From: Opitutus sp. ER46
Lineage (GTDB): Bacteria > Verrucomicrobiota > Verrucomicrobiia > Opitutales > Opitutaceae
Direction of reading: 5' to 3'
DNA: 64,000 nt
Assembly (NCBI RefSeq): GCF_003054705.1
Contig: NZ_QAYX01000020.1
Span: forward strand, 124,001-188,000
The notes beneath the pieces were generated by a model. That model made no database searches. It saw only the letters and a list, made by a program, of their open reading frames with translations, and was not told the origin of the DNA. Both the position numbers and the translations under genes were made by a program. Positions 1 through 64,000 of this stretch are shown here, piece by piece. The number at the start of each line of letters is the position of its first letter. Positions within the stretch are counted from its first letter, which is position 1.

Positions 1-93
1 CCCCTCGCGCACGCCACCATCGGCGGGCGCACCACCTGCTGGTCTCCCGCCCGACAGATTCTGCCCGCGCTTCGCCGCCGTCGCACCCGCTGA
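1..93 (+). CDS. C-terminal fragment, possibly an Fpg/Nei-type DNA glycosylase
   Basis: The first frame is open from base 1 to a TGA at 91-93 and encodes 30 residues, so this is the end of a gene that begins outside the window. The peptide contains GGRTTCWSPARQ, which resembles the C-terminal beta-hairpin of formamidopyrimidine-DNA glycosylase and endonuclease VIII. In those enzymes a conserved Arg inside a GR-S/T-T motif contacts DNA, and the paired CxxC zinc ligands usually follow. The second CxxC is not intact here, so it would be a zincless variant. Thirty residues are too few for a firm call; it could be an unrelated tail. Confidence 0.35.
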   Translation, partial: PLAHATIGGRTTCWSPARQILPALRRRRTR

Positions 94-162
94 GCTCAGG
101 GCGACCCGCACCGGCCGTTCTGCCCACTTGCCCCGCCCCGGGTCGGCGCGATACTGCCCACG

Positions 163-918
163 ATGGCCGCGCCGAAGAAACAACGTCTGGATGAACTGCT
201 GGTCGCCCGCGGGCTCGCCGAGTCGCGCGCCCAGGCGAAGGCGCTCATCATGAGCGGCCGCGTGCGCCATGGCACCGAACGACTCGACAAGCCCGGCAAG
301 GATTTCCCGGTCGAGACCGAGATTACCGTCGACCAGCCGCCGCGCTTCGTCAGCCGCGGCGGCGAAAAGCTCCAGGGCGCGATCGATCAGTTCCATCTCG
401 ATTTTCGCGGCGCCCATGTCCTGGACGTGGGCGCGTCCACCGGCGGGTTCACCGACTGTGCCCTGCAGGCTGGCGCCGCGGACGTGGTCTGCGTCGATGT
501 GGGCCGCGCCCAGCTCCACGCCAAGCTGCGCGGCGATCCCCGCGTCACCAACATCGAGAAGCTCAACGCGCGCTTCATCTCGCCCGCCGACCTGCCGCGC
601 CCCGCCTACGATGCGATCGTGATGGATCTCTCCTTCATCTCGCTCACGACCGTCTGGCCGGCGGTCTGGCCGCTCCTCCGCCCCGGCGGCACGCTCGTCG
701 CCCTCGTGAAGCCGCAGTTCGAAGCCGGCAAGGAGGAGGTCGACAAGGGCCGCGGCGTCATCCGGGACCCGGCGGTACAGGAAGGCGTCCTGACTCGCGT
801 CCGCGAATTCGCGCTGGCCGAACTGCCGGGCGCCGAACTCGTCGGCACGATGGACTCGCCCATCACCGGCGCCGACGGCAACCGTGAGTTTCTGCTCGGG
901 CTGCGCAAAGCGATCTGA
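163..918 (+). CDS. tlyA: TlyA/RrmJ-like S4-domain RNA methyltransferase
   Basis: Predicted SAM-dependent 2'-O-methyltransferase of the TlyA (hemolysin A) family, which in characterised members methylates 16S and 23S rRNA; cytoplasmic. The 251 residues match the family length. An S4 RNA-binding domain covers about residues 5-62. The FtsJ-like Rossmann fold follows, with the SAM loop [12 protein letters not shown] near residues 87-98. The K-D-K catalytic residues appear as K69 (SRGGEKL), D155 (MDLSFIS) and K183 ([10 protein letters not shown]). The ATG at 163 has no clear ribosome-binding site. nadK follows 73 bases downstream on the same strand, a common tlyA-nadK pairing. The family call is firm; the exact rRNA target is inferred. 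Confidence 0.93.
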
Positions 919-991
919 GTGGCGCCGCGCGGCCTGCCGCGCAACAAGTCCCTAGACTTCCCCGGCACCCTGCGTAGTGTCCACGCCTCGA

Positions 992-1828
992 ATGAAACCG
1001 TTGCGCAAGCTCGCGTTCGTGGTGAACGAGGACAAGGCCGGCGCCCCCGCGCTCGGCCGCGAGCTCGCGGCGATCGCCCGCCAGATGGGCGTGCAGTTCA
1101 AGTCCACCACCCGCTTCCCCCTGCCGCGCGGGTATCTGAAAGGTTGGGACGCCTGCTGCGTGATCGGCGGCGACGGCACCCTGCTCGGCGTCGCGCGCGA
1201 ATCGGCCCAATGCCGGGTTCCGATCATCGGGGTCAACCGCGGCAGCCTCGGCTTCCTCACCACGTTTTCCTCCGACGAGGCCCGCGCGCACTTTTCCGAC
1301 CTGCTCAAGGGCAAGTTCCGGGTCGAGAACCGCACCATGCTCGATTGCTCCACCGGCACCGGGTCGCACGACCTCGCGCTGAACGACGTGGTGATCAAGG
1401 ACGAGGTAAACTCGCGCCTGGTACGGCTTGAGGTGTTTGCCGACGGCGAACTCGTGACGGACTACACCTGCGACGGCCTGATCTTCTCCACGGCCACGGG
1501 CTCAACCGCCTATAATCTTTCGGCCGGAGGGCCGATCCTGCACCCCGCCGCCAGCGTCATCGCGATGACGCCCATCTGCCCACATACGCTTAGCAACCGG
1601 TCGATCATCTTTCGCGACACCGTCCGCATCCGCGTCTTCAACCGCTCCGACAGCTCCCGGCTGCTCGTGGCGATGGACGGCCAGCGCAACCTGAAGGTCA
1701 GCGCCAACGCGGTGGAGATCTCGATGGCCAAACAGCGGCTGCCGCTCGTGCAGCGGCCTGACTACTCCCACTTCACGGTGGTGCGGACGAAGCTGAACTG
1801 GAGCGGAGCCTTCGCCGAGAAGATCTGA
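992..1828 (+). CDS. nadK: NAD kinase
   Basis: ATP-dependent NAD kinase making NADP, cytoplasmic, about 278 residues. The nucleotide-binding GGDGT motif lies at residues 59-63, followed by GVNRGSLGFLT, the ALNDVVIK motif, and the Gly-rich TGSTAYNLSAGGPI segment that binds NAD. All are diagnostic for the family. I chose the ATG at 992; an in-frame GTG at 977 would add five residues. Neither start has a Shine-Dalgarno. It follows tlyA and is probably cotranscribed. Next downstream is a gene on the opposite strand, whose terminator sits in between. Confidence 0.95.
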   Translation: MKPLRKLAFVVNEDKAGAPALGRELAAIARQMGVQFKSTTRFPLPRGYLKGWDACCVIGGDGTLLGVARESAQCRVPIIGVNRGSLGFLTTFSSDEARAHFSDLLKGKFRVENRTMLDCSTGTGSHDLALNDVVIKDEVNSRLVRLEVFADGELVTDYTCDGLIFSTATGSTAYNLSAGGPILHPAASVIAMTPICPHTLSNRSIIFRDTVRIRVFNRSDSSRLLVAMDGQRNLKVSANAVEISMAKQRLPLVQRPDYSHFTVVRTKLNWSGAFAEKI

Positions 1829-1880
1829 TCTGCACCGCCCGGCCGGGCGTTGCTCCCTGCGGGCCCGGGGAAAACAAAAA

Positions 1881-1903
1881 CCCCGGCCGGAGTTCGGCCG
1901 GGG
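1881..1903 (-). terminator. Intrinsic terminator of the EF-hand gene
   Basis: A perfect 9-bp GC stem (1881-1889 with 1895-1903) closes a 5-base loop. The adjacent A-rich run at 1871-1880 reads as a T-rich tail on the minus strand. It lies 20 bases past the stop of the minus-strand gene at 1924. The hairpin could also halt convergent nadK transcription, but without a U-tract in that direction. Confidence 0.8.
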
Positions 1904-1923
1904 TCGGATGCCGCCGCTCGCGC

Positions 1924-2244
1924 CTACGATGTCGCCGGGGCCTTCTCGGCCGCCTTCGCCTTGGCGCGCTCCTCCGCCTTGCGCTTCTTGGCCTCACGGA
2001 GGGCCTTCATCTTCTCAACGTTGGCCTGCCGCTTGGCCAACTCGTCGGGGTCGAGCACCCCGTTGGCGTTCTTGTCGTACTTTTTGAGGATCTCCGCGTC
2101 CTTCTTCGCCTGGGCGGCGGCCTGTTTGGCGGACGGAGTGTCGGGGGTATCAGTACCGGCGGCGCGAACCGCGGGAGTTGCGAGCAGGCAGGAGACTGCG
2201 AGCGCGCAGACGAACATCACAGTTTTTGAGGCAGCAGTTTGCAT
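1924..2244 (-). CDS. Small secreted EF-hand protein with a basic charged tail
   Basis: A 106-residue protein with no recognised name. Residues 1-29 form a signal peptide with a hydrophobic core (VMFVCALAVSCLLA) and a cleavage-like AVRAA. A single canonical EF-hand loop, DKNANGVLDPDE, spans residues 57-68 with acidic or polar ligands at positions 1, 3, 5, 9 and 12. This predicts calcium binding in the periplasm or outside the cell. The rest is a highly charged Lys/Glu/Ala helix. One EF-hand alone usually dimerises, which is inference here. The gene stands alone with its own terminator and is not obviously coupled to the M16 protease gene ending upstream at 2323. Confidence 0.75.
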   Translation of the reverse strand: MQTAASKTVMFVCALAVSCLLATPAVRAAGTDTPDTPSAKQAAAQAKKDAEILKKYDKNANGVLDPDELAKRQANVEKMKALREAKKRKAEERAKAKAAEKAPATS

Positions 2245-2322
2245 AGCGCCGGCACCCTGGGTCGCCGCGCCCGGGATGTCGAGCCATTTGTGTAAACTTT
2301 ATTTGTCTCCGTATCCTTATTT

Positions 2323-4893
2323 TTACTTCGAGCTCGGCGTGACACTAAGCTGCACGCGCTGGGCCCGCTGGAAGTAGCGCCGGGCAAACGTCGCCAGATC
2401 GGCAATCGTCACCGCCTCGACGCGGCCATCGTAGTTCTTCCAGTCATTGATCGGTTGGCCCTGCAGCGCGTTGATGCCCACGTGCATGGCGCGCGCGGAG
2501 TTGGTCTGCAGCGCCTGCCGCCGCCCCGCCTTCAGCCGCGCCTGGCAGCGCGTCAGCTCGACCGTCGTGACCTCGCCGGCCTGCACGCGCGCGATCTCGG
2601 CATCGATTTCCGCCAGGACCTCCGCTTCGCGGCCAGGCTGGGTGCCCGCAAAGAAGTAGAACATCGCCGCTTCGAGCCCGATCACCCGGCCGGACCGCAC
2701 GAAGTACGCGAGGCCCTTTTCCTCCCGCACGCGCTCGAACAGCCGCGCGGCCATGCCGCTGAAGAGCTCATCCGCAACCTCGGCAACATAGAAGTCGGGC
2801 GCGTTCACCCGCGGTCCGGGGAAGCCCTGCAATACGACCGCTTGCTCGCGCGCTGCATGCTCGGCGAAATCGCCGGCCTTCGCCGGCAGCGCCAGCTCCG
2901 GCGCCGGCACCGCGACCGTACCCTTCGGGATCCGGCCCAGAAACGCCTTCAATCGCGGGACGAGCACCTTCGCCTCGAAATCACCCGCGACCGCCAACAC
3001 CACGTTGCCCCCGACGCACAGGCGCCGGTACAGCGCCGTCAAGTCCGCCGGGGTCAGCGCCTTCACCCCGGCCTGGTTACCCTGCGGGTCGTAAGCCAGG
3101 GGGTGGGATCCGAAAAACTGCTCGCGCAGCCGCTTCCGGGCATGTGTCACCACGTCGTCGTCGTCCTGTTGCAGCGCCGCGATCAGCGCCTCCCGCTCCG
3201 TGGCGAAGGTGGCGGGCTTGAAGGCGGGGGCGAGCACCGCATCAGTCAGGACCTCCAGCGCCCGGTCGACGTCCGTCGGCAGCACTTCCACGCCGAGGCC
3301 CAGGCTGTTGTTGCCGGAAAACGGGAAAAACGCGCCGCCCACCTCCTCGATGTACTGCGCCACCTCGGCCGCGCTGCGGCGCCGGGTATCCTTCGCCAGC
3401 ATCGTCGCCAACAGCGAGGTCGCCCCGCGTTTGCCGGCCGACTCGAAAAGCGGCCCGCCCTGCAGGAGAAAACGGAAATGCAGGTTGGGCAGCCGCTGGT
3501 CGGGTTGCAGAAGCAACCTGACCCCATTGGGCAGGCGCACCTCCGTGAAGTCCGTCGTGGCCGCCCGGCCCTCGACGGACGTTCCGACCTTCGGGGCCGC
3601 CGCGGTCGGATTCAGCGAGATCGCCGTCCGCCGCTCCGGCACGAGATAACGGGCGGCCACAGCCCGCACCGCCGCCGGTGTCACCGCCCGCAGTTGCGTG
3701 AAATAGGCCCGGCTGTAGTCGAGGTCGCCGATCACCACTTCCGCCGCGCCCAACTGTCCCGCCTGGCCGCTCATGGTCTTTCGGGTATTGATCTCGCCCA
3801 CCACCAGTTGTCGCAGCGCCTTCTTCAACTGCGCGGCCGTGCACCCGCGGACCGCAATGCGCGCCAGCAGGCGCTCCACCGCCACGGTGGCCCGCGCCCG
3901 CTTTTCGGCCGCGCAGGTGAACGAGACGCAGAACAGGCCGTTCGTGCCCGGATTCCAACTGGAGGCATCGATGCTGTGCACAAGTTTCGCCCGCTCACGC
4001 ACCTCCTGCCAAAGGACGGAGCTGTCGCCCTGCCCCAGAACCGTGGCGAGCAGGTCGAGCACGGGCGCATCTTCATGCGCCAGTCCGGGAATCGGCCACG
4101 CCAGAACCGCCCGCGTCACCTCCACGTCCTCAAATCGGTGCTCGGCACGCGGGCCGAGCTGCCGCGGTTCCTCCGGCACCAGCACCGACGCCAGCGCCGT
4201 GCGCGTCGCAGCGCCGAAGTGCTCCTGCACCTGACGCAGCACGTCCGCCGGCTCCACGTCGCCCACCACCACCACCACGAGATTGTTCGGCACGTACCGC
4301 TCCCGGTAGTACGCGACCAACTGGTCACGGGTGATGCCGGCGAACACGTCCCGGTGGCCGATCACCGGATGGCGATACGGGTGTTCACGGAACGCCGTCG
4401 CAAACATCGCCTCCCACAGCCGGTCGTCCGGATCATCCTTGGTCATCGCGATCTCCCGCAGGATGACGTCCTTCTCCTTGGCCACCTCGTCGGCCGGCAA
4501 GGTCGAGTGCAGGACCGCATCCGCCAGGATGTCGATCGCCACACCGGTATGTTCGCTCGGAAGATCGATGTAGTACACGGTCCGGTCGAACGTCGTGTAC
4601 GCATTGATATAGCCGCCATGCGCCTGGACTGTCGCGCTGATCTCGCGTCCGGCCCGACGTTCGGTGCCCTTGAAAAGCATGTGCTCCAGGTAATGCGAGA
4701 GCCCCGCCCCGAGATGCATACCTTCGTGGATGCTCCCGGTCTTCACCCAGACCTGAACCGAGGCCAGCGCAGCCGAGGTGTCCCGCTTGACCAGCAACGT
4801 CACGCCATTGGGCAGAACGGTCCGGGCAACCGGCTCAGCCCAAAATCGCTCCAACATCCCGATGTCACGCCCCGCAGAGGTCTTGGTTGCCAT
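2323..4893 (-). CDS. M16 zinc metalloprotease, two-domain fused form
   Basis: Insulinase/pitrilysin-family (M16) peptidase of 856 residues. The inverted zinc motif HYLEH lies at residues 67-71, with downstream acidic residues in EKDVILREIAMTKDDPD that supply the third ligand. The C-terminal half (about residue 440 on) repeats the fold, beginning FTEVRLPNGVRLLLQ, but has no HxxEH, as expected for the inactive partner domain. Two M16 units are thus joined in one chain, like pitrilysin or a fused PqqF/L pair. No signal peptide is visible at the ATG, so the product appears cytoplasmic, unlike many secreted bacterial M16 proteases. The substrate is not predictable from sequence. Confidence 0.92.
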   Translation of the reverse strand: MATKTSAGRDIGMLERFWAEPVARTVLPNGVTLLVKRDTSAALASVQVWVKTGSIHEGMHLGAGLSHYLEHMLFKGTERRAGREISATVQAHGGYINAYTTFDRTVYYIDLPSEHTGVAIDILADAVLHSTLPADEVAKEKDVILREIAMTKDDPDDRLWEAMFATAFREHPYRHPVIGHRDVFAGITRDQLVAYYRERYVPNNLVVVVVGDVEPADVLRQVQEHFGAATRTALASVLVPEEPRQLGPRAEHRFEDVEVTRAVLAWPIPGLAHEDAPVLDLLATVLGQGDSSVLWQEVRERAKLVHSIDASSWNPGTNGLFCVSFTCAAEKRARATVAVERLLARIAVRGCTAAQLKKALRQLVVGEINTRKTMSGQAGQLGAAEVVIGDLDYSRAYFTQLRAVTPAAVRAVAARYLVPERRTAISLNPTAAAPKVGTSVEGRAATTDFTEVRLPNGVRLLLQPDQRLPNLHFRFLLQGGPLFESAGKRGATSLLATMLAKDTRRRSAAEVAQYIEEVGGAFFPFSGNNSLGLGVEVLPTDVDRALEVLTDAVLAPAFKPATFATEREALIAALQQDDDDVVTHARKRLREQFFGSHPLAYDPQGNQAGVKALTPADLTALYRRLCVGGNVVLAVAGDFEAKVLVPRLKAFLGRIPKGTVAVPAPELALPAKAGDFAEHAAREQAVVLQGFPGPRVNAPDFYVAEVADELFSGMAARLFERVREEKGLAYFVRSGRVIGLEAAMFYFFAGTQPGREAEVLAEIDAEIARVQAGEVTTVELTRCQARLKAGRRQALQTNSARAMHVGINALQGQPINDWKNYDGRVEAVTIADLATFARRYFQRAQRVQLSVTPSSK

Positions 4894-5019
4894 ATCCCCG
4901 CAATCTAGCCCCGCGGCCCCCCCTTGGGTCGACCGAAAACACAGGCGGCCGACAAGGGGTCCTGCCGCCCTCCTTCCCCGGGGATATCCGGCGCTCGTCC
5001 CCGTTCCTGCGCACGGCGA

Positions 5020-5460
5020 TCAGGCCGCTCCGAAGGCCTCCGCAGAGGTGGTCCCCCGAGAACGCGGCCGGACCGGCTGGAACGGCTTTACGAAGGCGTC
5101 ATCAAAATCAAAGACATCCGCGAAATCCTCCCGGCGGTCATTCTCAGTTTTCGAGAACACATTATACTCGATCAAATTGAATACTATATCGCCTATATCA
5201 CGGCAGTTCTGAATACCCCAAGTATTCAACACCGTCTTCGCCAGCGGACCAAACTGCTCGAGCGCATAGGCACGCAGCCCATCCAGCAATTCGGGGCCAC
5301 TCACGTGTCGCGAACGCTCTGCCCGCACGGCATCACGCTTGCGCAACTCCTTGACCGTGTGCTCCAAGCCCAATCGGACGAAATCGTAGGCCTTGCGGTC
5401 ATACCGCGAGTCCTCCTTGCAGATTTGGGCGACGATCTCGGAAAAATCCGGGTTTTGCAT
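5020..5460 (-). CDS. Minf_1886-like conserved protein of unknown function
   Basis: A 146-residue protein starting MQNPDFSEIVAQICKED. The opening, the YDRKAYDFVRLGLEHTV segment and the NTWGIQNCRDIGDIVFNLIE segment fit the small uncharacterised family I know as Minf_1886, found in Verrucomicrobiota and Planctomycetota. No function is established. I chose the ATG at 5458-5460 because the family begins close to this motif; the frame is open 26 residues further up but with unconvincing sequence. The C-terminus is charged and probably disordered. The gene diverges from fur. DNA at 5155-5235 is noticeably richer in A and T than its surroundings, although it encodes the conserved part. Confidence 0.7.
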   Translation of the reverse strand: MQNPDFSEIVAQICKEDSRYDRKAYDFVRLGLEHTVKELRKRDAVRAERSRHVSGPELLDGLRAYALEQFGPLAKTVLNTWGIQNCRDIGDIVFNLIEYNVFSKTENDRREDFADVFDFDDAFVKPFQPVRPRSRGTTSAEAFGAA

Positions 5461-5544
5461 GAGCCGATTGACGCGAGATTGGCACACCCGCCCCGCCCGC
5501 GCAACCCTCGAGCCGTCGCTTGGGCCGGGCAATTGCATATGCGT

Positions 5545-5565
5545 GTTATTGCTAACGAGTATTAT
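5545..5565 (+). promoter_or_regulatory. AT-rich candidate promoter/operator upstream of fur
   Basis: In the 145-bp divergent gap, an AT-rich patch contains GTTATTGCTAAC (a GTTA/TAAC inverted repeat) followed by TATTAT at 5560-5565, which resembles a -10 element about 40 bases before the fur ATG. No good -35 was found at the right spacing. Fur-family genes are often autoregulated, so this is a reasonable operator candidate, but only a guess. Confidence 0.25.
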
Positions 5566-5605
5566 CTGGAAATTCCCCTATGCGGCGTCAAAATCGCCGT
5601 GAAAC

Positions 5606-6142
5606 ATGATCGCTTCGACTCAACCGAACCCCTCCCTTCCTCCGGCCGCCAAGCCGGTAGCCAAGCCTTCCACTCCGGTGGAGCTTGCCACGGCAAAGCT
5701 TAAAGCCGCTGGCTTGCGCATCACGCAGCCTCGCCTCGCCATTCTGGGTGCCATGAGCAAGCGCACCCAGCCGACGAGCATCGAACAGATTCACGAGGAT
5801 GTGGGCGCGGACAACTGCGATCTCGTCACCGTCTACCGCTGCGTCGCCGCTTTCGAGGAAATCGGCGTCGTTCGCCGGGCGTTCTTCCACAACGGCACCG
5901 CGATGTACGAGATGAATCTCGGCGGGCCGGCCCGTTACCACGTCGTCTGCAAGCAGACGAATCGTATCGAAGAGCTGGATGACGCGACCACCGAAGAACT
6001 TAGAAAAGCCGTCGAGGCCGTCCAGCAGAAGCTCCGCGATCGCGGCTTCACCGACGTCGAGCACATCGTCGAGTTCTTTGGCGTTGCTCCCCAAGCCGCC
6101 GCCACACCGGCCCCTGCCGCTGCCGTCGCCGCTCAGGTCTGA
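5606..6142 (+). CDS. Fur-family transcriptional regulator lacking canonical zinc cysteines
   Basis: A 178-residue regulator. The winged-helix DNA-binding domain (about residues 28-105) is typical: AAGLRITQPRLAILGAM, then the recognition region CDLVTVYRCVAAFEE and GVVRRAFFHNGTAMYEM. The dimerisation half is unusual. Where Fur has a His-rich HHDHLVCxxC segment, this protein has RYHVVCKQTNRIEEL, with only one His and one Cys. No second CxxC pair follows, so the structural zinc site appears lost. The C-terminus is an Ala/Pro tail. There is a long, probably disordered N-terminal extension before the helix-turn-helix. Which metal, if any, it senses cannot be told. It is monocistronic with a clear terminator. 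Confidence 0.88.
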   Translation: MIASTQPNPSLPPAAKPVAKPSTPVELATAKLKAAGLRITQPRLAILGAMSKRTQPTSIEQIHEDVGADNCDLVTVYRCVAAFEEIGVVRRAFFHNGTAMYEMNLGGPARYHVVCKQTNRIEELDDATTEELRKAVEAVQQKLRDRGFTDVEHIVEFFGVAPQAAATPAPAAAVAAQV

Positions 6143-6169
6143 GCTTATTCTTTTCTAGCCCAATACTTA

Positions 6170-6197
6170 GCGCGAGCCCATTGGCTCGCGCTTTTTT
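6170..6197 (+). terminator. Intrinsic terminator of the Fur-family gene
   Basis: A 9-bp stem (6170-6178 with 6183-6191) has a 4-base loop and six T residues at 6192-6197. It sits 28 bases after the fur stop. Confidence 0.9.
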
Positions 6198-6250
6198 GTG
6201 CGATGCTCCCCAGCGCGTGTCCGCACTCGCTCCCGCGCACCCGCCCGGGA

Positions 6251-9200
6251 CTACGCCGGTGGTTCCGCCGTAAGCCGAATGCGCGGATCGAGCCACAGGA
6301 GCAGGAGGTCGCTCACAAGGGTGCCGACCATACCTAACACGCTAAGCACCATTAGCATCGAGCCAGCGAGATAGACATCCTCCGCGACGAGGGCATCGAG
6401 CAACGTGGGACCTACCATCGGCAGGCTCAGGACCATCGCCACGATCGCACCGCCCGAGACGAGCTGCGGGAAAAGTCCGCCGAGACTCGAAACCAGCGGA
6501 TTCAACGCCAGCCGCACCGGATATTTCAGCAACAGGCGGATCGGCCTGAGGCCTTTGGCACGTGCGGTTGTTACGTATGGCTTCTTCAGTTCGTCCAACA
6601 GATTTGCCCGCATCACGCGGATCATCCCGGCGGCCGAGCCGAACCCCAGAACCATCACCGGGAGCCAGAGGTGCTTCAACAGATCGACGATCTTGGGCCA
6701 GTTCCAGCCGCGCATCGTCGCAAACTCCGGTGAAAACAGACCGTCGATGTTTAATCCAAGCCAACGCTTCGCCGCGTACATCGTGATCAAAGCCAGCAGG
6801 AACGAGGGTACCGACATCGCCAGGAACGCCCCGAATGTGAGGACGTAGTCCCCGACCGAGTACTGGCGCACGGCGGAGAATATTCCCGCCGGCAATGCCA
6901 CCGCCCACGTAAAGATGACCGTGGCGACCGACACCACGAGCGTCAGCATCACCCGATCCCCGATCACCTCGCTCACCGGCTTCTCGTGCTCCATCGACAA
7001 GCCCAGATTGCCCTGCAACAGGCCGGCGTCCTGCGACTCGAAGCTAACGAACCACTTGAAGCCCATCCAGCGCGCGTACCGTTCAAGCAACGGTTCATCC
7101 AGGTGAAAGCTCTTCCGCAACTCGGCCGCAAGAGCCTCCGCCTCCCCGCCTCCCTGCATCTCCAGCCGCATCACCCGCACCGTCGCGAAATCGCCCGGTG
7201 GCAACTGCACCAGGGCAAAAACGATCAGTGACACGACCAGCAGCGTCGGGACCATCAGCAGGAGCCGGCGCCCAATCAGCGGGTGGCGCCCGGCCAGCAG
7301 CACCACCACCAGCCCCGCCGCGGCCAGAATCAGGCCGCCCAGCATCCGCCCGAACCACGTGGGGCGCTCCGCGTCTGCCGCCAGCATGCCGGCGCCGAGC
7401 CCCGGCTCCGGCACGATGTGCGCCACTGCCCGTTTCGTGGCCGCGAAGGTCAGGGGGTCCTCCGCCGGCTTGTCCCAGAAATAGGTTTCGATCCCGGCGT
7501 TCGCTGGCGACTGGAAGTTGCCGCCGAACAGCGCGGTCCGGGGCACGTTGCGGAAGCCATTCTTGACCACCACGAGCTGCGGCGGAGGCGTCGCAATGCT
7601 GATGCTCCACACCTGCTCCGCCGCGATCGCCAACACCTGCTGGAAATGCGCGATCCGCGCCGGCTCCGACGTCAGCGCGAGGGTCTCGTCCAGGAGTTCC
7701 ATCGCCCGCCGGAGTGGGTGTCCCACGGGGGGCTCGATCGCGCTCGGCCGCCGCGCCGCCGGGTCACCATAGCGTCCGCCATATTGATACCAGGCACCAA
7801 ACCCGGGCGCGTAGAAGGCCTCGAAATACGTAGGCACGAAATTCCGCGGCTCCACCAGCGGGTAGAATTCACTCTCCCCGGTCCAGACCGTGATGTCGTG
7901 CTCCAGCGTGAGCTTCTCCTGTTCAAACAGCCGGCGCGCGCGCATCCGATACGCCGCCCGCACCCCCACCGCCGCCCAGTCATCGATCACAAACTGCGCC
8001 GGGCCCTCAATCGTGTAATCACTCAGCGTGATCATGAACCCCATGCGCGTGCCGTCCGGAAAAGTGCGGTAGCCTTCCGCGTCGCGCTGGGTCAGCCCGA
8101 GTTCGTCAAGCAGGCGGTTGGCCCGTGCCGGATCGTACTCGATGAACGAATTCCGCAGCGGCTCGTAGGCGTACGGTGAGTCCGGCGGCGGCGCGAGCTG
8201 GGCCGGCGTCACCGCGTTGTTGAACTCCGCCCGGATGATCTCCGGCCGGTTGATCGCCAGCGACAGCGCCTGCCGGAACCGCGCCTCGTTCAGCAGCGCG
8301 TGCTTCCACCGCGTCTCCGGTCGCGCCGGATCCACGCGGCGATTCAGGTTCGGGAACAGCGTGAAGAGGGACTGCGTGCTGGGTTTCCAGTGATACACCG
8401 CGTAGCCGTTCCGCTCCGCGTTATCCATCAGCAGCGTGTAGTCCTCGTAACGAATGTGGCGGTCCTGCATCGAGGGCTCGCCGTTCGCCGCCGCCATCGC
8501 AATGAGGTTGTTGCTGCGCACGTCCATCACCAGGCGGTCGAGATAGGGCAGCTGGTTGCCCTGCGTGTCCACGGCCCAGTAATACGGATTGCGCACGAAA
8601 ATTTGCGGCGGCGTCGCCCGGAACGTGTGTGGCACCCATGGCCAGAGCCGCGGATGCTCCGGGTTCATGTGGTGCTTCACGTGCTTGTACAGCGCGATCG
8701 GGCTCGTGAGCTTGAGCGCCTGCATCGTGCGCCTGATCAGGGCCTGGTCGCCGAGCGCGGGATGGTAGCGCCGCAGGTAATGCTCCGGCACCACGTGCTC
8801 CGAAAAGTCCTCGTAGTTCATGCTGGTCGACGCCAGCCGCTCCAGGAACAGCGGGTTCGGCTCGTCGAACACGAACCGCACGTTCAGGTCGTCGATCTTC
8901 TCCACCCGCCCGAGCGTCGCGCCGGCCCGCAGCAGGTTCCGCGGCTGCGCCTCAAAGTACCCGAGCTCATCCCGGTACCAATACAGGATGTCCTCGGTCG
9001 TCACCGGATGCCCATCGGACCAACGCACTCCCGCGCGCAACGTGAACCGGTAAACCCGAAAGTCGGGTGACACCTGCCAGGACTTCGCCAGGTGCGGAAC
9101 AATCGGATACCCATGCGGCGACCAGCGCACGAGATTCGACGCCGAAAGCCGCCAGTAGATCGTGTTCAGGTCGGTAATGGAATTCACCAGCCGGTGCCAC

Positions 9201-9577
9201 GTTCCGCCGTATCGCCCGATGCCATCCACACCCTCCATCACCACCGGCTCCGGGCCCACCCGCACCGCGACGGGCGGCAATGCACCTTCCGCCACCAACT
9301 CGGCAAGGATCGGCGCCTCGCCTTTGGGCCACCAGCGGCCGCGCTCGCGCTCCGCATAGTCCACCGCGCGGGCAACCACAGGCGGGTGCGTCAGGTCGAG
9401 CTGATCCGCCGCCCGCCGGGAAGACTCGACCGCCGCGAGTTCCTTGGCTCTGTGTTCGCGCGGTCCAGCCGTGCGGTCCGGCCGCGCCGCCGCGCCCAGT
9501 CCAAACAGCAGCACGGTGAAGCCCAGCGCCGCCGCCGTGAAGGCCGCGAGAATCAGGATTATGCGCTTGGTGCTCAC
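6251..9577 (-). CDS. Fused peptide-binding protein and DppB-like ABC permease
   Basis: One 1108-residue chain joins two normally separate ABC importer parts. A membrane anchor or signal (RIILILAAFTAAALGFTVLL) is followed by a family-5 solute-binding domain at about residues 110-750, with GVRWSDGHPVTTEDILYWY and YDPARANRLLDELGL. A second half holds six hydrophobic segments and the EAA-type loop TARAKGLRPIRLLLKYPV, typical of DppB/OppB permeases. This predicts dipeptide or oligopeptide uptake with a tethered receptor. No DppC-type permease or ATPase lies nearby. I placed the start at the GTG at 9575-9577; the open frame extends to 9823, but that part is unlike any leader and overlaps the divergent gene. 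The fusion is continuous, with no stop or frame change at the junction. Confidence 0.88.
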   Translation of the reverse strand: MSTKRIILILAAFTAAALGFTVLLFGLGAAARPDRTAGPREHRAKELAAVESSRRAADQLDLTHPPVVARAVDYAERERGRWWPKGEAPILAELVAEGALPPVAVRVGPEPVVMEGVDGIGRYGGTWHRLVNSITDLNTIYWRLSASNLVRWSPHGYPIVPHLAKSWQVSPDFRVYRFTLRAGVRWSDGHPVTTEDILYWYRDELGYFEAQPRNLLRAGATLGRVEKIDDLNVRFVFDEPNPLFLERLASTSMNYEDFSEHVVPEHYLRRYHPALGDQALIRRTMQALKLTSPIALYKHVKHHMNPEHPRLWPWVPHTFRATPPQIFVRNPYYWAVDTQGNQLPYLDRLVMDVRSNNLIAMAAANGEPSMQDRHIRYEDYTLLMDNAERNGYAVYHWKPSTQSLFTLFPNLNRRVDPARPETRWKHALLNEARFRQALSLAINRPEIIRAEFNNAVTPAQLAPPPDSPYAYEPLRNSFIEYDPARANRLLDELGLTQRDAEGYRTFPDGTRMGFMITLSDYTIEGPAQFVIDDWAAVGVRAAYRMRARRLFEQEKLTLEHDITVWTGESEFYPLVEPRNFVPTYFEAFYAPGFGAWYQYGGRYGDPAARRPSAIEPPVGHPLRRAMELLDETLALTSEPARIAHFQQVLAIAAEQVWSISIATPPPQLVVVKNGFRNVPRTALFGGNFQSPANAGIETYFWDKPAEDPLTFAATKRAVAHIVPEPGLGAGMLAADAERPTWFGRMLGGLILAAAGLVVVLLAGRHPLIGRRLLLMVPTLLVVSLIVFALVQLPPGDFATVRVMRLEMQGGGEAEALAAELRKSFHLDEPLLERYARWMGFKWFVSFESQDAGLLQGNLGLSMEHEKPVSEVIGDRVMLTLVVSVATVIFTWAVALPAGIFSAVRQYSVGDYVLTFGAFLAMSVPSFLLALITMYAAKRWLGLNIDGLFSPEFATMRGWNWPKIVDLLKHLWLPVMVLGFGSAAGMIRVMRANLLDELKKPYVTTARAKGLRPIRLLLKYPVRLALNPLVSSLGGLFPQLVSGGAIVAMVLSLPMVGPTLLDALVAEDVYLAGSMLMVLSVLGMVGTLVSDLLLLWLDPRIRLTAEPPA

Positions 9578-9764
9578 GTGACGCCGGGGAACCAGGATGA
9601 AAACGCGGTGAGGCTGCAAGGCCCCGCGCCGCGACGCGAGGAGCGAGTGGGCGGATTTTCGGCTGGGGTCGGCACGCGTCCGCCGCAAAGCTGTAGGTCC
9701 CCGTGATCGCCGCCCGCAGTCCACCAAGGCTGCCTCCGTTCCGACCGCGCCGAAAACCTGTCGC

Positions 9765-10115
9765 ATGCCATCCGCCACCGATCTTTCGCCCGCCACGCCC
9801 CCGAAACCGGCCACGCCCTTCACCCTGCACCACCGGGTGGCCGCCTATGCGGCGCTCGCCGTACCCGGCTCGATCGCGCTGAACCTCGCGCTGAGCGTGA
9901 TCGTCACGCGTACCCCTGCCGGTGCCGTGCACTTCATCCTCACGACGATTCCGCTGCTCGTGATGCTCTCCGCCATCCCCGCGGGTATCTTCGCGCTCTG
10001 CGGCATTCCTCGGTACGGCACCCGTGGTCTGCTCTGGCGGGGCCTCTTCGGCATCATTCTGCCCATCATTCTCGTCGCGATCGTCATTGTCTCGGCCGCG
10101 CACCGCGCGCACTGA
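9765..10115 (+). CDS. Small membrane protein of unknown function
   Basis: A 116-residue protein with three predicted transmembrane segments: roughly residues 26-46 (YAALAVPGSIALNLALSVIV), 57-78 (FILTTIPLLVMLSAIPAGIF) and 90-109 (LLWRGLFGIILPIILVAIVI). A Pro/Thr-rich N-terminus precedes them. No family was recognised. It diverges from the binding protein-permease gene, 187 bases from that start. The gap has no distinct promoter motif that I can defend. Confidence 0.6.
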   Translation: MPSATDLSPATPPKPATPFTLHHRVAAYAALAVPGSIALNLALSVIVTRTPAGAVHFILTTIPLLVMLSAIPAGIFALCGIPRYGTRGLLWRGLFGIILPIILVAIVIVSAAHRAH

Positions 10116-10210
10116 CGCCCCCCGGGCGGCGATGGCCGGCTCCGGCAATCCAGGGCGGCGTCTGTCCGCCCGACCCGAACCGCGGCGCGGTAGGCGGGTC
10201 GATCGCGGGC

Positions 10211-10822
10211 GTGAAGGTGTTTCTTCTCTCCCCCGCCAAGGTTGACGGCGTCCGCGCCGGGCTCCTCCTCAACCCCCGCGCGCCGTTTCCGCTGGCGCGA
10301 ACCCTGCACCGCGAAGGGATCACGCTCGCCGAGGCGTTCACCTTCGCGAGTGGCCTCTACTTTCGTGGGAAGATCACCTACGCCCGGCGGTTCGCCCGCG
10401 GCGACCTGGGCGACGTCATCCGCGTCATCACCACCAACCAGGGTCTGGCGGATCCGGAGCTGCGCGTCAGCCCTCACGACCTGCGCGCCTTTGGCGAGGT
10501 GGATATCTCAGCCGGGGACCCACGCTACCGCAAACCACTCCTCCGCGATCTCCGCCGGCTCGCGCGCCAGCTCGGCACGGACGGGACGGCGGTGCTGCTC
10601 GGCAGCATCGCGACACCAAAGTACCGCGATGTCCTGCTCGAGGGTCTGGGAAACCGGCTGCTCTTCCCGGGCGATTTCGTCGGTCGTGGTGACATGAGCC
10701 GCGGCGCCCTCCTCCTTCGTGCCGCCGTATCCGGAACCGAACTTCCTTACATGGCGGTCTCCAATGCCGTCTTGAGCACCGCCCGCCCGCGCTGGCGGGA
10801 GGCCGGAGGTGGAGAGGGCTGA
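10211..10822 (+). CDS. Conserved-looking protein of unknown function
   Basis: A 203-residue soluble protein starting at a GTG (MKVFLLSPAKVDGVRAG). It has no signal peptide or membrane segment. Codon use and length suggest a real gene; the family was not recognised. The LYFRGKITYARRFA and VLLGSIATPKYRDVLLEGL segments look like conserved cores. The phrase GDFVGRGDMSRGALLLRA near the C-terminus suggests a Rossmann-like or hydrolase fold, but that is speculation. The TGA at 10820-10822 falls inside the left arm of the inverted-repeat element that follows, so the present C-terminus (RWREAGGGEG) may have been set by that insertion. Confidence 0.65.
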   Translation: MKVFLLSPAKVDGVRAGLLLNPRAPFPLARTLHREGITLAEAFTFASGLYFRGKITYARRFARGDLGDVIRVITTNQGLADPELRVSPHDLRAFGEVDISAGDPRYRKPLLRDLRRLARQLGTDGTAVLLGSIATPKYRDVLLEGLGNRLLFPGDFVGRGDMSRGALLLRAAVSGTELPYMAVSNAVLSTARPRWREAGGGEG

Positions 10823-10889
10823 AGGACTGATTGCTGAAAGCTGAAGCCAGAGGCCAGGGGCCGGAAGCCGGAGAAGCCGGAGTCCGAGA

Positions 10890-10948
10890 TAACTAGCCAA
10901 TTCTGGCTAGTTACGTGAGCTAACTAGCCAAATCTGGCTAGTTAGCTC
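10890..10948. repeat. Tandem pair of CTAG-centred palindromes
   Basis: Two near-identical hairpins lie 31 bp apart, both with arms TAACTAGCCA and TGGCTAGTTA. The first (10890-10913) has a 10-bp stem and loop ATTC. The second (10917-10948) extends to 14 bp, flanked by GAGC/GCTC, with loop AATC. CTAG is normally scarce in GC-rich genomes, and four copies occur in 59 bases. Neither hairpin has a T-tract. They could be a protein-binding site, a recombination site or a transcript-stabilising structure. Confidence 0.85.
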
Positions 10949-10980
10949 CGTTTGGGGCCAGGGCCCGCGTACGACCTAAA

Positions 10981-11062
10981 ATGAACCGCGGAGACACTGA
11001 GCAGCGGAGAAGCCCGGTTGATTGGGCGGGTCACAGAGAGCGGAGGAGGTCACCGAACTCCT
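10981..11062. repeat. Block of GGAG/CACTGAG/GTCACAGAG repeats
   Basis: This stretch has units such as GCGGAGACACTGAGCAGCGG and GGTCACAGAGAGCGGAGGAG. They resemble the repeats that flank the GxxExxY gene near 17.5 and 17.9 kb, for example CACTGAGCA followed by GC and GGAG. No GxxExxY gene is present here, so it could be a remnant or a solo copy. The similarity was judged by eye. Confidence 0.55.
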
Positions 11063-11197
11063 GACTCTCGACTTCGGCCCCGGCATCCGCCCCTTCCGCC
11101 TTCCTGCTTCCGGCTTCCGGCCTCTGGCTTCCGTCTTCCGGCCTCAGGCTTCAGCTTTCAGCATTCAGTCTTTCAGCCTTAGCCCCCCGGCCGCAGC

Positions 11198-11899
11198 TTA
11201 TGCCGGCGGCTGATAACGGTAGCCAACGCCGTGCATCGTGACGATCGCCTCAGCGGCCTCGGCGGACTCCATCTTCTTGCGGAGCTGCGCCACGTGCTGG
11301 TCGAGCGTGCGGGTGGTGCCGAAATAGTTCACGCCCCACACCGCGTTGAGCAGCTGATCACGCGTCAGAACCTCTCCGGGATGCGCCGCCAGGACCTCTG
11401 CCAGGTGCAGTTCCCGTGCGGTCAGCGGCACGGTGCGTCCCTCCACCCGCAGCTCGAACTTGCGGCGGTCGATCTCGCCCGCGCCGAAGCGAAACACCGG
11501 CGGCAGTTCGGGCGCCGCCTCCGCCCCACTGACCCGGCTCCGTCGCAGCAGTGCCTCCACCCGCGCGAGCAACTCGTGCACGCCAAAGGGCTTCGTCACG
11601 TAATCGTCGGCGCCGAGCTTCAATCCGACCACCTTGTCGATCTCCTCACCCTTCGCGGTGAGGAACAGCACCGGCATCCGCGCCCCGCCCGCCCGAATCT
11701 CCCGGCACACGTCGTAGCCGCTCGCCTTCGGCATCATCACGTCGAGCAGCACCAGGTCGAACTTCTCCTGGGCAAAGAGCCGGAGCGCCTGCGCCCCGTC
11801 TCCCGCCGCAACCACCGCGTAGCCGTCACTCTCCAGCGTGGCGATCAGTCCCAGCCGGATGTTCGGGTCGTCCTCGGCAATGAGTATCCTGGCTTTCAT
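11198..11899 (-). CDS. OmpR/PhoB-family response regulator
   Basis: A 233-residue DNA-binding response regulator. The receiver domain (residues 4-118) has the acidic pocket (E9, D10, D11), the phospho-acceptor D53 in VLLDVMMPKASGYD, the Thr of FLTAKGEE and the Lys of DDYVTKPFG. A winged-helix trans_reg_C domain follows (about residues 135-230: ELRVEGRTVPLTARELHLAEVL, then TRTLDQHVAQLRKKME). I chose the ATG at 11897-11899, right before the canonical receiver start. It overlaps the kinase stop in an ATGA, so the pair is translationally coupled. Its targets are not visible; the nearby VWA gene is a candidate. Confidence 0.95.
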   Translation of the reverse strand: MKARILIAEDDPNIRLGLIATLESDGYAVVAAGDGAQALRLFAQEKFDLVLLDVMMPKASGYDVCREIRAGGARMPVLFLTAKGEEIDKVVGLKLGADDYVTKPFGVHELLARVEALLRRSRVSGAEAAPELPPVFRFGAGEIDRRKFELRVEGRTVPLTARELHLAEVLAAHPGEVLTRDQLLNAVWGVNYFGTTRTLDQHVAQLRKKMESAEAAEAIVTMHGVGYRYQPPA

Positions 11900-13758
11900 G
11901 ACAGCTCCAAAATGAACTCCGCCCCGCCCCCGGCGCGCGGCGCAAACCGCAGTTCGCCGCCCAACCCGCGCGCGAGCTGCCGGGCGATGCTCAGCCCAAG
12001 GCCGGTCCCGCCTTTCTCCGCGGTGAGCGTGTCGTCCACCCGGTGGAACTTCGCGAAGATGCGCTCGCGGTGTTCCGGCGGCACGCCCGGTCCGCGGTCC
12101 CGCACGCACACGCTCGCACCGCCGCCGTGCGCACGTCCCAGCGCCGGCGCGAGCGCCACCGTGACTTCCCCGCCAGCCGCGGCATACTTCGCCGCATTGT
12201 CGAGGAGGTTGAGCACGATCTGCTCGACCGCGTCGCGATCCGTCACCACCGGCACTGGTCCAGAGGCGAACTCACGCTGGAGCCGTAACCCCGCCTCGGC
12301 GAGCCGGGGTTCGTGGGTATCCAGCAACCGATTCAGCACGGCGCCGAGTTCCAGCGACTCGAGCGCATAGCGTTTCCGCCCCTGTTCCAGCCGGCTGAAA
12401 TCGAGCGCGTTGTTGACCAGCCGCGCCAGCCGCTGGGTCTCGCGACCGATCGTGCCGAGGTACTCGCGGGTCTTCGCGGCATCGGTCACGCGGCCCTGCT
12501 CCAGGAGCTCCGCGTAGAGCCGGATCGTCGTGAGCGGGGTTTTGAATTCGTGGGACACGTTCGCGACGAACGAGGTCTTCTGCGCCGCCTCCGCCTCGCT
12601 GCGTCGCGCCTGCCAGACCAACAGCGAACCGCCGCCGAGCACCGCCGCCACGAAGATCGCCACCAGCACGAGCCCAATCCAAAAAAACGCCCGGCCATCG
12701 CCAACGGCACTCGTGGCCGCCTCGCCCAGATATCCCTCGACGGTCCAGCCGGGCAGCAGCGAGCGCGCGAGCGGCAACCGCACCGTCGGCTCCCCGCCCC
12801 GCGGCACGAGCCCGACCTGGTGCAGCACGCGGCCCTGTTCATCGCGCAAGAGGTAGCCCTCGGCGTCGGCATATTCCGCCGGCAACGCGGCCCCGAGGCG
12901 GTTCACCAGCGCGGCAAGTTGCAGCTCCACGCCGCGCACTTCGGCGGCCGCCGAGGGTTTGACCCAGCCGAGCAGGTGCATCCGGCCGTCAACCACGCGC
13001 GGCGTCCAGCCACGCCGCTCGGACTCCGCCTGATCATCGGCGGCAGGGGTTCGGTCCACGGGCGCAGCAATGGCGTCGGATTCCATCCTGCTTTGGCCGG
13101 CAATCGCGGTGGCAGGAGCGTCGAATTTCCGCGGCGACGAGGACGGCGCGACGGCCGCGGGTTTCGAACGCGCCACCGTCTCGCGCGATTTGAAGAGGTT
13201 CTGCACATCCCGTCGCGCCGACTGGATCTGGGACGTATTCTGCGTCACGGCCTCGCGCTCCGCCTTGTCGCGTGCCACGGCGGCTGCCAGCGCCTCGGCT
13301 GTCGCCGACGGCGGGACCGCAGCCGCATCCGCCTCGCGCCACGGTGGCGCCTCGCGCAGCCACGGTCCAAACCGCCGCAAGAACCCGCGCGCTTCTTCAC
13401 TCGCGTTGGCGCCCGGTCGAAGCAGCCGCCCGTTCTCGGTCGCGCGAAATCCGACCCGCACGAGGGGATTGTCCTTTTCCCAGGCATCGAGCGTGGCGTC
13501 GACGCGGTCAGCCGGTTCGGCCGCCAGCGCATCGAGCAGCCCGGCCTGCACGTCGCCGACCAAAAGCTCGGCATTCTCGACGACCAGCGCCACCCGCGCC
13601 GCCACCGCCGCCCGGCGTGACTCGAGGGCGTACGTACCCTGGGCGCCGATCCGCGCCTGCTCCCGTCGCAGCCAGAACACGGCCGCCGCCGCCACGACCA
13701 GCGTCGGCACCAGGAGCAGGAGCCAATACAGGAAGATGCGGCGGGAAGTCGGGGACAC
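11896..13758 (-). CDS. Sensor histidine kinase
   Basis: A 620-residue inner-membrane kinase, partner of the overlapping OmpR-type regulator. TM1 is at about residues 9-30 and TM2 at about 359-382. They enclose a 330-residue periplasmic sensor that includes a Ser/Ala/Lys-rich, probably disordered stretch (about 160-245). HAMP is not evident; TM2 leads straight to HisKA, with the phospho-acceptor H403 in NVSHEFKTP. The N box (LNLLDNAAKYA), G1 (RDRGPGVP) and G2 (GGTGLGLSIA) of the ATPase are intact. The input is unknown. Its 5' end is about 100 bases from the end of the secreted VWA gene, which is upstream on the same strand and could be in the same transcript. Confidence 0.93.
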   Translation of the reverse strand: MSPTSRRIFLYWLLLLVPTLVVAAAAVFWLRREQARIGAQGTYALESRRAAVAARVALVVENAELLVGDVQAGLLDALAAEPADRVDATLDAWEKDNPLVRVGFRATENGRLLRPGANASEEARGFLRRFGPWLREAPPWREADAAAVPPSATAEALAAAVARDKAEREAVTQNTSQIQSARRDVQNLFKSRETVARSKPAAVAPSSSPRKFDAPATAIAGQSRMESDAIAAPVDRTPAADDQAESERRGWTPRVVDGRMHLLGWVKPSAAAEVRGVELQLAALVNRLGAALPAEYADAEGYLLRDEQGRVLHQVGLVPRGGEPTVRLPLARSLLPGWTVEGYLGEAATSAVGDGRAFFWIGLVLVAIFVAAVLGGGSLLVWQARRSEAEAAQKTSFVANVSHEFKTPLTTIRLYAELLEQGRVTDAAKTREYLGTIGRETQRLARLVNNALDFSRLEQGRKRYALESLELGAVLNRLLDTHEPRLAEAGLRLQREFASGPVPVVTDRDAVEQIVLNLLDNAAKYAAAGGEVTVALAPALGRAHGGGASVCVRDRGPGVPPEHRERIFAKFHRVDDTLTAEKGGTGLGLSIARQLARGLGGELRFAPRAGGGAEFILELS

Positions 13759-13859
13759 GGGGAACGAAGTGGAGCAGACGGCGCAGAGGTGAGCGGGCGA
13801 CGGACCCTAGGGAGCCGGACGGCGGGCGAAGAGCAATACTCAGATCGAGGAGCTGAAGC

Positions 13860-15221
13860 TTACTGGCGCCCCGCGTTCTGCTGCGCGCGAATCTGTGCAT
13901 TGTCGGCGCGGTAGGTTTTGCGGGCGGCGGCGTCGAGCCCGTCGCTGTCGACCCGCCTGGCCTCGGCGGCCGCGGGCGCGGCCAGGCTCGAGACGGCGGT
14001 GTTGCGGTAGGTTTTGGCCAGCTGGTCGAGTTCCGCGGCGCGCCGGGCGAGCAGGCTTCCGGCCTCCTTGCGCTGATTCGCATCCACGAGCGCAACGACC
14101 TCGTCCTTGGCCACGGCGAGCACGTTGGCGGCGTAGTCGGCCTGCACCTTGTGGTTAGCCGACCCGATCACGTCGGTGTCGCGAGCGCTGAATCGGACGG
14201 ACCGGTGGGCCGACAGCGACTCCTGGCGCCGGTTCACCGGATCATCGTAGCGGACCGAGGCACGGGCCAGCTCCTGCTCCTCGCCGGCTGCGGTGGGCGC
14301 CACCTCCACCTCGACGAGCGCAAACTTCTCCTGCCCGCCGTAGATCTGGTTGAGCGTCAGCTCGGCGCGCTGGCCGCGGATCGTCCCCTCCCGGCCGATG
14401 AAACCGACCGGGCGGACGTGCTTCGGAAACTCGATCTCGATCACGACGCGCCGCGCCACCACACTCAGCACATCGCCCAGTTCGGCGGCAAAGATTCGCG
14501 GCAGGTCTTCGCTGTTTTCGACGAAGTAGGTGTTGCCATCACTGCGCTGCGCGAGGCGCGTCATCAGGTCCTCATTGAACCCGAGCCCCAGCCCAACCGT
14601 CGTCACCGAGATTCCCTCGGACATCAGCGAGGCGCCGAGGCGGCCCAACTGTTGAGGCGAACTGGGGCCAACGTTCGCCAGCCCGTCCGAAAGCAGGATG
14701 ATCCGGCTGACGCGGCCCTCGTCCTCGAGGTGACGCCGCACCTCCGTGGCGCCGCAGGTGACGCCGCCGTACAGCGCGGTGTTGCCACTGGCCTCGAGAC
14801 TGCGGATCGCGCGCTCGAGGAGCCGACCGTCGCCCACGCGCCGGGCGGGCACGATCGTTTCCACCTGGGTGTCGTAGGCAATGAGCGCGACGATGTCGTC
14901 GGCGCCTAGGCGGCGCACGGCCTCCAAAGCGGCCTGGCGGGCGTTTTCGATCTTCTCGCCGCTCATCGAGCCCGAGCGGTCGATCACGAGCGCGAGGTTG
15001 ATTGGCGGACGCGCGTCGCGCCGCGGCAGCCGCAGCCCGTCGAGGGCGACCTTGATGATGGCCTTGTCCGTACGACCGGCGGGCATGACCTCGCGGTCGA
15101 CGTCCACCCGGAGCCGCACGGTTGCACCCACGTCCGCCGGGGCGGCCGCAAGTTGGGCATTGAGGACAACGAAAGCGCAGCCGAGCCACGCGAGACAGGA
15201 GAGGAAGGAGCGAAGTTTCAT
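13860..15221 (-). CDS. Secreted von Willebrand factor A domain protein
   Basis: A 453-residue protein with an N-terminal signal peptide (about residues 1-27). The VWA domain follows (about residues 74-260) with an intact MIDAS: D81, S83 and S85 in DRSGSMSG, a later Thr, and an Asp in LLSDGLANVG. After it come a beta-rich region (about 260-370) and an Ala/Arg-rich helical tail. There is no C-terminal membrane anchor or LPXTG-type signal. The family includes YfbK-like proteins, which have no clear biochemical role. It lies directly upstream of the two-component pair on the same strand, so a shared transcript is possible; whether it feeds signal to the kinase is inference. Confidence 0.85.
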   Translation of the reverse strand: MKLRSFLSCLAWLGCAFVVLNAQLAAAPADVGATVRLRVDVDREVMPAGRTDKAIIKVALDGLRLPRRDARPPINLALVIDRSGSMSGEKIENARQAALEAVRRLGADDIVALIAYDTQVETIVPARRVGDGRLLERAIRSLEASGNTALYGGVTCGATEVRRHLEDEGRVSRIILLSDGLANVGPSSPQQLGRLGASLMSEGISVTTVGLGLGFNEDLMTRLAQRSDGNTYFVENSEDLPRIFAAELGDVLSVVARRVVIEIEFPKHVRPVGFIGREGTIRGQRAELTLNQIYGGQEKFALVEVEVAPTAAGEEQELARASVRYDDPVNRRQESLSAHRSVRFSARDTDVIGSANHKVQADYAANVLAVAKDEVVALVDANQRKEAGSLLARRAAELDQLAKTYRNTAVSSLAAPAAAEARRVDSDGLDAAARKTYRADNAQIRAQQNAGRQ

Positions 15222-15465
15222 GGTGAACCCGTGATGGGATGCCCGGAGTGAACCACGAAACGCGGCCTGGGTTGTCAGCGGGCGGTCAGCCGATTGTCAG
15301 GGAATTGTCATGGCACCTTGGCCTCGGCCACGGCGCGGGCCACCGGTGGCGTCGGATGCGGCCGAAGCGGGTCCGGCAGCTTTCGCAAGAAATGAACAAT
15401 GGCTCGCAAACCGTGCCGATGTCCGGAGACGCCACCGCGGTAGATTCTCGGCGTTCCTCCCTCCG

Positions 15466-15921
15466 ATGCTCTTCTTCAAGAAATCCAAGCCGACTCCGGT
15501 GCCAGACTCACGGCTGGTGGTGTCACCCTGCGACGAGACCACGCGGGCGATTGACGGCCTCCTGGCGGCGATCAATCCGCACGACCGGCACCTGGTGGAT
15601 GCCGTGCTCGACCTGCGCGCCGCGTTTCGCGCCGGCAATGACGCGAACACCTGCGTGGCGCAGCTTTTTCAGGTGCGCGAATGGCTCGATGGGCGGCATC
15701 ACCTGGCATTCTTCCGCGTCCGCGACGCCGCCCGCCGCGCCCTGCGGGTGGAAGTGCGCACCGAGCCCGGTGCGCCGTGGATTCCGCGCGAGCTGCCGCT
15801 GAACGCGGTGCGCATCGACGAGGCGCTGAACAGCGCCCTCGCCTGCCTCGCCGCCAACGACATGATTCCGCCGACCGCGGACGGTCGCTTCGTCTTCGCG
15901 ACCGCCACGGTCGCTCAATAG
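15466..15921 (+). CDS. Protein of unknown function
   Basis: A 151-residue soluble protein starting MLFFKKSKPTPVPDSRL. I chose the ATG at 15466 because the open frame above it (to 15310) has no plausible coding character. No family was recognised. The HHLAFFRVRDAARRALRVEV segment and the closing DGRFVFATATVAQ look beta-rich and conserved. It diverges from the VWA gene. A CCTCCCTCC pyrimidine run lies directly before the ATG. Its TAG at 15919-15921 forms the first bases of a strong hairpin. Confidence 0.6.
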   Translation: MLFFKKSKPTPVPDSRLVVSPCDETTRAIDGLLAAINPHDRHLVDAVLDLRAAFRAGNDANTCVAQLFQVREWLDGRHHLAFFRVRDAARRALRVEVRTEPGAPWIPRELPLNAVRIDEALNSALACLAANDMIPPTADGRFVFATATVAQ

Positions 15922-15952
15922 CAGCCTGTCGGACTTCGTCCGCAGGCTGCTA
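15919..15952. repeat. REP-like hairpin beginning at a stop codon
   Basis: A 10-bp outer stem (15919-15928 with 15943-15952), one bulged T and a 4-bp inner stem (CGGA/TCCG) close around a CTTCG loop. It could end transcription of the plus-strand gene, but no T-tract follows on either strand, which fits a REP-type palindrome better than an intrinsic terminator. The first three bases are the stop codon of the gene at 15466. Confidence 0.7.
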
Positions 15953-16000
15953 GCGGATACGCGGCGCGCCGGCACACAACAGCCCGGCGGCGCGCGCGGC

Positions 16001-17502
<1,502 letters not shown>

Positions 17503-17506
<4 letters not shown>

Positions 17507-17880
17507 AGAGCGAGGCGTTTCATTGCACGGGTGAGCACAGTCGAACGGAAATTGAACAGGAGACCAATCCGGCAGCGCGTGAACTTCAGGTACGTCAGCA
17601 CCTGTGCCTGGTGGACCTCAAGCAGCTCATCGACGGCCTTCAGTTCCACGACAACGGATCCTTCGACGAGAAAATCCAGCCGGTAGGCGTCGTCGATCAC
17701 CAGGTTCTTATAGGTCACCGGACAACGCGTCTGTTGCTGATAGGCGAGACCGCGGAGCTGAAACTCGTGCCCAAGTGCGCGCTCGTAGGCCGATTCCAGC
17801 AAGCCGGAGCCGAGTTCTCGGTGGACCTCAATCGCGGCACCGATGATACGCTCCGTGACCGCGTTGATCTGTGGGTTCAT
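17503..17880 (-). CDS. GxxExxY protein (PDDEXK_3 family)
   Basis: A 125-residue protein that carries the family signature GLLESAY (G-x2-E-x2-Y) within ELGSGLLESAYERAL. Later residues DFLVEG and VVELKAV resemble a PD-(D/E)xK nuclease core, as in the PDDEXK_3 (GxxExxY) family. The function is unestablished. Members are often short, multi-copy and near repeats; that is recalled family knowledge. The ATG at 17878-17880 sits just inside the right repeat, which supplies GGAGG about 8-12 bases upstream as an apparent Shine-Dalgarno. The stop overlaps the gatB GTG. It separates gatA from gatB and appears to be an inserted cassette. Confidence 0.9.
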
Positions 17881-17930
17881 CTCCGTGACCTCCGTGCGTG
17901 CTCAGTGAACTCCGTGACTGTTCCCTCCCA
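17881..17930. repeat. Right flanking repeat of the GxxExxY cassette
   Basis: Units such as CTCCGTGACCTCCGTGC (17881-17897) are the inverse of 17494-17510. Two further CTCCGTGAC-like units follow. Read on the minus strand, the repeat gives GCACGGAGGTCACGGAG just before the ATG of the GxxExxY gene. It fills the whole gap up to the gatA stop. Confidence 0.85.
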
Positions 17931-19391
17931 CTACAGCTTGGGCTGCTGGGAGTGCCAGGCGTGGGCCTGGGTGTAGGCGTGGGCGACGGCAAGCAGATTG
18001 GCTTCCTGGAACGGCTGGCCGACGAGTTGCAGACCGATGGGCAGCCCGGCCGAGGTGAAGCCGCACGGCACACTGATGCCGGGCAGTCCGGCCAGGTTCA
18101 CGCCGATCGTGTAGATGTCGCACAGATACATCGCCAGCGGGTCGCTCTTCTCACCGAGCTTGAAGGCGGGCACGGGCGAGGTGGGCGTGATCAGCGCATC
18201 GACCTCCTGGTACGCGTTCAGGAAGTCCTGCCGGATGAGGGTACGCACCTTCTGGGCGCGCAGGTAATACGCGTCGTAGTAGCCGCTCGAGAGCACGTAT
18301 GTGCCGAGAATGATGCGTCGCTTGACCTCGGGCCCGAAGCCCTCCGCGCGGGACTGGAAGTACAGGTCGACGGCGTCCTTCGCCTGCGCGGAGCGGTGGC
18401 CGTACCGGACGCCATCGTAGCGGGCGAGGTTGGAGGACGCCTCGGCGGTCGCGATGATGTAATAGGTGTCGAGGCAGTACTTGGTATGCGGGAGCGACAC
18501 CTCGCGGATCTCACAGCCCTGCTCGCGGTAGAAGGCGATCGCCTTTTCGACGGCGGCGCCGATCTCGGGATCGAGGCCCTCGCCAAAGTATTCACGCGGG
18601 ATGCCGAGCTTCCACGGGCCGCGGCGCCGCGCGAGTTCCGCGCGGTAGTCCGGAATCTCGGCGCGGTACGACGTCGAGTCGCGCTCGTCGTGCCCGGCGA
18701 TCGCCTGCAGCAGCACGGCCGCATCCTCGACGGTGTGGGTGAACGGCCCGATCTGGTCGAGCGAGGAGGCAAAGGCGATCAGCCCATAGCGCGAGACCAG
18801 GCCATAAGTCGGCTTGAGGCCCACCACGCCGCAGAGCGCGGCGGGTTGGCGGATGGAGCCGCCGGTGTCGGAGCCAAGCGTCGCGATCGCCTCGCCCGCG
18901 GCGAGCGCGGCGGCGCTGCCGCCGGACGAACCGCCCGGCACGCGTGTGACGTCCCATGGGTTGCCCGTTGGGCCGAACGCGGAGTTCTCAGTCGACGAGC
19001 CCATCGCGAACTCATCGCAGTTGAGCCGGCCCCAAAGCACGGCACCGGCCCGCTTCAGCTTCGTCGTGACCGTGGCGTCGTACGGCGAGACGAAGTTTCT
19101 GAGCATCTTGCTCGAAGCCGTGAGTGGCTGGCCTTCCACGGCGATCACGTCCTTGAACGCGATCGGGATGCCATCGAGCGGGCCCCTCACCTGCCCCGCC
19201 GCGCGCCGGGCGTCGGACGCGGCGGCCTGGGCCAGCGCGTCGGCCTCGTCGAAGGAGTTGAACGCGTGCACGCGCGGCTCGACGGCCTTGGTGCGCGCGA
19301 TGACGGCCTGCGTGAGCTCGGTCGCGGAAATGCGCTTCGCGTCCAGCGCGGCGGCGGCATCGGTGAGGGACTGGTAGTGAAGCGAGGACAT
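17931..19391 (-). CDS. gatA: Asp-tRNA(Asn)/Glu-tRNA(Gln) amidotransferase subunit A
   Basis: Amidase-signature subunit that hydrolyses glutamine and delivers ammonia to GatB. Residues expected for the Ser-cisSer-Lys triad are present: Lys in [11 protein letters not shown], Ser in the [10 protein letters not shown] and [12 protein letters not shown] loops. Length is 486 residues, normal for GatA. I chose the ATG at 19389-19391 ([11 protein letters not shown]); a longer open frame to 19544 is Arg/Ala-rich and overlaps gatC, so it was discarded. gatC ends 47 bases upstream. Downstream the operon continues with the GxxExxY insertion and gatB. Confidence 0.96.
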
Positions 19392-19438
19392 GGCGGGGCA
19401 GCCGGGCGGCTTGGTGGCAGCGGTGGGCGCGGGGCGGG

Positions 19439-19726
19439 TCACTCCACGACCTTGGGCACGACGATCATGTTCTCGCGCTGCGCGGGGGCGTTGCGCAGCG
19501 CGGCTTCGACGGGCAGACCGGGCCGCGGCTCGTCGTCCTGCCACACGTTGGTGACGGCGAATGCGTGCGCGGTGGGTTCGATGCCGGTGACGTCAACCCT
19601 GCCGAGCTGCTCGATGTGGTGAAGGACGTCGCCGAGTTGCTGGGCAAACTGGGCCTTCTCGGTGGGCGTGAGCGCCAAGCGGGCGAGCTTGGCGACGTGG
19701 TCGATGTTCAGTTGCGGGGCGGACAT
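19439..19726 (-). CDS. gatC: Asp-tRNA(Asn)/Glu-tRNA(Gln) amidotransferase subunit C
   Basis: A 95-residue helper subunit that stabilises GatA-GatB. The sequence [12 protein letters not shown]-like opening ([14 protein letters not shown]), [20 protein letters not shown] and the closing [11 protein letters not shown] match GatC. Start is the ATG at 19724-19726; the upstream extension lacks family similarity. It is the first gene of the gat operon and follows pheT by 127 bases. Confidence 0.93.
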
Positions 19727-19853
19727 GAGCGATGGGACCAAGTTGGGGTCAGGCAGGACATGCGCCCGCCGCCAGCCCACCCGGACACCCGCCCGCAAGC
19801 GCGGGCGCGGCGATCCGGGGCGGGCAGGAGTCCATGCGGGGCGACGGTTGGGT

Positions 19854-22322
19854 TTACTTCCGGATCTGGTAAGCGCCGGACTTCACAATCTCGTCCTGGA
19901 TCTTCTGGAACGCGGCTGTGACCTCGTCGTCGGTGAGGGTCCGCTCGGCGGCACGGAAGACCAGGCTGAACGCCAGGCTCTTCTTGCCCTCGGGGAGTCC
20001 CTTGCCCTGGTAGACGTCGAAGACGGTGACGCTTTCGACGGCGAAGGCATTGCCGACGGCGGCGCGGGCCGCCTTGGTGAGGGCTTTCTGAACCTCGCCG
20101 GCGGTGACGTTGGCGTCGACGACGAGCGCGAGATCGCGCAGCGCGGCCGGGAAGAGGCTGAAGTCACCGTACCGGCGGCGGGTGAGATCGGACGTGAGCT
20201 TCTCCGGCAGAATGGCGAAGATGCCGCCGTAGACCTTGCCCTCGATGCCGAGGGCCTTGACCTGGGCGAGGTTCACGAGGCCGAATGCAGCCGTCCACCC
20301 GCCGAGCATTTCCCCGGCGACGGCCGCCTGCCCTTCCTGCCAGCCGAGGTGCGCGCCGGTGGCCGCGACGAGCGGCTGGCGGGCAAAGTCGATGCCGGCG
20401 GCGGCCGCGAGGGCCGCCACGTGATGCTTCGCCGCGTAGAAATCGGGTTTCTCACGGCGGAGCCAGGAACGGTCGTCCGCGCCTTCGGCAATGATGAACG
20501 CGACGGCGGCGCACTCGAAGTTCTGGCCGTTGCGCTCGATGAAGATGCGGCCGGTCTCGCAGAAACGCGTGGCCCGGACGCCGCGGGACTGGTTGAGCTT
20601 AAGCGACTCGAGCAGGCCGGTGATGAGGGTCGGCCGCAGGTGCGACTGGTCCTCGACGAACGGATTGGCGAGGGCGAGCTCAGCGGCGGCGGCCTGGGAG
20701 ACCCAAGTGGCGATCTCCTTGGCCGGACGCAGCGTGTAGTTGACGCACTCGTGGAAATCGTGGCCGACGAGGTAATCGGTCACGCGGCGGTTGAAGAGCA
20801 CGATCGGGTCGTCGTCCGCGAGGAGCCCGGGCGACGAGACCACGGCGGGCGGAATCTTGTCAGTGCCGTAGACGCGCAGGATCTCCTCGACGAGGTCGAT
20901 TGGGCGGTCGAGGTCGTCGCGCCAGCTCGGGATGGCGACGGTCCAGGCGGGACCGCGGGCCGGGGCCTCGGTGGGTTGCTCGCGCACGATGGCGAGCTCA
21001 AGCGCCTCGAGCGCGGCGCGCATGGCGGCGGCGGGGACGTCGAAGCCCAGCCGTTCCTGCACAAAGTCGTGGGTGACGACGATCTCGCGCTCCCACGGGA
21101 CGTCGGTGCCGACGCGGTAGGCGGGACCGACGACCTTGCCGCCGGCGGTCTCGATGATCAGGTCGATCGCCCGATAAGCGGCTTCCAGGGCCGTGTGCGG
21201 GTCAACGCCGCGCTCGTAGCGGTAGGAGGAGTCGGACGCCAGCGCGAGCTTGCGGGAGGTGCGGCGGATGGACTGCCGCTTGAAGTACGCGCACTCGAGG
21301 ACGAGGTCGGTGGTGTCGTCGAGCACGCCGGAGTTCTCGCCGCCCATGATGCCGGCGATGACGACCGGCTTCTGCGCGTCCGCGATCACAAGCATCCGGT
21401 TGGTGAGCACGCGCTCCTTGCCGTCGAGGGTGACGAGCTTCTCCCCTTCGGTGGCGCGGCGGACGATGATCTCGTTGCCACCGAGGCGGCGGGCGTCGAA
21501 CGCGTGCAGCGGCTGGCCGGTCTCGAGCATGACGTAGTTGCCCACGTCGACGACGTTGTTGATCGGGCGCAGGCCGACGGCCTTGAGGCGCTCCTGCATC
21601 CAGGCAGGGCTCGGGCCGATCTTGATGCCGGTGATGATGTGCGCGGTGTAGAGTGGGCAGTCCTCGGGAGCGTCCACGCGTACGCCCTTGAGCAGGTCGG
21701 GACGCGGCTTGGCGTCGGCGGCGAAGGTGCCGGTGAAACGTTCGGCCGGATACGTGAGCGGCACCTTGAACCAGGCGGAGAGCTCGCGGGCGATGCCGAG
21801 GTGGGACAGGCAGTCGGGGCGGTTGGGCGTGACCTCGATGTCGAAGACGGTGTCGCCCGGGGGCAGCACGGCGTTGATCGGCGTGCCGAGGGCGGGCTCG
21901 CCCTCGAGGATGAGCAGGCCGGCATGTTCGGCGCCGAGGCCGATCTCATCCGGCGCGCACATCATACCGTCGGAAGCCTGGCCGCGGATCTTGGACTGCT
22001 TGATTTGGAAATTGCCGGGAAGGACGGCGCCCGGGAGGGCGACCGGCACGCGGCGGCCGGCGTCGCAGTTGGGCGCGCCGCAAACGATGGTCTTCACGCC
22101 GCCGGCGGGGCCGACGTCGACGGTGCAGACGGAGAGCTTGTCGGCATTGGGATGCCGGTCGCGGGTGAGAATCTGGCCGACGACCACGTGCTCGAGCTTG
22201 GGCGCGCCGGTGGAGGCGACCCCCTCGACCTCGAAGCCGAGGAAGGTGATCGCCCGCGTGATTTCGTCGATGGAGGCGTCGAGCTGGACGTAGTCGCGAA
22301 GCCAGTTGAGGGAAATCTTCAT
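19854..22322 (-). CDS. pheT: Phenylalanine-tRNA ligase beta subunit
   Basis: Large subunit of the tetrameric PheRS, 822 residues. Domains are in the usual order: tRNA-binding OB fold (about 40-150, HPNADKLSVCTVDVG), B3/B4 editing region (about 210-380, with YVMLETGQPLHAFDARRLGG), B5 (about 400-475), the catalytic-like core with EEILRVYGTDKIPPA, and the C-terminal anticodon-binding fold ending VKSGAYQIRK. It starts 6 bases after the pheS stop, so the two are translated together. Confidence 0.97.
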   Translation of the reverse strand: MKISLNWLRDYVQLDASIDEITRAITFLGFEVEGVASTGAPKLEHVVVGQILTRDRHPNADKLSVCTVDVGPAGGVKTIVCGAPNCDAGRRVPVALPGAVLPGNFQIKQSKIRGQASDGMMCAPDEIGLGAEHAGLLILEGEPALGTPINAVLPPGDTVFDIEVTPNRPDCLSHLGIARELSAWFKVPLTYPAERFTGTFAADAKPRPDLLKGVRVDAPEDCPLYTAHIITGIKIGPSPAWMQERLKAVGLRPINNVVDVGNYVMLETGQPLHAFDARRLGGNEIIVRRATEGEKLVTLDGKERVLTNRMLVIADAQKPVVIAGIMGGENSGVLDDTTDLVLECAYFKRQSIRRTSRKLALASDSSYRYERGVDPHTALEAAYRAIDLIIETAGGKVVGPAYRVGTDVPWEREIVVTHDFVQERLGFDVPAAAMRAALEALELAIVREQPTEAPARGPAWTVAIPSWRDDLDRPIDLVEEILRVYGTDKIPPAVVSSPGLLADDDPIVLFNRRVTDYLVGHDFHECVNYTLRPAKEIATWVSQAAAAELALANPFVEDQSHLRPTLITGLLESLKLNQSRGVRATRFCETGRIFIERNGQNFECAAVAFIIAEGADDRSWLRREKPDFYAAKHHVAALAAAAGIDFARQPLVAATGAHLGWQEGQAAVAGEMLGGWTAAFGLVNLAQVKALGIEGKVYGGIFAILPEKLTSDLTRRRYGDFSLFPAALRDLALVVDANVTAGEVQKALTKAARAAVGNAFAVESVTVFDVYQGKGLPEGKKSLAFSLVFRAAERTLTDDEVTAAFQKIQDEIVKSGAYQIRK

Positions 22323-22328
22323 GTCGTA

Positions 22329-23372
22329 TCAGGCAAACTGTTTCAGGAACCGGAGATCGTTCTGGTAGAAGTACCGGATGTCATCGATGCCGTAGAGGAG
22401 CATCGCGAGGCGTTCGAGGCCCATGCCGAAGGCGTAGCCGCTCCAGACGTCGGAGTCGTAGCCGACGGCCTCGAAGACTGTCGGATCGACCATGCCGCAG
22501 CCGCCGATCTCGATCCATTCCTTCTTCACCTTGGGCAGGTGCTTGGCGCTGAGGTCGACCTCGAAGCTGGGCTCGGTGTAGCCGAAGTAGTGCGGCCGGA
22601 AGCGGGTCTTGGTCTCCTTGCCGAGGAGGGAGGCGAAGATGTAGTCGAGCAGCGCCTTGAGGTCGCGCACGGTGACATTCTTGTCGACGTACAGGCACTC
22701 GAGCTGGTGGAAGTTCGCGCTGTGCGTGGCATCCGTCGTGTCCCGGCGATACACGCGGCCGGGCGAGACGATGCGCAGGGGCGGCTGGCCCTTGAGCATG
22801 GTGCGGATCTGGACGGACGACGTGTGCGTGCGGAGGAGGTATTTTTCCTCGGGATTCTTGCGCGAGACGTTGCCGAAGCGGGTGGGCTCGGGGAAATAGA
22901 ACGTGTCCTGGGCATCGCGTGCCGGGTGATCGGCCGGCGTGTTAAGGGCGTCGAAGCAGTAATATTCGGTCTCGACCTCGGGACCGTCGGCGACGACGAA
23001 CCCGACCTTGCGGAGGATGCGGCACATCTCCTCGCGGACGAGGGTAAGCGGGTGGTAGGTGCCGGGGCCGGCGTCGGGCGCGGGCAGGGTCGGGTCGATT
23101 GCGGGCCCGAGCTGGGCCTGAAGCTCGAGCGCCTCGATGCGCGCGAGGGCGCCGTCGAGTTCGACCTGGATTCGGCCCTTGGCCTCGTTGATGAGCTTGC
23201 CCATCGCGGGGCGCTGCTCCTTGGGCACCGTGCCCATGAGCTTCATCAAGGCGGTGAGTTCGCCGTTCGGGCCGACGAAGCGGGCCTTGGCGGATTCGAA
23301 CTCGGGGCGGGACTTCAGAGCCGGCAGTTCGGCGGCCGCCTTGGCCACGACAGCGGAGAGTTTGTCTTGCAT
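22329..23372 (-). CDS. pheS: Phenylalanine-tRNA ligase alpha subunit
   Basis: Catalytic subunit of PheRS, about 347 residues. An N-terminal coiled-coil region precedes the class II core with HPARDAQDTFYF (motif 2 side), RPHYFGYTEPSFEVD and motif 3 GMGLERLAMLLYGIDDIR. I chose the ATG at 23370-23372 (MQDKLSAVVAKAAAEL); another ATG seven codons up (23391-23393) is possible. Both are preceded by pyrimidine-rich DNA (TCCTCCTCCC) rather than a Shine-Dalgarno. The upstream hairpin at 23465-23507 ends rplT transcription or acts as an attenuator for pheST. Confidence 0.96.
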   Translation of the reverse strand: MQDKLSAVVAKAAAELPALKSRPEFESAKARFVGPNGELTALMKLMGTVPKEQRPAMGKLINEAKGRIQVELDGALARIEALELQAQLGPAIDPTLPAPDAGPGTYHPLTLVREEMCRILRKVGFVVADGPEVETEYYCFDALNTPADHPARDAQDTFYFPEPTRFGNVSRKNPEEKYLLRTHTSSVQIRTMLKGQPPLRIVSPGRVYRRDTTDATHSANFHQLECLYVDKNVTVRDLKALLDYIFASLLGKETKTRFRPHYFGYTEPSFEVDLSAKHLPKVKKEWIEIGGCGMVDPTVFEAVGYDSDVWSGYAFGMGLERLAMLLYGIDDIRYFYQNDLRFLKQFA

Positions 23373-23464
23373 GGAAAAGGGAGGAGGAAACATCCGCGAA
23401 ACCGGGGGCGGAACGCGAACCGTTTCGCGGGTGGGTTCGCGTCAAACTGCGTCATTTGCGGGCA

Positions 23465-23507
23465 CAAAAAAGGAGGACGGCACCTCGTGTTGCGAGGCCC
23501 GTCCTCC
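23465..23507 (-). terminator. Intrinsic terminator or attenuator between rplT and pheS
   Basis: A long hairpin has a 9-bp outer stem (23472-23480 with 23499-23507) and an inner CCTCG/CGAGG stem. A seven-A run at 23465-23471 reads as a T-tract on the minus strand. It lies about 50 bases past rplT and about 100 before pheS. No Phe-rich leader peptide or competing anti-terminator was found. Confidence 0.85.
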
Positions 23508-23554
23508 AGAAATGAACGATACCGGAAGGCGAGCCCGCCCGGGCTCGCGTTGGG

Positions 23555-23938
23555 TTAGGCCTTCTTGGCGGCGGCGGCCTTGGCTTTCAACGCGTCCTGG
23601 GCTTCTTTCACCAGGGCGTTAAACGCCACCTCGTCACGAATGGCGAGGTCGCTCAGGACCCGACGGTCGAGCTGGATATTGGCGGCCTTGAGGCCCTCGA
23701 TGAACCGGCTGTAGCTGATGCCGGCGTTGCGGCAGGCGGCGTTCAGACGGACGATCCAGAGGCCGCGGAAATCGGCCTTCTTCTTCTTGCGCGCGGCGTA
23801 GGCGTACTGCCAGGCGTGCTGGACGGCTTCCTTCGCATAGCGAAAGAGCTTCGATTTGCTGCCGAAGTAGCCCTTGGCGTACTTCAGCACTTTCTTGCGG
23901 CGCTTGCGCGACGCGGGGGAGTTGGTTGCACGAGCCAT
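23555..23938 (-). CDS. rplT: Large ribosomal subunit protein bL20
   Basis: A 127-residue basic protein with the bL20 core: RKRRKKVLKYAKGYFGSKS, then the ADFRGLWIVRLNAACRNAGI segment and the globular part (SYSRFIEGLKAANIQLDRRVLSDLA). It starts at an ATG after AAAGGAAAAATC, one of the few Shine-Dalgarno-like leaders in the window. It lies 89 bases downstream of rpmI and is probably cotranscribed. An extended Lys/Ala tail follows the usual end. Confidence 0.97.
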   Translation of the reverse strand: MARATNSPASRKRRKKVLKYAKGYFGSKSKLFRYAKEAVQHAWQYAYAARKKKKADFRGLWIVRLNAACRNAGISYSRFIEGLKAANIQLDRRVLSDLAIRDEVAFNALVKEAQDALKAKAAAAKKA

Positions 23939-24027
23939 GTTGGATTTTTCCTTTGGTTAATCGCCCGAGGGTCGGCTTTGGAATTTCACCCGTGGTGCGA
24001 GGTTATGGATGAGCGCGACGGCCTGGA

Positions 24028-24222
24028 TTACAGGCCGTACGGCAGACAGCGCTTGAGCGGCTCCGCATGGCCCTCAGCCACTTGCTTGTCCCGACTCGCA
24101 CGACGCTTGGATTTCGTGCTCTTCGAGCCCAGCAGGTGACGGAAGCCAGGGGTGCGACGCATCAGCTTGCCCTTGGCGGACAGCTTGAAGCGCTTGGCAA
24201 CGGACTTCTTGGTCTTTTGCAT
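24028..24222 (-). CDS. rpmI: Large ribosomal subunit protein bL35
   Basis: A 64-residue ribosomal protein of typical bL35 composition: MQKTKKSVAKRFKLSAKGKL followed by RRTPGFRHLLGSKSTKSKRR and the ending KRCLPYGL. I chose the ATG at 24220-24222, which gives the standard length; the open frame extends further but without similarity. It precedes rplT. The usual infC gene is not upstream, so infC must lie elsewhere in the genome. Confidence 0.95.
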   Translation of the reverse strand: MQKTKKSVAKRFKLSAKGKLMRRTPGFRHLLGSKSTKSKRRASRDKQVAEGHAEPLKRCLPYGL

Positions 24223-24584
24223 GGAGAGAGCGGTCAAAAACAGAGACGCCTCTGGAGCATGGCAAGGGCAAAGTTGGACTCGCTGCAAACAAGGCCCCCA
24301 CCGCGGTCCATTCAGGGCGTGTTGATGCCACTCGCCGCCGCCGCACAGGTGGGCCCAATTCGAACGATTCCGAAGCGGCCAGGCCCCCATCTGGCTGCTC
24401 AGGTTTTGGGACGCCGGTGATGGCCTACGGGACACTGCGGCCGCTGATTGCAGAGACGGATTCCCACGGCAGGCACTCCGGCCGGTGGGGCCTACCGAGA
24501 GCGCGGCCCCTTCCCCACTCCTGCAAACCCATGTTTCTGGAAAGGGCGCCGCGGCGACCGCCTTCGATGCGGCGGGGGCGCCAC
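24223..24584 (-). other. Long leader/intergenic region upstream of rpmI
   Basis: A gap of about 360 bases has no plausible gene on either strand. It must contain the rpmI-rplT promoter. bL20 mRNA leaders fold and bind bL20 in other bacteria, so a regulatory leader is possible, but no specific structure was recognised. GC content matches the surroundings. Confidence 0.5.
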
Positions 24585-24612
24585 AAAAAAGCCCCGGACG
24601 CGGGTCCGGGGC
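24585..24612 (-). terminator. Intrinsic terminator of the Ton motor operon
   Basis: A 9-bp GC stem (24591-24599 with 24604-24612) closes a GCGG loop. Six A residues at 24585-24590 read as T on the minus strand. It sits 27 bases past the stop of the last operon gene. Confidence 0.92.
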
Positions 24613-24639
24613 TCGAAAGACATGTACTGGCGGAAGGCC

Positions 24640-25170
24640 TTACTTCTTGACCGGCGGCGGCGGCATCTTGGCCAGGCCGCTGGCGCCAGCACGCTGGGAC
24701 AGCATGGCGGTCAGGTGCTGCTGCTGCAGCTCGGCGTTGCGCTTGGCGACGCGGGCGAGCTCAACCTGCTTGGCGAGTTCGAAGTCCTCGCGGCTGGTCT
24801 GGTCCTTCACCTTGTGCAGACGATCGAGTTCGATCTCGAGTTCGGAAGCCTGCTTGGCGGACTTGTCGGCCTCGCCACGGAACTGGGCGATGGCGTCACG
24901 CAGCTCCTTGTCAGCGGCCTGCTGCTTGCGCACGCGCTCCTCTTCCTTCTTCCGCTCCTCTTCCTCACGCTCCTGCTGGCGCTTCTGGGCGTCGACCTGG
25001 GCGCGAAGTTCGGCTTCCTTCTTGAGGCGGGCCGCTTCCTTGCGATCGGCTTCCACCTTCTCAATGCGAGCCTTCTCGCGAGCCTCGGCCTCCTCCACGT
25101 GCGAAGTGTAGACCAAAAGGAAACCCCCGAGCATCAGCGCCGGGAAAATGACGTACATCCACTTTTTCAT
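24640..25170 (-). CDS. Membrane-anchored coiled-coil protein, Ton operon, second copy
   Basis: A 176-residue protein with one N-terminal TM (MYVIFPALMLGGFLLVYTS, about residues 5-23). A long charged coiled coil follows (about residues 24-165) rich in Glu, Lys, Arg and Ala, ending in PPPPVKK. The N-in topology would put the coiled coil in the periplasm. It resembles the product of the preceding gene (25189-25725) in architecture but not in exact sequence. It is last in the operon exbB-exbD-exbD-tonB-TPR-coil-coil. No name or function is known; a structural or coupling role for the Ton motor is inference. Confidence 0.75.
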   Translation of the reverse strand: MKKWMYVIFPALMLGGFLLVYTSHVEEAEAREKARIEKVEADRKEAARLKKEAELRAQVDAQKRQQEREEEERKKEEERVRKQQAADKELRDAIAQFRGEADKSAKQASELEIELDRLHKVKDQTSREDFELAKQVELARVAKRNAELQQQHLTAMLSQRAGASGLAKMPPPPVKK

Positions 25171-25188
25171 CTGTAAGTTGGGTAAGAG

Positions 25189-25725
25189 TTAGGATGACTT
25201 CTTGGCAGCGCGCTCGGCCTCGATGCGGGCTTTTTCAGCCGCATCGATCTTCTCGATCACGCCAGTGAGGGACTGGGTATTGGCTTCGGCCTGCTTGACG
25301 AACTCGCGAAGGAAGGTCGCCTCGTCCTGCAGTGACTTCTTGTCCTGCTCGATCTTGGCGATGGCCTCCTTGGTCTCGGTGATATCCTTCTGCAGGCGCT
25401 TCACTTGGTCGGCGTACTTGCGAGCGTCTTCCTGCGCCTTGCGGCGTTCCTGCCCCATGCGCTCACGAGCGTCGCGCTCGGCGGCGTCACGGGCATCGCG
25501 CTCAGCCTTCTCCTTCTTGCGCTTTTCCGTGGCGGCCACCGCGTCAGCGATTGCCTTCTCGCGCTGGCGAGCCTCTTCACGAAGCTTCGCGTCGCGATCA
25601 TCCTTGATCTTCTTCTCAGCCATCGCGAGGCGCTCCTCGTAGCCGGAGGCATATCGGATGTAGAACACGGCGAAGATGGCCGTCGCCACAAGCGGCACGA
25701 CGAAATAGAGGTAGCTTTTCTTCAT
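25189..25725 (-). CDS. Membrane-anchored coiled-coil protein, Ton operon, first copy
   Basis: A 178-residue protein starting MKKSYLYFVVPLVATAIFAV, with a single TM at about residues 5-25 and a periplasmic-side coiled coil (about 30-175) dense in Lys, Glu, Arg and Ala. It lies 12 bases downstream of the TPR gene and 18 before its paralogue-like neighbour, so all three are one unit. The shared plan with the next gene (MKK start, short TM, long charged helix) suggests an old duplication. No family was recognised. Such charged coils are low-complexity, so similarity searches will give spurious hits. Confidence 0.75.
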   Translation of the reverse strand: MKKSYLYFVVPLVATAIFAVFYIRYASGYEERLAMAEKKIKDDRDAKLREEARQREKAIADAVAATEKRKKEKAERDARDAAERDARERMGQERRKAQEDARKYADQVKRLQKDITETKEAIAKIEQDKKSLQDEATFLREFVKQAEANTQSLTGVIEKIDAAEKARIEAERAAKKSS

Positions 25726-25737
25726 TAGAGTAGAGAA

Positions 25738-27141
25738 TTAGAGCTTTTTGGCGGCGGGTTTGGCGGAGGCTTTGGCAGCTTCACGCTCGGCCATGGTCGC
25801 TTCGATGCCGTCGCGGACACCCTTGACCTGCGAGTCTTTGGCGCCCTCCGGGAAGCTGGCAGCCTTGGTGATGGCCTTCAGCGCACCGTCGAAGTCTTCC
25901 AGTTCCAAGGACGTGTAAGCCAGGAAGAGGTAAATCTGGTGAGGCTTTTCGCCGAGGTCGGGCTTGGTCACCGCCCGGGCGTACGCCTGGTTGGCCTCCT
26001 TGATCCGGTCCATCTGCTGGTAAATCTGGCCGATGAGGAAGTCCAAGGTGCCATCGGTCGGGAACAGCTTGGTCGCTTCCTGCAGCGCCGAGACGGCCTG
26101 AAGCTCCTTGTTCGCCTGCTGGTAGTAGGCGCCGAGGATGCGCCAGTTGGCGGCGGTGGACTCGATCGTGCCCTTCTTCATCCCGCTATACAGGAGGTCG
26201 GTTGCGAGACCGATTTCACCAGCATTCAGGTACAGGGTGAAGAGATTGTAGTTGTCGCGGGGCGTGTTCATGAACCCGAGCTGCTGAGCGCGCTCGAGCG
26301 TATTGATGGCCCGGACAAAGTACTCGCGCTGTTCGCGGCTCTCACTCTTGGCCGAACCCGCCATGTTGACGTAAGTGCCGAACAGCATCGGCCAGACGTC
26401 CTTCTTGTTCGGGTACTGCTTGACGAGGAGCTCCATGAGCTCGGACGCGCGGACCAGATCGTTCTGCTGCTGGATAATTGCGAGGAGCAGGAGGTAGAAG
26501 CCTTCCTTCGGACGAACCGAACCAAGCATGCCATTTTCGACGATCTCGCGAGCCTCGGCGAGGAGCGCCTGGTTGACGTTCTTCTGGTCGCCCGTGGCCT
26601 GGTAGAACAGGATTTGGGCGTAGAGCATCTGAACCTCAGCCTCAGGTTTCGGCGACTTCTCCAGGTAGCGCTTCAGGTAGCCGGCCGCCCGGGTAATCTG
26701 CACCTGCTGGGCCGCACGATCCTTCAGATTGCTCGCCTCGCTGAAGATCAGCTGGGCGAGAAACTTGGTGATATCGATACGCTCCTTCTCGGCGAGATAG
26801 CCGTGTTCTTCCGCGAGACGGAGGGCTTTCTCCCAAGGGTCGATCGCTTTGCCGTACTGATCGAGCTGGAGATAGATCTTGGCCTTAAGATCCAGGAGGT
26901 AGCAGGCGTCGTAGCCCGTCGCGGGGACGTTCTTCAGTTGGCCGTCAACCACGTCCAACATGCCATTGAAATTCTTGGCGTCCTGCAGCGGCTTCAGCTT
27001 CTGGAGTGCCTCGCCGACCTTCTCATTCAGCTGGAACTGCTTCTGCTCCTCAGCGGAGGAGAATGGAGCAGCCAGGAAGAGAGCGGTGGCGAAGCCAACC
27101 CACGCTAGCCGGCGGAAGATTGGATTTCGATTGGTGATCAC
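25738..27141 (-). CDS. Periplasmic TPR protein in the Ton operon
   Basis: A 467-residue protein with an N-terminal signal peptide (LAWVGFATALFLAAPFSSAEE) and a solenoid of tetratricopeptide-type helices throughout. An example is a canonical unit near residues 370-400 (DGTLDFLIGQIYQQMDRIKE then ANQAYARAV). The start is a GTG at 27139-27141. It follows tonB by 9 bases. TPR proteins accompany some Ton systems in other diderms, where they aid energy transfer or outer-membrane assembly; that is a general parallel, not evidence for this gene. Confidence 0.82.
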   Translation of the reverse strand: MITNRNPIFRRLAWVGFATALFLAAPFSSAEEQKQFQLNEKVGEALQKLKPLQDAKNFNGMLDVVDGQLKNVPATGYDACYLLDLKAKIYLQLDQYGKAIDPWEKALRLAEEHGYLAEKERIDITKFLAQLIFSEASNLKDRAAQQVQITRAAGYLKRYLEKSPKPEAEVQMLYAQILFYQATGDQKNVNQALLAEAREIVENGMLGSVRPKEGFYLLLLAIIQQQNDLVRASELMELLVKQYPNKKDVWPMLFGTYVNMAGSAKSESREQREYFVRAINTLERAQQLGFMNTPRDNYNLFTLYLNAGEIGLATDLLYSGMKKGTIESTAANWRILGAYYQQANKELQAVSALQEATKLFPTDGTLDFLIGQIYQQMDRIKEANQAYARAVTKPDLGEKPHQIYLFLAYTSLELEDFDGALKAITKAASFPEGAKDSQVKGVRDGIEATMAEREAAKASAKPAAKKL

Positions 27142-27150
27142 GGGAAGCGG

Positions 27151-27807
27151 TTACTCGTCGTTAAGAGTGAAGACAATCGGCACCTGCATGTGGGTGTTCA
27201 CGTTACGGCCACCCTTGCGGCCGGGCTTGAACTTCCACTTGCTGACCGCCTGAACGGCCGGAGCCTCAAATTCGCGCTGCGTCGACTTGACCGCATACGC
27301 GTTCTGCACCTCGCCGTTGGCGTCGACGATGAAGTCGACCGTCACCTCGCCGGTGACGCCGGCGCGGCGCATTTCAAACGGGTACTGCGGCGGCGTGCGG
27401 ACGCGCGCCACGGGTTGCTGGTCGAGGCTGGCGAGATCGAACACCTTCATGCCACGGAACTGCGACATGTCGCGGTTCTCGGGAATGGCGACAATGCCCG
27501 TGGCCGGCTTAACATTCTCCGGGGGCGGCGGCTGGATGCGCTGCACGAACGAAGTGTCAGTCACGACCTGCGGAACATCCGTCTGCATCGGCGGAGCAAA
27601 GTCCATCGGCTTGACCGGCTCGTCGCTGGTTTCGACGACTTCGGGTTCCTCAGGCTCGATCGGAGGCATTTCCACCACCTGAATGACCGGGCGCTCCTCC
27701 ACTTTCTTTTGTTCCACCTTCTTCTCCGGAATCAGACGTTCACCAAAGAACGCTCCGCCGTGAATTAGCGCAGAAACGATAAAACCAATGATTAGATCGC
27801 GACGCAT
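27151..27807 (-). CDS. tonB: TonB energy transducer
   Basis: A 218-residue TonB. An N-terminal TM (LIIGFIVSALIHGGAFFGE, residues about 5-23) is followed by a Pro/Glu/Val-rich periplasmic linker (PEEPEVVETSDEPVKPMDF). The TonB C-terminal domain is at about 130-215, with YPFEMRRAGVTGEVTVDFIV and AVSKWKFKPGRKGGR. It spans the periplasm to push energy to outer-membrane receptors. It sits inside the operon, 12 bases after the second exbD. Confidence 0.94.
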   Translation of the reverse strand: MRRDLIIGFIVSALIHGGAFFGERLIPEKKVEQKKVEERPVIQVVEMPPIEPEEPEVVETSDEPVKPMDFAPPMQTDVPQVVTDTSFVQRIQPPPPENVKPATGIVAIPENRDMSQFRGMKVFDLASLDQQPVARVRTPPQYPFEMRRAGVTGEVTVDFIVDANGEVQNAYAVKSTQREFEAPAVQAVSKWKFKPGRKGGRNVNTHMQVPIVFTLNDE

Positions 27808-27819
27808 TGCGAGCGGTGG

Positions 27820-28266
27820 TTATTTGCCCGTGGGGCTGGTGACGGTTTCGACCGACACTTGGTCGATCCTGGCCTTCCGGACCTCGTCCAACACCTGGAC
27901 GACCGGACCGAACTTTGCCCGATTGTCACCGCGGACGAGCACGCGGGGCGCGCTCTCACGGTTTCGGACATTCTCGAGACGAGGCGCGAGCTCACTGGCA
28001 GAAACCAGTTCCGGTGCACCCCGGGCGCCAACCTTCCAGTAGTAAGTGCCGGAATCCGACACCTGGATGTTGATCGTCGTCTCGTCGATCTTGCCGCTGA
28101 CTTCGGCGCTGGCCTTCGGGAGCGTCACGGGAACGGACGCGATCTTGTCGAGTGACAGCGTAAAGAGAACGAATGTGGCGAGGAGGAAGAAGATGACGTC
28201 GATCAGAGGGATGATCTCGATACGCGCCTTTTTTCTGCCTTCTTGCGCCTTGGGACTTCCAGCCAT
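27820..28266 (-). CDS. exbD: ExbD/TolR-family motor subunit, second copy
   Basis: A 148-residue biopolymer-transport protein. A short cytoplasmic N-terminus (KKARIEIIPLIDVIFFLLAT) leads into a TM carrying the proton-binding Asp (PLID), followed by a periplasmic domain. The first 40 residues are almost identical to those of the neighbouring exbD, while the periplasmic half has diverged, pointing to a tandem duplication. The upstream region shows CCTCCTCTCTCACC rather than a Shine-Dalgarno. Confidence 0.93.
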   Translation of the reverse strand: MAGSPKAQEGRKKARIEIIPLIDVIFFLLATFVLFTLSLDKIASVPVTLPKASAEVSGKIDETTINIQVSDSGTYYWKVGARGAPELVSASELAPRLENVRNRESAPRVLVRGDNRAKFGPVVQVLDEVRKARIDQVSVETVTSPTGK

Positions 28267-28311
28267 GGTGAGAGAGGAGGTTGAGTTTGGACTGCGCCTT
28301 GGGCGGGCGGC

Positions 28312-28737
28312 CTATTTGGCCTGACGGACTTTCGTCTCGATCAGGACCTTTTCGAAACCGGCTTTGCGGGCCTCGTCGAAGACGTAGACTGCCGCGTTGA
28401 ACGAGGCGTTCTCGTCACCGTTGATGAGAATGCGGCCGTCCGGATTCGAGGTGTGAAAGACCTGCAGCCGACGCAGGAATTCGTCCAGATTTACGAACTC
28501 CGTGTCCCAAGCGAGGGTGCCCTGCTCGGTGACAGAAATCGTGTGCGTTCCTTCGGTGGCCCGGGGTTCCCCCGTGAAAACCTGCGGCAGGGTAACCCGG
28601 ATGCCTTGCGTCTTGTTCAGTGACAACGTGAACAAAACGAACGTAGCGAGGAGGAAGAAGATGACGTCGATCAGAGGAATGATCTCGATGCGCGCCTTCT
28701 TCGGCCTGCCGCTAACTTGAGCGGTTGATCCAGCCAT
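28312..28737 (-). CDS. exbD: ExbD/TolR-family motor subunit, first copy
   Basis: A 141-residue paralogue of the adjacent exbD with the same TM and conserved Asp (EIIPLIDVIFFLLATFV). The periplasmic domain ends YVFDEARKAGFEKVLIETKV. Motors of this class are ExbB5-ExbD2, so two ExbD forms could build a heterodimeric pore helix pair. It lies 45 bases before the second exbD and 81 after exbB. Confidence 0.93.
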   Translation of the reverse strand: MAGSTAQVSGRPKKARIEIIPLIDVIFFLLATFVLFTLSLNKTQGIRVTLPQVFTGEPRATEGTHTISVTEQGTLAWDTEFVNLDEFLRRLQVFHTSNPDGRILINGDENASFNAAVYVFDEARKAGFEKVLIETKVRQAK

Positions 28738-28818
28738 GATATTAGAGAGCTCGGAGGAGTTGAGAGCCTGAGGGTATACGGTCGGTGAGCGGTTTTCTTA
28801 GGCCGCTCACCGCGAAGG

Positions 28819-29490
28819 TCAGCGAGCAGCGCTCTCCGACTTCTTCATCAGCAGCTCAAGGGCGTGCGAAACGTCGGCCACTTCCTGCTTCGCAACCTCA
28901 GCGCGAGCGTTCACGTAATTGAAGGGGAACAGGCCCGCGATGGCGATGGCCAGACCGCACATGGTGGCGATCAGCGCCTCGGCGACACCACCGGTGATCT
29001 GACCGGCCGCAGCGCCGATATCACCCGTGAGGGAGCCGAAGGTGCGCATCATGCCCGTGACCGTGCCGAGGAGGCCGAGGTACGGAGCCGCCGTGATGCA
29101 GGTATCAAGCGTAGCCATGCCCTGCTGGAAGCGGGCGAGCTCGTGACCAGACGCGCGCACGAACGCGGTCGACATGGAGCTGTCGCGGTTCATGAGGCTG
29201 TACACCACGATCTTGGCGAGGAAGTCCTTGCTCTTCTTGCCGATGGCCAGAGCGGCTTCGACATCACCGCGCTCGACGTTCTCGAGCATCTTTTCGACGA
29301 CCTCGGGTTCACGGGTCGCATTCTCGCGCATGATGAAGATCAGACGCTCGATCACGACGGTGATCATCACAAAGGAGAGCAACAGAATCGGCCACATGAT
29401 CTGCTTACCGGCGAGGAACAGATCCATGAACGACATATCGCTGCCGTCGGGATTTCTCAGCAAAAACGCGATGACTACGTTGTTAATCAT
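28819..29490 (-). CDS. exbB: ExbB/TolQ-family proton-channel subunit
   Basis: A 223-residue MotA/TolQ/ExbB protein. TM1 is at about residues 31-52 (ILLLSFVMITVVIERLIF). The later pair lies around the conserved TITAAPYLGLLGTVTGMM-type core (LDTCITAAPYLGLLGTVTG) and ATMCGLAIAIAGLFPFNYV. It is the first gene of the seven-gene Ton operon. The ATG is directly preceded by TTCCTCCT, the complement of a Shine-Dalgarno. It supplies the proton-driven stator for TonB. Confidence 0.94.
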   Translation of the reverse strand: MINNVVIAFLLRNPDGSDMSFMDLFLAGKQIMWPILLLSFVMITVVIERLIFIMRENATREPEVVEKMLENVERGDVEAALAIGKKSKDFLAKIVVYSLMNRDSSMSTAFVRASGHELARFQQGMATLDTCITAAPYLGLLGTVTGMMRTFGSLTGDIGAAAGQITGGVAEALIATMCGLAIAIAGLFPFNYVNARAEVAKQEVADVSHALELLMKKSESAAR

Positions 29491-29750
29491 AGGAGGAACT
29501 TGAGTTGTTGGTCTTGTCTGCGAGTTAAGAAAGTCTGGTGTCCGCGTTCACCGTCACTGACAGCGAATTGCCCCCATTGAGCGATGGGAACGATCACGGT
29601 ACCGGAAAACGGGTGGTAACCTCTCCGCACCTTGTGCCGTCTTCTGCGCAAACCTTGGCGAACATTGGAGTTCGGCCGGGCGGCTGAGGACAGAATTATT
29701 CAGCATAGTGCTGCGGTGATTTTGGGGACGGGAAACTGAGCAAAACGCGA

Positions 29751-29779
29751 ACTACGGTCCATGCGAAGTTGAGTGTCAA
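29751..29779 (-). promoter_or_regulatory. Candidate promoter for the Ton operon
   Basis: TTGACA at 29774-29779 (minus strand) with a 17-base spacer and CGTAGT at 29751-29756. The -35 is perfect, the -10 poor (3 of 6). It would give a leader of about 250 bases before exbB. The TTGACA is half of a GTTGA/TCAAC inverted repeat. Confidence 0.25.
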
Positions 29780-29885
29780 CCTACTTTGTCCTCTGGGAAA
29801 CTGCGTAGCTGCGTTGCACAACTTCGGTTGCGCACCTTGCGACGCGCGTACCGTCCATCGCCCGATGCATTCTCGGGAAAATCGC

Positions 29886-29901
29886 GACCGTACTTTCGGT
29901 C
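29886..29901 (-). terminator. Weak terminator after the tRNA cluster
   Basis: A 5-bp GACCG/CGGTC stem with a 6-base loop is followed on the minus strand by GCGATTTT. It lies 10 bases after tRNA-Gln. The T-tract is short. Confidence 0.35.
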
Positions 29902-29911
29902 AAAAGATGGC

Positions 29912-29981
29912 TGCCCGACTAGGACTCGAACCTAGACAAAACGAGTCAGAGTCGTTTGTGCTACCATTACACCATCGGGCA
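29912..29981 (-). tRNA. tRNA-Gln (CUG)
   Basis: Folds as a cloverleaf on the minus strand. The 7-bp acceptor stem (TGCCCGA/TCGGGCA) starts with U1-A72, as in many tRNA-Gln. The D arm, anticodon stem AACGA/TCGTT with loop CTCTGAC (anticodon CTG), and a CTAGG/CCTAG T arm with TTCGAGT are all present. CCA is not encoded. Confidence 0.95.
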
Positions 29982-30064
29982 GAAATTGAACCACTGGGAC
30001 GCCGCACATGGAGGTGTACGACGCCCGCGGAAAGGGCTGGGTTCCTTTACGGGAGCAAGGCTGG

Positions 30065-30136
30065 AGCCGGCGACTGGATTCGAACCCGCAACCGCCTGTT
30101 TACAAAACAGGTGCTCTACCGTTGAGCTACGCCGGC
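30065..30136 (-). tRNA. tRNA-Thr (UGU)
   Basis: Cloverleaf on the minus strand. The acceptor is GCCGGCG/CGCCGGC with discriminator U. The anticodon stem CCTGT/ACAGG has loop TTTGTAA, anticodon TGT. The T stem has one G-A mismatch and one G-U pair (GCGGG against CCAGT), which is a little weak. CCA is not encoded. Confidence 0.93.
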
Positions 30137-30317
30137 AAAGTCGGAGTGACATCACCAAGCTGGACTGGGAAATAACACGTTGCGCGCGGGGAGAAGGACG
30201 CTCTTCGCCGGGGCTATCGAGTGCGGTCACCTACACGCAAACCAAGCTGGATCAAAAAACAACTTCGCCTCTGAAGGTCTGTCCACCACCTCGAACCGGC
30301 GAAGCGGCGCTAGATGG

Positions 30318-30390
30318 TGGCTCCCCGGGGACTCGAACCCCGAACCTACTGATTAAGAGTCAGCTGCTCTACCATTGAGCTAGGAAGCCA
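30318..30390 (-). tRNA. tRNA-Lys (CUU)
   Basis: Cloverleaf on the minus strand. Acceptor stem TGGCTTC with GGGAGCCA at the end; anticodon stem GCTGA/TCAGT with loop CTCTTAA, anticodon CTT; T arm with GGTTCGAGTCC. First of the three-gene tRNA cluster on this strand. Confidence 0.92.
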
Positions 30391-30663
30391 AGGACAAGAA
30401 AGGGTGAAAAAACTCGGGAACGCCTGCCTGATGTCAACTGCGATTTCGCACCCAGCGCATTGAAATTCTGGAAAACCTTATTCCAGCGACGACATCGCTC
30501 ATCTCACCACGGCAGACAGCGCTGGACCTCGGCCGTTTGCGCGCGATCTATCACCGCGGTCTGGACGCCCCCACCCTCGCGCCCCGCTCCGGCTCGACGA
30601 CTCGGCTTCGTCAGCGCACCAGCGAACACTTGACCCTTCTCCCGGTTCGATCAGCACCGGCGC

Positions 30664-32067
30664 GTGGCGTCCCACCCCCACACCCGCCCAGGTCCCCCCC
30701 TTGCTCCCACGGATGCGTTTTTGCGCCTGGCGCGCCGCCGCGGCGTGGCGTGGCTGGACAGCAGCCTTCCCCGCGCCGGTGACGGACGTCACTCGATCTT
30801 GTGCGCAGAGCCGCGGTGGACCTTTCGTTCCTACGGCCCCCGCTGGGAGATCAGCTATGCAGACGGGCATCTCGAGCGCGGCGACCGCGACGCGATCGCC
30901 GAACTCGATCGACGGCTAGCCCAACGAAGAATCCCAATCTCTGCCGATGGGCCGGCCCTGCCTTTCTACGGCGGCGCCATCGGCTGGCTCAGCTACGACT
31001 TAGGACGCCAGTTTGAGCGGCTCGGTTCCGGCCCGATCGAGGACGTCCACCTGCCCGATCTCCACCTCGCCTGGTACGATGCCGCTGCAGTCTGGGATCA
31101 CGCCGCCCAACAACTCACTCTCGTGAGCATTGAGGGTGAACGTCCTGCCGAAGCCGCCGTGGCGGAACTCGCACGCTGGCTTAATGAGCCGGCCCCGTCC
31201 TCCACCCTACCCGCCACCGCCCCGCCACCGTGCATCGCGCAGGCGAACTTCACCCGCGACACCTACGAGACTGGCGTCCGCACCGTGCGCCAACGGATCG
31301 CTCAGGGAGAATTCTACCAGCTCAACCTCGTCCAGCGGTTCCGTTGTTCCCCCCAGGAGCTCCCCGCGACCACGTACCTTCGTCTCCGCGCTGCCAACCC
31401 CGCCCCCTTTGCCGCGTACCTCAGTGCGGAAGACATCTGCATTCTGAGCAGTTCACCCGAGCGCTTCCTCGAGGTGGAGCCCGATGGCCGCGTCCGCACC
31501 TGCCCGATCAAGGGCACCCGCCGGCGCGGCGCATCGCCCGCCGACGACGCCTCGCTCCGTGCTGAACTCCTCGCGAGTCCAAAGGAGCGCGCGGAACTGC
31601 TCATGATCGTCGACCTCCTGCGCAACGACCTCGGACGCGTCTGCACCGCCGGCAGCATTGAAGTGCCCCGACTGCATTCACTCGAAAGCTTCGCCACCGT
31701 CCACCACCTCGTCGGCGAGGTCCGCGGCCAGCTTCGGCCCGAGGTCACCCCGGGCTCCCTGTTGCGGGCTGTATTTCCCGGAGGTTCGATCACCGGCGCA
31801 CCCAAAGTCAGCGCGATGCGCGCCATCGACCAACTGGAGCCAACCCGGCGCGGCATCGGCATGGGCTCGATCGGTTACTTCAGCGCCCACGGCCGGATCG
31901 ATCTCTCGATCGCCATCCGCACCATTATCTCCCACTCGGGCGTCGCCGATATCCCGGTCGGCGCCGGCATTGTCTGGGACTCGGATCCGTCGTCAGAGTA
32001 CGAGGAAACCCTTGCCAAGGCCCGGGCCCAGTTCGCCGCCCTGGGAGTCACCGCGATCATCCCATGA
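30664..32067 (+). CDS. pabB: Aminodeoxychorismate synthase component I
   Basis: A 467-residue chorismate-binding enzyme that makes 4-amino-4-deoxychorismate for folate. The key PIKGT motif (in RTCPIKGTRRRG) has the Lys that marks PabB, where anthranilate synthase (TrpE) has Ala. The remaining signatures, LLMIVDLLRNDLGRVC and GGSITGAPKVSAMRAIDQLE, are intact. It starts at a GTG (30664) without a clear ribosome-binding site. It overlaps pabC by 4 bases (ATGA), so the two are coupled. The glutaminase partner PabA/TrpG is not in the window. Confidence 0.93.
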   Translation: MASHPHTRPGPPLAPTDAFLRLARRRGVAWLDSSLPRAGDGRHSILCAEPRWTFRSYGPRWEISYADGHLERGDRDAIAELDRRLAQRRIPISADGPALPFYGGAIGWLSYDLGRQFERLGSGPIEDVHLPDLHLAWYDAAAVWDHAAQQLTLVSIEGERPAEAAVAELARWLNEPAPSSTLPATAPPPCIAQANFTRDTYETGVRTVRQRIAQGEFYQLNLVQRFRCSPQELPATTYLRLRAANPAPFAAYLSAEDICILSSSPERFLEVEPDGRVRTCPIKGTRRRGASPADDASLRAELLASPKERAELLMIVDLLRNDLGRVCTAGSIEVPRLHSLESFATVHHLVGEVRGQLRPEVTPGSLLRAVFPGGSITGAPKVSAMRAIDQLEPTRRGIGMGSIGYFSAHGRIDLSIAIRTIISHSGVADIPVGAGIVWDSDPSSEYEETLAKARAQFAALGVTAIIP

Positions 32068-32879
32068 ACCTGATCACCAATGGCCAGCTTCGTCCCGCCG
32101 CCGACGGCCTGACCGCACTGCCGACCGGCGCACCCGGCGTCTTCGAAACCCTCGCCCTCGTTCACCGCACGCCGCTGCTTTGGGACGAACACTGGGCCCG
32201 TTTCAGCGCTGGTTGCCGCTGGTTTGGATTCGCGGCTCCCTTCACCGCAGAAGCAGCCCGGGACTACATGCTCGCCCTCGCCACCCATAACAACTGCCCC
32301 ACCGGCGTGCTTCGTTACGCCGCCTGGAGGGAGTCCTCCGGTAGCGTTGCCTGGCAGATTGAGGTCGGCCCGCCTCGCCCGCACCAGGGCAAGGCTGCCT
32401 TCCGCGTCCGCACCGGCCCGACGCTGCCGCGGCCCACCGCCGACCAGGCGATGAAACACCTGAATCGCTCTCCCTGGCTCGGTGCCCTCCAGGCCGCCCG
32501 CGCCGCCGGGTGCGACGAGACCCTTCTGCTCGATGACCAGGGCCGCCTGGTCGAGGGTGCCGTCTCCAACGTCTTGCTTGTCGCCGGACGAACCCTCCGC
32601 ACCCCGCCGCTCTCGTCCGGCGCGCTCCCGGGCATCATGCGCGCCCAGGTGCTCGCGTTCGCCAGCCAACTCGGCTGGTCGATCACGGAGGCAGACTGCC
32701 GCCCCGCCGACGCCCACGCCGCCGACGAGATATGGCTGACCAACGCACTGGTCGGCATCCGCCCGGTCTCGGCCTACGACGATACCGCCCTGCCTGAGCC
32801 CCGGCCCATCCTCGACGCATTTCGTCGCGCGTGGATCCCCGCTTACGGCTGGGACCCCGTGCTTATCGTTCCGGGCTGA
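32064..32879 (+). CDS. pabC: 4-Amino-4-deoxychorismate lyase (aminotransferase class IV)
   Basis: A 271-residue PLP enzyme that converts the PabB product to p-aminobenzoate and pyruvate. Fold-type IV features are visible: the catalytic Lys region MKHLNRSPWLGALQAA, the LVEGAVSNVLLV segment with the ring-nitrogen Glu, and EIWLTNALVGIRPV near the end. It is coupled to pabB. Branched-chain or D-amino acid aminotransferase is the alternative for this fold, but the context supports PabC. Confidence 0.88.
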   Translation: MNLITNGQLRPAADGLTALPTGAPGVFETLALVHRTPLLWDEHWARFSAGCRWFGFAAPFTAEAARDYMLALATHNNCPTGVLRYAAWRESSGSVAWQIEVGPPRPHQGKAAFRVRTGPTLPRPTADQAMKHLNRSPWLGALQAARAAGCDETLLLDDQGRLVEGAVSNVLLVAGRTLRTPPLSSGALPGIMRAQVLAFASQLGWSITEADCRPADAHAADEIWLTNALVGIRPVSAYDDTALPEPRPILDAFRRAWIPAYGWDPVLIVPG

Positions 32880-33011
32880 CCCGCCGCCGCCCAACGCCCG
32901 ATCGCCGTCCGGCCAAATCCGATTATCGGAGTCCCCGGCCCTTGCCTCCTGTCGGAGGCGCGTCCAATCACTCTCCTCCTGCTTTCGATCACTCCTCCCC
33001 CCTCCGCCGTC

Positions 33012-35261
33012 ATGTTTGCCGCGTCACGCCTCACCACCGCCTTTCTCGCCCTCGTTTTGGCCGCCGCTGCTTCAGCTGCGACTTCGCCAACCGCTCAGGA
33101 TGCCCGCGTCCGTGAACTCCTCGCCCGGATGTCGCTCGAGGAGAAGATCGGTCAGCTCAATCAATACTCCTCCCGTGAACTTAAGACCGGCCCCGGCTCC
33201 GATGAGGATCTCGTCGCCATGGTCACGCGCGGCCAGATCGGCAGCCTCCTCAACGTCATCGGGGCGGAAGAAACGCGCAAGTGGCAGAAGCTCGCGGTCG
33301 AGTCCTCTCGGCACCACATCCCGCTGCTCTTCGGCCTCGACGTTATCCACGGCTACCGGACCGTCTTTCCCATCCCGCTCGCCACCGCCGCGTCCTGGGA
33401 CCTGGCCTTGATCGAGCGCGCCGAGCGCATCGCCGCCACCGAAACCGCGGCCGCCGGCGTGCATTGGACGTTTGCTCCCATGGTCGACATCTCCCGCGAT
33501 CCGCGCTGGGGCCGCATGTCCGAGGGCCCGGGCGAGGACCCGTACCTTGCCGCCGCCATCGCCCGCGCCCGCGTGCACGGTTTTCAGGGCGATGACCTCG
33601 CCGCCGTCGACACCGTGCTCGCGTGCGTAAAGCACTTCGCCGCTTACGGCGCCGCCCAGGCCGGACGTGACTACTTCACCACCGATGTCACGGAGCGCGT
33701 GCTGCGCGACGTGTACCTGCCGCCCTTCCGCGCGGCCGTCGACGCCGGCGTCGGCACCGTCATGGCGGCCTTCAACGACCTCGACGGCACTCCCGCCTCG
33801 GCCAATGCCTTCCTGCTCGACCGCGTCCTCCGCCGAGAATGGGGCTTCCGCGGCTTCGTGGTCTCCGACTGGGCCAGCATCCGTGAGATGCTCGAGCACG
33901 GCAACGTCGCCAATCTCCATGAGGCCGGACTCAAGGCCTTCGCCGCCGGGCTCGACATGGACATGGAGAGCAATGCCTACCGCGACACCCTTGCCGCCGA
34001 CGTCAAATCCGGCGTGATCGCCCCGGCCCGCCTCGACGCCGCCGTCACCGCCATCCTCACCGCCAAGGCGCGCCTTGGCCTGCTCGACGATCCTTTCCGC
34101 TATAGCGATGAGTCCCGCGAAAAGGCCACTCTCCTCAAGCCCGAGTTTCTCGCCGCCGCCCGCGAAGCGGCCTGTCGCTCCTGCGTCTTGCTCAAGAACG
34201 AGCACGGCATCCTGCCGCTGGCGACAGGTAACATCACCGTCGGGCTGGTTGGTCCCCTGGCCGATGCACCGTACGACCAGATGGGCGCCTGGCACGGGCG
34301 AGGCCGCAAGGAGGACAGCATCACGCTCCTGCGCGCGCTCGAACAACTCCTGCCGCCGGAACGCCTGAAATTCGCCGCCGGGTGCGCCGCCAACGATCTT
34401 GAGACCGCCGGGATCGTGGCCGCCCGCCGCGTCGCCGAGGAGTCTGACGTCGTGATCGTCGCCGTCGGCGAAGGCGCCGACCAGAGCGGCGAAGCCACCA
34501 GCCGCGCCTCGCTCGATCTCTCCGGTCCTCAACTCGAGCTCCTCCGCGAAGTTCACGCCGCCGGCAAACCGATCGTCCTCGTCCTCCTGACCGGACGCCC
34601 ACTCATGATCGAAGCCGTCGAACCGCTCGTCGACGCCATCCTCGTCGCCTGGCACCCCGGCACGATGGGCGGCCCTGCCATCACTGATGTCCTGACCGGG
34701 GCCTACAATCCTTCCGGTCGGCTGCCGGTCACGTGGCCCCGCTCCGTTGGCCAGATTCCGATTTTCCACGCGCAGAAGAACTCGGGACGTCCGCAGCCGA
34801 AGTCGGCCAGCGACCGGTACTACTCCCACTACATCGATTCGCCGAACACGCCCCTTTACCCGTTTGGTTTCGGGCTGAGCTACACGCACTTCGAGTACGA
34901 TCAGCTGCGGCTCAGCGCGCCCCGCATTCAGCCTGATGCCGCCCTCAGCGTGACCGTGCGCGTGCGTAACGCCGGCGCGCGTGCCGGCGAGGACGTCGTG
35001 CAACTCTACCTCCGTGACCACGTCGGCTCGGTCACGCGTCCCGTGCGGGAGCTGAAGGGGTTTCGGAAGATCTCCCTCGCCGCCGGCGAAGCGCAGGACG
35101 TGAGTTTCACGCTTACGCCCGCCGAGCTCGCCTTCTGGCGCGCCGACATGACCTTCGGCGTCGAGCCGGGAACCTTCAGCGTATTCGTCGGCGCCAATGC
35201 GATGGCACCACTCACCGCCTCGTTCGAGGTCGAGCCAGCCGTCCGCGCCGCTAGCCGCTGA
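33012..35261 (+). CDS. bglX: Glycoside hydrolase family 3 beta-glucosidase, secreted
   Basis: A 749-residue BglX-like exo-acting hydrolase. A signal peptide (about 1-22) is followed by the GH3 TIM-barrel with KHFAAYG and the nucleophile D286 in GFVVSDWASIRE, then the alpha/beta sandwich domain (about 390-600), and a C-terminal fibronectin-III-like domain (about 660-735). It should cleave terminal beta-glucosyl units in the periplasm. Its 3' end abuts the convergent response regulator at 35268. CTCCTCC-rich sequence lies upstream of its ATG. Confidence 0.93.
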   Translation: MFAASRLTTAFLALVLAAAASAATSPTAQDARVRELLARMSLEEKIGQLNQYSSRELKTGPGSDEDLVAMVTRGQIGSLLNVIGAEETRKWQKLAVESSRHHIPLLFGLDVIHGYRTVFPIPLATAASWDLALIERAERIAATETAAAGVHWTFAPMVDISRDPRWGRMSEGPGEDPYLAAAIARARVHGFQGDDLAAVDTVLACVKHFAAYGAAQAGRDYFTTDVTERVLRDVYLPPFRAAVDAGVGTVMAAFNDLDGTPASANAFLLDRVLRREWGFRGFVVSDWASIREMLEHGNVANLHEAGLKAFAAGLDMDMESNAYRDTLAADVKSGVIAPARLDAAVTAILTAKARLGLLDDPFRYSDESREKATLLKPEFLAAAREAACRSCVLLKNEHGILPLATGNITVGLVGPLADAPYDQMGAWHGRGRKEDSITLLRALEQLLPPERLKFAAGCAANDLETAGIVAARRVAEESDVVIVAVGEGADQSGEATSRASLDLSGPQLELLREVHAAGKPIVLVLLTGRPLMIEAVEPLVDAILVAWHPGTMGGPAITDVLTGAYNPSGRLPVTWPRSVGQIPIFHAQKNSGRPQPKSASDRYYSHYIDSPNTPLYPFGFGLSYTHFEYDQLRLSAPRIQPDAALSVTVRVRNAGARAGEDVVQLYLRDHVGSVTRPVRELKGFRKISLAAGEAQDVSFTLTPAELAFWRADMTFGVEPGTFSVFVGANAMAPLTASFEVEPAVRAASR

Positions 35262-35267
35262 GGCCCC

Positions 35268-35912
35268 TCAGAGCCGCAGGATCCCCCGCTGCAGTGCGAG
35301 CGTGACCGCCTGGGTGCGGTCCGCCACGCGGAGCTTGGCCAGGATGCTTTTCAGGTGATCCTTCGCCGTGTGCTCACTGATGTGGAGCGCGTCCGCGAGT
35401 TCCTTATTGGAAAGCCCCTTGGCCACTTCCCGCAGCACATCGAGTTCACGCGTCGTCAGCTCCTCGAAGAGCTGCCGTGACTTCAAGCGGGTCGCGACGT
35501 TCTGCGGAATCCAGCGCCGTCCCGCCGCGACCGCCCGAATCGCGGGAATGAGTTCCTCCCCGGTCGCGCTCTTCAGCACATAGCCGTTGGCGCCCGCCGC
35601 GAGGGCGTTGTGGATCTCCTCGTCGCCATCAAAGGCGCTCAACATCAGGATGCGGGCCCGTTCCGACACGCGTCTGATCTCCGCCGTCGCCTCCGGGCCA
35701 GACTTTCCCGGCATGCGCAGGTCCATCAGCACGAGATCCGGCTGCAGTTCACGGAAGAGCGCGATCGCCCGGTCACCGTCGTCCGCCTCGCCCACGACGC
35801 GCAGGTCCGGCTCGGTGTTCACGAGCGCGACGAGCCCGATCCGCACGACAAAGTGATCGTCCACCACGAGCACGCGCAGCGGCTCCTCCGCCGTACCGGG
35901 CAGCGCGCTCAT
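35268..35912 (-). CDS. NarL/FixJ-type response regulator
   Basis: A 214-residue regulator. The receiver has the acidic pair D18/D19, phospho-acceptor D64 in VLMDLRMPGKSG, and the expected Ser and Lys later. The LuxR-type HTH is in the C-terminal third (LTTRELDVLREVAKGLSNKE then ISEHTAKDHLKSILAKL). It overlaps the kinase gene by 4 bases (35909-35912). Its place amid glucan-hydrolase genes suggests control of that locus. Confidence 0.94.
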   Translation of the reverse strand: MSALPGTAEEPLRVLVVDDHFVVRIGLVALVNTEPDLRVVGEADDGDRAIALFRELQPDLVLMDLRMPGKSGPEATAEIRRVSERARILMLSAFDGDEEIHNALAAGANGYVLKSATGEELIPAIRAVAAGRRWIPQNVATRLKSRQLFEELTTRELDVLREVAKGLSNKELADALHISEHTAKDHLKSILAKLRVADRTQAVTLALQRGILRL

Positions 35913-38158
35913 ACCGTGCCCTCCGGCTTGTCCGCCTCCTGGCCGAGCGGAATCGACACACTCACCGTCGTGCCCTCGCCCGGCGCGCCCACGACCGCGA
36001 AGCGACCGCCCAGGCGCTTGCTGCGCTCCGCCATGCCCAGCATCCCGAAGCGCGAACCGGACTTGGCCGCCAGCTTCTCCGGCACCAGCCCGGTGCCGTT
36101 GTCACGGACCGCCAAGGTCACGGTCTCGTCGGTGAACCCGAGGCGGATCGTGGCCAGCGTGGCGCCCGAGTGCTTCACCACGTTGGTGAGCGCCTCCTGG
36201 CCAATGCGCAGGAGATTCTCCTCGACGATCTCCGGCAGCGGTCGCACCGGGCCGTCCGTTTCCAGCTCCACCCGCAACGGCGTGCCTTCGGCCACTTGCC
36301 GGGCCGCGTGGAGCAGCGCCTTCGCGATATCGAACTCCTCCAGCTCGCGCGACCGCAGGTCCCAGATCGAACGACGCAGCTCGAGCTGACTCTGCTTCAT
36401 GAAACCGCGCGCCAGATCGAGGTGCTTTTCGGCCTCTGGCGGTGCTCGGGACAGCAGCTTGGCCGCCGTTTCGAGCTGCAGGGAGATGCCCGTGAGCGCC
36501 TGCTCGAGCGTGTCGTGCAGGTCCCGCGCGAGGCGCGTGCGCTCCGCCAACGTTGCCTTGAATTCCACCTCCGCCGCTCGGCGCGCACTCATCTCCACCT
36601 GCAACTCGCGGGTCCGCTCCTTGACCCGCTCCTCCAACTGGTCGTGGGCCTGCTGCAGCTCGCGCTGCGCGCGTTCCCGCTCCGCCACCAGAAAACTCAG
36701 CATCGTGTTCTTCTTCGAGACGGTCACGGACCAGCCGATTCCCGCCAGCGCCACGACCAGCAACGCCCCCACCAGCACTGCCAGCCGCGTGGTCGTGAAC
36801 CAACTCGGCGTCTGCAGCACCTGCATGTCTTCGGGCGTCCGCTGGATTAGGGAAAGCGTGCGCAGCTGCCCATCGTCGCCAGTCTCCGTCGCCGCCACGC
36901 CCGTGGCCGCGACCATGCTGCCCAGCGGGATCTCCGCCAGCCGGTTGTTGTCGGGCTCGTGCTCGCATTCGACGGTGAAGGTGAGGTCGGCGTTCTGCAC
37001 GGTGCAGAGGGTGCGCATGCCCGAAAACCCGCCCAGGTCGCGCCGCACCGGCCGCACCGTCCGCCCCACCAGTCGACCTCGCAGCGCCACGAGTTCGTTC
37101 GCATGAAAACCGTCGCGCAGTTCCGCAAACGTCACCTCCCGCGGGGTCACCGCCGCCGGCGTCACGTCCGTGCGGCGGCACCGCGCGTCCTCGAGCACGG
37201 GACGGAAGCCGGCAATGTTGAGGAAGCCGGTCGCTTCGATCGTATCGCCCGGCCGCAGCCGGATGCTCTGCACGGTCTGCACGTGCAGGCCGCCCGTGCT
37301 GTCCTGGATGTAGAGTTCGAGTCCGGGCCGGAACAACGTGACGACGCCGCGCACATGGATGCGGCCGCCGCGGTTCAGATCCGGGCGATAGCGCGCGATT
37401 TCGCCCAGCGGCAGCACCGGTTCGCCAAAGGGCGAGCGAGCCTCGCGGTCGAGCATGACGAAATCCTCCGCCCGCGGGACATACACATTGACCGAGGTGA
37501 GCTGTCGAAGCCGCGCGTTGTAGGATGCCGCCGCCGTGCCCCGCACCTTCACCGTGCCACCGACGAGCGACTCCGGATTGAGCTGCGGCGGCAGTTTGGG
37601 AAAGACGTGCACGCGCCGTCCGCTCACCGCCACATCCACCGCCAGCTTGCGCGAGGGCACGTAATACACCGAGCGCACCGTGCCGGTGAACTCCACGCGT
37701 TGCCCGTCTTCCACGCCGGCCATCAGGCGTTCGATCGTCGTGGCCCGCGGCGGCGGCAGCTCGTCCTGCCCGTGCGTGGTCCAACCCGTCGCCAGCACGA
37801 TCGGGGCAAAGGCGCCGCGGCTCGTCGTGCCCCGCAGCGAAACCTTTTCCCCAATCTGCGGTTGCCGGTCCGGTCCCACCACGAATACGCCGCCACTCTT
37901 GTCCTGCACGAAAAACTTTCCTTCCCAGTCGGGCTCCGCCGCCGTCACCACCCCGGAGAGTGTCACCGGGAGGTGCGTCGCCGCGATGTCACTGGGCAGG
38001 GCCAGGATTTCCGCCGCGGCCGTCAACGGCCCTTCGTCCGCGCGGGCAGGCAGGACGGCCAGCAGCAGGATGACGATCCCGACTAAGCGAAGCAATGGAG
38101 CGCGCTGGAACAAGGGGGGGAAGGGCGGTGACGTTACGGCCCGGACGTTTGATTCCAA
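35909..38158 (-). CDS. Sensor histidine kinase with OB-like periplasmic repeats
   Basis: A 749-residue membrane kinase. A signal or TM near residues 24-40 precedes a large extracytoplasmic part (about 45-455) made of recurring beta units that look like OB folds. Examples are LSGVVTAAEPDWEGKFFVQD, VEFTGTVRSVYYVPSRKLA, HVRGVVTLFRPGLELYIQD and VALRGRLVGRTVRPVRRDL. A second TM (about 460-482) leads to a coiled linker and a HisKA_3 domain with phospho-acceptor H548 (RDLHDTLEQALTG). The HATPase domain has RDNGTGL and GMLGMAERSKRLGG. It pairs with the overlapping NarL-type regulator. The ligand is unknown; glucan fragments are plausible from context. Confidence 0.9.
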   Translation of the reverse strand: MESNVRAVTSPPFPPLFQRAPLLRLVGIVILLLAVLPARADEGPLTAAAEILALPSDIAATHLPVTLSGVVTAAEPDWEGKFFVQDKSGGVFVVGPDRQPQIGEKVSLRGTTSRGAFAPIVLATGWTTHGQDELPPPRATTIERLMAGVEDGQRVEFTGTVRSVYYVPSRKLAVDVAVSGRRVHVFPKLPPQLNPESLVGGTVKVRGTAAASYNARLRQLTSVNVYVPRAEDFVMLDREARSPFGEPVLPLGEIARYRPDLNRGGRIHVRGVVTLFRPGLELYIQDSTGGLHVQTVQSIRLRPGDTIEATGFLNIAGFRPVLEDARCRRTDVTPAAVTPREVTFAELRDGFHANELVALRGRLVGRTVRPVRRDLGGFSGMRTLCTVQNADLTFTVECEHEPDNNRLAEIPLGSMVAATGVAATETGDDGQLRTLSLIQRTPEDMQVLQTPSWFTTTRLAVLVGALLVVALAGIGWSVTVSKKNTMLSFLVAERERAQRELQQAHDQLEERVKERTRELQVEMSARRAAEVEFKATLAERTRLARDLHDTLEQALTGISLQLETAAKLLSRAPPEAEKHLDLARGFMKQSQLELRRSIWDLRSRELEEFDIAKALLHAARQVAEGTPLRVELETDGPVRPLPEIVEENLLRIGQEALTNVVKHSGATLATIRLGFTDETVTLAVRDNGTGLVPEKLAAKSGSRFGMLGMAERSKRLGGRFAVVGAPGEGTTVSVSIPLGQEADKPEGTV

Positions 38159-38195
38159 GTCTTTCGCCAGGCAGCCACCGCCATTCGCGGGCGGA

Positions 38196-39611
38196 CTACC
38201 GCAGCTTCAGCGTCATGATCGAGTGCGCCGGACTCGTCGTGGCCGCCTCGCGTCCGCTCACCCAGACGCGGAAAGCCTGGGCACGGTCGCTCCCATTCAT
38301 CACCACCACGGCAAGCGTACCGTCCTGGTTCCGAAACGCCGTCGTCGCGAGGCTGTCGGCCGTCGACGAGCTGACGATCCGCGCGGCGCCGGGCCGGACG
38401 AACTTCGAGAAATGCCCGAGATAGTGGAACGAGTTGGTATAGATCAGCTCGCCCGTCGCGGTGTCGGCATGCACGGGCGCGTAGCAGAAGTTGCCGACGT
38501 GATTTGGTCCGCCGCGCTCATCGAGCAGGATGTTCCAATCCGTCCATCCTTCCGCGCCGTTGTTGAAGTCCTCGATCATCGCACGGCCGTACTTTTCCCC
38601 GAGGGTCCAGTCGCCAAGCTTCGCCCGGTCGTACGGATAATTGCAGGCCTCCGTGAAGAGGAGATGTGTTTTCGGATACGCCTCGCGGACCAGGCGGGTG
38701 TTGGCATGGCCGTCGTCGGTGTACCAGTGGAAGCCCACGCCCCAGACGTACTTCGCCGCCGCGGGGTCATCCAGGATCACCTGCGCGCGTTGATACATCC
38801 AGGTGCGATTGTGATCCCAAACGATGATCTTCGTGTCTCCGAGTCCGCTGCGCGCAAGCGTCGGACCAAGGTGATCGCGCACGAAGTCGCGCTCCTCCTC
38901 CGGGGAAAACAGGCAGGATTCCCACTTCTGCACCGCCATCGGCTCGTTCTGCACGGTAAGCCCCCAGATCGGGACACCCGCCTTCGCATAGGCCTTCACA
39001 AACTCGGCCATGTAGCGGGCCCACACGTCGCGGTGCTCGGCCTTGAGGTGGCCGCCGCGGAGCATGTTGCCGTTGTCCTTCATCCAGCCCGGCGGGCTCC
39101 AGGGGCTCGCGAACAACGTCAGCTTTCCTTTCGCCGCCGCCAGCGCGGCCCTGATCAGCGGCAACCGCGCCCGTTCATCCGGGGCGATCGAGAAGCTCTT
39201 CAGCGAAGCGTCTCCCTCCGTGACATAGGTGTAACTCGAACTGGAGAAGTCGCAGCTGTGGATACTCGTCCGCCCCAGCGTGTAGCCGATACCAGCCTCA
39301 GGGTCGTAATATGCACGAATCAACTCCGCGCGCTTCGTTTCGGGCAGCTTCGCCCAGGTGTCGGCCGCCGCATCGGTCAAGGCGCCACCGATTCCGATGA
39401 TCGTTTGGAACGACTTCGCCGCATCGACGTAGATCAGTGCCTCCTTCTCGGTGATCGGAGTCACGGGGACGAGCGACTGCGCGGGCGCGGCTCTCAAGCG
39501 CTGCCCCGTATCGCGCGCCGTGACGAAAATCTCCACGCGATCGACCGCGTGGAGCGGCAGGACGCTACTAGCCAGGACAGCGCAGACGGTAAGGGACGAA
39601 CGGAATCTCAT
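38196..39611 (-). CDS. Glycoside hydrolase family 30 beta-glucanase, secreted
   Basis: A 471-residue GH30 enzyme. A signal peptide (about 1-22) is followed by the catalytic barrel, with proposed acid/base E223 (LTVQNEPMAVQKW) and nucleophile E321 (LLFTEACNYP). The IIGIGGALTDAAADTWAKL stretch and SPWSPPGWMKDNGNMLRGG fit this family. The C-terminal part (about 390-471) is the usual beta-sandwich. Subfamily and substrate (beta-1,6-glucan or glucosylceramide-like) need a tree. It overlaps the upstream gene by 4 bases and belongs to a run of glucan genes. Confidence 0.92.
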   Translation of the reverse strand: MRFRSSLTVCAVLASSVLPLHAVDRVEIFVTARDTGQRLRAAPAQSLVPVTPITEKEALIYVDAAKSFQTIIGIGGALTDAAADTWAKLPETKRAELIRAYYDPEAGIGYTLGRTSIHSCDFSSSSYTYVTEGDASLKSFSIAPDERARLPLIRAALAAAKGKLTLFASPWSPPGWMKDNGNMLRGGHLKAEHRDVWARYMAEFVKAYAKAGVPIWGLTVQNEPMAVQKWESCLFSPEEERDFVRDHLGPTLARSGLGDTKIIVWDHNRTWMYQRAQVILDDPAAAKYVWGVGFHWYTDDGHANTRLVREAYPKTHLLFTEACNYPYDRAKLGDWTLGEKYGRAMIEDFNNGAEGWTDWNILLDERGGPNHVGNFCYAPVHADTATGELIYTNSFHYLGHFSKFVRPGAARIVSSSTADSLATTAFRNQDGTLAVVVMNGSDRAQAFRVWVSGREAATTSPAHSIMTLKLR

Positions 39612-40684
39612 GGGGTAAGGAGGGGGTCGGACATGAGCCTGATGGAATCCGCGCCCGAGAGCACGGCTGGAATTGGCACGCTCAGCCAGTCACGCAGGAC
39701 GGACGCGTAAACGGCACGATAGTCGCGGTCGGCGCGGCCATCCGGCGGCGCGGCCAAGGTCATGGTCGGAGGCACCCGGCGGCCAGTGAGTCGCGTCCCG
39801 GCCAGCATGACCAGCGCACCGCGGCCGTGCTCCGTGCCGCCCTGCGCGTTCTCCGCGGCCGTGCGCCCAAACTCACTGAAGACGACCGTCAACACCCGAT
39901 CCGCGACCACGCGCCGCTGGATCCGCCGCTGAAAGTCCGCCAGTGCGCCGGCGAACTCGGCCAGCGGACGGGCCCCCGTCTCCCTTTGCGCGAAGTGGGT
40001 GTCGAACCCACCTCCGGCCAGGAACACTAGTTCCACGCCGTCGGTGGTTCCGACGCATTCTGCCGCCTCCGCCAGCAAACGGGGCAAGGGGCCTCCCGCG
40101 GTGTCCAGCGGCACACTCACCTCGCGGCCGCGGCCCGGCGCGCCGGCGTCAGGCGAGCGTACAAACACCCGCGGCTCGGCACGCGTTCCCCGCCAGCAGC
40201 TCACCGGCACCCCGGCGTGCTCGAGTTGCTGGGCGGTTCGGCCGAGCCAGCCCGACGCCAGGCGCTGTTCCGGCGAGGCGGGCGCGGTCTGCCAGATCTC
40301 CGTCGCCCGAAAATGCGTCGGGCAGGTCGCCCCCCACCCCACCGCGGGACAAAACAACAGCAGGCCGTCATCCCACAACCGCCCCAACGGGGCACAGGTC
40401 CGGTTCAAGGCCACCGCATCGTCCAAGCGCGTCACTTCACCCCGCCCCAGGGCGAGCGTGGGGCGCAATCGCGCGTACTCGGAGGAGCCATACGGCACCA
40501 GCACGTCAAAGGCATCGAGGCCGCCGGCGAGCTGGATCAGCACGAGGGAACAGCGGCCATTGGGCGCGCGGCCGTCCGCGGCTCGCGCCCAGGGCGATCC
40601 GCCCGGCAGCGCACTGATGGCCAGTGTGGCCCCGAGGCCGTGGATAAAGCTCCGGCGCGTCAGTGGATGAGTCAGGGGCGTCAT
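39608..40684 (-). CDS. DUF1501 protein with Tat signal
   Basis: A 358-residue protein. A twin-arginine export signal (TRRSFIHGLGATLAISALP) indicates folded export. The DUF1501 hallmarks VLIQLAGGLDAFDVLVPY, the VFSEFGRTAAENAQGGTEHG region near the C-terminal half, and LVMLAGTRLTGRRV are present. DUF1501 is related to sulfatase/alkaline-phosphatase folds and usually sits next to DUF1800, which is absent here. Instead it lies between a GH1 and a GH30 gene, coupled to the latter by a 4-base overlap. Its function is unknown. Confidence 0.88.
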   Translation of the reverse strand: MTPLTHPLTRRSFIHGLGATLAISALPGGSPWARAADGRAPNGRCSLVLIQLAGGLDAFDVLVPYGSSEYARLRPTLALGRGEVTRLDDAVALNRTCAPLGRLWDDGLLLFCPAVGWGATCPTHFRATEIWQTAPASPEQRLASGWLGRTAQQLEHAGVPVSCWRGTRAEPRVFVRSPDAGAPGRGREVSVPLDTAGGPLPRLLAEAAECVGTTDGVELVFLAGGGFDTHFAQRETGARPLAEFAGALADFQRRIQRRVVADRVLTVVFSEFGRTAAENAQGGTEHGRGALVMLAGTRLTGRRVPPTMTLAAPPDGRADRDYRAVYASVLRDWLSVPIPAVLSGADSIRLMSDPLLTP

Positions 40685-40687
40685 CGG

Positions 40688-42055
40688 CTAGACCAGGGCA
40701 TTCTGGCGGCACACCCGGCTGAACCAGGCGGCGCTCGCCTTGGGTGTCCGCACCTGCGTGGCGAAGTCGTTGTGCACGATGCCGAACCGCCGGCCATTGC
40801 CGTCGGCCCACTCAAAATTGTCGAGGAACGACCAGACAAAGTAGCCGTCCACCGGCACCCCGTCGTCACTGGCCCGCTTCAGTTCCCGCAGGCATGCGCG
40901 CAGGTACTCGAGCCGGTGCAGGTCGAAGAGTTCACCGTTCACCGGCGGCGTCTCGTCGTACCCCGCGCCGTTTTCGAGGATGTACAGATGCTCCACGCCG
41001 AAGACGCGCGCGGCCAGCCGCGGTCCCCAGTACAGCGCGCGCGCATTCAGCTTCAGCCACGGGCTGTCGGCGACGGGATAGTGCACGGGATACGCCAGCG
41101 CCTCCGGCCGGCCATCGGGGCCGCGGCGCACGCATTGCCCGGAGTAGAGGTTGAGCCCAAGAAAATCCGTGGGCTGGGTGATCAACTCGAGGTCGGTGGG
41201 CGCCATCTGCGGCAGCCATCCGCTGGTGAAATCGAGATACGTCCGGCCATAGGTGCCGCGATAGATCGGCTCGAGCACCCGGCAGCTCTGGGCGGCGAAC
41301 AGCGCTTCCGCCGCCGCAATGTCGGCGGCCTCCTCGACCAGCGGAATCGGCACGCTGCTGTTATCACAAAGCCCGACGACCGCGCCCGCCCCGCCGTGCT
41401 CCCGGACCGCGCGCACCCCATGGCCGTGGCCCACGAGCGCGTGGTGCACCGCCTGGTTGACCAACTCGGCCTTTTCCTTGCGCCCCGGCGCATGGCGGCC
41501 GATCGCGTATCCGTTGTCCACGAACACGCGGATCTCGTTCAGCGTGATCCAGTGCTTCACGCGATCGCCATAGCTGCGCACGATCAGGTCGGCATAGTCG
41601 GCGAACGCGTCCGCCACGAGCCGCTCCGGCCAGCCGCCGCGCGCCTCGAGGGCCTGCGGCAGGTCCCAGTGAAACATCGTTACCCAGGGCGTGATGCCCC
41701 GCTCGAGCAGGGCATCGATCACCCGGTGGTAGTGATCCACCCCGGCCCGGTTCACCCGCCCGTCGCCGTCCGGCATCAAGCGCGGCCACGCCAGCGACAG
41801 CCGATGATGCCGCACCCCCAGTTGCGCCATGAGGTCGAAGTCGGCCCGGTAGCGGTGATAGTGGTCGCACGCCACCGCCGGGGTGTCGCCCCGCGCGACC
41901 GCCCCCGGCCGGCGGGCGAACCCGTCCCAGACCGACGCCGACTTGCCGTCCGCGTCCGCCGCGCCCTCGACCTGCGGCGCCGCCGTCGCCACCCCCCAGA
42001 CAAAGCCGGGGGGAAACGGGGCCGGGGTGGGAGCTCGACTGAGGACGGCAGGCAT
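40688..42055 (-). CDS. Glycoside hydrolase family 1 beta-glucosidase
   Basis: A 455-residue GH1 enzyme. The N-terminal signature PGFVWGVATAAPQVEG is near the start, followed by the acid/base E174 (ITLNEIRVF) and nucleophile Glu in YILENGAGYDE. There is no signal peptide, so it is probably cytoplasmic and acts on imported disaccharides. I chose the ATG at 42053-42055 (MPAVLSRAP); a GTG three codons up (42062-42064) is an alternative. It ends 3 bases before the DUF1501 start. Confidence 0.93.
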   Translation of the reverse strand: MPAVLSRAPTPAPFPPGFVWGVATAAPQVEGAADADGKSASVWDGFARRPGAVARGDTPAVACDHYHRYRADFDLMAQLGVRHHRLSLAWPRLMPDGDGRVNRAGVDHYHRVIDALLERGITPWVTMFHWDLPQALEARGGWPERLVADAFADYADLIVRSYGDRVKHWITLNEIRVFVDNGYAIGRHAPGRKEKAELVNQAVHHALVGHGHGVRAVREHGGAGAVVGLCDNSSVPIPLVEEAADIAAAEALFAAQSCRVLEPIYRGTYGRTYLDFTSGWLPQMAPTDLELITQPTDFLGLNLYSGQCVRRGPDGRPEALAYPVHYPVADSPWLKLNARALYWGPRLAARVFGVEHLYILENGAGYDETPPVNGELFDLHRLEYLRACLRELKRASDDGVPVDGYFVWSFLDNFEWADGNGRRFGIVHNDFATQVRTPKASAAWFSRVCRQNALV

Positions 42056-42076
42056 CGCGAACACCGGGTCGGGGCG

Positions 42077-45000
42077 TCAGAACGTGCCGCGCAGGCCGAA
42101 CGTCCAGTTCGTGCCGTAATTTTCGAGTCGATACAGCACATCCGGATTGCCGGCGCTGCGTTCGAAGATGCGGTGCGGTTCCTCGAGGATGTTGCGGCCC
42201 TGGAAATAGAAGCTGAGCCCCTCGCGGATGCGGAAGCCGCCGCTGAGGTCGTACTTCACGTTCGAAACGAGATAGCGGTTGCTCGTGCCCTGGAACCAGG
42301 GGGAGTTGTCGCGCCAGACGCCGTTGAGCGCGATGTTGAACCGGCCGTAGCGATAACTCAGCCCGCCCTTCACGGAGTTCGGCACCGTGCCATAGGTGCG
42401 ACGGCTGGCCTTGGTGCGCGTGAAGGACAGGTTGAGCGCCGTGCCCTGGAAGGCGCGGGGCAGGAAGGTGAACTGCTGGAGGTACGAGACCTCCAGCGAG
42501 CGGAAGATCGTGGGCGTGTCGGCGTTCGTGAAACTCTGAAACTCGAAGCCCTCGTAAGCCGGATCGGTGTTGCCGTACTCCTCGGCGGTCAGGCGGCGCC
42601 CGACCTGCTGGTTCACCAGCTTGTTGTACGAGCCGATCACCTGGAGATTGCTGCTGCCGCTCCGCCCGAAGAAGTAGCTCATCGAGGCAACGACCTTCTC
42701 CGATCGCTCGGGCAGCAGGTTCGGGTTGGGCGTCGTGACGACCTCGTTGGTGTCATCCACCTGGCGGGTGCCGGCGATCCACTGCAGCGGCGGGCGCTTG
42801 ATCGCTTTGCCCCAGCCGATGTCGGCGAGCAGATTGGAGGCGAACGCGTATTTGGCGGTCATGCTCGGGAAGTAGTTGTGATACCTGCCCTCGCGCGCCA
42901 CGCGCGGCGCGTTCGCATACTTGTAGTCCATGCCGGCCCACGTGGTTGGATTCCCCGAAGCGTCAACGGGGTATCCGGCCGCCACGATCTCGCTGCGCGA
43001 GCGCGGCATCAGGTCCTTCGACTCGATCCGGGTTTCCTCGAAGCGGACGCCGCCCTGCAGGCGGAGCTTGTTGATGCGGCTGTTGGCCATGAGGTACGCC
43101 GCCGGAATCGTCTCCCGCACGTCGAAGGTCGGGCTGTTCGTGTAGCGGCCCTGCTCGTACTGCGCGGTGGTGATGATGCCCTCGCTCTCTCCCCGGACGA
43201 AATACTCGGGATGCGAGCGGAAGAGTTCGCCGAGCATGTCGCGATTCGGGAACGCCGGCGCGCCGCCGCCGCCGATCGAGGTGAACGTCGCGCCCACCTG
43301 GTTGCCCGCGCCATAGAGCCGGAAATCGCTCGGGAACTGCGCGAAAGTGCCCGTCGCGCCGCCACCGGGCCCGGCGTAGCGCCAGACATCATAGGCATTG
43401 GAGCTGCTCGTGATGCGGTGACTCGCGGTCATCTTGCCGCCCACCCGCAGGAAGGTTGGAAACCGCGTTGGCAGATTGTAGCGCGCGTTCAACTGGCCCT
43501 GCGTGAGGTCATTGTCGTCCTTGCGGTTATCGTCGGAGATGCGCGGATTCACGTAGCTCGCCAGGTCGGCCCAGTCCGCCCCACCCGTCTGGGTGAAATG
43601 CCAGTCGGCGTCTCCCCCGCCAGACCGTGCCGCCGAAAACTGGATATTCTGGAGGTTGTTCACCAGCGTGTTGCCCGCAGTGCCCCGCACGAGGTTGTCG
43701 TAATCGTTGTGCGCGCTGGAGTACGAGAAGGCGCCGTCCAGCTGGATGTTCCCACGCCGGTACTCGAACCGCGGGCTGATCGTCGTGGTGTGGCTGAGCT
43801 TGATGCCGTTGCCGCCTCCCATCACGACCTGCCGGGACGTCGCGCCGCTCGTGGTCATGGTGCCGAACGCGAGCACCCCGTCGCCGCCGACGTTCTGGCG
43901 GCCGGTGGCCGCGCCGGTGTTGTTGGCCGAAGCCTGCATCGTCACCTGCCGGTTGTAGAAGCGCGCATCGTAGCCGTTGTAGATCACGCTCAGCGAGAGC
44001 GTCAGGAACTCGGTCGCGCGGAAGTCCGCGGTCAGCGAACTGGTGAACCGCTTCGTCCACTTTGGTCCGTCCTTCAGGAGGATCTGGGTCAGGACCTGCG
44101 GCCGGGGGTCCGCCGCCGTCGGCGTCCGGTTGTAGGTGTGGTCCACCCGGTACTGCTCGTTGTAGAGATTCGACTCGCTGATCCCAACGAGGATGCCGAG
44201 CCGGTTGTTCAGGAACACGTCGGAGTAGTTCAGGCTGTAGTTGGGCCGGAACTTTCGGCCGTAGCTGTCGCTCGGGCCGACGGTGCGCTTGAGCGTGAAT
44301 TCCTCCGTGTTCAGCACGGTGCTCAGGTTCCAGCCGATACGGCGTCCCTTGAGGTCGAATGCCCGGCGGGTCTTGAGGTCGATGTTGCCCGCCGGGGCGT
44401 TGGCATCCATCGCCGGGCTCGTGACCCGGTTCACGTCGATCGAGTCGATGCTGTTGATCGAAACCTGCTCAAAACCGAAGGAGCGGTTCGACGTGCCCGC
44501 AGCGGAGTTTTCGAACGCGGTGTACTGCGTAAAGGCATCGGCGCTTGCCACGCCCATCCCGTCCATCGTGACGCTCGCATACTCCGAGCCCATGCCGCCG
44601 AGGCGCGGACCGCGCGTGTCGGCCTCGACGTACTCCAGCTCGACGCCCGGCAGGTACTTCAGAAACTCGCCCACATTACCTTCCGTGACGTCGCCAAAGG
44701 CGTCCGAGGAGATCGACTGGCTCATCGTCATCGACTCCTTCTGCCGCTGCAGCGCCTTGGCGTTGCCCTCGCGCTCGCTGTTCACGACGAACGCCTCGAG
44801 CTTCAGCACGGACTCCTTGCTCGCGGCTGCCGCGGGGTCGGCCGCCGGCACGAGCTCAAGATCCCGCGTGGCCGTGCCGCCCGGGGCGAGGGTCACCACC
44901 GCCTGACTCTGCGGGTAGCCGACATAGCTCACGGAAACGGTGACGGCGCCGGCTGGCACCTGCGAAAGCTGGTAATAGCCGCCCGCCTCGGTGATGGCCG

Positions 45001-45244
45001 TGAGCGCGGTGCCCTGGACGCGCACTTCTGCGTCGCGGACATACTCCTTGGTGACGGGGTTGTACACGCGGCCGACGATCGTGCCGGTGGTCTGCTGGGC
45101 CTGCGCCGCGCTGGCAGCACCGAGCAGAGTCATGGCGGCAAGCACGCCACGACAACAAGGCGCACAGGTCAGCCGCGTGACCAACAACGAACAGGATAAG
45201 CGGAGCGTGTGCAGACACGCGTACAGGGAGACGGATGGGGTCAT
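42077..45244 (-). CDS. TonB-dependent outer-membrane receptor with carboxypeptidase-like domain
   Basis: A 1055-residue receptor. An unusually long leader (about residues 1-48, with LAAMTLLGAASAAQA) is followed by a carboxypeptidase-regulatory-like beta domain (about 50-135, TGTIVGRVYNPVTKEYVRDA). The plug is at about 150-290 and a 22-strand barrel ends in the aromatic NWTFGLRGTF. Its place at the head of the GH1-DUF1501-GH30 run suggests it imports glucan oligomers, powered by the Ton operon at 25-29 kb. No SusD homologue is nearby. Confidence 0.9.
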   Translation of the reverse strand: MTPSVSLYACLHTLRLSCSLLVTRLTCAPCCRGVLAAMTLLGAASAAQAQQTTGTIVGRVYNPVTKEYVRDAEVRVQGTALTAITEAGGYYQLSQVPAGAVTVSVSYVGYPQSQAVVTLAPGGTATRDLELVPAADPAAAASKESVLKLEAFVVNSEREGNAKALQRQKESMTMSQSISSDAFGDVTEGNVGEFLKYLPGVELEYVEADTRGPRLGGMGSEYASVTMDGMGVASADAFTQYTAFENSAAGTSNRSFGFEQVSINSIDSIDVNRVTSPAMDANAPAGNIDLKTRRAFDLKGRRIGWNLSTVLNTEEFTLKRTVGPSDSYGRKFRPNYSLNYSDVFLNNRLGILVGISESNLYNEQYRVDHTYNRTPTAADPRPQVLTQILLKDGPKWTKRFTSSLTADFRATEFLTLSLSVIYNGYDARFYNRQVTMQASANNTGAATGRQNVGGDGVLAFGTMTTSGATSRQVVMGGGNGIKLSHTTTISPRFEYRRGNIQLDGAFSYSSAHNDYDNLVRGTAGNTLVNNLQNIQFSAARSGGGDADWHFTQTGGADWADLASYVNPRISDDNRKDDNDLTQGQLNARYNLPTRFPTFLRVGGKMTASHRITSSSNAYDVWRYAGPGGGATGTFAQFPSDFRLYGAGNQVGATFTSIGGGGAPAFPNRDMLGELFRSHPEYFVRGESEGIITTAQYEQGRYTNSPTFDVRETIPAAYLMANSRINKLRLQGGVRFEETRIESKDLMPRSRSEIVAAGYPVDASGNPTTWAGMDYKYANAPRVAREGRYHNYFPSMTAKYAFASNLLADIGWGKAIKRPPLQWIAGTRQVDDTNEVVTTPNPNLLPERSEKVVASMSYFFGRSGSSNLQVIGSYNKLVNQQVGRRLTAEEYGNTDPAYEGFEFQSFTNADTPTIFRSLEVSYLQQFTFLPRAFQGTALNLSFTRTKASRRTYGTVPNSVKGGLSYRYGRFNIALNGVWRDNSPWFQGTSNRYLVSNVKYDLSGGFRIREGLSFYFQGRNILEEPHRIFERSAGNPDVLYRLENYGTNWTFGLRGTF

Positions 45245-45607
45245 GGCAAGTCAGCCGGGATTACTGGAGGTTTGCGGTGCAGCGTGGAGACCAGCCGACG
45301 CCTTTGGCGCTCGGAGGCCCCAATGCCGAGGAGGGGTGCTAACGCTGGAAACCCTACGGGAACGTCGTTTCGCCAACATCCCTCTTTCGAGGGACGAGCC
45401 CGGGGTTTGCCATGTGGGATGAGTTCATCGGGAGCTCCGCTCGAGGAGCGGCCAAATTCCCCCGAAAATTCTCCTTGCTCGCGGCCGGCAATCGAACCAT
45501 CCATGAACCTTCCCGCCGGCCTCCGGTGGGAAAGTTCTTTGGCTCGTGTCTTCCACAACGACGTTCACGTCGCCGTGGTCCACGACGGAGAGCCTGCAAG
45601 ATAATGT
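45245..45607. other. Intergenic region, TonB receptor to tRNA-Pro
   Basis: About 360 bases with no convincing gene on either strand. Short inverted repeats are present (CCCTC/GAGGG near 45391, GACG/CGTC near 45561), none strong. It must contain the receptor promoter (minus) and the tRNA promoter (plus). No cobalamin or other known riboswitch was recognised. Confidence 0.5.
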
Positions 45608-45681
<74 letters not shown>

Positions 45682-45696
45682 CCATCTTTACCGCCG

Positions 45697-45724
45697 CATC
45701 GGATCTGAAGTCCGATGTTTTTTT
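45697..45724 (+). terminator. Intrinsic terminator of tRNA-Pro
   Basis: A 7-bp stem CATCGGA/TCCGATG (45697-45703 with 45711-45717) with a 7-base loop and a run of seven T at 45718-45724. Confidence 0.92.
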
Positions 45725-45893
45725 GTGTCCGAAGATCTCGACCAACGCTCCGCCAACGGTCGCCCCGATGCGGGGACATCCCCGACAGCGCCCGTGGTCT
45801 GGACGCCAATACGTGCGGGCAGATCCCCTTCCAAGGATCTCGAAGCGGCGGCGGCCGCGCCCCGGGGCGTAGGCCCGGGCGACCTCCGACCCA

Positions 45894-46748
45894 CTAGACG
45901 AAGAAGGGATTGAACCGACGCTCGTTCTCGACCGTCGTGAGCGGCCCGTGCCCGGGGGCGACAACGGTGTTGCCAAGGCACACCGTGAGCATGCGCTGCA
46001 GATTCGCCTGCAACTGGTCGCCGGAATAAAACGCACGTCCCACCGAGCCGGCAAAGATCAGGTCGCCGGAAATCAGGAGAGAGCCGCCGGACCGCGCCGC
46101 TGGTGCGCGGACCACATAGCAGTTGTGCGCCGCGGTGTGTCCCGGCGTCGAATACGCCGTCACTTCGAGCGCACCGAAAGCTCGGCGCTCTCCCTCCCCC
46201 ATTGGCCGGCCGCAGGGCGCCACCGCTCCGCCCGGCACGAGCGCGTGTTCCGGAGCGACGCCAAACCGCGCCACCACCTCACAGAGTCCGCCGGCATGCT
46301 CCGCCTCCACATGCGTCAGGAACACGGCGTCAACCTGGCGAATCGTTCCCGGCCAGACCGCATCGAGCGCGTCCATCCCCGCGCCCGTGTCGAAGAGCAG
46401 GGCGCGATTCGAACCGCATTCGCTCACCAAGTACGCGTTCGCCACGCCGATGCCGTGCGGCATGCGCAGCGGCCACACGCAGAACGGCAAGCCGCCGATT
46501 TCGGGTTGCGGATACTTGCCCAGCCCGAGGGCGCACAGCCCCACCTCGTTCAGCTTCAGCACGCCGGCGATGCGACGAAGCTCATCGCAGGTCAGCTCGG
46601 ACCGGTAATCGACCGCATCCAGGATTCGCGCCACCGCCACCCCCGTCGCCTCCGCCAATGCCTCCTCGGTGAGTCCGGCGCGACGCATGCCCTTTTCGAG
46701 CACGTCACCCAGCTCGTCTTCGAGCGGCAATGGAGAGGTCCGGATCAC
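45894..46748 (-). CDS. HTH-metallo-beta-lactamase fold fusion with atypical metal motif
   Basis: A protein of about 284 residues. The N-terminal 70 residues look like an XRE-style helix-turn-helix (GMRRAGLTEEALAEATGVAV, then SELTCDELRRIAGVLKL). A metallo-beta-lactamase-like domain follows: FDTGAGMDALDAV, LTHVEAEHAGGL, STPGHTAAHNC, SGDLIFAGSVGR and APGHGPLTTVENE. The normal HxHxDH is replaced by HVEAEH, so two of its four ligand residues differ. I place the start at the GTG at 46746-46748; a GTG at 46763 is possible. It diverges from pyrE, about 100 bases away. Substrate is unknown. Confidence 0.82.
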   Translation of the reverse strand: MIRTSPLPLEDELGDVLEKGMRRAGLTEEALAEATGVAVARILDAVDYRSELTCDELRRIAGVLKLNEVGLCALGLGKYPQPEIGGLPFCVWPLRMPHGIGVANAYLVSECGSNRALLFDTGAGMDALDAVWPGTIRQVDAVFLTHVEAEHAGGLCEVVARFGVAPEHALVPGGAVAPCGRPMGEGERRAFGALEVTAYSTPGHTAAHNCYVVRAPAARSGGSLLISGDLIFAGSVGRAFYSGDQLQANLQRMLTVCLGNTVVAPGHGPLTTVENERRFNPFFV

Positions 46749-46847
46749 GGCGGCGAGTATCACGCAGGCAAAGGGGGCGCACAAGGCGGGTTTGGCGCGC
46801 TCCCACTTTCCTTTTGTTTTTTCCGGGCCATTCCCCAGCTTCCCGGC

Positions 46848-47423
46848 ATGGACGCCAGCCAAAAGGAAATCCTCGATATCTTCACGCGTACCCGAGCCCT
46901 CCTCCAGGGACATTTCGTGCTCCGTTCGGGGCTGCACAGCGGTCACTACTTCCAGTGCGCGCAGGTGTGCCAGGACATGGCGGCCGTCGAACGCCTCGGC
47001 GAGCTGCTGGTCCAGAAAGTGCGCGGCCAGGGGCTGACGTTCCAGACCGTGCTCGCGCCCGCGATGGGCGGGCTGGTCATCGGCCAGGAGGTTGCCCGGC
47101 GGGCCAAGGCCCGCTACATCTTTGCCGAAAAAGAGAACAACGTTCTCGTGCTCCGGCGCGGCTTCACCCTCTCTCCCGGTGAGCCCGTGCTCGTCGTGGA
47201 GGACGTCGTGACGCGGGGCGGCCGCGTGATCGAGTGTCTCGACATCATCCGCCAGGCCGGGGGCACGCCGGTCGGCGTCGCGATGCTCGTCGACCGCAGC
47301 GCCGGCACCACCCGCTTCGCCGTCCCGGCCGTCTCGCTCCTGGAGCTGAGCTTCCCGACCTACGCGGCGGACGCCCTGCCGGCAGAGCTCGCTAAGCTCC
47401 CGGTACAGAAGCCCGGCAGTTGA
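46848..47423 (+). CDS. pyrE: Orotate phosphoribosyltransferase
   Basis: A 191-residue PRTase joining orotate to PRPP in pyrimidine synthesis; cytoplasmic. The PRPP-binding motif VLVVEDVVTRGGRVIE is intact, as are APAMGGLVIGQEVARR and the early LRSGLHSGHYFQCAQV segment. The ATG at 46848 gives normal length; the longer frame upstream has no similarity. prs, which makes its PRPP substrate, lies about 1.5 kb away. Confidence 0.94.
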   Translation: MDASQKEILDIFTRTRALLQGHFVLRSGLHSGHYFQCAQVCQDMAAVERLGELLVQKVRGQGLTFQTVLAPAMGGLVIGQEVARRAKARYIFAEKENNVLVLRRGFTLSPGEPVLVVEDVVTRGGRVIECLDIIRQAGGTPVGVAMLVDRSAGTTRFAVPAVSLLELSFPTYAADALPAELAKLPVQKPGS

Positions 47424-47473
47424 GATTCTCCCGCGCCACCCCGCCGCACGCCGCGACGGGGCCCGGCACCGGG

Positions 47474-48880
<1,407 letters not shown>

Positions 48881-48983
48881 GGGATTGCAGCGGCGAAGCG
48901 GTAACTGCGAACCGACGGCAACGCAACCGCCCTGGTGTCGGAGGGAAGGACGGCGCGCCCGCGCGGCGCGCCGCCGGCACCGG

Positions 48984-49931
48984 CTAGAAGCCTTTGACGC
49001 GAAACAGGCCGGTCACGCTCTCGTTGCTGTTGATGCGGAGGATCGCGTTGCCCAGGAGCTGGGCGATGCTGAGCACCCGCACGGGCAGGCCGTTGGTGTG
49101 GATCGGAGTCGAGTTCGTCGTGATCACTTCATCGATCAGCCCGCTCTTGAGCCGCTCGATCGCGACCTCGTTGAGAATGCAATGGCTCACCGCCGCCCGC
49201 ACGCTGCGGGCGCCACTGTCGCGCAGCAGCTTCGCCGCGGCCGTCAGCGTGCCGGCCGTCTCGGTGATGTCATCGACGAGCAGCACGTCGCAGTCCTGCA
49301 CCTCACCGACGATGTTGATCGCCTCCACGTTGGTGGCGCTCTTGCGCTTCTTGGCGACGAGACCGAGGCCGGCGCCGAGAACGTCGGCATACGCGGCCGC
49401 CATCTTCATGCCACCGACGTCCGGCGAACATACGACCAGCTTGTTCTTCGGCAGCGCGGAGAGGTACTCGAAGAACACCGGCGACGCGTACAGATGATCG
49501 ACCGGGATGTCGAAGAAGCCCTGGATCTGCTGCGAGTGCAGGTCCATCGTGAGGATGCGGTTCGCACCCGCGGCCACCAGCAGGTTGGCGACCAGCTTGG
49601 CCGTGATCGGCACGCGGGGCTGATCCTTGCGGTCCTGTCGCGCGTATCCGTAGAACGGCAACACGGCCGTGATGCGCTGGGCCGAGGCGCGCCGCGCCGC
49701 GTCGATCATGATCAGGAGTTCGACCAGGTTGTGATTCGTGGGCGGGCAGGTCGACTGGATGATGAAGACATCCGCCCCGCGGATGTTCTCGTTGATCTTC
49801 ACGAAGGACTCGCCGTCCGGGAAGGCGGTCACCGTGGCCTCACCGAGGGGCACGCCGATGGACCGGCAGATTTCCTCGGCCAGGGGCCGGTTGGAGTTTC
49901 CTGCGAAAATCTTAAGCCGCGAGTCGTTCAT
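48984..49931 (-). CDS. prs: Ribose-phosphate pyrophosphokinase
   Basis: A 315-residue PRPP synthetase. It has FAGNSNRPLAEEICRSIGV at the start, the FPDGE loop, the ATP loop with YARQDRKDQPR, and the PRPP-binding VLLVDDITETAGTL. The C-terminus (ILRINSNESVTGLFRVKGF) is the family ending. It feeds nucleotide, His and Trp synthesis. It follows lpxD by 30 bases on the same strand. Confidence 0.97.
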   Translation of the reverse strand: MNDSRLKIFAGNSNRPLAEEICRSIGVPLGEATVTAFPDGESFVKINENIRGADVFIIQSTCPPTNHNLVELLIMIDAARRASAQRITAVLPFYGYARQDRKDQPRVPITAKLVANLLVAAGANRILTMDLHSQQIQGFFDIPVDHLYASPVFFEYLSALPKNKLVVCSPDVGGMKMAAAYADVLGAGLGLVAKKRKSATNVEAINIVGEVQDCDVLLVDDITETAGTLTAAAKLLRDSGARSVRAAVSHCILNEVAIERLKSGLIDEVITTNSTPIHTNGLPVRVLSIAQLLGNAILRINSNESVTGLFRVKGF

Positions 49932-49961
49932 GGAGAAGGTGGGCGGATGTTGAGCCCGCGC

Positions 49962-51017
49962 TTAGCCGGAGGAAGACTTTTCTGCGTCACGGAGTTGCGC
50001 CGTTAGCGCATCTACACGTTTGAACAAGTCCGGCAAACGCCGCTGGAGCACCACCAGCCGCCGTTCCAACTGGTAGTTGATGGCAGGAGTGCCGTTCAGG
50101 AACGATCCCGCCTCGGTGTCGGCGGCGACCCCGCTTTGCGCCCCGACCTTCGTGCCTTTCGCGATTGTGATATGGCCGGCTACGCCGACCTGCCCGCCCA
50201 AGACCACGTAATCCTCGATGGTTACGCTGCCCGAAACGCCGACCTGCGCGCAAATCAGGCAATGCCGGCCAACGATCACGTTGTGGGCAATCTGCACCAA
50301 GTTATCGATTTTCGTGCCCGCCCCAATCACCGTGCGGCTGAAACGCGCGCGATCGACCGTCGTGTTGGCGCCCATCTCGACATCGTCCTCCACGACCACC
50401 TGGCCAACCTGCGGCACCTTGACGTGGCGGCCCTCGGCAAACTCGTAGCCGAATCCATCCGATCCGATGATGACGCCCGGCTGCAGGCGCACGCGCCGGC
50501 CCAGTACCGACTCGGCGGCGACCACCGTGCCCGGCATCAGCCAGGAGTCGTCACCAATGGTCGTGGCCCGGCCGACGAACACCTGGGCCTGGAGGTGCAC
50601 GCGCTCGCCAATCACGGCACCGGCCTCGATCACACACTGAGGTCCGACCGTCGCCGACGCCGCCACCCGGGCGGTCGGATCCACGCTGGCGGAGGGATGA
50701 ACTCCCGCCGTCGGGCGCGGCCAGAGCGATTGCTCAATGCGACTGCAGAGTTTCGAAAGCGCGGCGGACGGATTCTCGACCAGCAGGTACTGCTGGTCCG
50801 GTTGCGGCTCCCCGGCGAAGTCGAGCGGCAACAGCACGATCGAGGCTTTGCTGGCCGCGACCTCCACCTTGTATTTCGCGTTGCCGAGGAAAGAGAGATC
50901 ACCGGCACCGGCATCACTCAGGCCGGCGATTCCATGGATCACCGCCGCAGTGGACCCGCGCACGGTCTTGGGCTGGATGAGCGCCGCGATTTCCGCGGCG
51001 GTGAACGATACCTGCAT
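49962..51017 (-). CDS. lpxD: UDP-3-O-acylglucosamine N-acyltransferase
   Basis: A 351-residue lipid A enzyme that adds the N-linked acyl chain. The N-terminal uridine-binding domain is followed by a left-handed beta helix of hexapeptide repeats (about 100-300), and an end helix with a coiled coil. Expected motifs include [21 protein letters not shown] and the catalytic His in [20 protein letters not shown]. It confirms a lipopolysaccharide-containing outer membrane. The OmpH terminator separates it from the upstream gene, so it may have its own promoter. Confidence 0.95.
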
Positions 51018-51104
51018 CCCGCGAACGTGGGTGGTTTGACCGGTCGGGGCAATGCAGCAAAAGCCCGGTGGTGAACTTGTCCGCCCCGGCGCTGGACGCG
51101 GGCA

Positions 51105-51133
51105 TAAAAAAGCCCCGCCAAGCAGGCGGGGCT
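51105..51133 (-). terminator. Intrinsic terminator after ompH
   Basis: A 9-bp stem (51111-51119 with 51125-51133) with a 5-base loop. The A run at 51105-51110 reads as T on the minus strand. It lies 26 bases past the OmpH stop and ends the bamA-ompH transcript before lpxD. Confidence 0.9.
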
Positions 51134-51158
51134 CAAAATCGAGACCGGAAACGCGTCC

Positions 51159-51863
51159 TTACTTCTTGGGCGCGATCGGAAGATTGATCGACGGACCGGA
51201 AGCCGGAGCCGCGGCCGGGGCCGCCGCCGGAGCCGGAGTCGCGGCGGGAGCTGCCGCAGGGGCCGCCGCCGGAGCCGGGGCCGCCGCCGGGCGTCCCTTT
51301 TCAATCTCCTTGGCCACCTCGTCCGTGATGTCGAAACCCGGATCAAGATAGAGCAGGTTGGAAATGCCGATCAGCGACGGACCCGCCTTGTCCACGAGGA
51401 CGGTGGCGCCCTTGCGCTTCGCGACGTCGGTCGCGGTCTTGGTGATCTCCTCGAGCATCACGCTACGGAAGGCCTGCAGGCGCTGCTGCAGCGACTGGCC
51501 GGTGCTCTGGATGAAGGAACGGATCTCGTTCTGCTTCGCCTGGATCTCCTCGAGCTTCTTCTGCGCGTCGTTCTGGGCCTTCGACTTCGCTTCCGCGGAA
51601 AGGGCCGCGTTCTGCGACTGGTCCTGGAGATTCTTGTACTCCTCAACGAGGGTGTTGCCCTCCTTGTTCATCTGCTCGACCACTTCATCAGCCTTCTGGC
51701 GATCGGCCTGGAGCTTGTCGTTCTGCTCCTTGGTCTTGTAGTGGTTGTCATAGAGCTTGGCCATGTCGACGGACAAGATCTTGACGGCAGGCTCGGCCCG
51801 CGCGGCGAGCGCAAACGCGCCAATCGCCAGGAGAGCAACGAGAGAATGGATAGATTTCTTCAT
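51159..51863 (-). CDS. OmpH/Skp-like periplasmic chaperone with Ala/Pro tail
   Basis: A 234-residue exported protein. A signal peptide (about 1-23) is followed by the Skp-type coiled-coil arms (about 45-145) and a compact beta body (MAKLYDNHYKTKEQNDKLQAD near the start; GATVLVDKAGPSLIG later). About 45 residues of Ala/Pro-rich low complexity are added at the C-terminus, ending SINLPIAPKK, beyond the normal Skp length of about 160. It delivers outer-membrane proteins to BamA, its neighbour. Confidence 0.88.
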   Translation of the reverse strand: MKKSIHSLVALLAIGAFALAARAEPAVKILSVDMAKLYDNHYKTKEQNDKLQADRQKADEVVEQMNKEGNTLVEEYKNLQDQSQNAALSAEAKSKAQNDAQKKLEEIQAKQNEIRSFIQSTGQSLQQRLQAFRSVMLEEITKTATDVAKRKGATVLVDKAGPSLIGISNLLYLDPGFDITDEVAKEIEKGRPAAAPAPAAAPAAAPAATPAPAAAPAAAPASGPSINLPIAPKK

Positions 51864-51904
51864 GGGTTGATGGACGGTAAAAAAGAGGCTGAAACGAATC
51901 AGAA

Positions 51905-54286
51905 CTAGAACCGGGTGCCAAAGGAAAAATTGAACTGGTTCCCGTCCTTATTGTATTTGTCCCCCGTCAGCGGAATGCCGAAGTCGAGGCGCAACGGGGC
52001 ACCCGCCACAAAGAGCCGCAATCCAATACCGAAGTTGTCGTTGTAGTTCGACGGCCGGAAATCGTACGCGTTCTTGTTCACGAAGCCGACGTCGTAAAAG
52101 ACGGCGAACCGGATGGGGCTCACGATATCGAGCGAGTATTCTGCGCTGAAGAAGCCATACGTCTTGCCGCCGACGGGCTCCTGGTACTCGTCCCGCGGGC
52201 TGACCTCGCGGAACTCGAAACCACGCAGCGTCTCGGGTCCGCCGAGATAGAACTTGTTGTAGTAGGCGACATCGTCGCTCTTGCCGAAGTCCTTGATCAC
52301 GCCGCCGCGGGCCAGGAGCGCGAGGACCTGGGTCTGCGTCTCGAAGACCGGGAAGAACTGCGACCCACGGAATTCAATGCTGTAGAAGTTGTTCATCGCG
52401 CTGCCACCGAGGGGGCCGCCCGCGTAGTTGAACGCGAGCTCCACGCGATTGCCGCTCGTCGTGTTGATGATCTTGTCGCGGGTATCGCGCTCGAGGGTCA
52501 GGCTGACCTTCGACAGGGCATTGTCACCGGCCAGCGACTGAATCACCGAGGAGGCGCTGGAGGACACGTCGTTGATGCCGACGATCTCGTAAGTGTAGCC
52601 GATCTGGCCGTTCCAGAGTTCAAACAAGTGCTTGCGAGCGTGGACCTCGAAGCCCGTTTCGATCTGGGTGTAGTAGGAGCTGTTGTACTCCGACGTCGTG
52701 CGGAAGACGCTGAAGCCGACGCCCAACTGCTTCTGCAGGAACCACGGCTCGTCAAACGACAGCACCACTTCGCTCGACAGCGAGCCGAGCTGCATGCGCA
52801 AACGGAATTTCTGGCCGGCGCCCTGGAAGAAGGAATGCCGGTTGAACAGGTCGAAGTTGGACTGGGAAACTTCCGCGAACAGCGTGGCGCGCTCCAGCGT
52901 GCTGAAGCCCGCGCCGAAGGTCAGGTTGCCCGTGCGCCCCTCCTTCACCGCCACGCGCATGTTGCGCCGGCCCGGAATGTTCGTCTCCTGCGGCGTGATG
53001 TTGGCGTCGTCGAAGAAGCGGGTGTTCTCGAGGCGCAGCTGGCTGATCTTCATCAGCACCGTGCTGAACACGTCACCGGGACCCATCACGAGCTCGCGCA
53101 GGATGACGATGCTCTTGGTTTTGTCGTTACCCTCGATGATGATCGACTCGACGTTGAACTTCTCGCTCTCGCGGATCGCGTATTCGATGTCGATGGCACC
53201 GGTCTCGATGTTCGGCTTGCGGCGCAGCTGGACGTTGGTGTCCAGATAGCCGTCCTTGCCGTAGAAGTCCGTCAGGCGCTCGGTGTCCTTGTCGAGGAGC
53301 GAGGGGGCGAAAACAGCGCCCTTCTTCTGGCGGACGACGCGGCCCAGCAAACGGGAATCGAACAGCCGGTTGCCCGAAAACGTGATGTCGCCAACCCGGT
53401 ACTGGCGGCCTTCCTCGATCGGAATCACCAGCACCAGCTTGCCGGATTTCGGGTAGTTGAACTGCACCTTCTCCGGCGGAATCTCGACGTCCAGGAATCC
53501 CTTCTCGCGGTAGAAATCGCGCAGCTTGTCCAGATCGTCCTCAAACTGGTCGTCCTTGAAACGGCCGGACCCGGTAAGCCACGAGAACATCCACCAGCGC
53601 TTGGTCTCCATCTCGCCCTTGAGGGCGCGGGCCTTCACGTGCCGGTTGCCGGTGAAACGCACATCCGCGATCTTCACGCGGGCGCCTTCGCGAATCTTGA
53701 AGACCACCGTGCCGAAGCCGCCCTGCCGGTCACGCTCGATCGTGTACGTCACCGACACCTGGTTGTAGCCGGATTTCTGGTAGTACTCGCGCAGCTTCTC
53801 GGAGTCCTCCTTTGCCTGGCGTTCATCGAGCGCCTGGTTGGCCCGGGTCTTGATCTCCTTCTCGAGCCGCGGCGCCTTGACCTTCTGGTTGCCCTCGAAA
53901 CGCACCGCGAGCACGCGAAACTTCGGGGTGACGTCGATGACGAGGTTTACGAGCCGCGGGCCCGCCTCCTCACGCTGCACGTTGATGAACTCGAAAAGAC
54001 CGGTGCGGTACAACGACCGGATGTCCCGGTCCAGCATCAGATCGTCGAACTCCCCCCCCTCCCGCACCTGCATGTTCGCGCGGATAACCTGCTCGTTGAC
54101 GTTGGCCGTGCCGACGAAACGGATGTTGATCTTGCCGACGCGAAACGTGGGGGTCTGGGACTCCGCCCGGGGGGCTTGGGCGTTGGTGGTCTGCGCTGAG
54201 ACCTTGCTTCCCCCCGCGATCAGCAAACAAACGGCAACGACAACAGATGTGACCCTGAGCCCAGGGTTACGGATGAAAGTTTTCAA
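51905..54286 (-). CDS. bamA: Outer-membrane assembly factor BamA
   Basis: A 793-residue Omp85 protein. A signal peptide (about 1-31) is followed by five POTRA domains (about 45-430), then the 16-strand barrel containing the lid-lock GLGVEL-like features and GGPETLRGFEFREVSPRDE (the VRGF/Y-type loop), ending FNFSFGTRF. It inserts beta-barrel proteins, including the TonB receptors found here. The start is a TTG at 54284-54286, which overlaps the end of dnaB by 20 bases; no ATG lies near, and the signal peptide begins right there. Confidence 0.95.
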   Translation of the reverse strand: MKTFIRNPGLRVTSVVVAVCLLIAGGSKVSAQTTNAQAPRAESQTPTFRVGKINIRFVGTANVNEQVIRANMQVREGGEFDDLMLDRDIRSLYRTGLFEFINVQREEAGPRLVNLVIDVTPKFRVLAVRFEGNQKVKAPRLEKEIKTRANQALDERQAKEDSEKLREYYQKSGYNQVSVTYTIERDRQGGFGTVVFKIREGARVKIADVRFTGNRHVKARALKGEMETKRWWMFSWLTGSGRFKDDQFEDDLDKLRDFYREKGFLDVEIPPEKVQFNYPKSGKLVLVIPIEEGRQYRVGDITFSGNRLFDSRLLGRVVRQKKGAVFAPSLLDKDTERLTDFYGKDGYLDTNVQLRRKPNIETGAIDIEYAIRESEKFNVESIIIEGNDKTKSIVILRELVMGPGDVFSTVLMKISQLRLENTRFFDDANITPQETNIPGRRNMRVAVKEGRTGNLTFGAGFSTLERATLFAEVSQSNFDLFNRHSFFQGAGQKFRLRMQLGSLSSEVVLSFDEPWFLQKQLGVGFSVFRTTSEYNSSYYTQIETGFEVHARKHLFELWNGQIGYTYEIVGINDVSSSASSVIQSLAGDNALSKVSLTLERDTRDKIINTTSGNRVELAFNYAGGPLGGSAMNNFYSIEFRGSQFFPVFETQTQVLALLARGGVIKDFGKSDDVAYYNKFYLGGPETLRGFEFREVSPRDEYQEPVGGKTYGFFSAEYSLDIVSPIRFAVFYDVGFVNKNAYDFRPSNYNDNFGIGLRLFVAGAPLRLDFGIPLTGDKYNKDGNQFNFSFGTRF

Positions 54287-55661
54287 AGCGGGTGATATCT
54301 CGGAGGAAAGTTAGCTTTAGTTCTCCTACCGGGCCGTTTCGTTGCTTGGCAACGATTAACTCGGCGGAGTCCGCGGCTACCTGGAATTTTTCGTCTGCGT
54401 CTTTGGGGCGAGCCAACATCAGGACGACGTCAGCGTCCTGCTCAATGGATCCGGATTCGCGCAAGTCGGCTAGCTTCGGCGTGCGGTTCTCTTTTTCCGA
54501 TGAGCGGTTGAGCTGGGATAATACAAGCACCGGCACGTCGAGTTCCTTCGCAAGTGACTTCAACCCGCGGGACGCCTCCGCCACCTGCTGTTCGCGCGGC
54601 ATCTTCGAGTCGGTCGGGCTCAGCAGCTGCAAGTAATCGACCATAATGAAGCCGAGCGGATTTCGCGCGTGCACCCGACGCGCCTTGGCCCGCAGCTGCA
54701 TGATCGAAAGCGCGCTCGAGTCATCGATGAAGATCGGCGCCTTGGAAAACTCGTCCGCCGCCTGCAGCAGGCGGTTCTGCTCCTCGCCGTTCTTCGACAG
54801 CAGGCCGTCGCGCAGCAGCTTCATGTTCACCCGCGCCCGCGAGCACAACATGCGCAGCGCCAGCTGCGACGCGCTCATTTCCAGCGAGAAGACCAGCACC
54901 CCGACCGGCGTGCCCTTGGGGGGCATGGCCGCCGCTTCCGCGAAGTTCAATGCCAGTGACGTCTTGCCCATCGAAGGACGGGCCGCGAGGATCACCATTT
55001 CCTGCCGCTGGAAACCCCACATCAGCGCGTCCAGGTCCTTGAAGCCGGACGACACCCCCGTGAGTTCGCCCTTCTTCATCATCATCTTGGTGATGACGTT
55101 CATCGCCTCGCGGGTGGGCTCCCGCATCTGCTTCGCGCTCTCGCTGACGCGATTCTGGGTGACGCTGAAGATCTTGGTCTCAACCTGGTCGACGAACTCG
55201 TCGATCCCGCCTGAGAACGCATAGCAGTCCTCCACCGCGTTCGTCGCCGACCGGATGATCTCCCGCAGCAGCGAGAGTTCGCGCACCTTCTCGATGAAGT
55301 ACGTCGCCTGCGCCGTCGTCGGAATCCGGCTGCTGACCTGCGTCAGGAATGCGAACCCGCCAATCTCGTCGAGCTGCCGGCTGGTGCGCAGTTCCTCCGC
55401 CAGCACCGACACATCGATCGGCTGCTGCCGGTTGTAGAGATCGAGCAGCTTCTCGAAGATGACGCCATGCTTTGGATCGTAGAACGACTCCGGCCGGATG
55501 CGCGCCTCCAGACAGCGCGACACCACGTCCGCACCGTCCAGGAGACAGCAGGAAAGCAGGTACTCCTCCGCCTCGAGGCTGTGCGGGAGCGAGCGACCAA
55601 GCGGAGCAGCCGGCGGACCGGCGACCCCGCGCGAGGGTGAGCTGGAGGTATCTTGGACCAT
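54267..55661 (-). CDS. dnaB: Replicative DNA helicase
   Basis: A 464-residue DnaB hexameric helicase. The N-terminal domain (about 20-120) is followed by a linker and a RecA-like motor with Walker A AARPSMGKTSLAL, Walker B FIMVDYLQLLSP, the arginine finger region, and QLNRSSEKENRTPKLADLRE. I chose the ATG at 55659-55661 (MVQDTSSSPSRG). An ATG 15 codons up is possible. It lies between rplI and bamA, which it overlaps at its 3' end. Confidence 0.96.
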   Translation of the reverse strand: MVQDTSSSPSRGVAGPPAAPLGRSLPHSLEAEEYLLSCCLLDGADVVSRCLEARIRPESFYDPKHGVIFEKLLDLYNRQQPIDVSVLAEELRTSRQLDEIGGFAFLTQVSSRIPTTAQATYFIEKVRELSLLREIIRSATNAVEDCYAFSGGIDEFVDQVETKIFSVTQNRVSESAKQMREPTREAMNVITKMMMKKGELTGVSSGFKDLDALMWGFQRQEMVILAARPSMGKTSLALNFAEAAAMPPKGTPVGVLVFSLEMSASQLALRMLCSRARVNMKLLRDGLLSKNGEEQNRLLQAADEFSKAPIFIDDSSALSIMQLRAKARRVHARNPLGFIMVDYLQLLSPTDSKMPREQQVAEASRGLKSLAKELDVPVLVLSQLNRSSEKENRTPKLADLRESGSIEQDADVVLMLARPKDADEKFQVAADSAELIVAKQRNGPVGELKLTFLRDITRFENFHP

Positions 55662-55815
55662 GCGCGAACGGGCGGTGATGGGAGCGGAGCGAGGAGGGAA
55701 AAGCAACCGGTACTTGCCCCGAAATAATTCACAGCCGATTCCGGCCGGTCAGAAGCCTCGCCGCGTTGATCACCCCGGCGCGCCCGCGCCCCATCCGCCT
55801 GCCGCGTGCGCCCAT

Positions 55816-55843
55816 AAAAAAGGCGCGGGCTTTGGCCCGCGCC
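55816..55843 (-). terminator. Intrinsic terminator after rplI
   Basis: A 9-bp GC stem (55822-55830 with 55835-55843) with loop TTTG. The A run at 55816-55821 is a T-tract on the minus strand. It lies 25 bases past the rplI stop, separating it from dnaB. Confidence 0.92.
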
Positions 55844-55867
55844 TGGTGACGACTGGCGTCGAAAGAC

Positions 55868-56404
55868 TTATTCCTTGCGCGGACGACGCTCGCTGCGCTT
55901 CTCGGTCTTCTCCCCCGCCGGCGCGGCTTCCTCGGCCACGGGCTCGATCGGGTTCTCGGACACGACGTCGAACGGCAGCTCGACGGTGATGTCGGCGTGC
56001 AGCTTGATCTTCACGTCGTGCTTGCCGAGCGTCTTGACCGGGTTGAAGAGGTGGATCTTGCGCTTGTCCAGCTCAATGCCGGAGGCGACGAGCTTGTCGT
56101 GGATGTCGTTCGCGGTGATCGCGCCGAACATCTTGCCACCCTCGCCCGTCTTCACGGCGAAGGCCAGGCTCGTCTTCTCGAGCTTCTTCGCCAGCTCCTG
56201 GGCGGCGGAGAGTTCGTTCTGCTCACGCTCGGCGCGCCGCTTCTTCAGCGACTCGACGTGCTTCTTGTTCGAAGCATTCAGCGTCACCGCGATCTTGCGC
56301 GGGAGCAGGTAATTGCGGGCGTAGCCGGCGCGGACTTTGACTTGGTCGCCTTCGCCGCCGAGACCTTCGACGGGTTTGACGAGGAGGACTTCTGTAGTGG
56401 CCAT
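55868..56404 (-). CDS. rplI: Large ribosomal subunit protein bL9
   Basis: A 178-residue ribosomal protein. The N-terminal rRNA-binding domain has GGEGDQVKVRAGYARNYLLP. The connecting helix is at about 45-75 and the C-terminal domain at about 80-150. A charged Glu/Lys/Arg tail of about 30 residues follows (GEKTEKRSERRPRKE). It lies 139 bases downstream of ssb; the usual rpsR (S18) between them is absent. Confidence 0.96.
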   Translation of the reverse strand: MATTEVLLVKPVEGLGGEGDQVKVRAGYARNYLLPRKIAVTLNASNKKHVESLKKRRAEREQNELSAAQELAKKLEKTSLAFAVKTGEGGKMFGAITANDIHDKLVASGIELDKRKIHLFNPVKTLGKHDVKIKLHADITVELPFDVVSENPIEPVAEEAAPAGEKTEKRSERRPRKE

Positions 56405-56543
56405 GGTTTTCTGCTTTCTCTGGTGCGCCGGAGCGCGGTGTTTTCGACCGCCGGAGGGAAGCGGCCGAGTTGCTCTGGGTTTCACGACGGCCCTCGCCGC
56501 CGACGACGCCGGGGACCGGCGCCGCTACGATGCTGACGAAGCC

Positions 56544-57023
56544 TCAGAACGGGACGTCTTCGTCGAGATTCTCCTGTGCGGCCGGTTTGGCGGCCGGGCT
56601 CCGCGGCGGCGGCGAATACCGCTCCGGGGAAGCTGTCTGGTCGACTCCAGGTTCGGCGTTGCCGGCGCTGCCGCCGCCCGCCCCACCCCGGCTGTCGCCC
56701 AGGAACTGAAACTGCTCGAGCACAACCTTCATGCGGCTGCGCTTTTCCTTCGTGTTCTTGTCCTCCCACTGGTCCAGCCGCAGGCGTCCTTCGACGTACA
56801 GCGGGCGGCCCTTGGTGACGTACTTGGCGATCGTTTCGCCCTGTTTGCCCCAGGCCTCGACGTCGACATAGATCACCTCTTCGCGGCTCTCGCCCGACTC
56901 CATCTTGAACTGGCGGTTGATCGCCAGGGAAAACTGGCAGATCGGGGTGCCCTTGGGCGTGACGCGCAGCTCAGGGTCGCGGGTCAGGTTACCCATGAGC
57001 ATGACTTTGTTCAGTGACGGCAT
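56544..57023 (-). CDS. ssb: Single-stranded DNA-binding protein
   Basis: A 159-residue SSB. The OB fold (residues 3-110) starts LNKVMLMGNLTRDPELRVT and has the KQGETIAKYVTKGRPLYVEG strand. A Gly/Pro-rich linker is followed by the acidic tip DEDVPF, which recruits replication proteins. I chose the ATG at 57021-57023. It lies in the rpsF-ssb-rplI block with pyrimidine-rich CCTCC repeats before its start. Confidence 0.96.
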   Translation of the reverse strand: MPSLNKVMLMGNLTRDPELRVTPKGTPICQFSLAINRQFKMESGESREEVIYVDVEAWGKQGETIAKYVTKGRPLYVEGRLRLDQWEDKNTKEKRSRMKVVLEQFQFLGDSRGGAGGGSAGNAEPGVDQTASPERYSPPPRSPAAKPAAQENLDEDVPF

Positions 57024-57173
57024 GGCAGAGGAGGTTGGAGGGTTTCGGGGGACGCTGGGCGCGGACAGCAACAACGCGGAGCGCCGCGTCGCGCCCTAGG
57101 CCAAAGGAAACGCCCGCGGATGGCGAGGCGGTTTCCTGGGCCCGCGCGAAGCGGCGGCGTCCGGCGTCGGCGC

Positions 57174-57470
57174 TCAGGCCGACTGCACGAACATCCGATA
57201 GACGCTGTTGTTCAGGCGCAGACGCTCGCGGAGCAGCGCCGGGGTCTCGGAAGGACCGGTGAAGCTGATCTGCACGTAGGCGGCGCCAGTGAGCTTCTTG
57301 TCGGTGACGCGAACGAAGTCCTTCTTGCCGAGGGATTCCACGGCCGTGACTGCGCCTTTCACCGCGGCGATATCCTGCTTCACGCCATCCACAATTTGGT
57401 CGATCGACTCTTCGCGGCCCCGGTTGTCGAGGATGAAGGTCGCGCGGTAGGTGCGTTCTTTCTGATTCAT
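57174..57470 (-). CDS. rpsF: Small ribosomal subunit protein bS6
   Basis: A 98-residue ribosomal protein with RATFILDNRGREESIDQIVD, then GAAYVQISFTGPSETPALLR and the ending NNSVYRMFVQSA, as in the bS6 ferredoxin-like fold. It overlaps the pth stop by 4 bases (57467-57470), so the two are coupled. It is slightly shorter than the average bS6 and lacks the acidic tail. Confidence 0.92.
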   Translation of the reverse strand: MNQKERTYRATFILDNRGREESIDQIVDGVKQDIAAVKGAVTAVESLGKKDFVRVTDKKLTGAAYVQISFTGPSETPALLRERLRLNNSVYRMFVQSA

Positions 57471-58048
57471 TTTTGGTCTCTGCGATTAAGCTGGTTCATG
57501 GCCACCTCAACGCCGCGGGCGAGCAGCAAATCGAGGCCGGACACGTACTGATCAAGTTTTTGCGTAACGAGAATGTGTTGGTCGGGAGTGAATTTTCCGA
57601 GGACGAAGTCTGCCATGTCCATTTGCGGCGGATCCTTGGGCCCAATGCCCAGCCGGTACCGCGCGAAGCCGTTGCCCACGTGTTCCAGCAGGCTGGCGAC
57701 GCCGTTGTGGCCGCCGGCGCTGCCGGAGGCGGTCACCTTGATCAGACCGAGGTCGATCGTGAGGTCGTCGTACGCCACGGCGATGTCCGCCGGCTCGATC
57801 TTGTAGAACCGAGCCATGGCGCCAACCGATCGGCCGCTGGCGTTCATGAACGTCTGCGGCTTGACCAGCCAGCAGGTGCCAGCGGGCGTATCCCAGCGCG
57901 CGATCTCGGCCTCAAATTGAGGCGCGGCCTTCCACACCAGCCCGTGTTTGCGGGCCAGGGCGTCGACCACGATCCAGCCCAGGTTGTGGCGGGTGAGCTC
58001 GTAGCCGCGGCCCGGATTGCCGAGACCGGCAACGAGCGAAATGGACAT
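57467..58048 (-). CDS. pth: Peptidyl-tRNA hydrolase
   Basis: A 193-residue esterase recycling peptidyl-tRNA. It has LVAGLGNPGRGYELTRHNLG with the catalytic His, then VKPQTFMNASGRSV, and ASGSAGGHNGVASLLEHVG. Fully typical. It lies between rplY and rpsF, a common order. Confidence 0.96.
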   Translation of the reverse strand: MSISLVAGLGNPGRGYELTRHNLGWIVVDALARKHGLVWKAAPQFEAEIARWDTPAGTCWLVKPQTFMNASGRSVGAMARFYKIEPADIAVAYDDLTIDLGLIKVTASGSAGGHNGVASLLEHVGNGFARYRLGIGPKDPPQMDMADFVLGKFTPDQHILVTQKLDQYVSGLDLLLARGVEVAMNQLNRRDQK

Positions 58049-58108
58049 GAATCAAAGAACAATCCTCGAGCCCCGCCGCGGTCAAGCGGCGGGGCCGGGA
58101 TGAAGGAC

Positions 58109-58891
58109 TTACTTCTTGGCGGGAGCAGCGGGCTTCGCGGCGCCGGCCGCGGCCGGCTTGCCACCCGCGGCGGGAGCCGCGCCAGCAGCCGGAGCCGCAC
58201 CAGCGGCGCCAGCGGCGGGAGCCGCACCAGCGGCCGGAGCAGCGGCACCAGCGGCGGCACCCTCGGCCGGAGCGGCCGCACCAGCACCAGCGGCCGGCGT
58301 GGCAGCCACCGTCTCGGTGACGATTTCGGCGACCGGCTCGACGCAGGCGATGACCGGCTGGCCCTTCGCATCGAGGAACTCGACGCCGGCCACCGGCTTC
58401 AGCTGACCAACCTTGATCGTCTCACCGACCTTGAGCTCGGTGACGTCGACCACGATGGCCTCGGGAAGATCTTTCGGCAGCACGCGGATGCGCAGTGCCT
58501 GGGTCGCGGTTTCCAACACGCCGCTCTGGTTCTTCACGCCGAACGATTCGCCCGTGATATGCACCGGCACGCGGATCTCGAACTTCTCGTTCTCCTTAAC
58601 CTCCTGGAGGTCGACATGGAGGAACTTGTCCGTGATCGGGTCGCGCTGAACCTCCTGGAGGAACGACAGGGCCTTCTGCTTCTTGTCGCTCTGGAGCTTC
58701 ACCAGCACCGCACGGTCGCCGATCACCTTCAGGAGGCGGACGAACTCGGGCGCTTCGATGGCCAGCGTCTCGGGATTGGTGTGCTTTCCGTAGAGAATCG
58801 CAGGAATGCGATCGGTCTTGCGGAGGCGGCGGGAAGCGCTGCGACCAGTCTGGTTGCGCGCGAATACGTTGAGGTCGAACTGTTGGCTCAT
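58109..58891 (-). CDS. rplY: Large ribosomal subunit protein bL25 with Ala-rich tail
   Basis: A 260-residue bL25 of the long (CTC/TL5) type. The N-terminal 5S rRNA-binding barrel (about 1-95) has GRSASRRLRKTDRIPAILYG. The C-terminal domain is at about 100-190. About 70 further residues of Ala/Gly/Pro with terminal Lys form a histone-H1-like tail not normally seen. The AGGGGGAACGAAACC leader gives a fair Shine-Dalgarno. It heads the pth-rpsF-ssb-rplI run. Confidence 0.95.
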   Translation of the reverse strand: MSQQFDLNVFARNQTGRSASRRLRKTDRIPAILYGKHTNPETLAIEAPEFVRLLKVIGDRAVLVKLQSDKKQKALSFLQEVQRDPITDKFLHVDLQEVKENEKFEIRVPVHITGESFGVKNQSGVLETATQALRIRVLPKDLPEAIVVDVTELKVGETIKVGQLKPVAGVEFLDAKGQPVIACVEPVAEIVTETVAATPAAGAGAAAPAEGAAAGAAAPAAGAAPAAGAAGAAPAAGAAPAAGGKPAAAGAAKPAAPAKK

Positions 58892-59062
58892 GGTTTCGTT
58901 CCCCCTGTCACCCCGGAATTGGGGGCAGGCGTAGTGGAAAAGAGGTTGAGGTCATAGGAGGGCAAACCTCGAAAGCAACCAAAACTTTGGCGCCCGCCCG
59001 AAAACCGCCGCCGTCGCATCCCTCCTCCGTCTGCGCGGCGCCGTCTGCTTGGCACTTGGAAG

Positions 59063-59090
59063 AAAAAGGGCGGCCCGCACCGGGCCGCCC
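59063..59090 (-). terminator. Intrinsic terminator of the TonB receptor gene
   Basis: A 10-bp GC stem (59068-59077 with 59081-59090) with loop CAC. A-rich bases at 59063-59067 form the T-tract on the minus strand. It lies just past the receptor stop. Confidence 0.88.
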
Positions 59091-59111
59091 TTCTTTGCAT
59101 CCAAGCAACGA

Positions 59112-61988
59112 TCAGAACGAGTACCGGGCACCCAAGGCAAAGGTCCGGCTGTAAAGCGACGAACCAAAGTTATTGGTATATGCGTTCTTATAGTAACTCT
59201 GATAGATCTCCTCCGTCAGATTCGTGGCGTCGAAGGTAAGCACCAGATTGTCCATCACCCGATAGGTCAGCTGGAAGTCGAGACTCGACTCGGGGGCGCG
59301 GTAAACCCCCAGCGGATTCGCAAACAGCGCCGCCTCATAGTTATTTAGGAACGCCTCGCGCCAGACGTATGAAAGCCGGGTGCTAAACCGCTTGCGCTCA
59401 TACGCCAGCACCGCGCTGTACGAGGACTTCGACACCCCGAACAGGTCGCGGGTGAGCGTCCCCGTCACCTTGCCCGCCGAATCCGTGATCGGGATGTCCT
59501 GCTGCGAATCCAGACCCGTGTAACTCGCCTGCACCCCCAACCCGTTGAGCAGGCCCGGTAGATTGTCCGGGAAATAGACCAAGCCGACTTCGTAACCCTT
59601 CAGTTCGCCGTTCGACGTATTGTCCGGCTGCGTCAGGATGTAGTCGTAGTTCTGGTAGGTCACCCGCTTGCGGAAACTGACCACGAAGCCGTCGATCTTG
59701 CGCTTGAACAGCGTCGCATAGATCGAGCTCGCCTTCCCAAAGTACCATTCCAGCGCGACGTCGTAGTTCTTCGACTCAGTCGGCTTCAGGTTCGGGTTGC
59801 CGCCTGTCGCGGTGCCGTAGCCGACGTTCGTCACGTCCTTCACGTAGTTGATCATCGGGTTCAGGTCCGCGAAGCTCGGACGCCGCAACGTCTCCGCATA
59901 GCTCGCCCGCAACATCAGGTTCGGCGTGATCGCGTACCGCAGCGAGCCGCTCGGCAGCAGCTTGCCCTTCGTCACCGAGGCCGAGCCGCGTGTCAGCGTG
60001 CCCTGGTCCGTGAAGTCCATGTCGGTCTTCACGTTCACGTACCGCGCGCCCACCTGGCCATCCAGCTTCCGGTCGGCGATGAAGGTTTTGAAGTCACCGC
60101 GCAGGTACGCCGCCGTCGTCGTCTCTTCGACGTTGAAGTTCTCGAAGAGCGAAAGCTCGTTGCCCAGCTTGAAGGCGGGGAACTTCGCCTTGTAGAGCTG
60201 CCGCCATTTCTCCGCGTTGTCGAAGATTGCGTAGCCGTTCGGCACCACCCACGAGCGCGGCACATCCGAGTGACCGTCGAAAAAGTCATGATTGAAGTGC
60301 CACAGCTCGGGATAGCTGTTCAACGGCACGCCCAGCGCATCGGCGCTCTGCGTGCGCTGATACTCCGAGGCCTCGCGCACGTCGTAGCGCACGCCAAACT
60401 TGATCGCCGAGAGCATCGACCACTGCGGCTTGTAGTCGCCGTCCGCCGTCCAGGTGTAGGCGTCGCCCTTGAACTTGTTCGCGTTGTCGTAGAGCTGCGC
60501 GATGTTCCAGAGCCGCGGGTCCGCCATGTTCGACTCGTTGATCCCCGCAGTCGCCGGGTCGTCCTCGAACTGGTACGCCGGGATGCCATTGCCGGGATTG
60601 AAGTCGACCGCGATCGCGTTGTGCACGTGATCCGCGCGCATCGCGAAGAAGTCCGTCGTGTACTGGCTGTCCTGGTACGTCAGCGCCGACTTCAGCTTCA
60701 GATCCGGCGTCACGTTCCACTTGCCGCTGACGGAGTAGAAATAGCTGTCCGTCTTGCCCTTCGTCAGGTCGCCGCTGGTGAATCCGTACACCCAGGGCGT
60801 GCGCTCGCGCGCCTTCACGATGTTCGTGCCGGGATACAGCGTCACCTTGCCGTGCGGGCCGCCCCACCAGTCGACAAAGGAGAAGAACAGGTTGTTGAAG
60901 ATGTCGTTGCGGTACCCGTTGTAGAACCCCTCGAACGTGTATTCGGAATCCTTGTTCGGCGCCCACTGCAGCACCACGTTCGCCGCCGGCCGCTCGCGCG
61001 TGCCGGTGTAGTCGTTCTGGAACACCGCGTCGCGCGACAGCACGTAGGGCACCTTCACGCCGTTCATCGTGATCGTCGACCCCGGCGCCGTGGGCAGCCC
61101 GTCCTCCAGGCCCGCCTGCCAGATCGGATTCTCCGCAATCCCGTCCCGCGTCGTGAAAATGCGTTCGTACGGCACCCACGTGACCGAGCCCGTCGTCACC
61201 GCCTGGTCCGTCACGAACGGCACCATCGCCCCCGCCGTCACGTTCTGGTCGCGATAGGGCGTCTTCACGAAGGCGAGCGCCACCAGCGCGCCCACCTTCC
61301 CCGCGCTGGTATCCCAGCGGTCGCTGTACATCGCGCTCAGGTTCGAGCCGGTGCGGTCCGCCTGCTCCTGATAGATCCCGCGCGCCGCCACCACGAACTT
61401 GCGGCCCTTGAAGTCGAAGGGCCGGTGCGTGCGGATGTCCATCGAGCCCGCGATGCCCGCCTCGATCAGGTCGGCCGAGCGGGTCTTGTAGACGTCCACC
61501 CGCGAGAGCAGGCTCGCCGGCACGTCCTGCAACGCGAGCGCCGTGCCCGAGGCCGTGAAGATGTTCTGCCCGTTCAGCGTCGTGTTGATATCGTTCAGAC
61601 CGCGGATCGACACCGTCGCGATCTCACCCGCCCCGCGGTTCGTCACCTGCACGCCCGTCATGCGCTGCAGTGCCTCGACCAGGTTGTTGTCGGGAAACTT
61701 GCCGATGTCCTCCGACACGATCGAGTCCACCAGCTGCACCGACTCGCGCTTGATGTCCAACGCCGCCGACAAGCTCGTGCGCATGCCCGATACAACCACT
61801 TCATCCAGTTTCACGATCGGCTCGGTCGGCGCGGTCGAGGGCGGCGGATTCACCGTCGCCGCCGTGGGCGCCGGCGCCGTCTGGGCCCGGCCCAGCATCG
61901 CGCCCAACGTGAGCGCCAACAACAGGGCGGCAGTCTTTCGCGTCGGGGTCCTGGGACCCGGGGACGAAGAGTTCGGGTTCGAATTCAT
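59112..61988 (-). CDS. TonB-dependent outer-membrane receptor
   Basis: A 958-residue receptor. A signal peptide (about 17-37 from the chosen ATG: TAALLLALTLGAMLGRAQ) is followed by the TonB-box region (VKLDEVVVSGMRTSLSAALD), the plug (about 80-200, FPDNNLVEALQRMTGVQVTN) and a long barrel ending in RTFALGARYSF. I chose the ATG at 61986-61988; one at 62010-62012 is possible. No carboxypeptidase-like domain precedes the plug, unlike the receptor at 42 kb. FecA-like or oligosaccharide uptake is possible; substrate unknown. Confidence 0.9.
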   Translation of the reverse strand: MNSNPNSSSPGPRTPTRKTAALLLALTLGAMLGRAQTAPAPTAATVNPPPSTAPTEPIVKLDEVVVSGMRTSLSAALDIKRESVQLVDSIVSEDIGKFPDNNLVEALQRMTGVQVTNRGAGEIATVSIRGLNDINTTLNGQNIFTASGTALALQDVPASLLSRVDVYKTRSADLIEAGIAGSMDIRTHRPFDFKGRKFVVAARGIYQEQADRTGSNLSAMYSDRWDTSAGKVGALVALAFVKTPYRDQNVTAGAMVPFVTDQAVTTGSVTWVPYERIFTTRDGIAENPIWQAGLEDGLPTAPGSTITMNGVKVPYVLSRDAVFQNDYTGTRERPAANVVLQWAPNKDSEYTFEGFYNGYRNDIFNNLFFSFVDWWGGPHGKVTLYPGTNIVKARERTPWVYGFTSGDLTKGKTDSYFYSVSGKWNVTPDLKLKSALTYQDSQYTTDFFAMRADHVHNAIAVDFNPGNGIPAYQFEDDPATAGINESNMADPRLWNIAQLYDNANKFKGDAYTWTADGDYKPQWSMLSAIKFGVRYDVREASEYQRTQSADALGVPLNSYPELWHFNHDFFDGHSDVPRSWVVPNGYAIFDNAEKWRQLYKAKFPAFKLGNELSLFENFNVEETTTAAYLRGDFKTFIADRKLDGQVGARYVNVKTDMDFTDQGTLTRGSASVTKGKLLPSGSLRYAITPNLMLRASYAETLRRPSFADLNPMINYVKDVTNVGYGTATGGNPNLKPTESKNYDVALEWYFGKASSIYATLFKRKIDGFVVSFRKRVTYQNYDYILTQPDNTSNGELKGYEVGLVYFPDNLPGLLNGLGVQASYTGLDSQQDIPITDSAGKVTGTLTRDLFGVSKSSYSAVLAYERKRFSTRLSYVWREAFLNNYEAALFANPLGVYRAPESSLDFQLTYRVMDNLVLTFDATNLTEEIYQSYYKNAYTNNFGSSLYSRTFALGARYSF

Positions 61989-62226
61989 AGATGCTGGGCC
62001 AACGGTTTGCATGGCATCGTGGCCGCCACCCTCCGGGGACGAGGGGCCGACGGAACACGACAGGGGGTTGTAGCTTCGTTCCCTAATGCGCCAAAGGTCG
62101 CGCAAAGCCGACATGGCTTCGCGCCGCCCGCCTCAACCGGCCGCCGCGGCGGCGCCGCCCACCTCCTTCCCGCCGGCCCGCCGCGCCGCGCGGGCGCAAC
62201 CGTCTCCTGCCCCGCACCTCACCAGC

Positions 62227-64000
62227 TCAGGGTTGCTTTTTCGCGCCAGGCTTCGCCGCGTCCGCCGCGTTCTCCGCCGGCATCGGCTTCGGCGTCGCCG
62301 CCTGCGCCAGCATCCGCTGCCAGTGTCCCACATCCATCTGCTCCAACGTGCCGCCAAAATGCACCGGGACCGCGAGCCACGTGTAACCCATTCCGTCCGC
62401 CGCGTTCACCGGCAGTCCCGTCTTCGTCATCAGCTCCGCCAGCTTCCCATTCGTCCCCAGCTTCAAATCGAGGCTCAGCGGCCAGCGCCGCATCGACTCC
62501 CCGCGCCGCTCCTCCAGTCGCCCCACTCCCGTCAGCCGCACTTTGCCGGCGTTCAACGCCAGGTCCGTCACCCGCACCACACCGTCCCGCCCCCACGTCG
62601 CCGCCAGCGAGAGGTCGCTGTAGCCGAGCTCCGCGAGCGGGTACGTGAAATCCAGCACCGCCTGCGTCTGCGCGTCGGGTTTCGTCAGCGCCAGGTTCGT
62701 CCGCGTCCGGCGATCAACGCCAAAGAGCCAGCCCACCGCCGACCCCACCGAGCCCATCGCGTCGGCCACCGGCGTCGCTTTCTCCGGCTCCATCTCCAGC
62801 GTCCCCGCCCGCAGAAACCGCACGATGCCGCTCTTGCTCGTCAGCCGGATGTCCTGCCGCGCCTGCGCGACAAGCTCCGCCAGGCTCGCCCCCGTCGAGA
62901 CCAGCGTCCGCTCCAGCTTGAACTTGCCTTCAAATGCCGGCCGCCGGCGCTCGTCCTCCGTCCCGAATACCGTCGCCGCGTCCACCTCGTCCGGCCCGAG
63001 CGTGAACGCCATCCGGTACGTCGGCGTCGCCGCCGGGTCGAAGGTCACTTCGCCGGTCACGCGCCCTTCCACGTCCTTGCCCAGGACATGCCGGCCATAC
63101 GTCACCTTGATCGTGCGCTCCTCGACGTACGCCGTGGCCTCCACGCCGCGAAATTCGTCCGCTCCCACCCGCAACCGCTCCAGCGCCAGCGCCACGCTGC
63201 CATACGCATCGCCCCAGAAGGGTCGCACCAGCGCCGCCCTGCCGCCATCTCCGCCGTTGGCTCGGCCTGCGTTGGCATTCGCCGCCGCAACCGCCGCCCC
63301 ACCCCGCGGCTGCACCAGCGCTGCCATGGGACGCAGCAGCGCCAGGTCGAGCTCCTTGCCGTGCAGCTTCAGCACCGTGGTCGCGCCATAGCTCGACGGC
63401 GCCCACGTGCCTTCCGCCGTGAAATCCGAGGTGCGTCCGCTCCAGTTCGCCACCACTGGCACTTCGAAGCTCAGGCGCTGGTCAGTCGCTCCGCTCACCT
63501 TGACCGTCGCCTTCACGCGGTCCTGCTCCCGCGCCCCGCCCAGCGTCAGCGTCGCCTCGGTCGTCAGCGTCGGCCCCACGCTCAGCGTAAACGTCCCTTC
63601 GAGCTTGCGCGCCGTCGTCTTCGCCGCGGCCCCGCCCCAGCGCTCGAGCCGTCCCGCCCAAGCGTCGAGCTGCGCCTTCAGCGTGCCCGTCCAGACCGCC
63701 GGCCGCCCCGGTCCGGCGCCGCCGCTTCCCGTTCCCTCCAAAACCAGCAACTCCCGCCCGCCGCTCGCGACCACCAGTGGCGCGTACCGACACGTCCAAC
63801 CCGCCGGCGAGTGACTCGCCTCCAGCCCGAGGCTCACATCCAGCCCGTCCGCCACCACCCGGCCGCCCTGCGCCACCGCCACGCCACGCGCCGTCAACCG
63901 GCCCACCGGCCGCAACGCAAACCCACCGTCCGGCGTTGGCGCCACCCCCACCTCGCCCGCCAGCTCCCCCGCCGTGAACTGCCATCCTGCCGTCGGATCC
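62227..64000 (-). CDS. AsmA-like protein, cut by the window edge
   Basis: An open frame runs from the stop at 62227-62229 to the edge with no stop, so the N-terminus lies outside. The visible 590 residues are beta-rich with repeated amphipathic strands (KLEGTFTLSVGPTLTTEATL, VTGEVTFDPAATPTYRMAFT). The segment ending in MGYTWLAVPVHFGGTLEQ resembles the C-terminal AsmA/TamB-like repeat domain. Such proteins span the periplasm and move lipids to the outer membrane. The family call is a guess from composition. It ends with a Lys/Pro tail, upstream of the TonB receptor on the same strand. Confidence 0.5.
   Translation of the reverse strand, partial: DPTAGWQFTAGELAGEVGVAPTPDGGFALRPVGRLTARGVAVAQGGRVVADGLDVSLGLEASHSPAGWTCRYAPLVVASGGRELLVLEGTGSGGAGPGRPAVWTGTLKAQLDAWAGRLERWGGAAAKTTARKLEGTFTLSVGPTLTTEATLTLGGAREQDRVKATVKVSGATDQRLSFEVPVVANWSGRTSDFTAEGTWAPSSYGATTVLKLHGKELDLALLRPMAALVQPRGGAAVAAANANAGRANGGDGGRAALVRPFWGDAYGSVALALERLRVGADEFRGVEATAYVEERTIKVTYGRHVLGKDVEGRVTGEVTFDPAATPTYRMAFTLGPDEVDAATVFGTEDERRRPAFEGKFKLERTLVSTGASLAELVAQARQDIRLTSKSGIVRFLRAGTLEMEPEKATPVADAMGSVGSAVGWLFGVDRRTRTNLALTKPDAQTQAVLDFTYPLAELGYSDLSLAATWGRDGVVRVTDLALNAGKVRLTGVGRLEERRGESMRRWPLSLDLKLGTNGKLAELMTKTGLPVNAADGMGYTWLAVPVHFGGTLEQMDVGHWQRMLAQAATPKPMPAENAADAAKPGAKKQP

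Follow-up and report, generated by a model that had tools for sequence, protein, structure and literature searches.

The window, a stretch of 64,000 nt from contig NZ_QAYX01000020.1 of Opitutus sp. ER46, carries on its minus strand seven ORFs (exbB, exbD1, exbD2, tonB, TPR, CC1 and CC2), all at the positions given in the first-pass annotation. The features of this cassette, in operon order, are as follows.

28819..29490, minus strand: ExbB, the motor channel subunit, 223 aa (Pfam MotA_ExbB, 1.7e-23)
28312..28737, minus strand: ExbD1, 141 aa (Pfam ExbD, 1.8e-24; transmembrane segment PLIDVIFFL with the motor aspartate)
27820..28266, minus strand: ExbD2, 148 aa, second ExbD paralogue (Pfam ExbD, 4.9e-23; same aspartate segment PLIDVIFFL)
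27151..27807, minus strand: TonB, 218 aa (Pfam TonB_C at the C terminus, 2.4e-19; N-terminal transmembrane segment with S-x3-H)
25738..27141, minus strand: TPR protein, 467 aa, GTG start, Sec-type signal peptide (Pfam TPR models)
25189..25725, minus strand: CC1, 178 aa, single transmembrane anchor plus one long predicted helix (alignment of 36 sequences; AlphaFold2)
24640..25170, minus strand: CC2, 176 aa, CC1 paralogue by profile (alignment of 35 sequences; AlphaFold2; hhalign 99.1% to CC1)
24589..24614, minus strand: terminator-like hairpin, 11 pairs plus a T tail (consensus match only; 25 nt past CC2)

The ORFs and the Pfam matches agree with the initial reading of this locus as exbB, two exbD genes and tonB followed by genes for a TPR protein and two coiled-coil proteins. 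As in canonical ExbB-ExbD-TonB systems, there is an ExbB, an ExbD with the motor aspartate and a TonB with S-x3-H and a C-terminal domain; unlike those systems, the cassette has two ExbD paralogues and three further linked genes. The S-x3-H motif reads S-A-L-I-H here and is kept in most relatives. Together with the PLIDVIFFL segment in both ExbD proteins, its presence in the TonB transmembrane segment makes the motor look functional. The intergenic gaps calculated from the coordinates are 81, 45, 12, 9, 12 and 18 nt in operon order; relatives typically show 6–25 nt for the four 3′ gaps and 30–60 nt for the two 5′ gaps. The spacing, described earlier as short and constant, is thus short (9–81 nt) and constant only loosely. 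A final terminator had been claimed as well; the hairpin does lie 25 nt after CC2 and is the strongest of eight terminator-like sites, but such sites are no commoner than chance, the expectation for that stretch being 9.2.

To what extent the seven genes stay together was determined in relatives. CC1 was present in 18 of 38 sampled relatives, every one within the genus, and all same-genus loci reaching far enough have the identical seven-gene order (one, L023, stops at a contig end after three genes). Other genera of the family yielded 40 loci with the same order, one of them (L071) cut short on its exbD1 side. These 40 loci had been chosen by TPR match, and a scan with CC2 alone was therefore run to remove this selection. 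With the closer subset of the CC2 alignment as a query against a collection of 84,980 species genomes, we obtained 63 loci, all with Verrucomicrobiota titles. The complete order was called automatically in 49 of the 63; two more (L177 and L186) proved complete when inspected, except for a tonB frame that is split or open frames that overlap, and the remaining incomplete loci, with one exception, end at contig ends. The exception (L191:6131-8150), from a metagenome-assembled genome, has an operon reduced to exbB-exbD-tonB, with a C-terminal fragment of CC2 only; the short frame carrying the CC2 C-terminal motif differs from the frame of the apparent signal peptide. The last three genes are therefore linked to exbB wherever contigs allowed, this one reduced variant aside; their unlinking, named beforehand as what would speak against a single machine, was not observed. 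Conservation of the gene order, which was to be checked across Verrucomicrobiota, holds within the family and not phylum-wide.

The genes around the cassette change. Of 56 loci, only 9 have the downstream rplT/pheS genes near the cassette and 4 have pabB, so that the seven genes make up the conserved unit. The cassette is also duplicated as a whole: four complete copies are present in one genome (G042) and two in each of two others (G041 and G070), and a TPR copy number of two to four in a genome goes with two to four whole cassettes. In a pair of recent duplicates (L088 and L089), identity is 96–99% for ExbB/ExbD, 87–92% for CC1/CC2, 82% for TonB and 69% for the TPR protein. Pairwise distances of the TPR protein, CC1 and CC2 correlate best among themselves (0.75–0.76). 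It is very improbable that these three proteins have an unrelated function and merely share a transcript with the motor genes; CC1 and CC2 do lack a homologue of known function, but the gene order is kept while both flanks change, duplication involves the whole unit, and TPR and CC2 co-occur in nearly the same genomes.

Some variation among the copies was also seen. The TPR protein is the most diverged part between L088 and L089 and is perhaps a specificity part. One cassette has three CC-type genes rather than two (L094:7050-8729), and an extra broken copy of CC2 (L239:186-509) is situated downstream of one of the four G042 cassettes.

TonB-dependent receptors are abundant in the family, and several extra cassettes adjoin genes for them. 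A receptor gene is located downstream of the cassette on the same strand at about 55 nt in L093 and at about 330 nt in L088; a siderophore-type binding protein and then a receptor come after the cassette in L091, and in L096 a receptor is upstream. The ER46 genome itself has at least 51 matches to the receptor plug domain, with two receptors in the window. Five ExbD matches were counted in this genome and four were located: besides the cassette, there are a separate tolQ-tolR-tolA-like locus (L226, identified by sequence reading and ExbB/ExbD profile matches) and an ExbB-ExbD pair with no tonB gene next to it (L225). Among the located ExbD matches, no ExbB-ExbD-TonB cluster other than the cassette was found, and the cassette is the main candidate for powering the many receptors of this genome.

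A TPR protein, CpoB, is encoded in Tol-Pal operons too. One might regard the cassette as a Tol-Pal-like system that stabilises the envelope and whose TPR protein corresponds to CpoB, the more so as TolQ/TolR models are among the NCBIfam matches of ExbB and ExbD. This is the least probable of the explanations considered here, given that the transducer has a TonB_C domain, that neither TolB nor Pal is among the seven genes of the operon (by ORFs and Pfam), that the same genome has the separate tolQ-tolR-tolA-like locus and that extra cassettes adjoin TonB-dependent receptors. The linkage maintained despite changing flanks, the whole-cassette duplication and the adjoining receptors support the view, suggested at first from the spacing, of a single machine, and the seven genes very probably encode one.

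Other genes in the window were noted. A glycan-use cluster is located at 33012-45244, with GH3, a LuxR-type response regulator and a HisKA_3 kinase, GH30, DUF1501 and a GH1-like gene (the GH3 and GH1 labels are from sequence only); it also holds a TonB-dependent receptor with CarboxypepD_reg domains. The second receptor gene is at 59115-62114. A gene for a small PDDEXK_3 protein (17506-17880) is situated between gatB-like and amidase (gatA-like) genes.

CC1 and CC2 were described from the start as similar proteins of unknown family, and both points are borne out. Searches against Pfam and NCBIfam gave no model above cut-off, and a search of PDB with the CC2 profile gave marginal keratin matches alone, which were taken as coiled-coil noise. 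The CC1 and CC2 profiles match each other at 99.1% (hhalign), while either one matches TtpB or the TtpC arm, used as a coiled-coil control, at 0.4–3.3%; judged by profiles, the two rods are homologues. In genome scans with the CC2 profile, CC1 of the same operon mostly scored 1e-7 to 1e-15 and nearly all unrelated coiled coils 1e-5 or weaker, the exception being a lone CC2-like N terminus in genome G100. A lone N terminus of this kind stands at L238:4912-7050, where it precedes an unrelated protein in the same reading frame, outside any Ton operon, in a genome that has the cassette as well. At the 0.4–3.3% values, no homology of CC1 or CC2 to TtpB or to the TtpC arm was found.

The two proteins have a common transmembrane motif, Y-x3-P-x6-F-x3-Y, and CC2 ends with a conserved VELAxIAKRNAELEIQR motif and a proline-rich tail. 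With the family alignments, AlphaFold2 predicts one unbroken helix for each, at residues 4–177 of CC1 and 4–163 of CC2 (pLDDT 92 in both cases). Subtraction of ∼22 membrane residues leaves ∼150 residues of helix outside the membrane in CC1 and ∼138 in CC2, which at 0.15 nm per residue gives calculated lengths of 23 and 21 nm. A length of 21–23 nm is comparable to the Gram-negative periplasm. Positively charged N termini ahead of the transmembrane segment suggest that the helices are in the periplasm. Residues 29–100 of the rods are charged, with 11–16% large hydrophobics and little heptad signal; in residues 101–140 the heptad signal is clear in CC1 and weaker in CC2. Proline is absent from residues 29–140 in all 71 CC1/CC2 sequences, and lengths are narrowly fixed (180 ± 4 for CC1 and 177 ± 4 for CC2).

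Domain II of TolA is a long, charged helix rich in Ala, Lys and Glu, anchored in the membrane next to a motor of the TolQR/ExbBD type, and the rods resemble it in all these respects. Unlike TolA in the Tol-Pal system, CC1 and CC2 lack the TolA C-terminal domain, and the cassette has a separate TonB. One may imagine CC1 and CC2 as a second mechanical shaft, a motor-coupled rod pair that would cross the periplasm beside TonB and pass motion or tension on to the TPR protein and receptors, as a force transducer with neither a TonB nor a TolA C-terminal domain; we regard this as rather doubtful. Somewhat unlikely, and less so than a second shaft, is a passive role, with the rods as assembly or stability factors that hold or protect TonB, ExbD or the TPR protein and neither span the periplasm nor transmit anything. 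Highly charged, low-complexity single helices would fit such a role, as would the moderate conservation of the rods (mean identity ∼40%, versus 61–66% for ExbB/ExbD). The narrow length, the conserved transmembrane motif and the specific conserved C terminus of CC2 speak against it and suggest that the geometry and contacts of the rods matter.

The TPR protein is not a new part, as it has a counterpart in TtpD2 of the Vibrio TonB2 system. Signal-like N termini are found on the TPR proteins across relatives, and the TPR profile matches the TPR proteins of Ttp-type operons in relatives at 99.8%, TPR matches being partly generic; a search of PDB with this profile gave generic TPR proteins only. 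The protein is probably periplasmic and TtpD-like.

The Vibrio TonB2 operon has the order ttpB2-ttpC2-exbB2-exbD2-tonB2-ttpD2, and TonB2-dependent iron uptake in Vibrio vulnificus requires both TtpB2 (DUF3450) and TtpD2 (TPR) (PMC6957404). The cassette is similar in being a Ton motor operon with a TPR gene after tonB and extra parts of coiled-coil type. The TPR protein is 425 aa and the last gene product in Vibrio TonB2, versus 467 aa and the fifth of seven in the cassette, which differs further in having two ExbD proteins and two paralogous single-pass rods encoded 3′ of the TPR gene. Pfam detected no TtpB/DUF3450 among the seven proteins, and there is no TtpC-type long ExbB, the sole exbB product being 223 aa long. 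Motor operons of the PVC group, with genes for TPR, tolQ-like, paired tolR-like and vWA transducer proteins (PMC12204202), likewise group a TPR gene with an ExbB-like gene and an ExbD-like pair. There the transducer is a vWA protein, whereas the cassette has TonB and two rods, with no vWA domain detected by Pfam in its seven proteins. A rod pair, its strict linkage and a distribution partly complementary to that of TtpB were not found in the open-licence papers searched.

In 240 genomes across the phylum, strong CC2 matches and the TPR protein were observed in one family, plus one genome of a second family in the order; within the family, CC2 is present in 63 of 80 genomes and TPR matches in 66 of 80. 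The rods are thus almost confined to one Opitutales family. In cassette-less genomes we found operons (L216–L221 and L224) with genes for DUF3450, two ExbB proteins (a long one whose coiled arm is secreted, then a short one), ExbD in one or two copies, TonB and a TPR protein; the layout is that of the V. vulnificus TonB2 operon (PMC6957404). Among good genomes, DUF3450 exceeds the cut-off in 8 of the 12 that lack the cassette versus 11 of 53 with it (Fisher P = 0.003, a value that overstates the case since related genomes are not independent). Those 8 cassette-less genomes have three to eight copies each (eight in G055), while nearly always one is present together with the cassette; one counted match, in G113, is a TtpC arm, with no effect on the presence/absence test. 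In ER46 no DUF3450 match exceeds the cut-off (best E-value 6.1e-4). The edge is blurred by a genome with a divergent cassette and five DUF3450 genes (G098); some genomes lack both systems and eleven good ones combine them, which makes the two distributions only partially complementary. DUF3450 is common elsewhere in the order and the phylum. Although related genomes are not independent samples, the simplest reading makes the Ttp type the older one in the order, later superseded in the family by the rod cassette. As CC1 and CC2 have no sequence homology to TtpB or to the TtpC arm, a replacement of these parts rests on distribution and layout.

We consider the cassette to be a lineage-specific extended Ton system in which the rods extend across the periplasm in place of TtpB and the periplasmic arm of TtpC, and the TPR protein joins them to TonB or the receptors (probability about 0.62). 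ExbB with the ExbD1/ExbD2 pair would make the proton-driven motor and TonB would transmit force to receptors, roles well established for ExbB-ExbD-TonB systems. The transmembrane motif shared by CC1 and CC2 probably docks both anchors next to ExbB/TonB. The rigid helices, whose part next to the membrane is predicted to be stiff and charged and whose outer half to be coiled-coil, probably form a pair that crosses most of the periplasm, and the secreted TPR protein probably connects their far end to TonB or to a receptor. We infer from gene linkage, topology and the analogy with Ttp systems that the rods sit next to the motor, pair with each other and touch the TPR protein. We also infer the topology, the spanning of the periplasm, the mechanical role and the need for the rods in uptake. 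That the rod pair took the place of TtpB (DUF3450) and the TtpC periplasmic arm of Vibrio-type systems in this lineage, as structural links across the periplasm, is a component of this reading to which we would give even odds.

Already known were the motor, TonB and the linkage of a TPR protein to them. The cassette bears on what makes a TPR protein and additional coiled-coil parts necessary in some Ton systems. In one family the same motor and a TPR protein come with two helical rods that are unrelated to the Vibrio-type parts, which its relatives retain; a replacement of this kind suggests that the job needed is that of a rod-like link across the periplasm. The rods are small proteins in which the role of a periplasm link may be tested, and two protein families absent from current family libraries gain a context.
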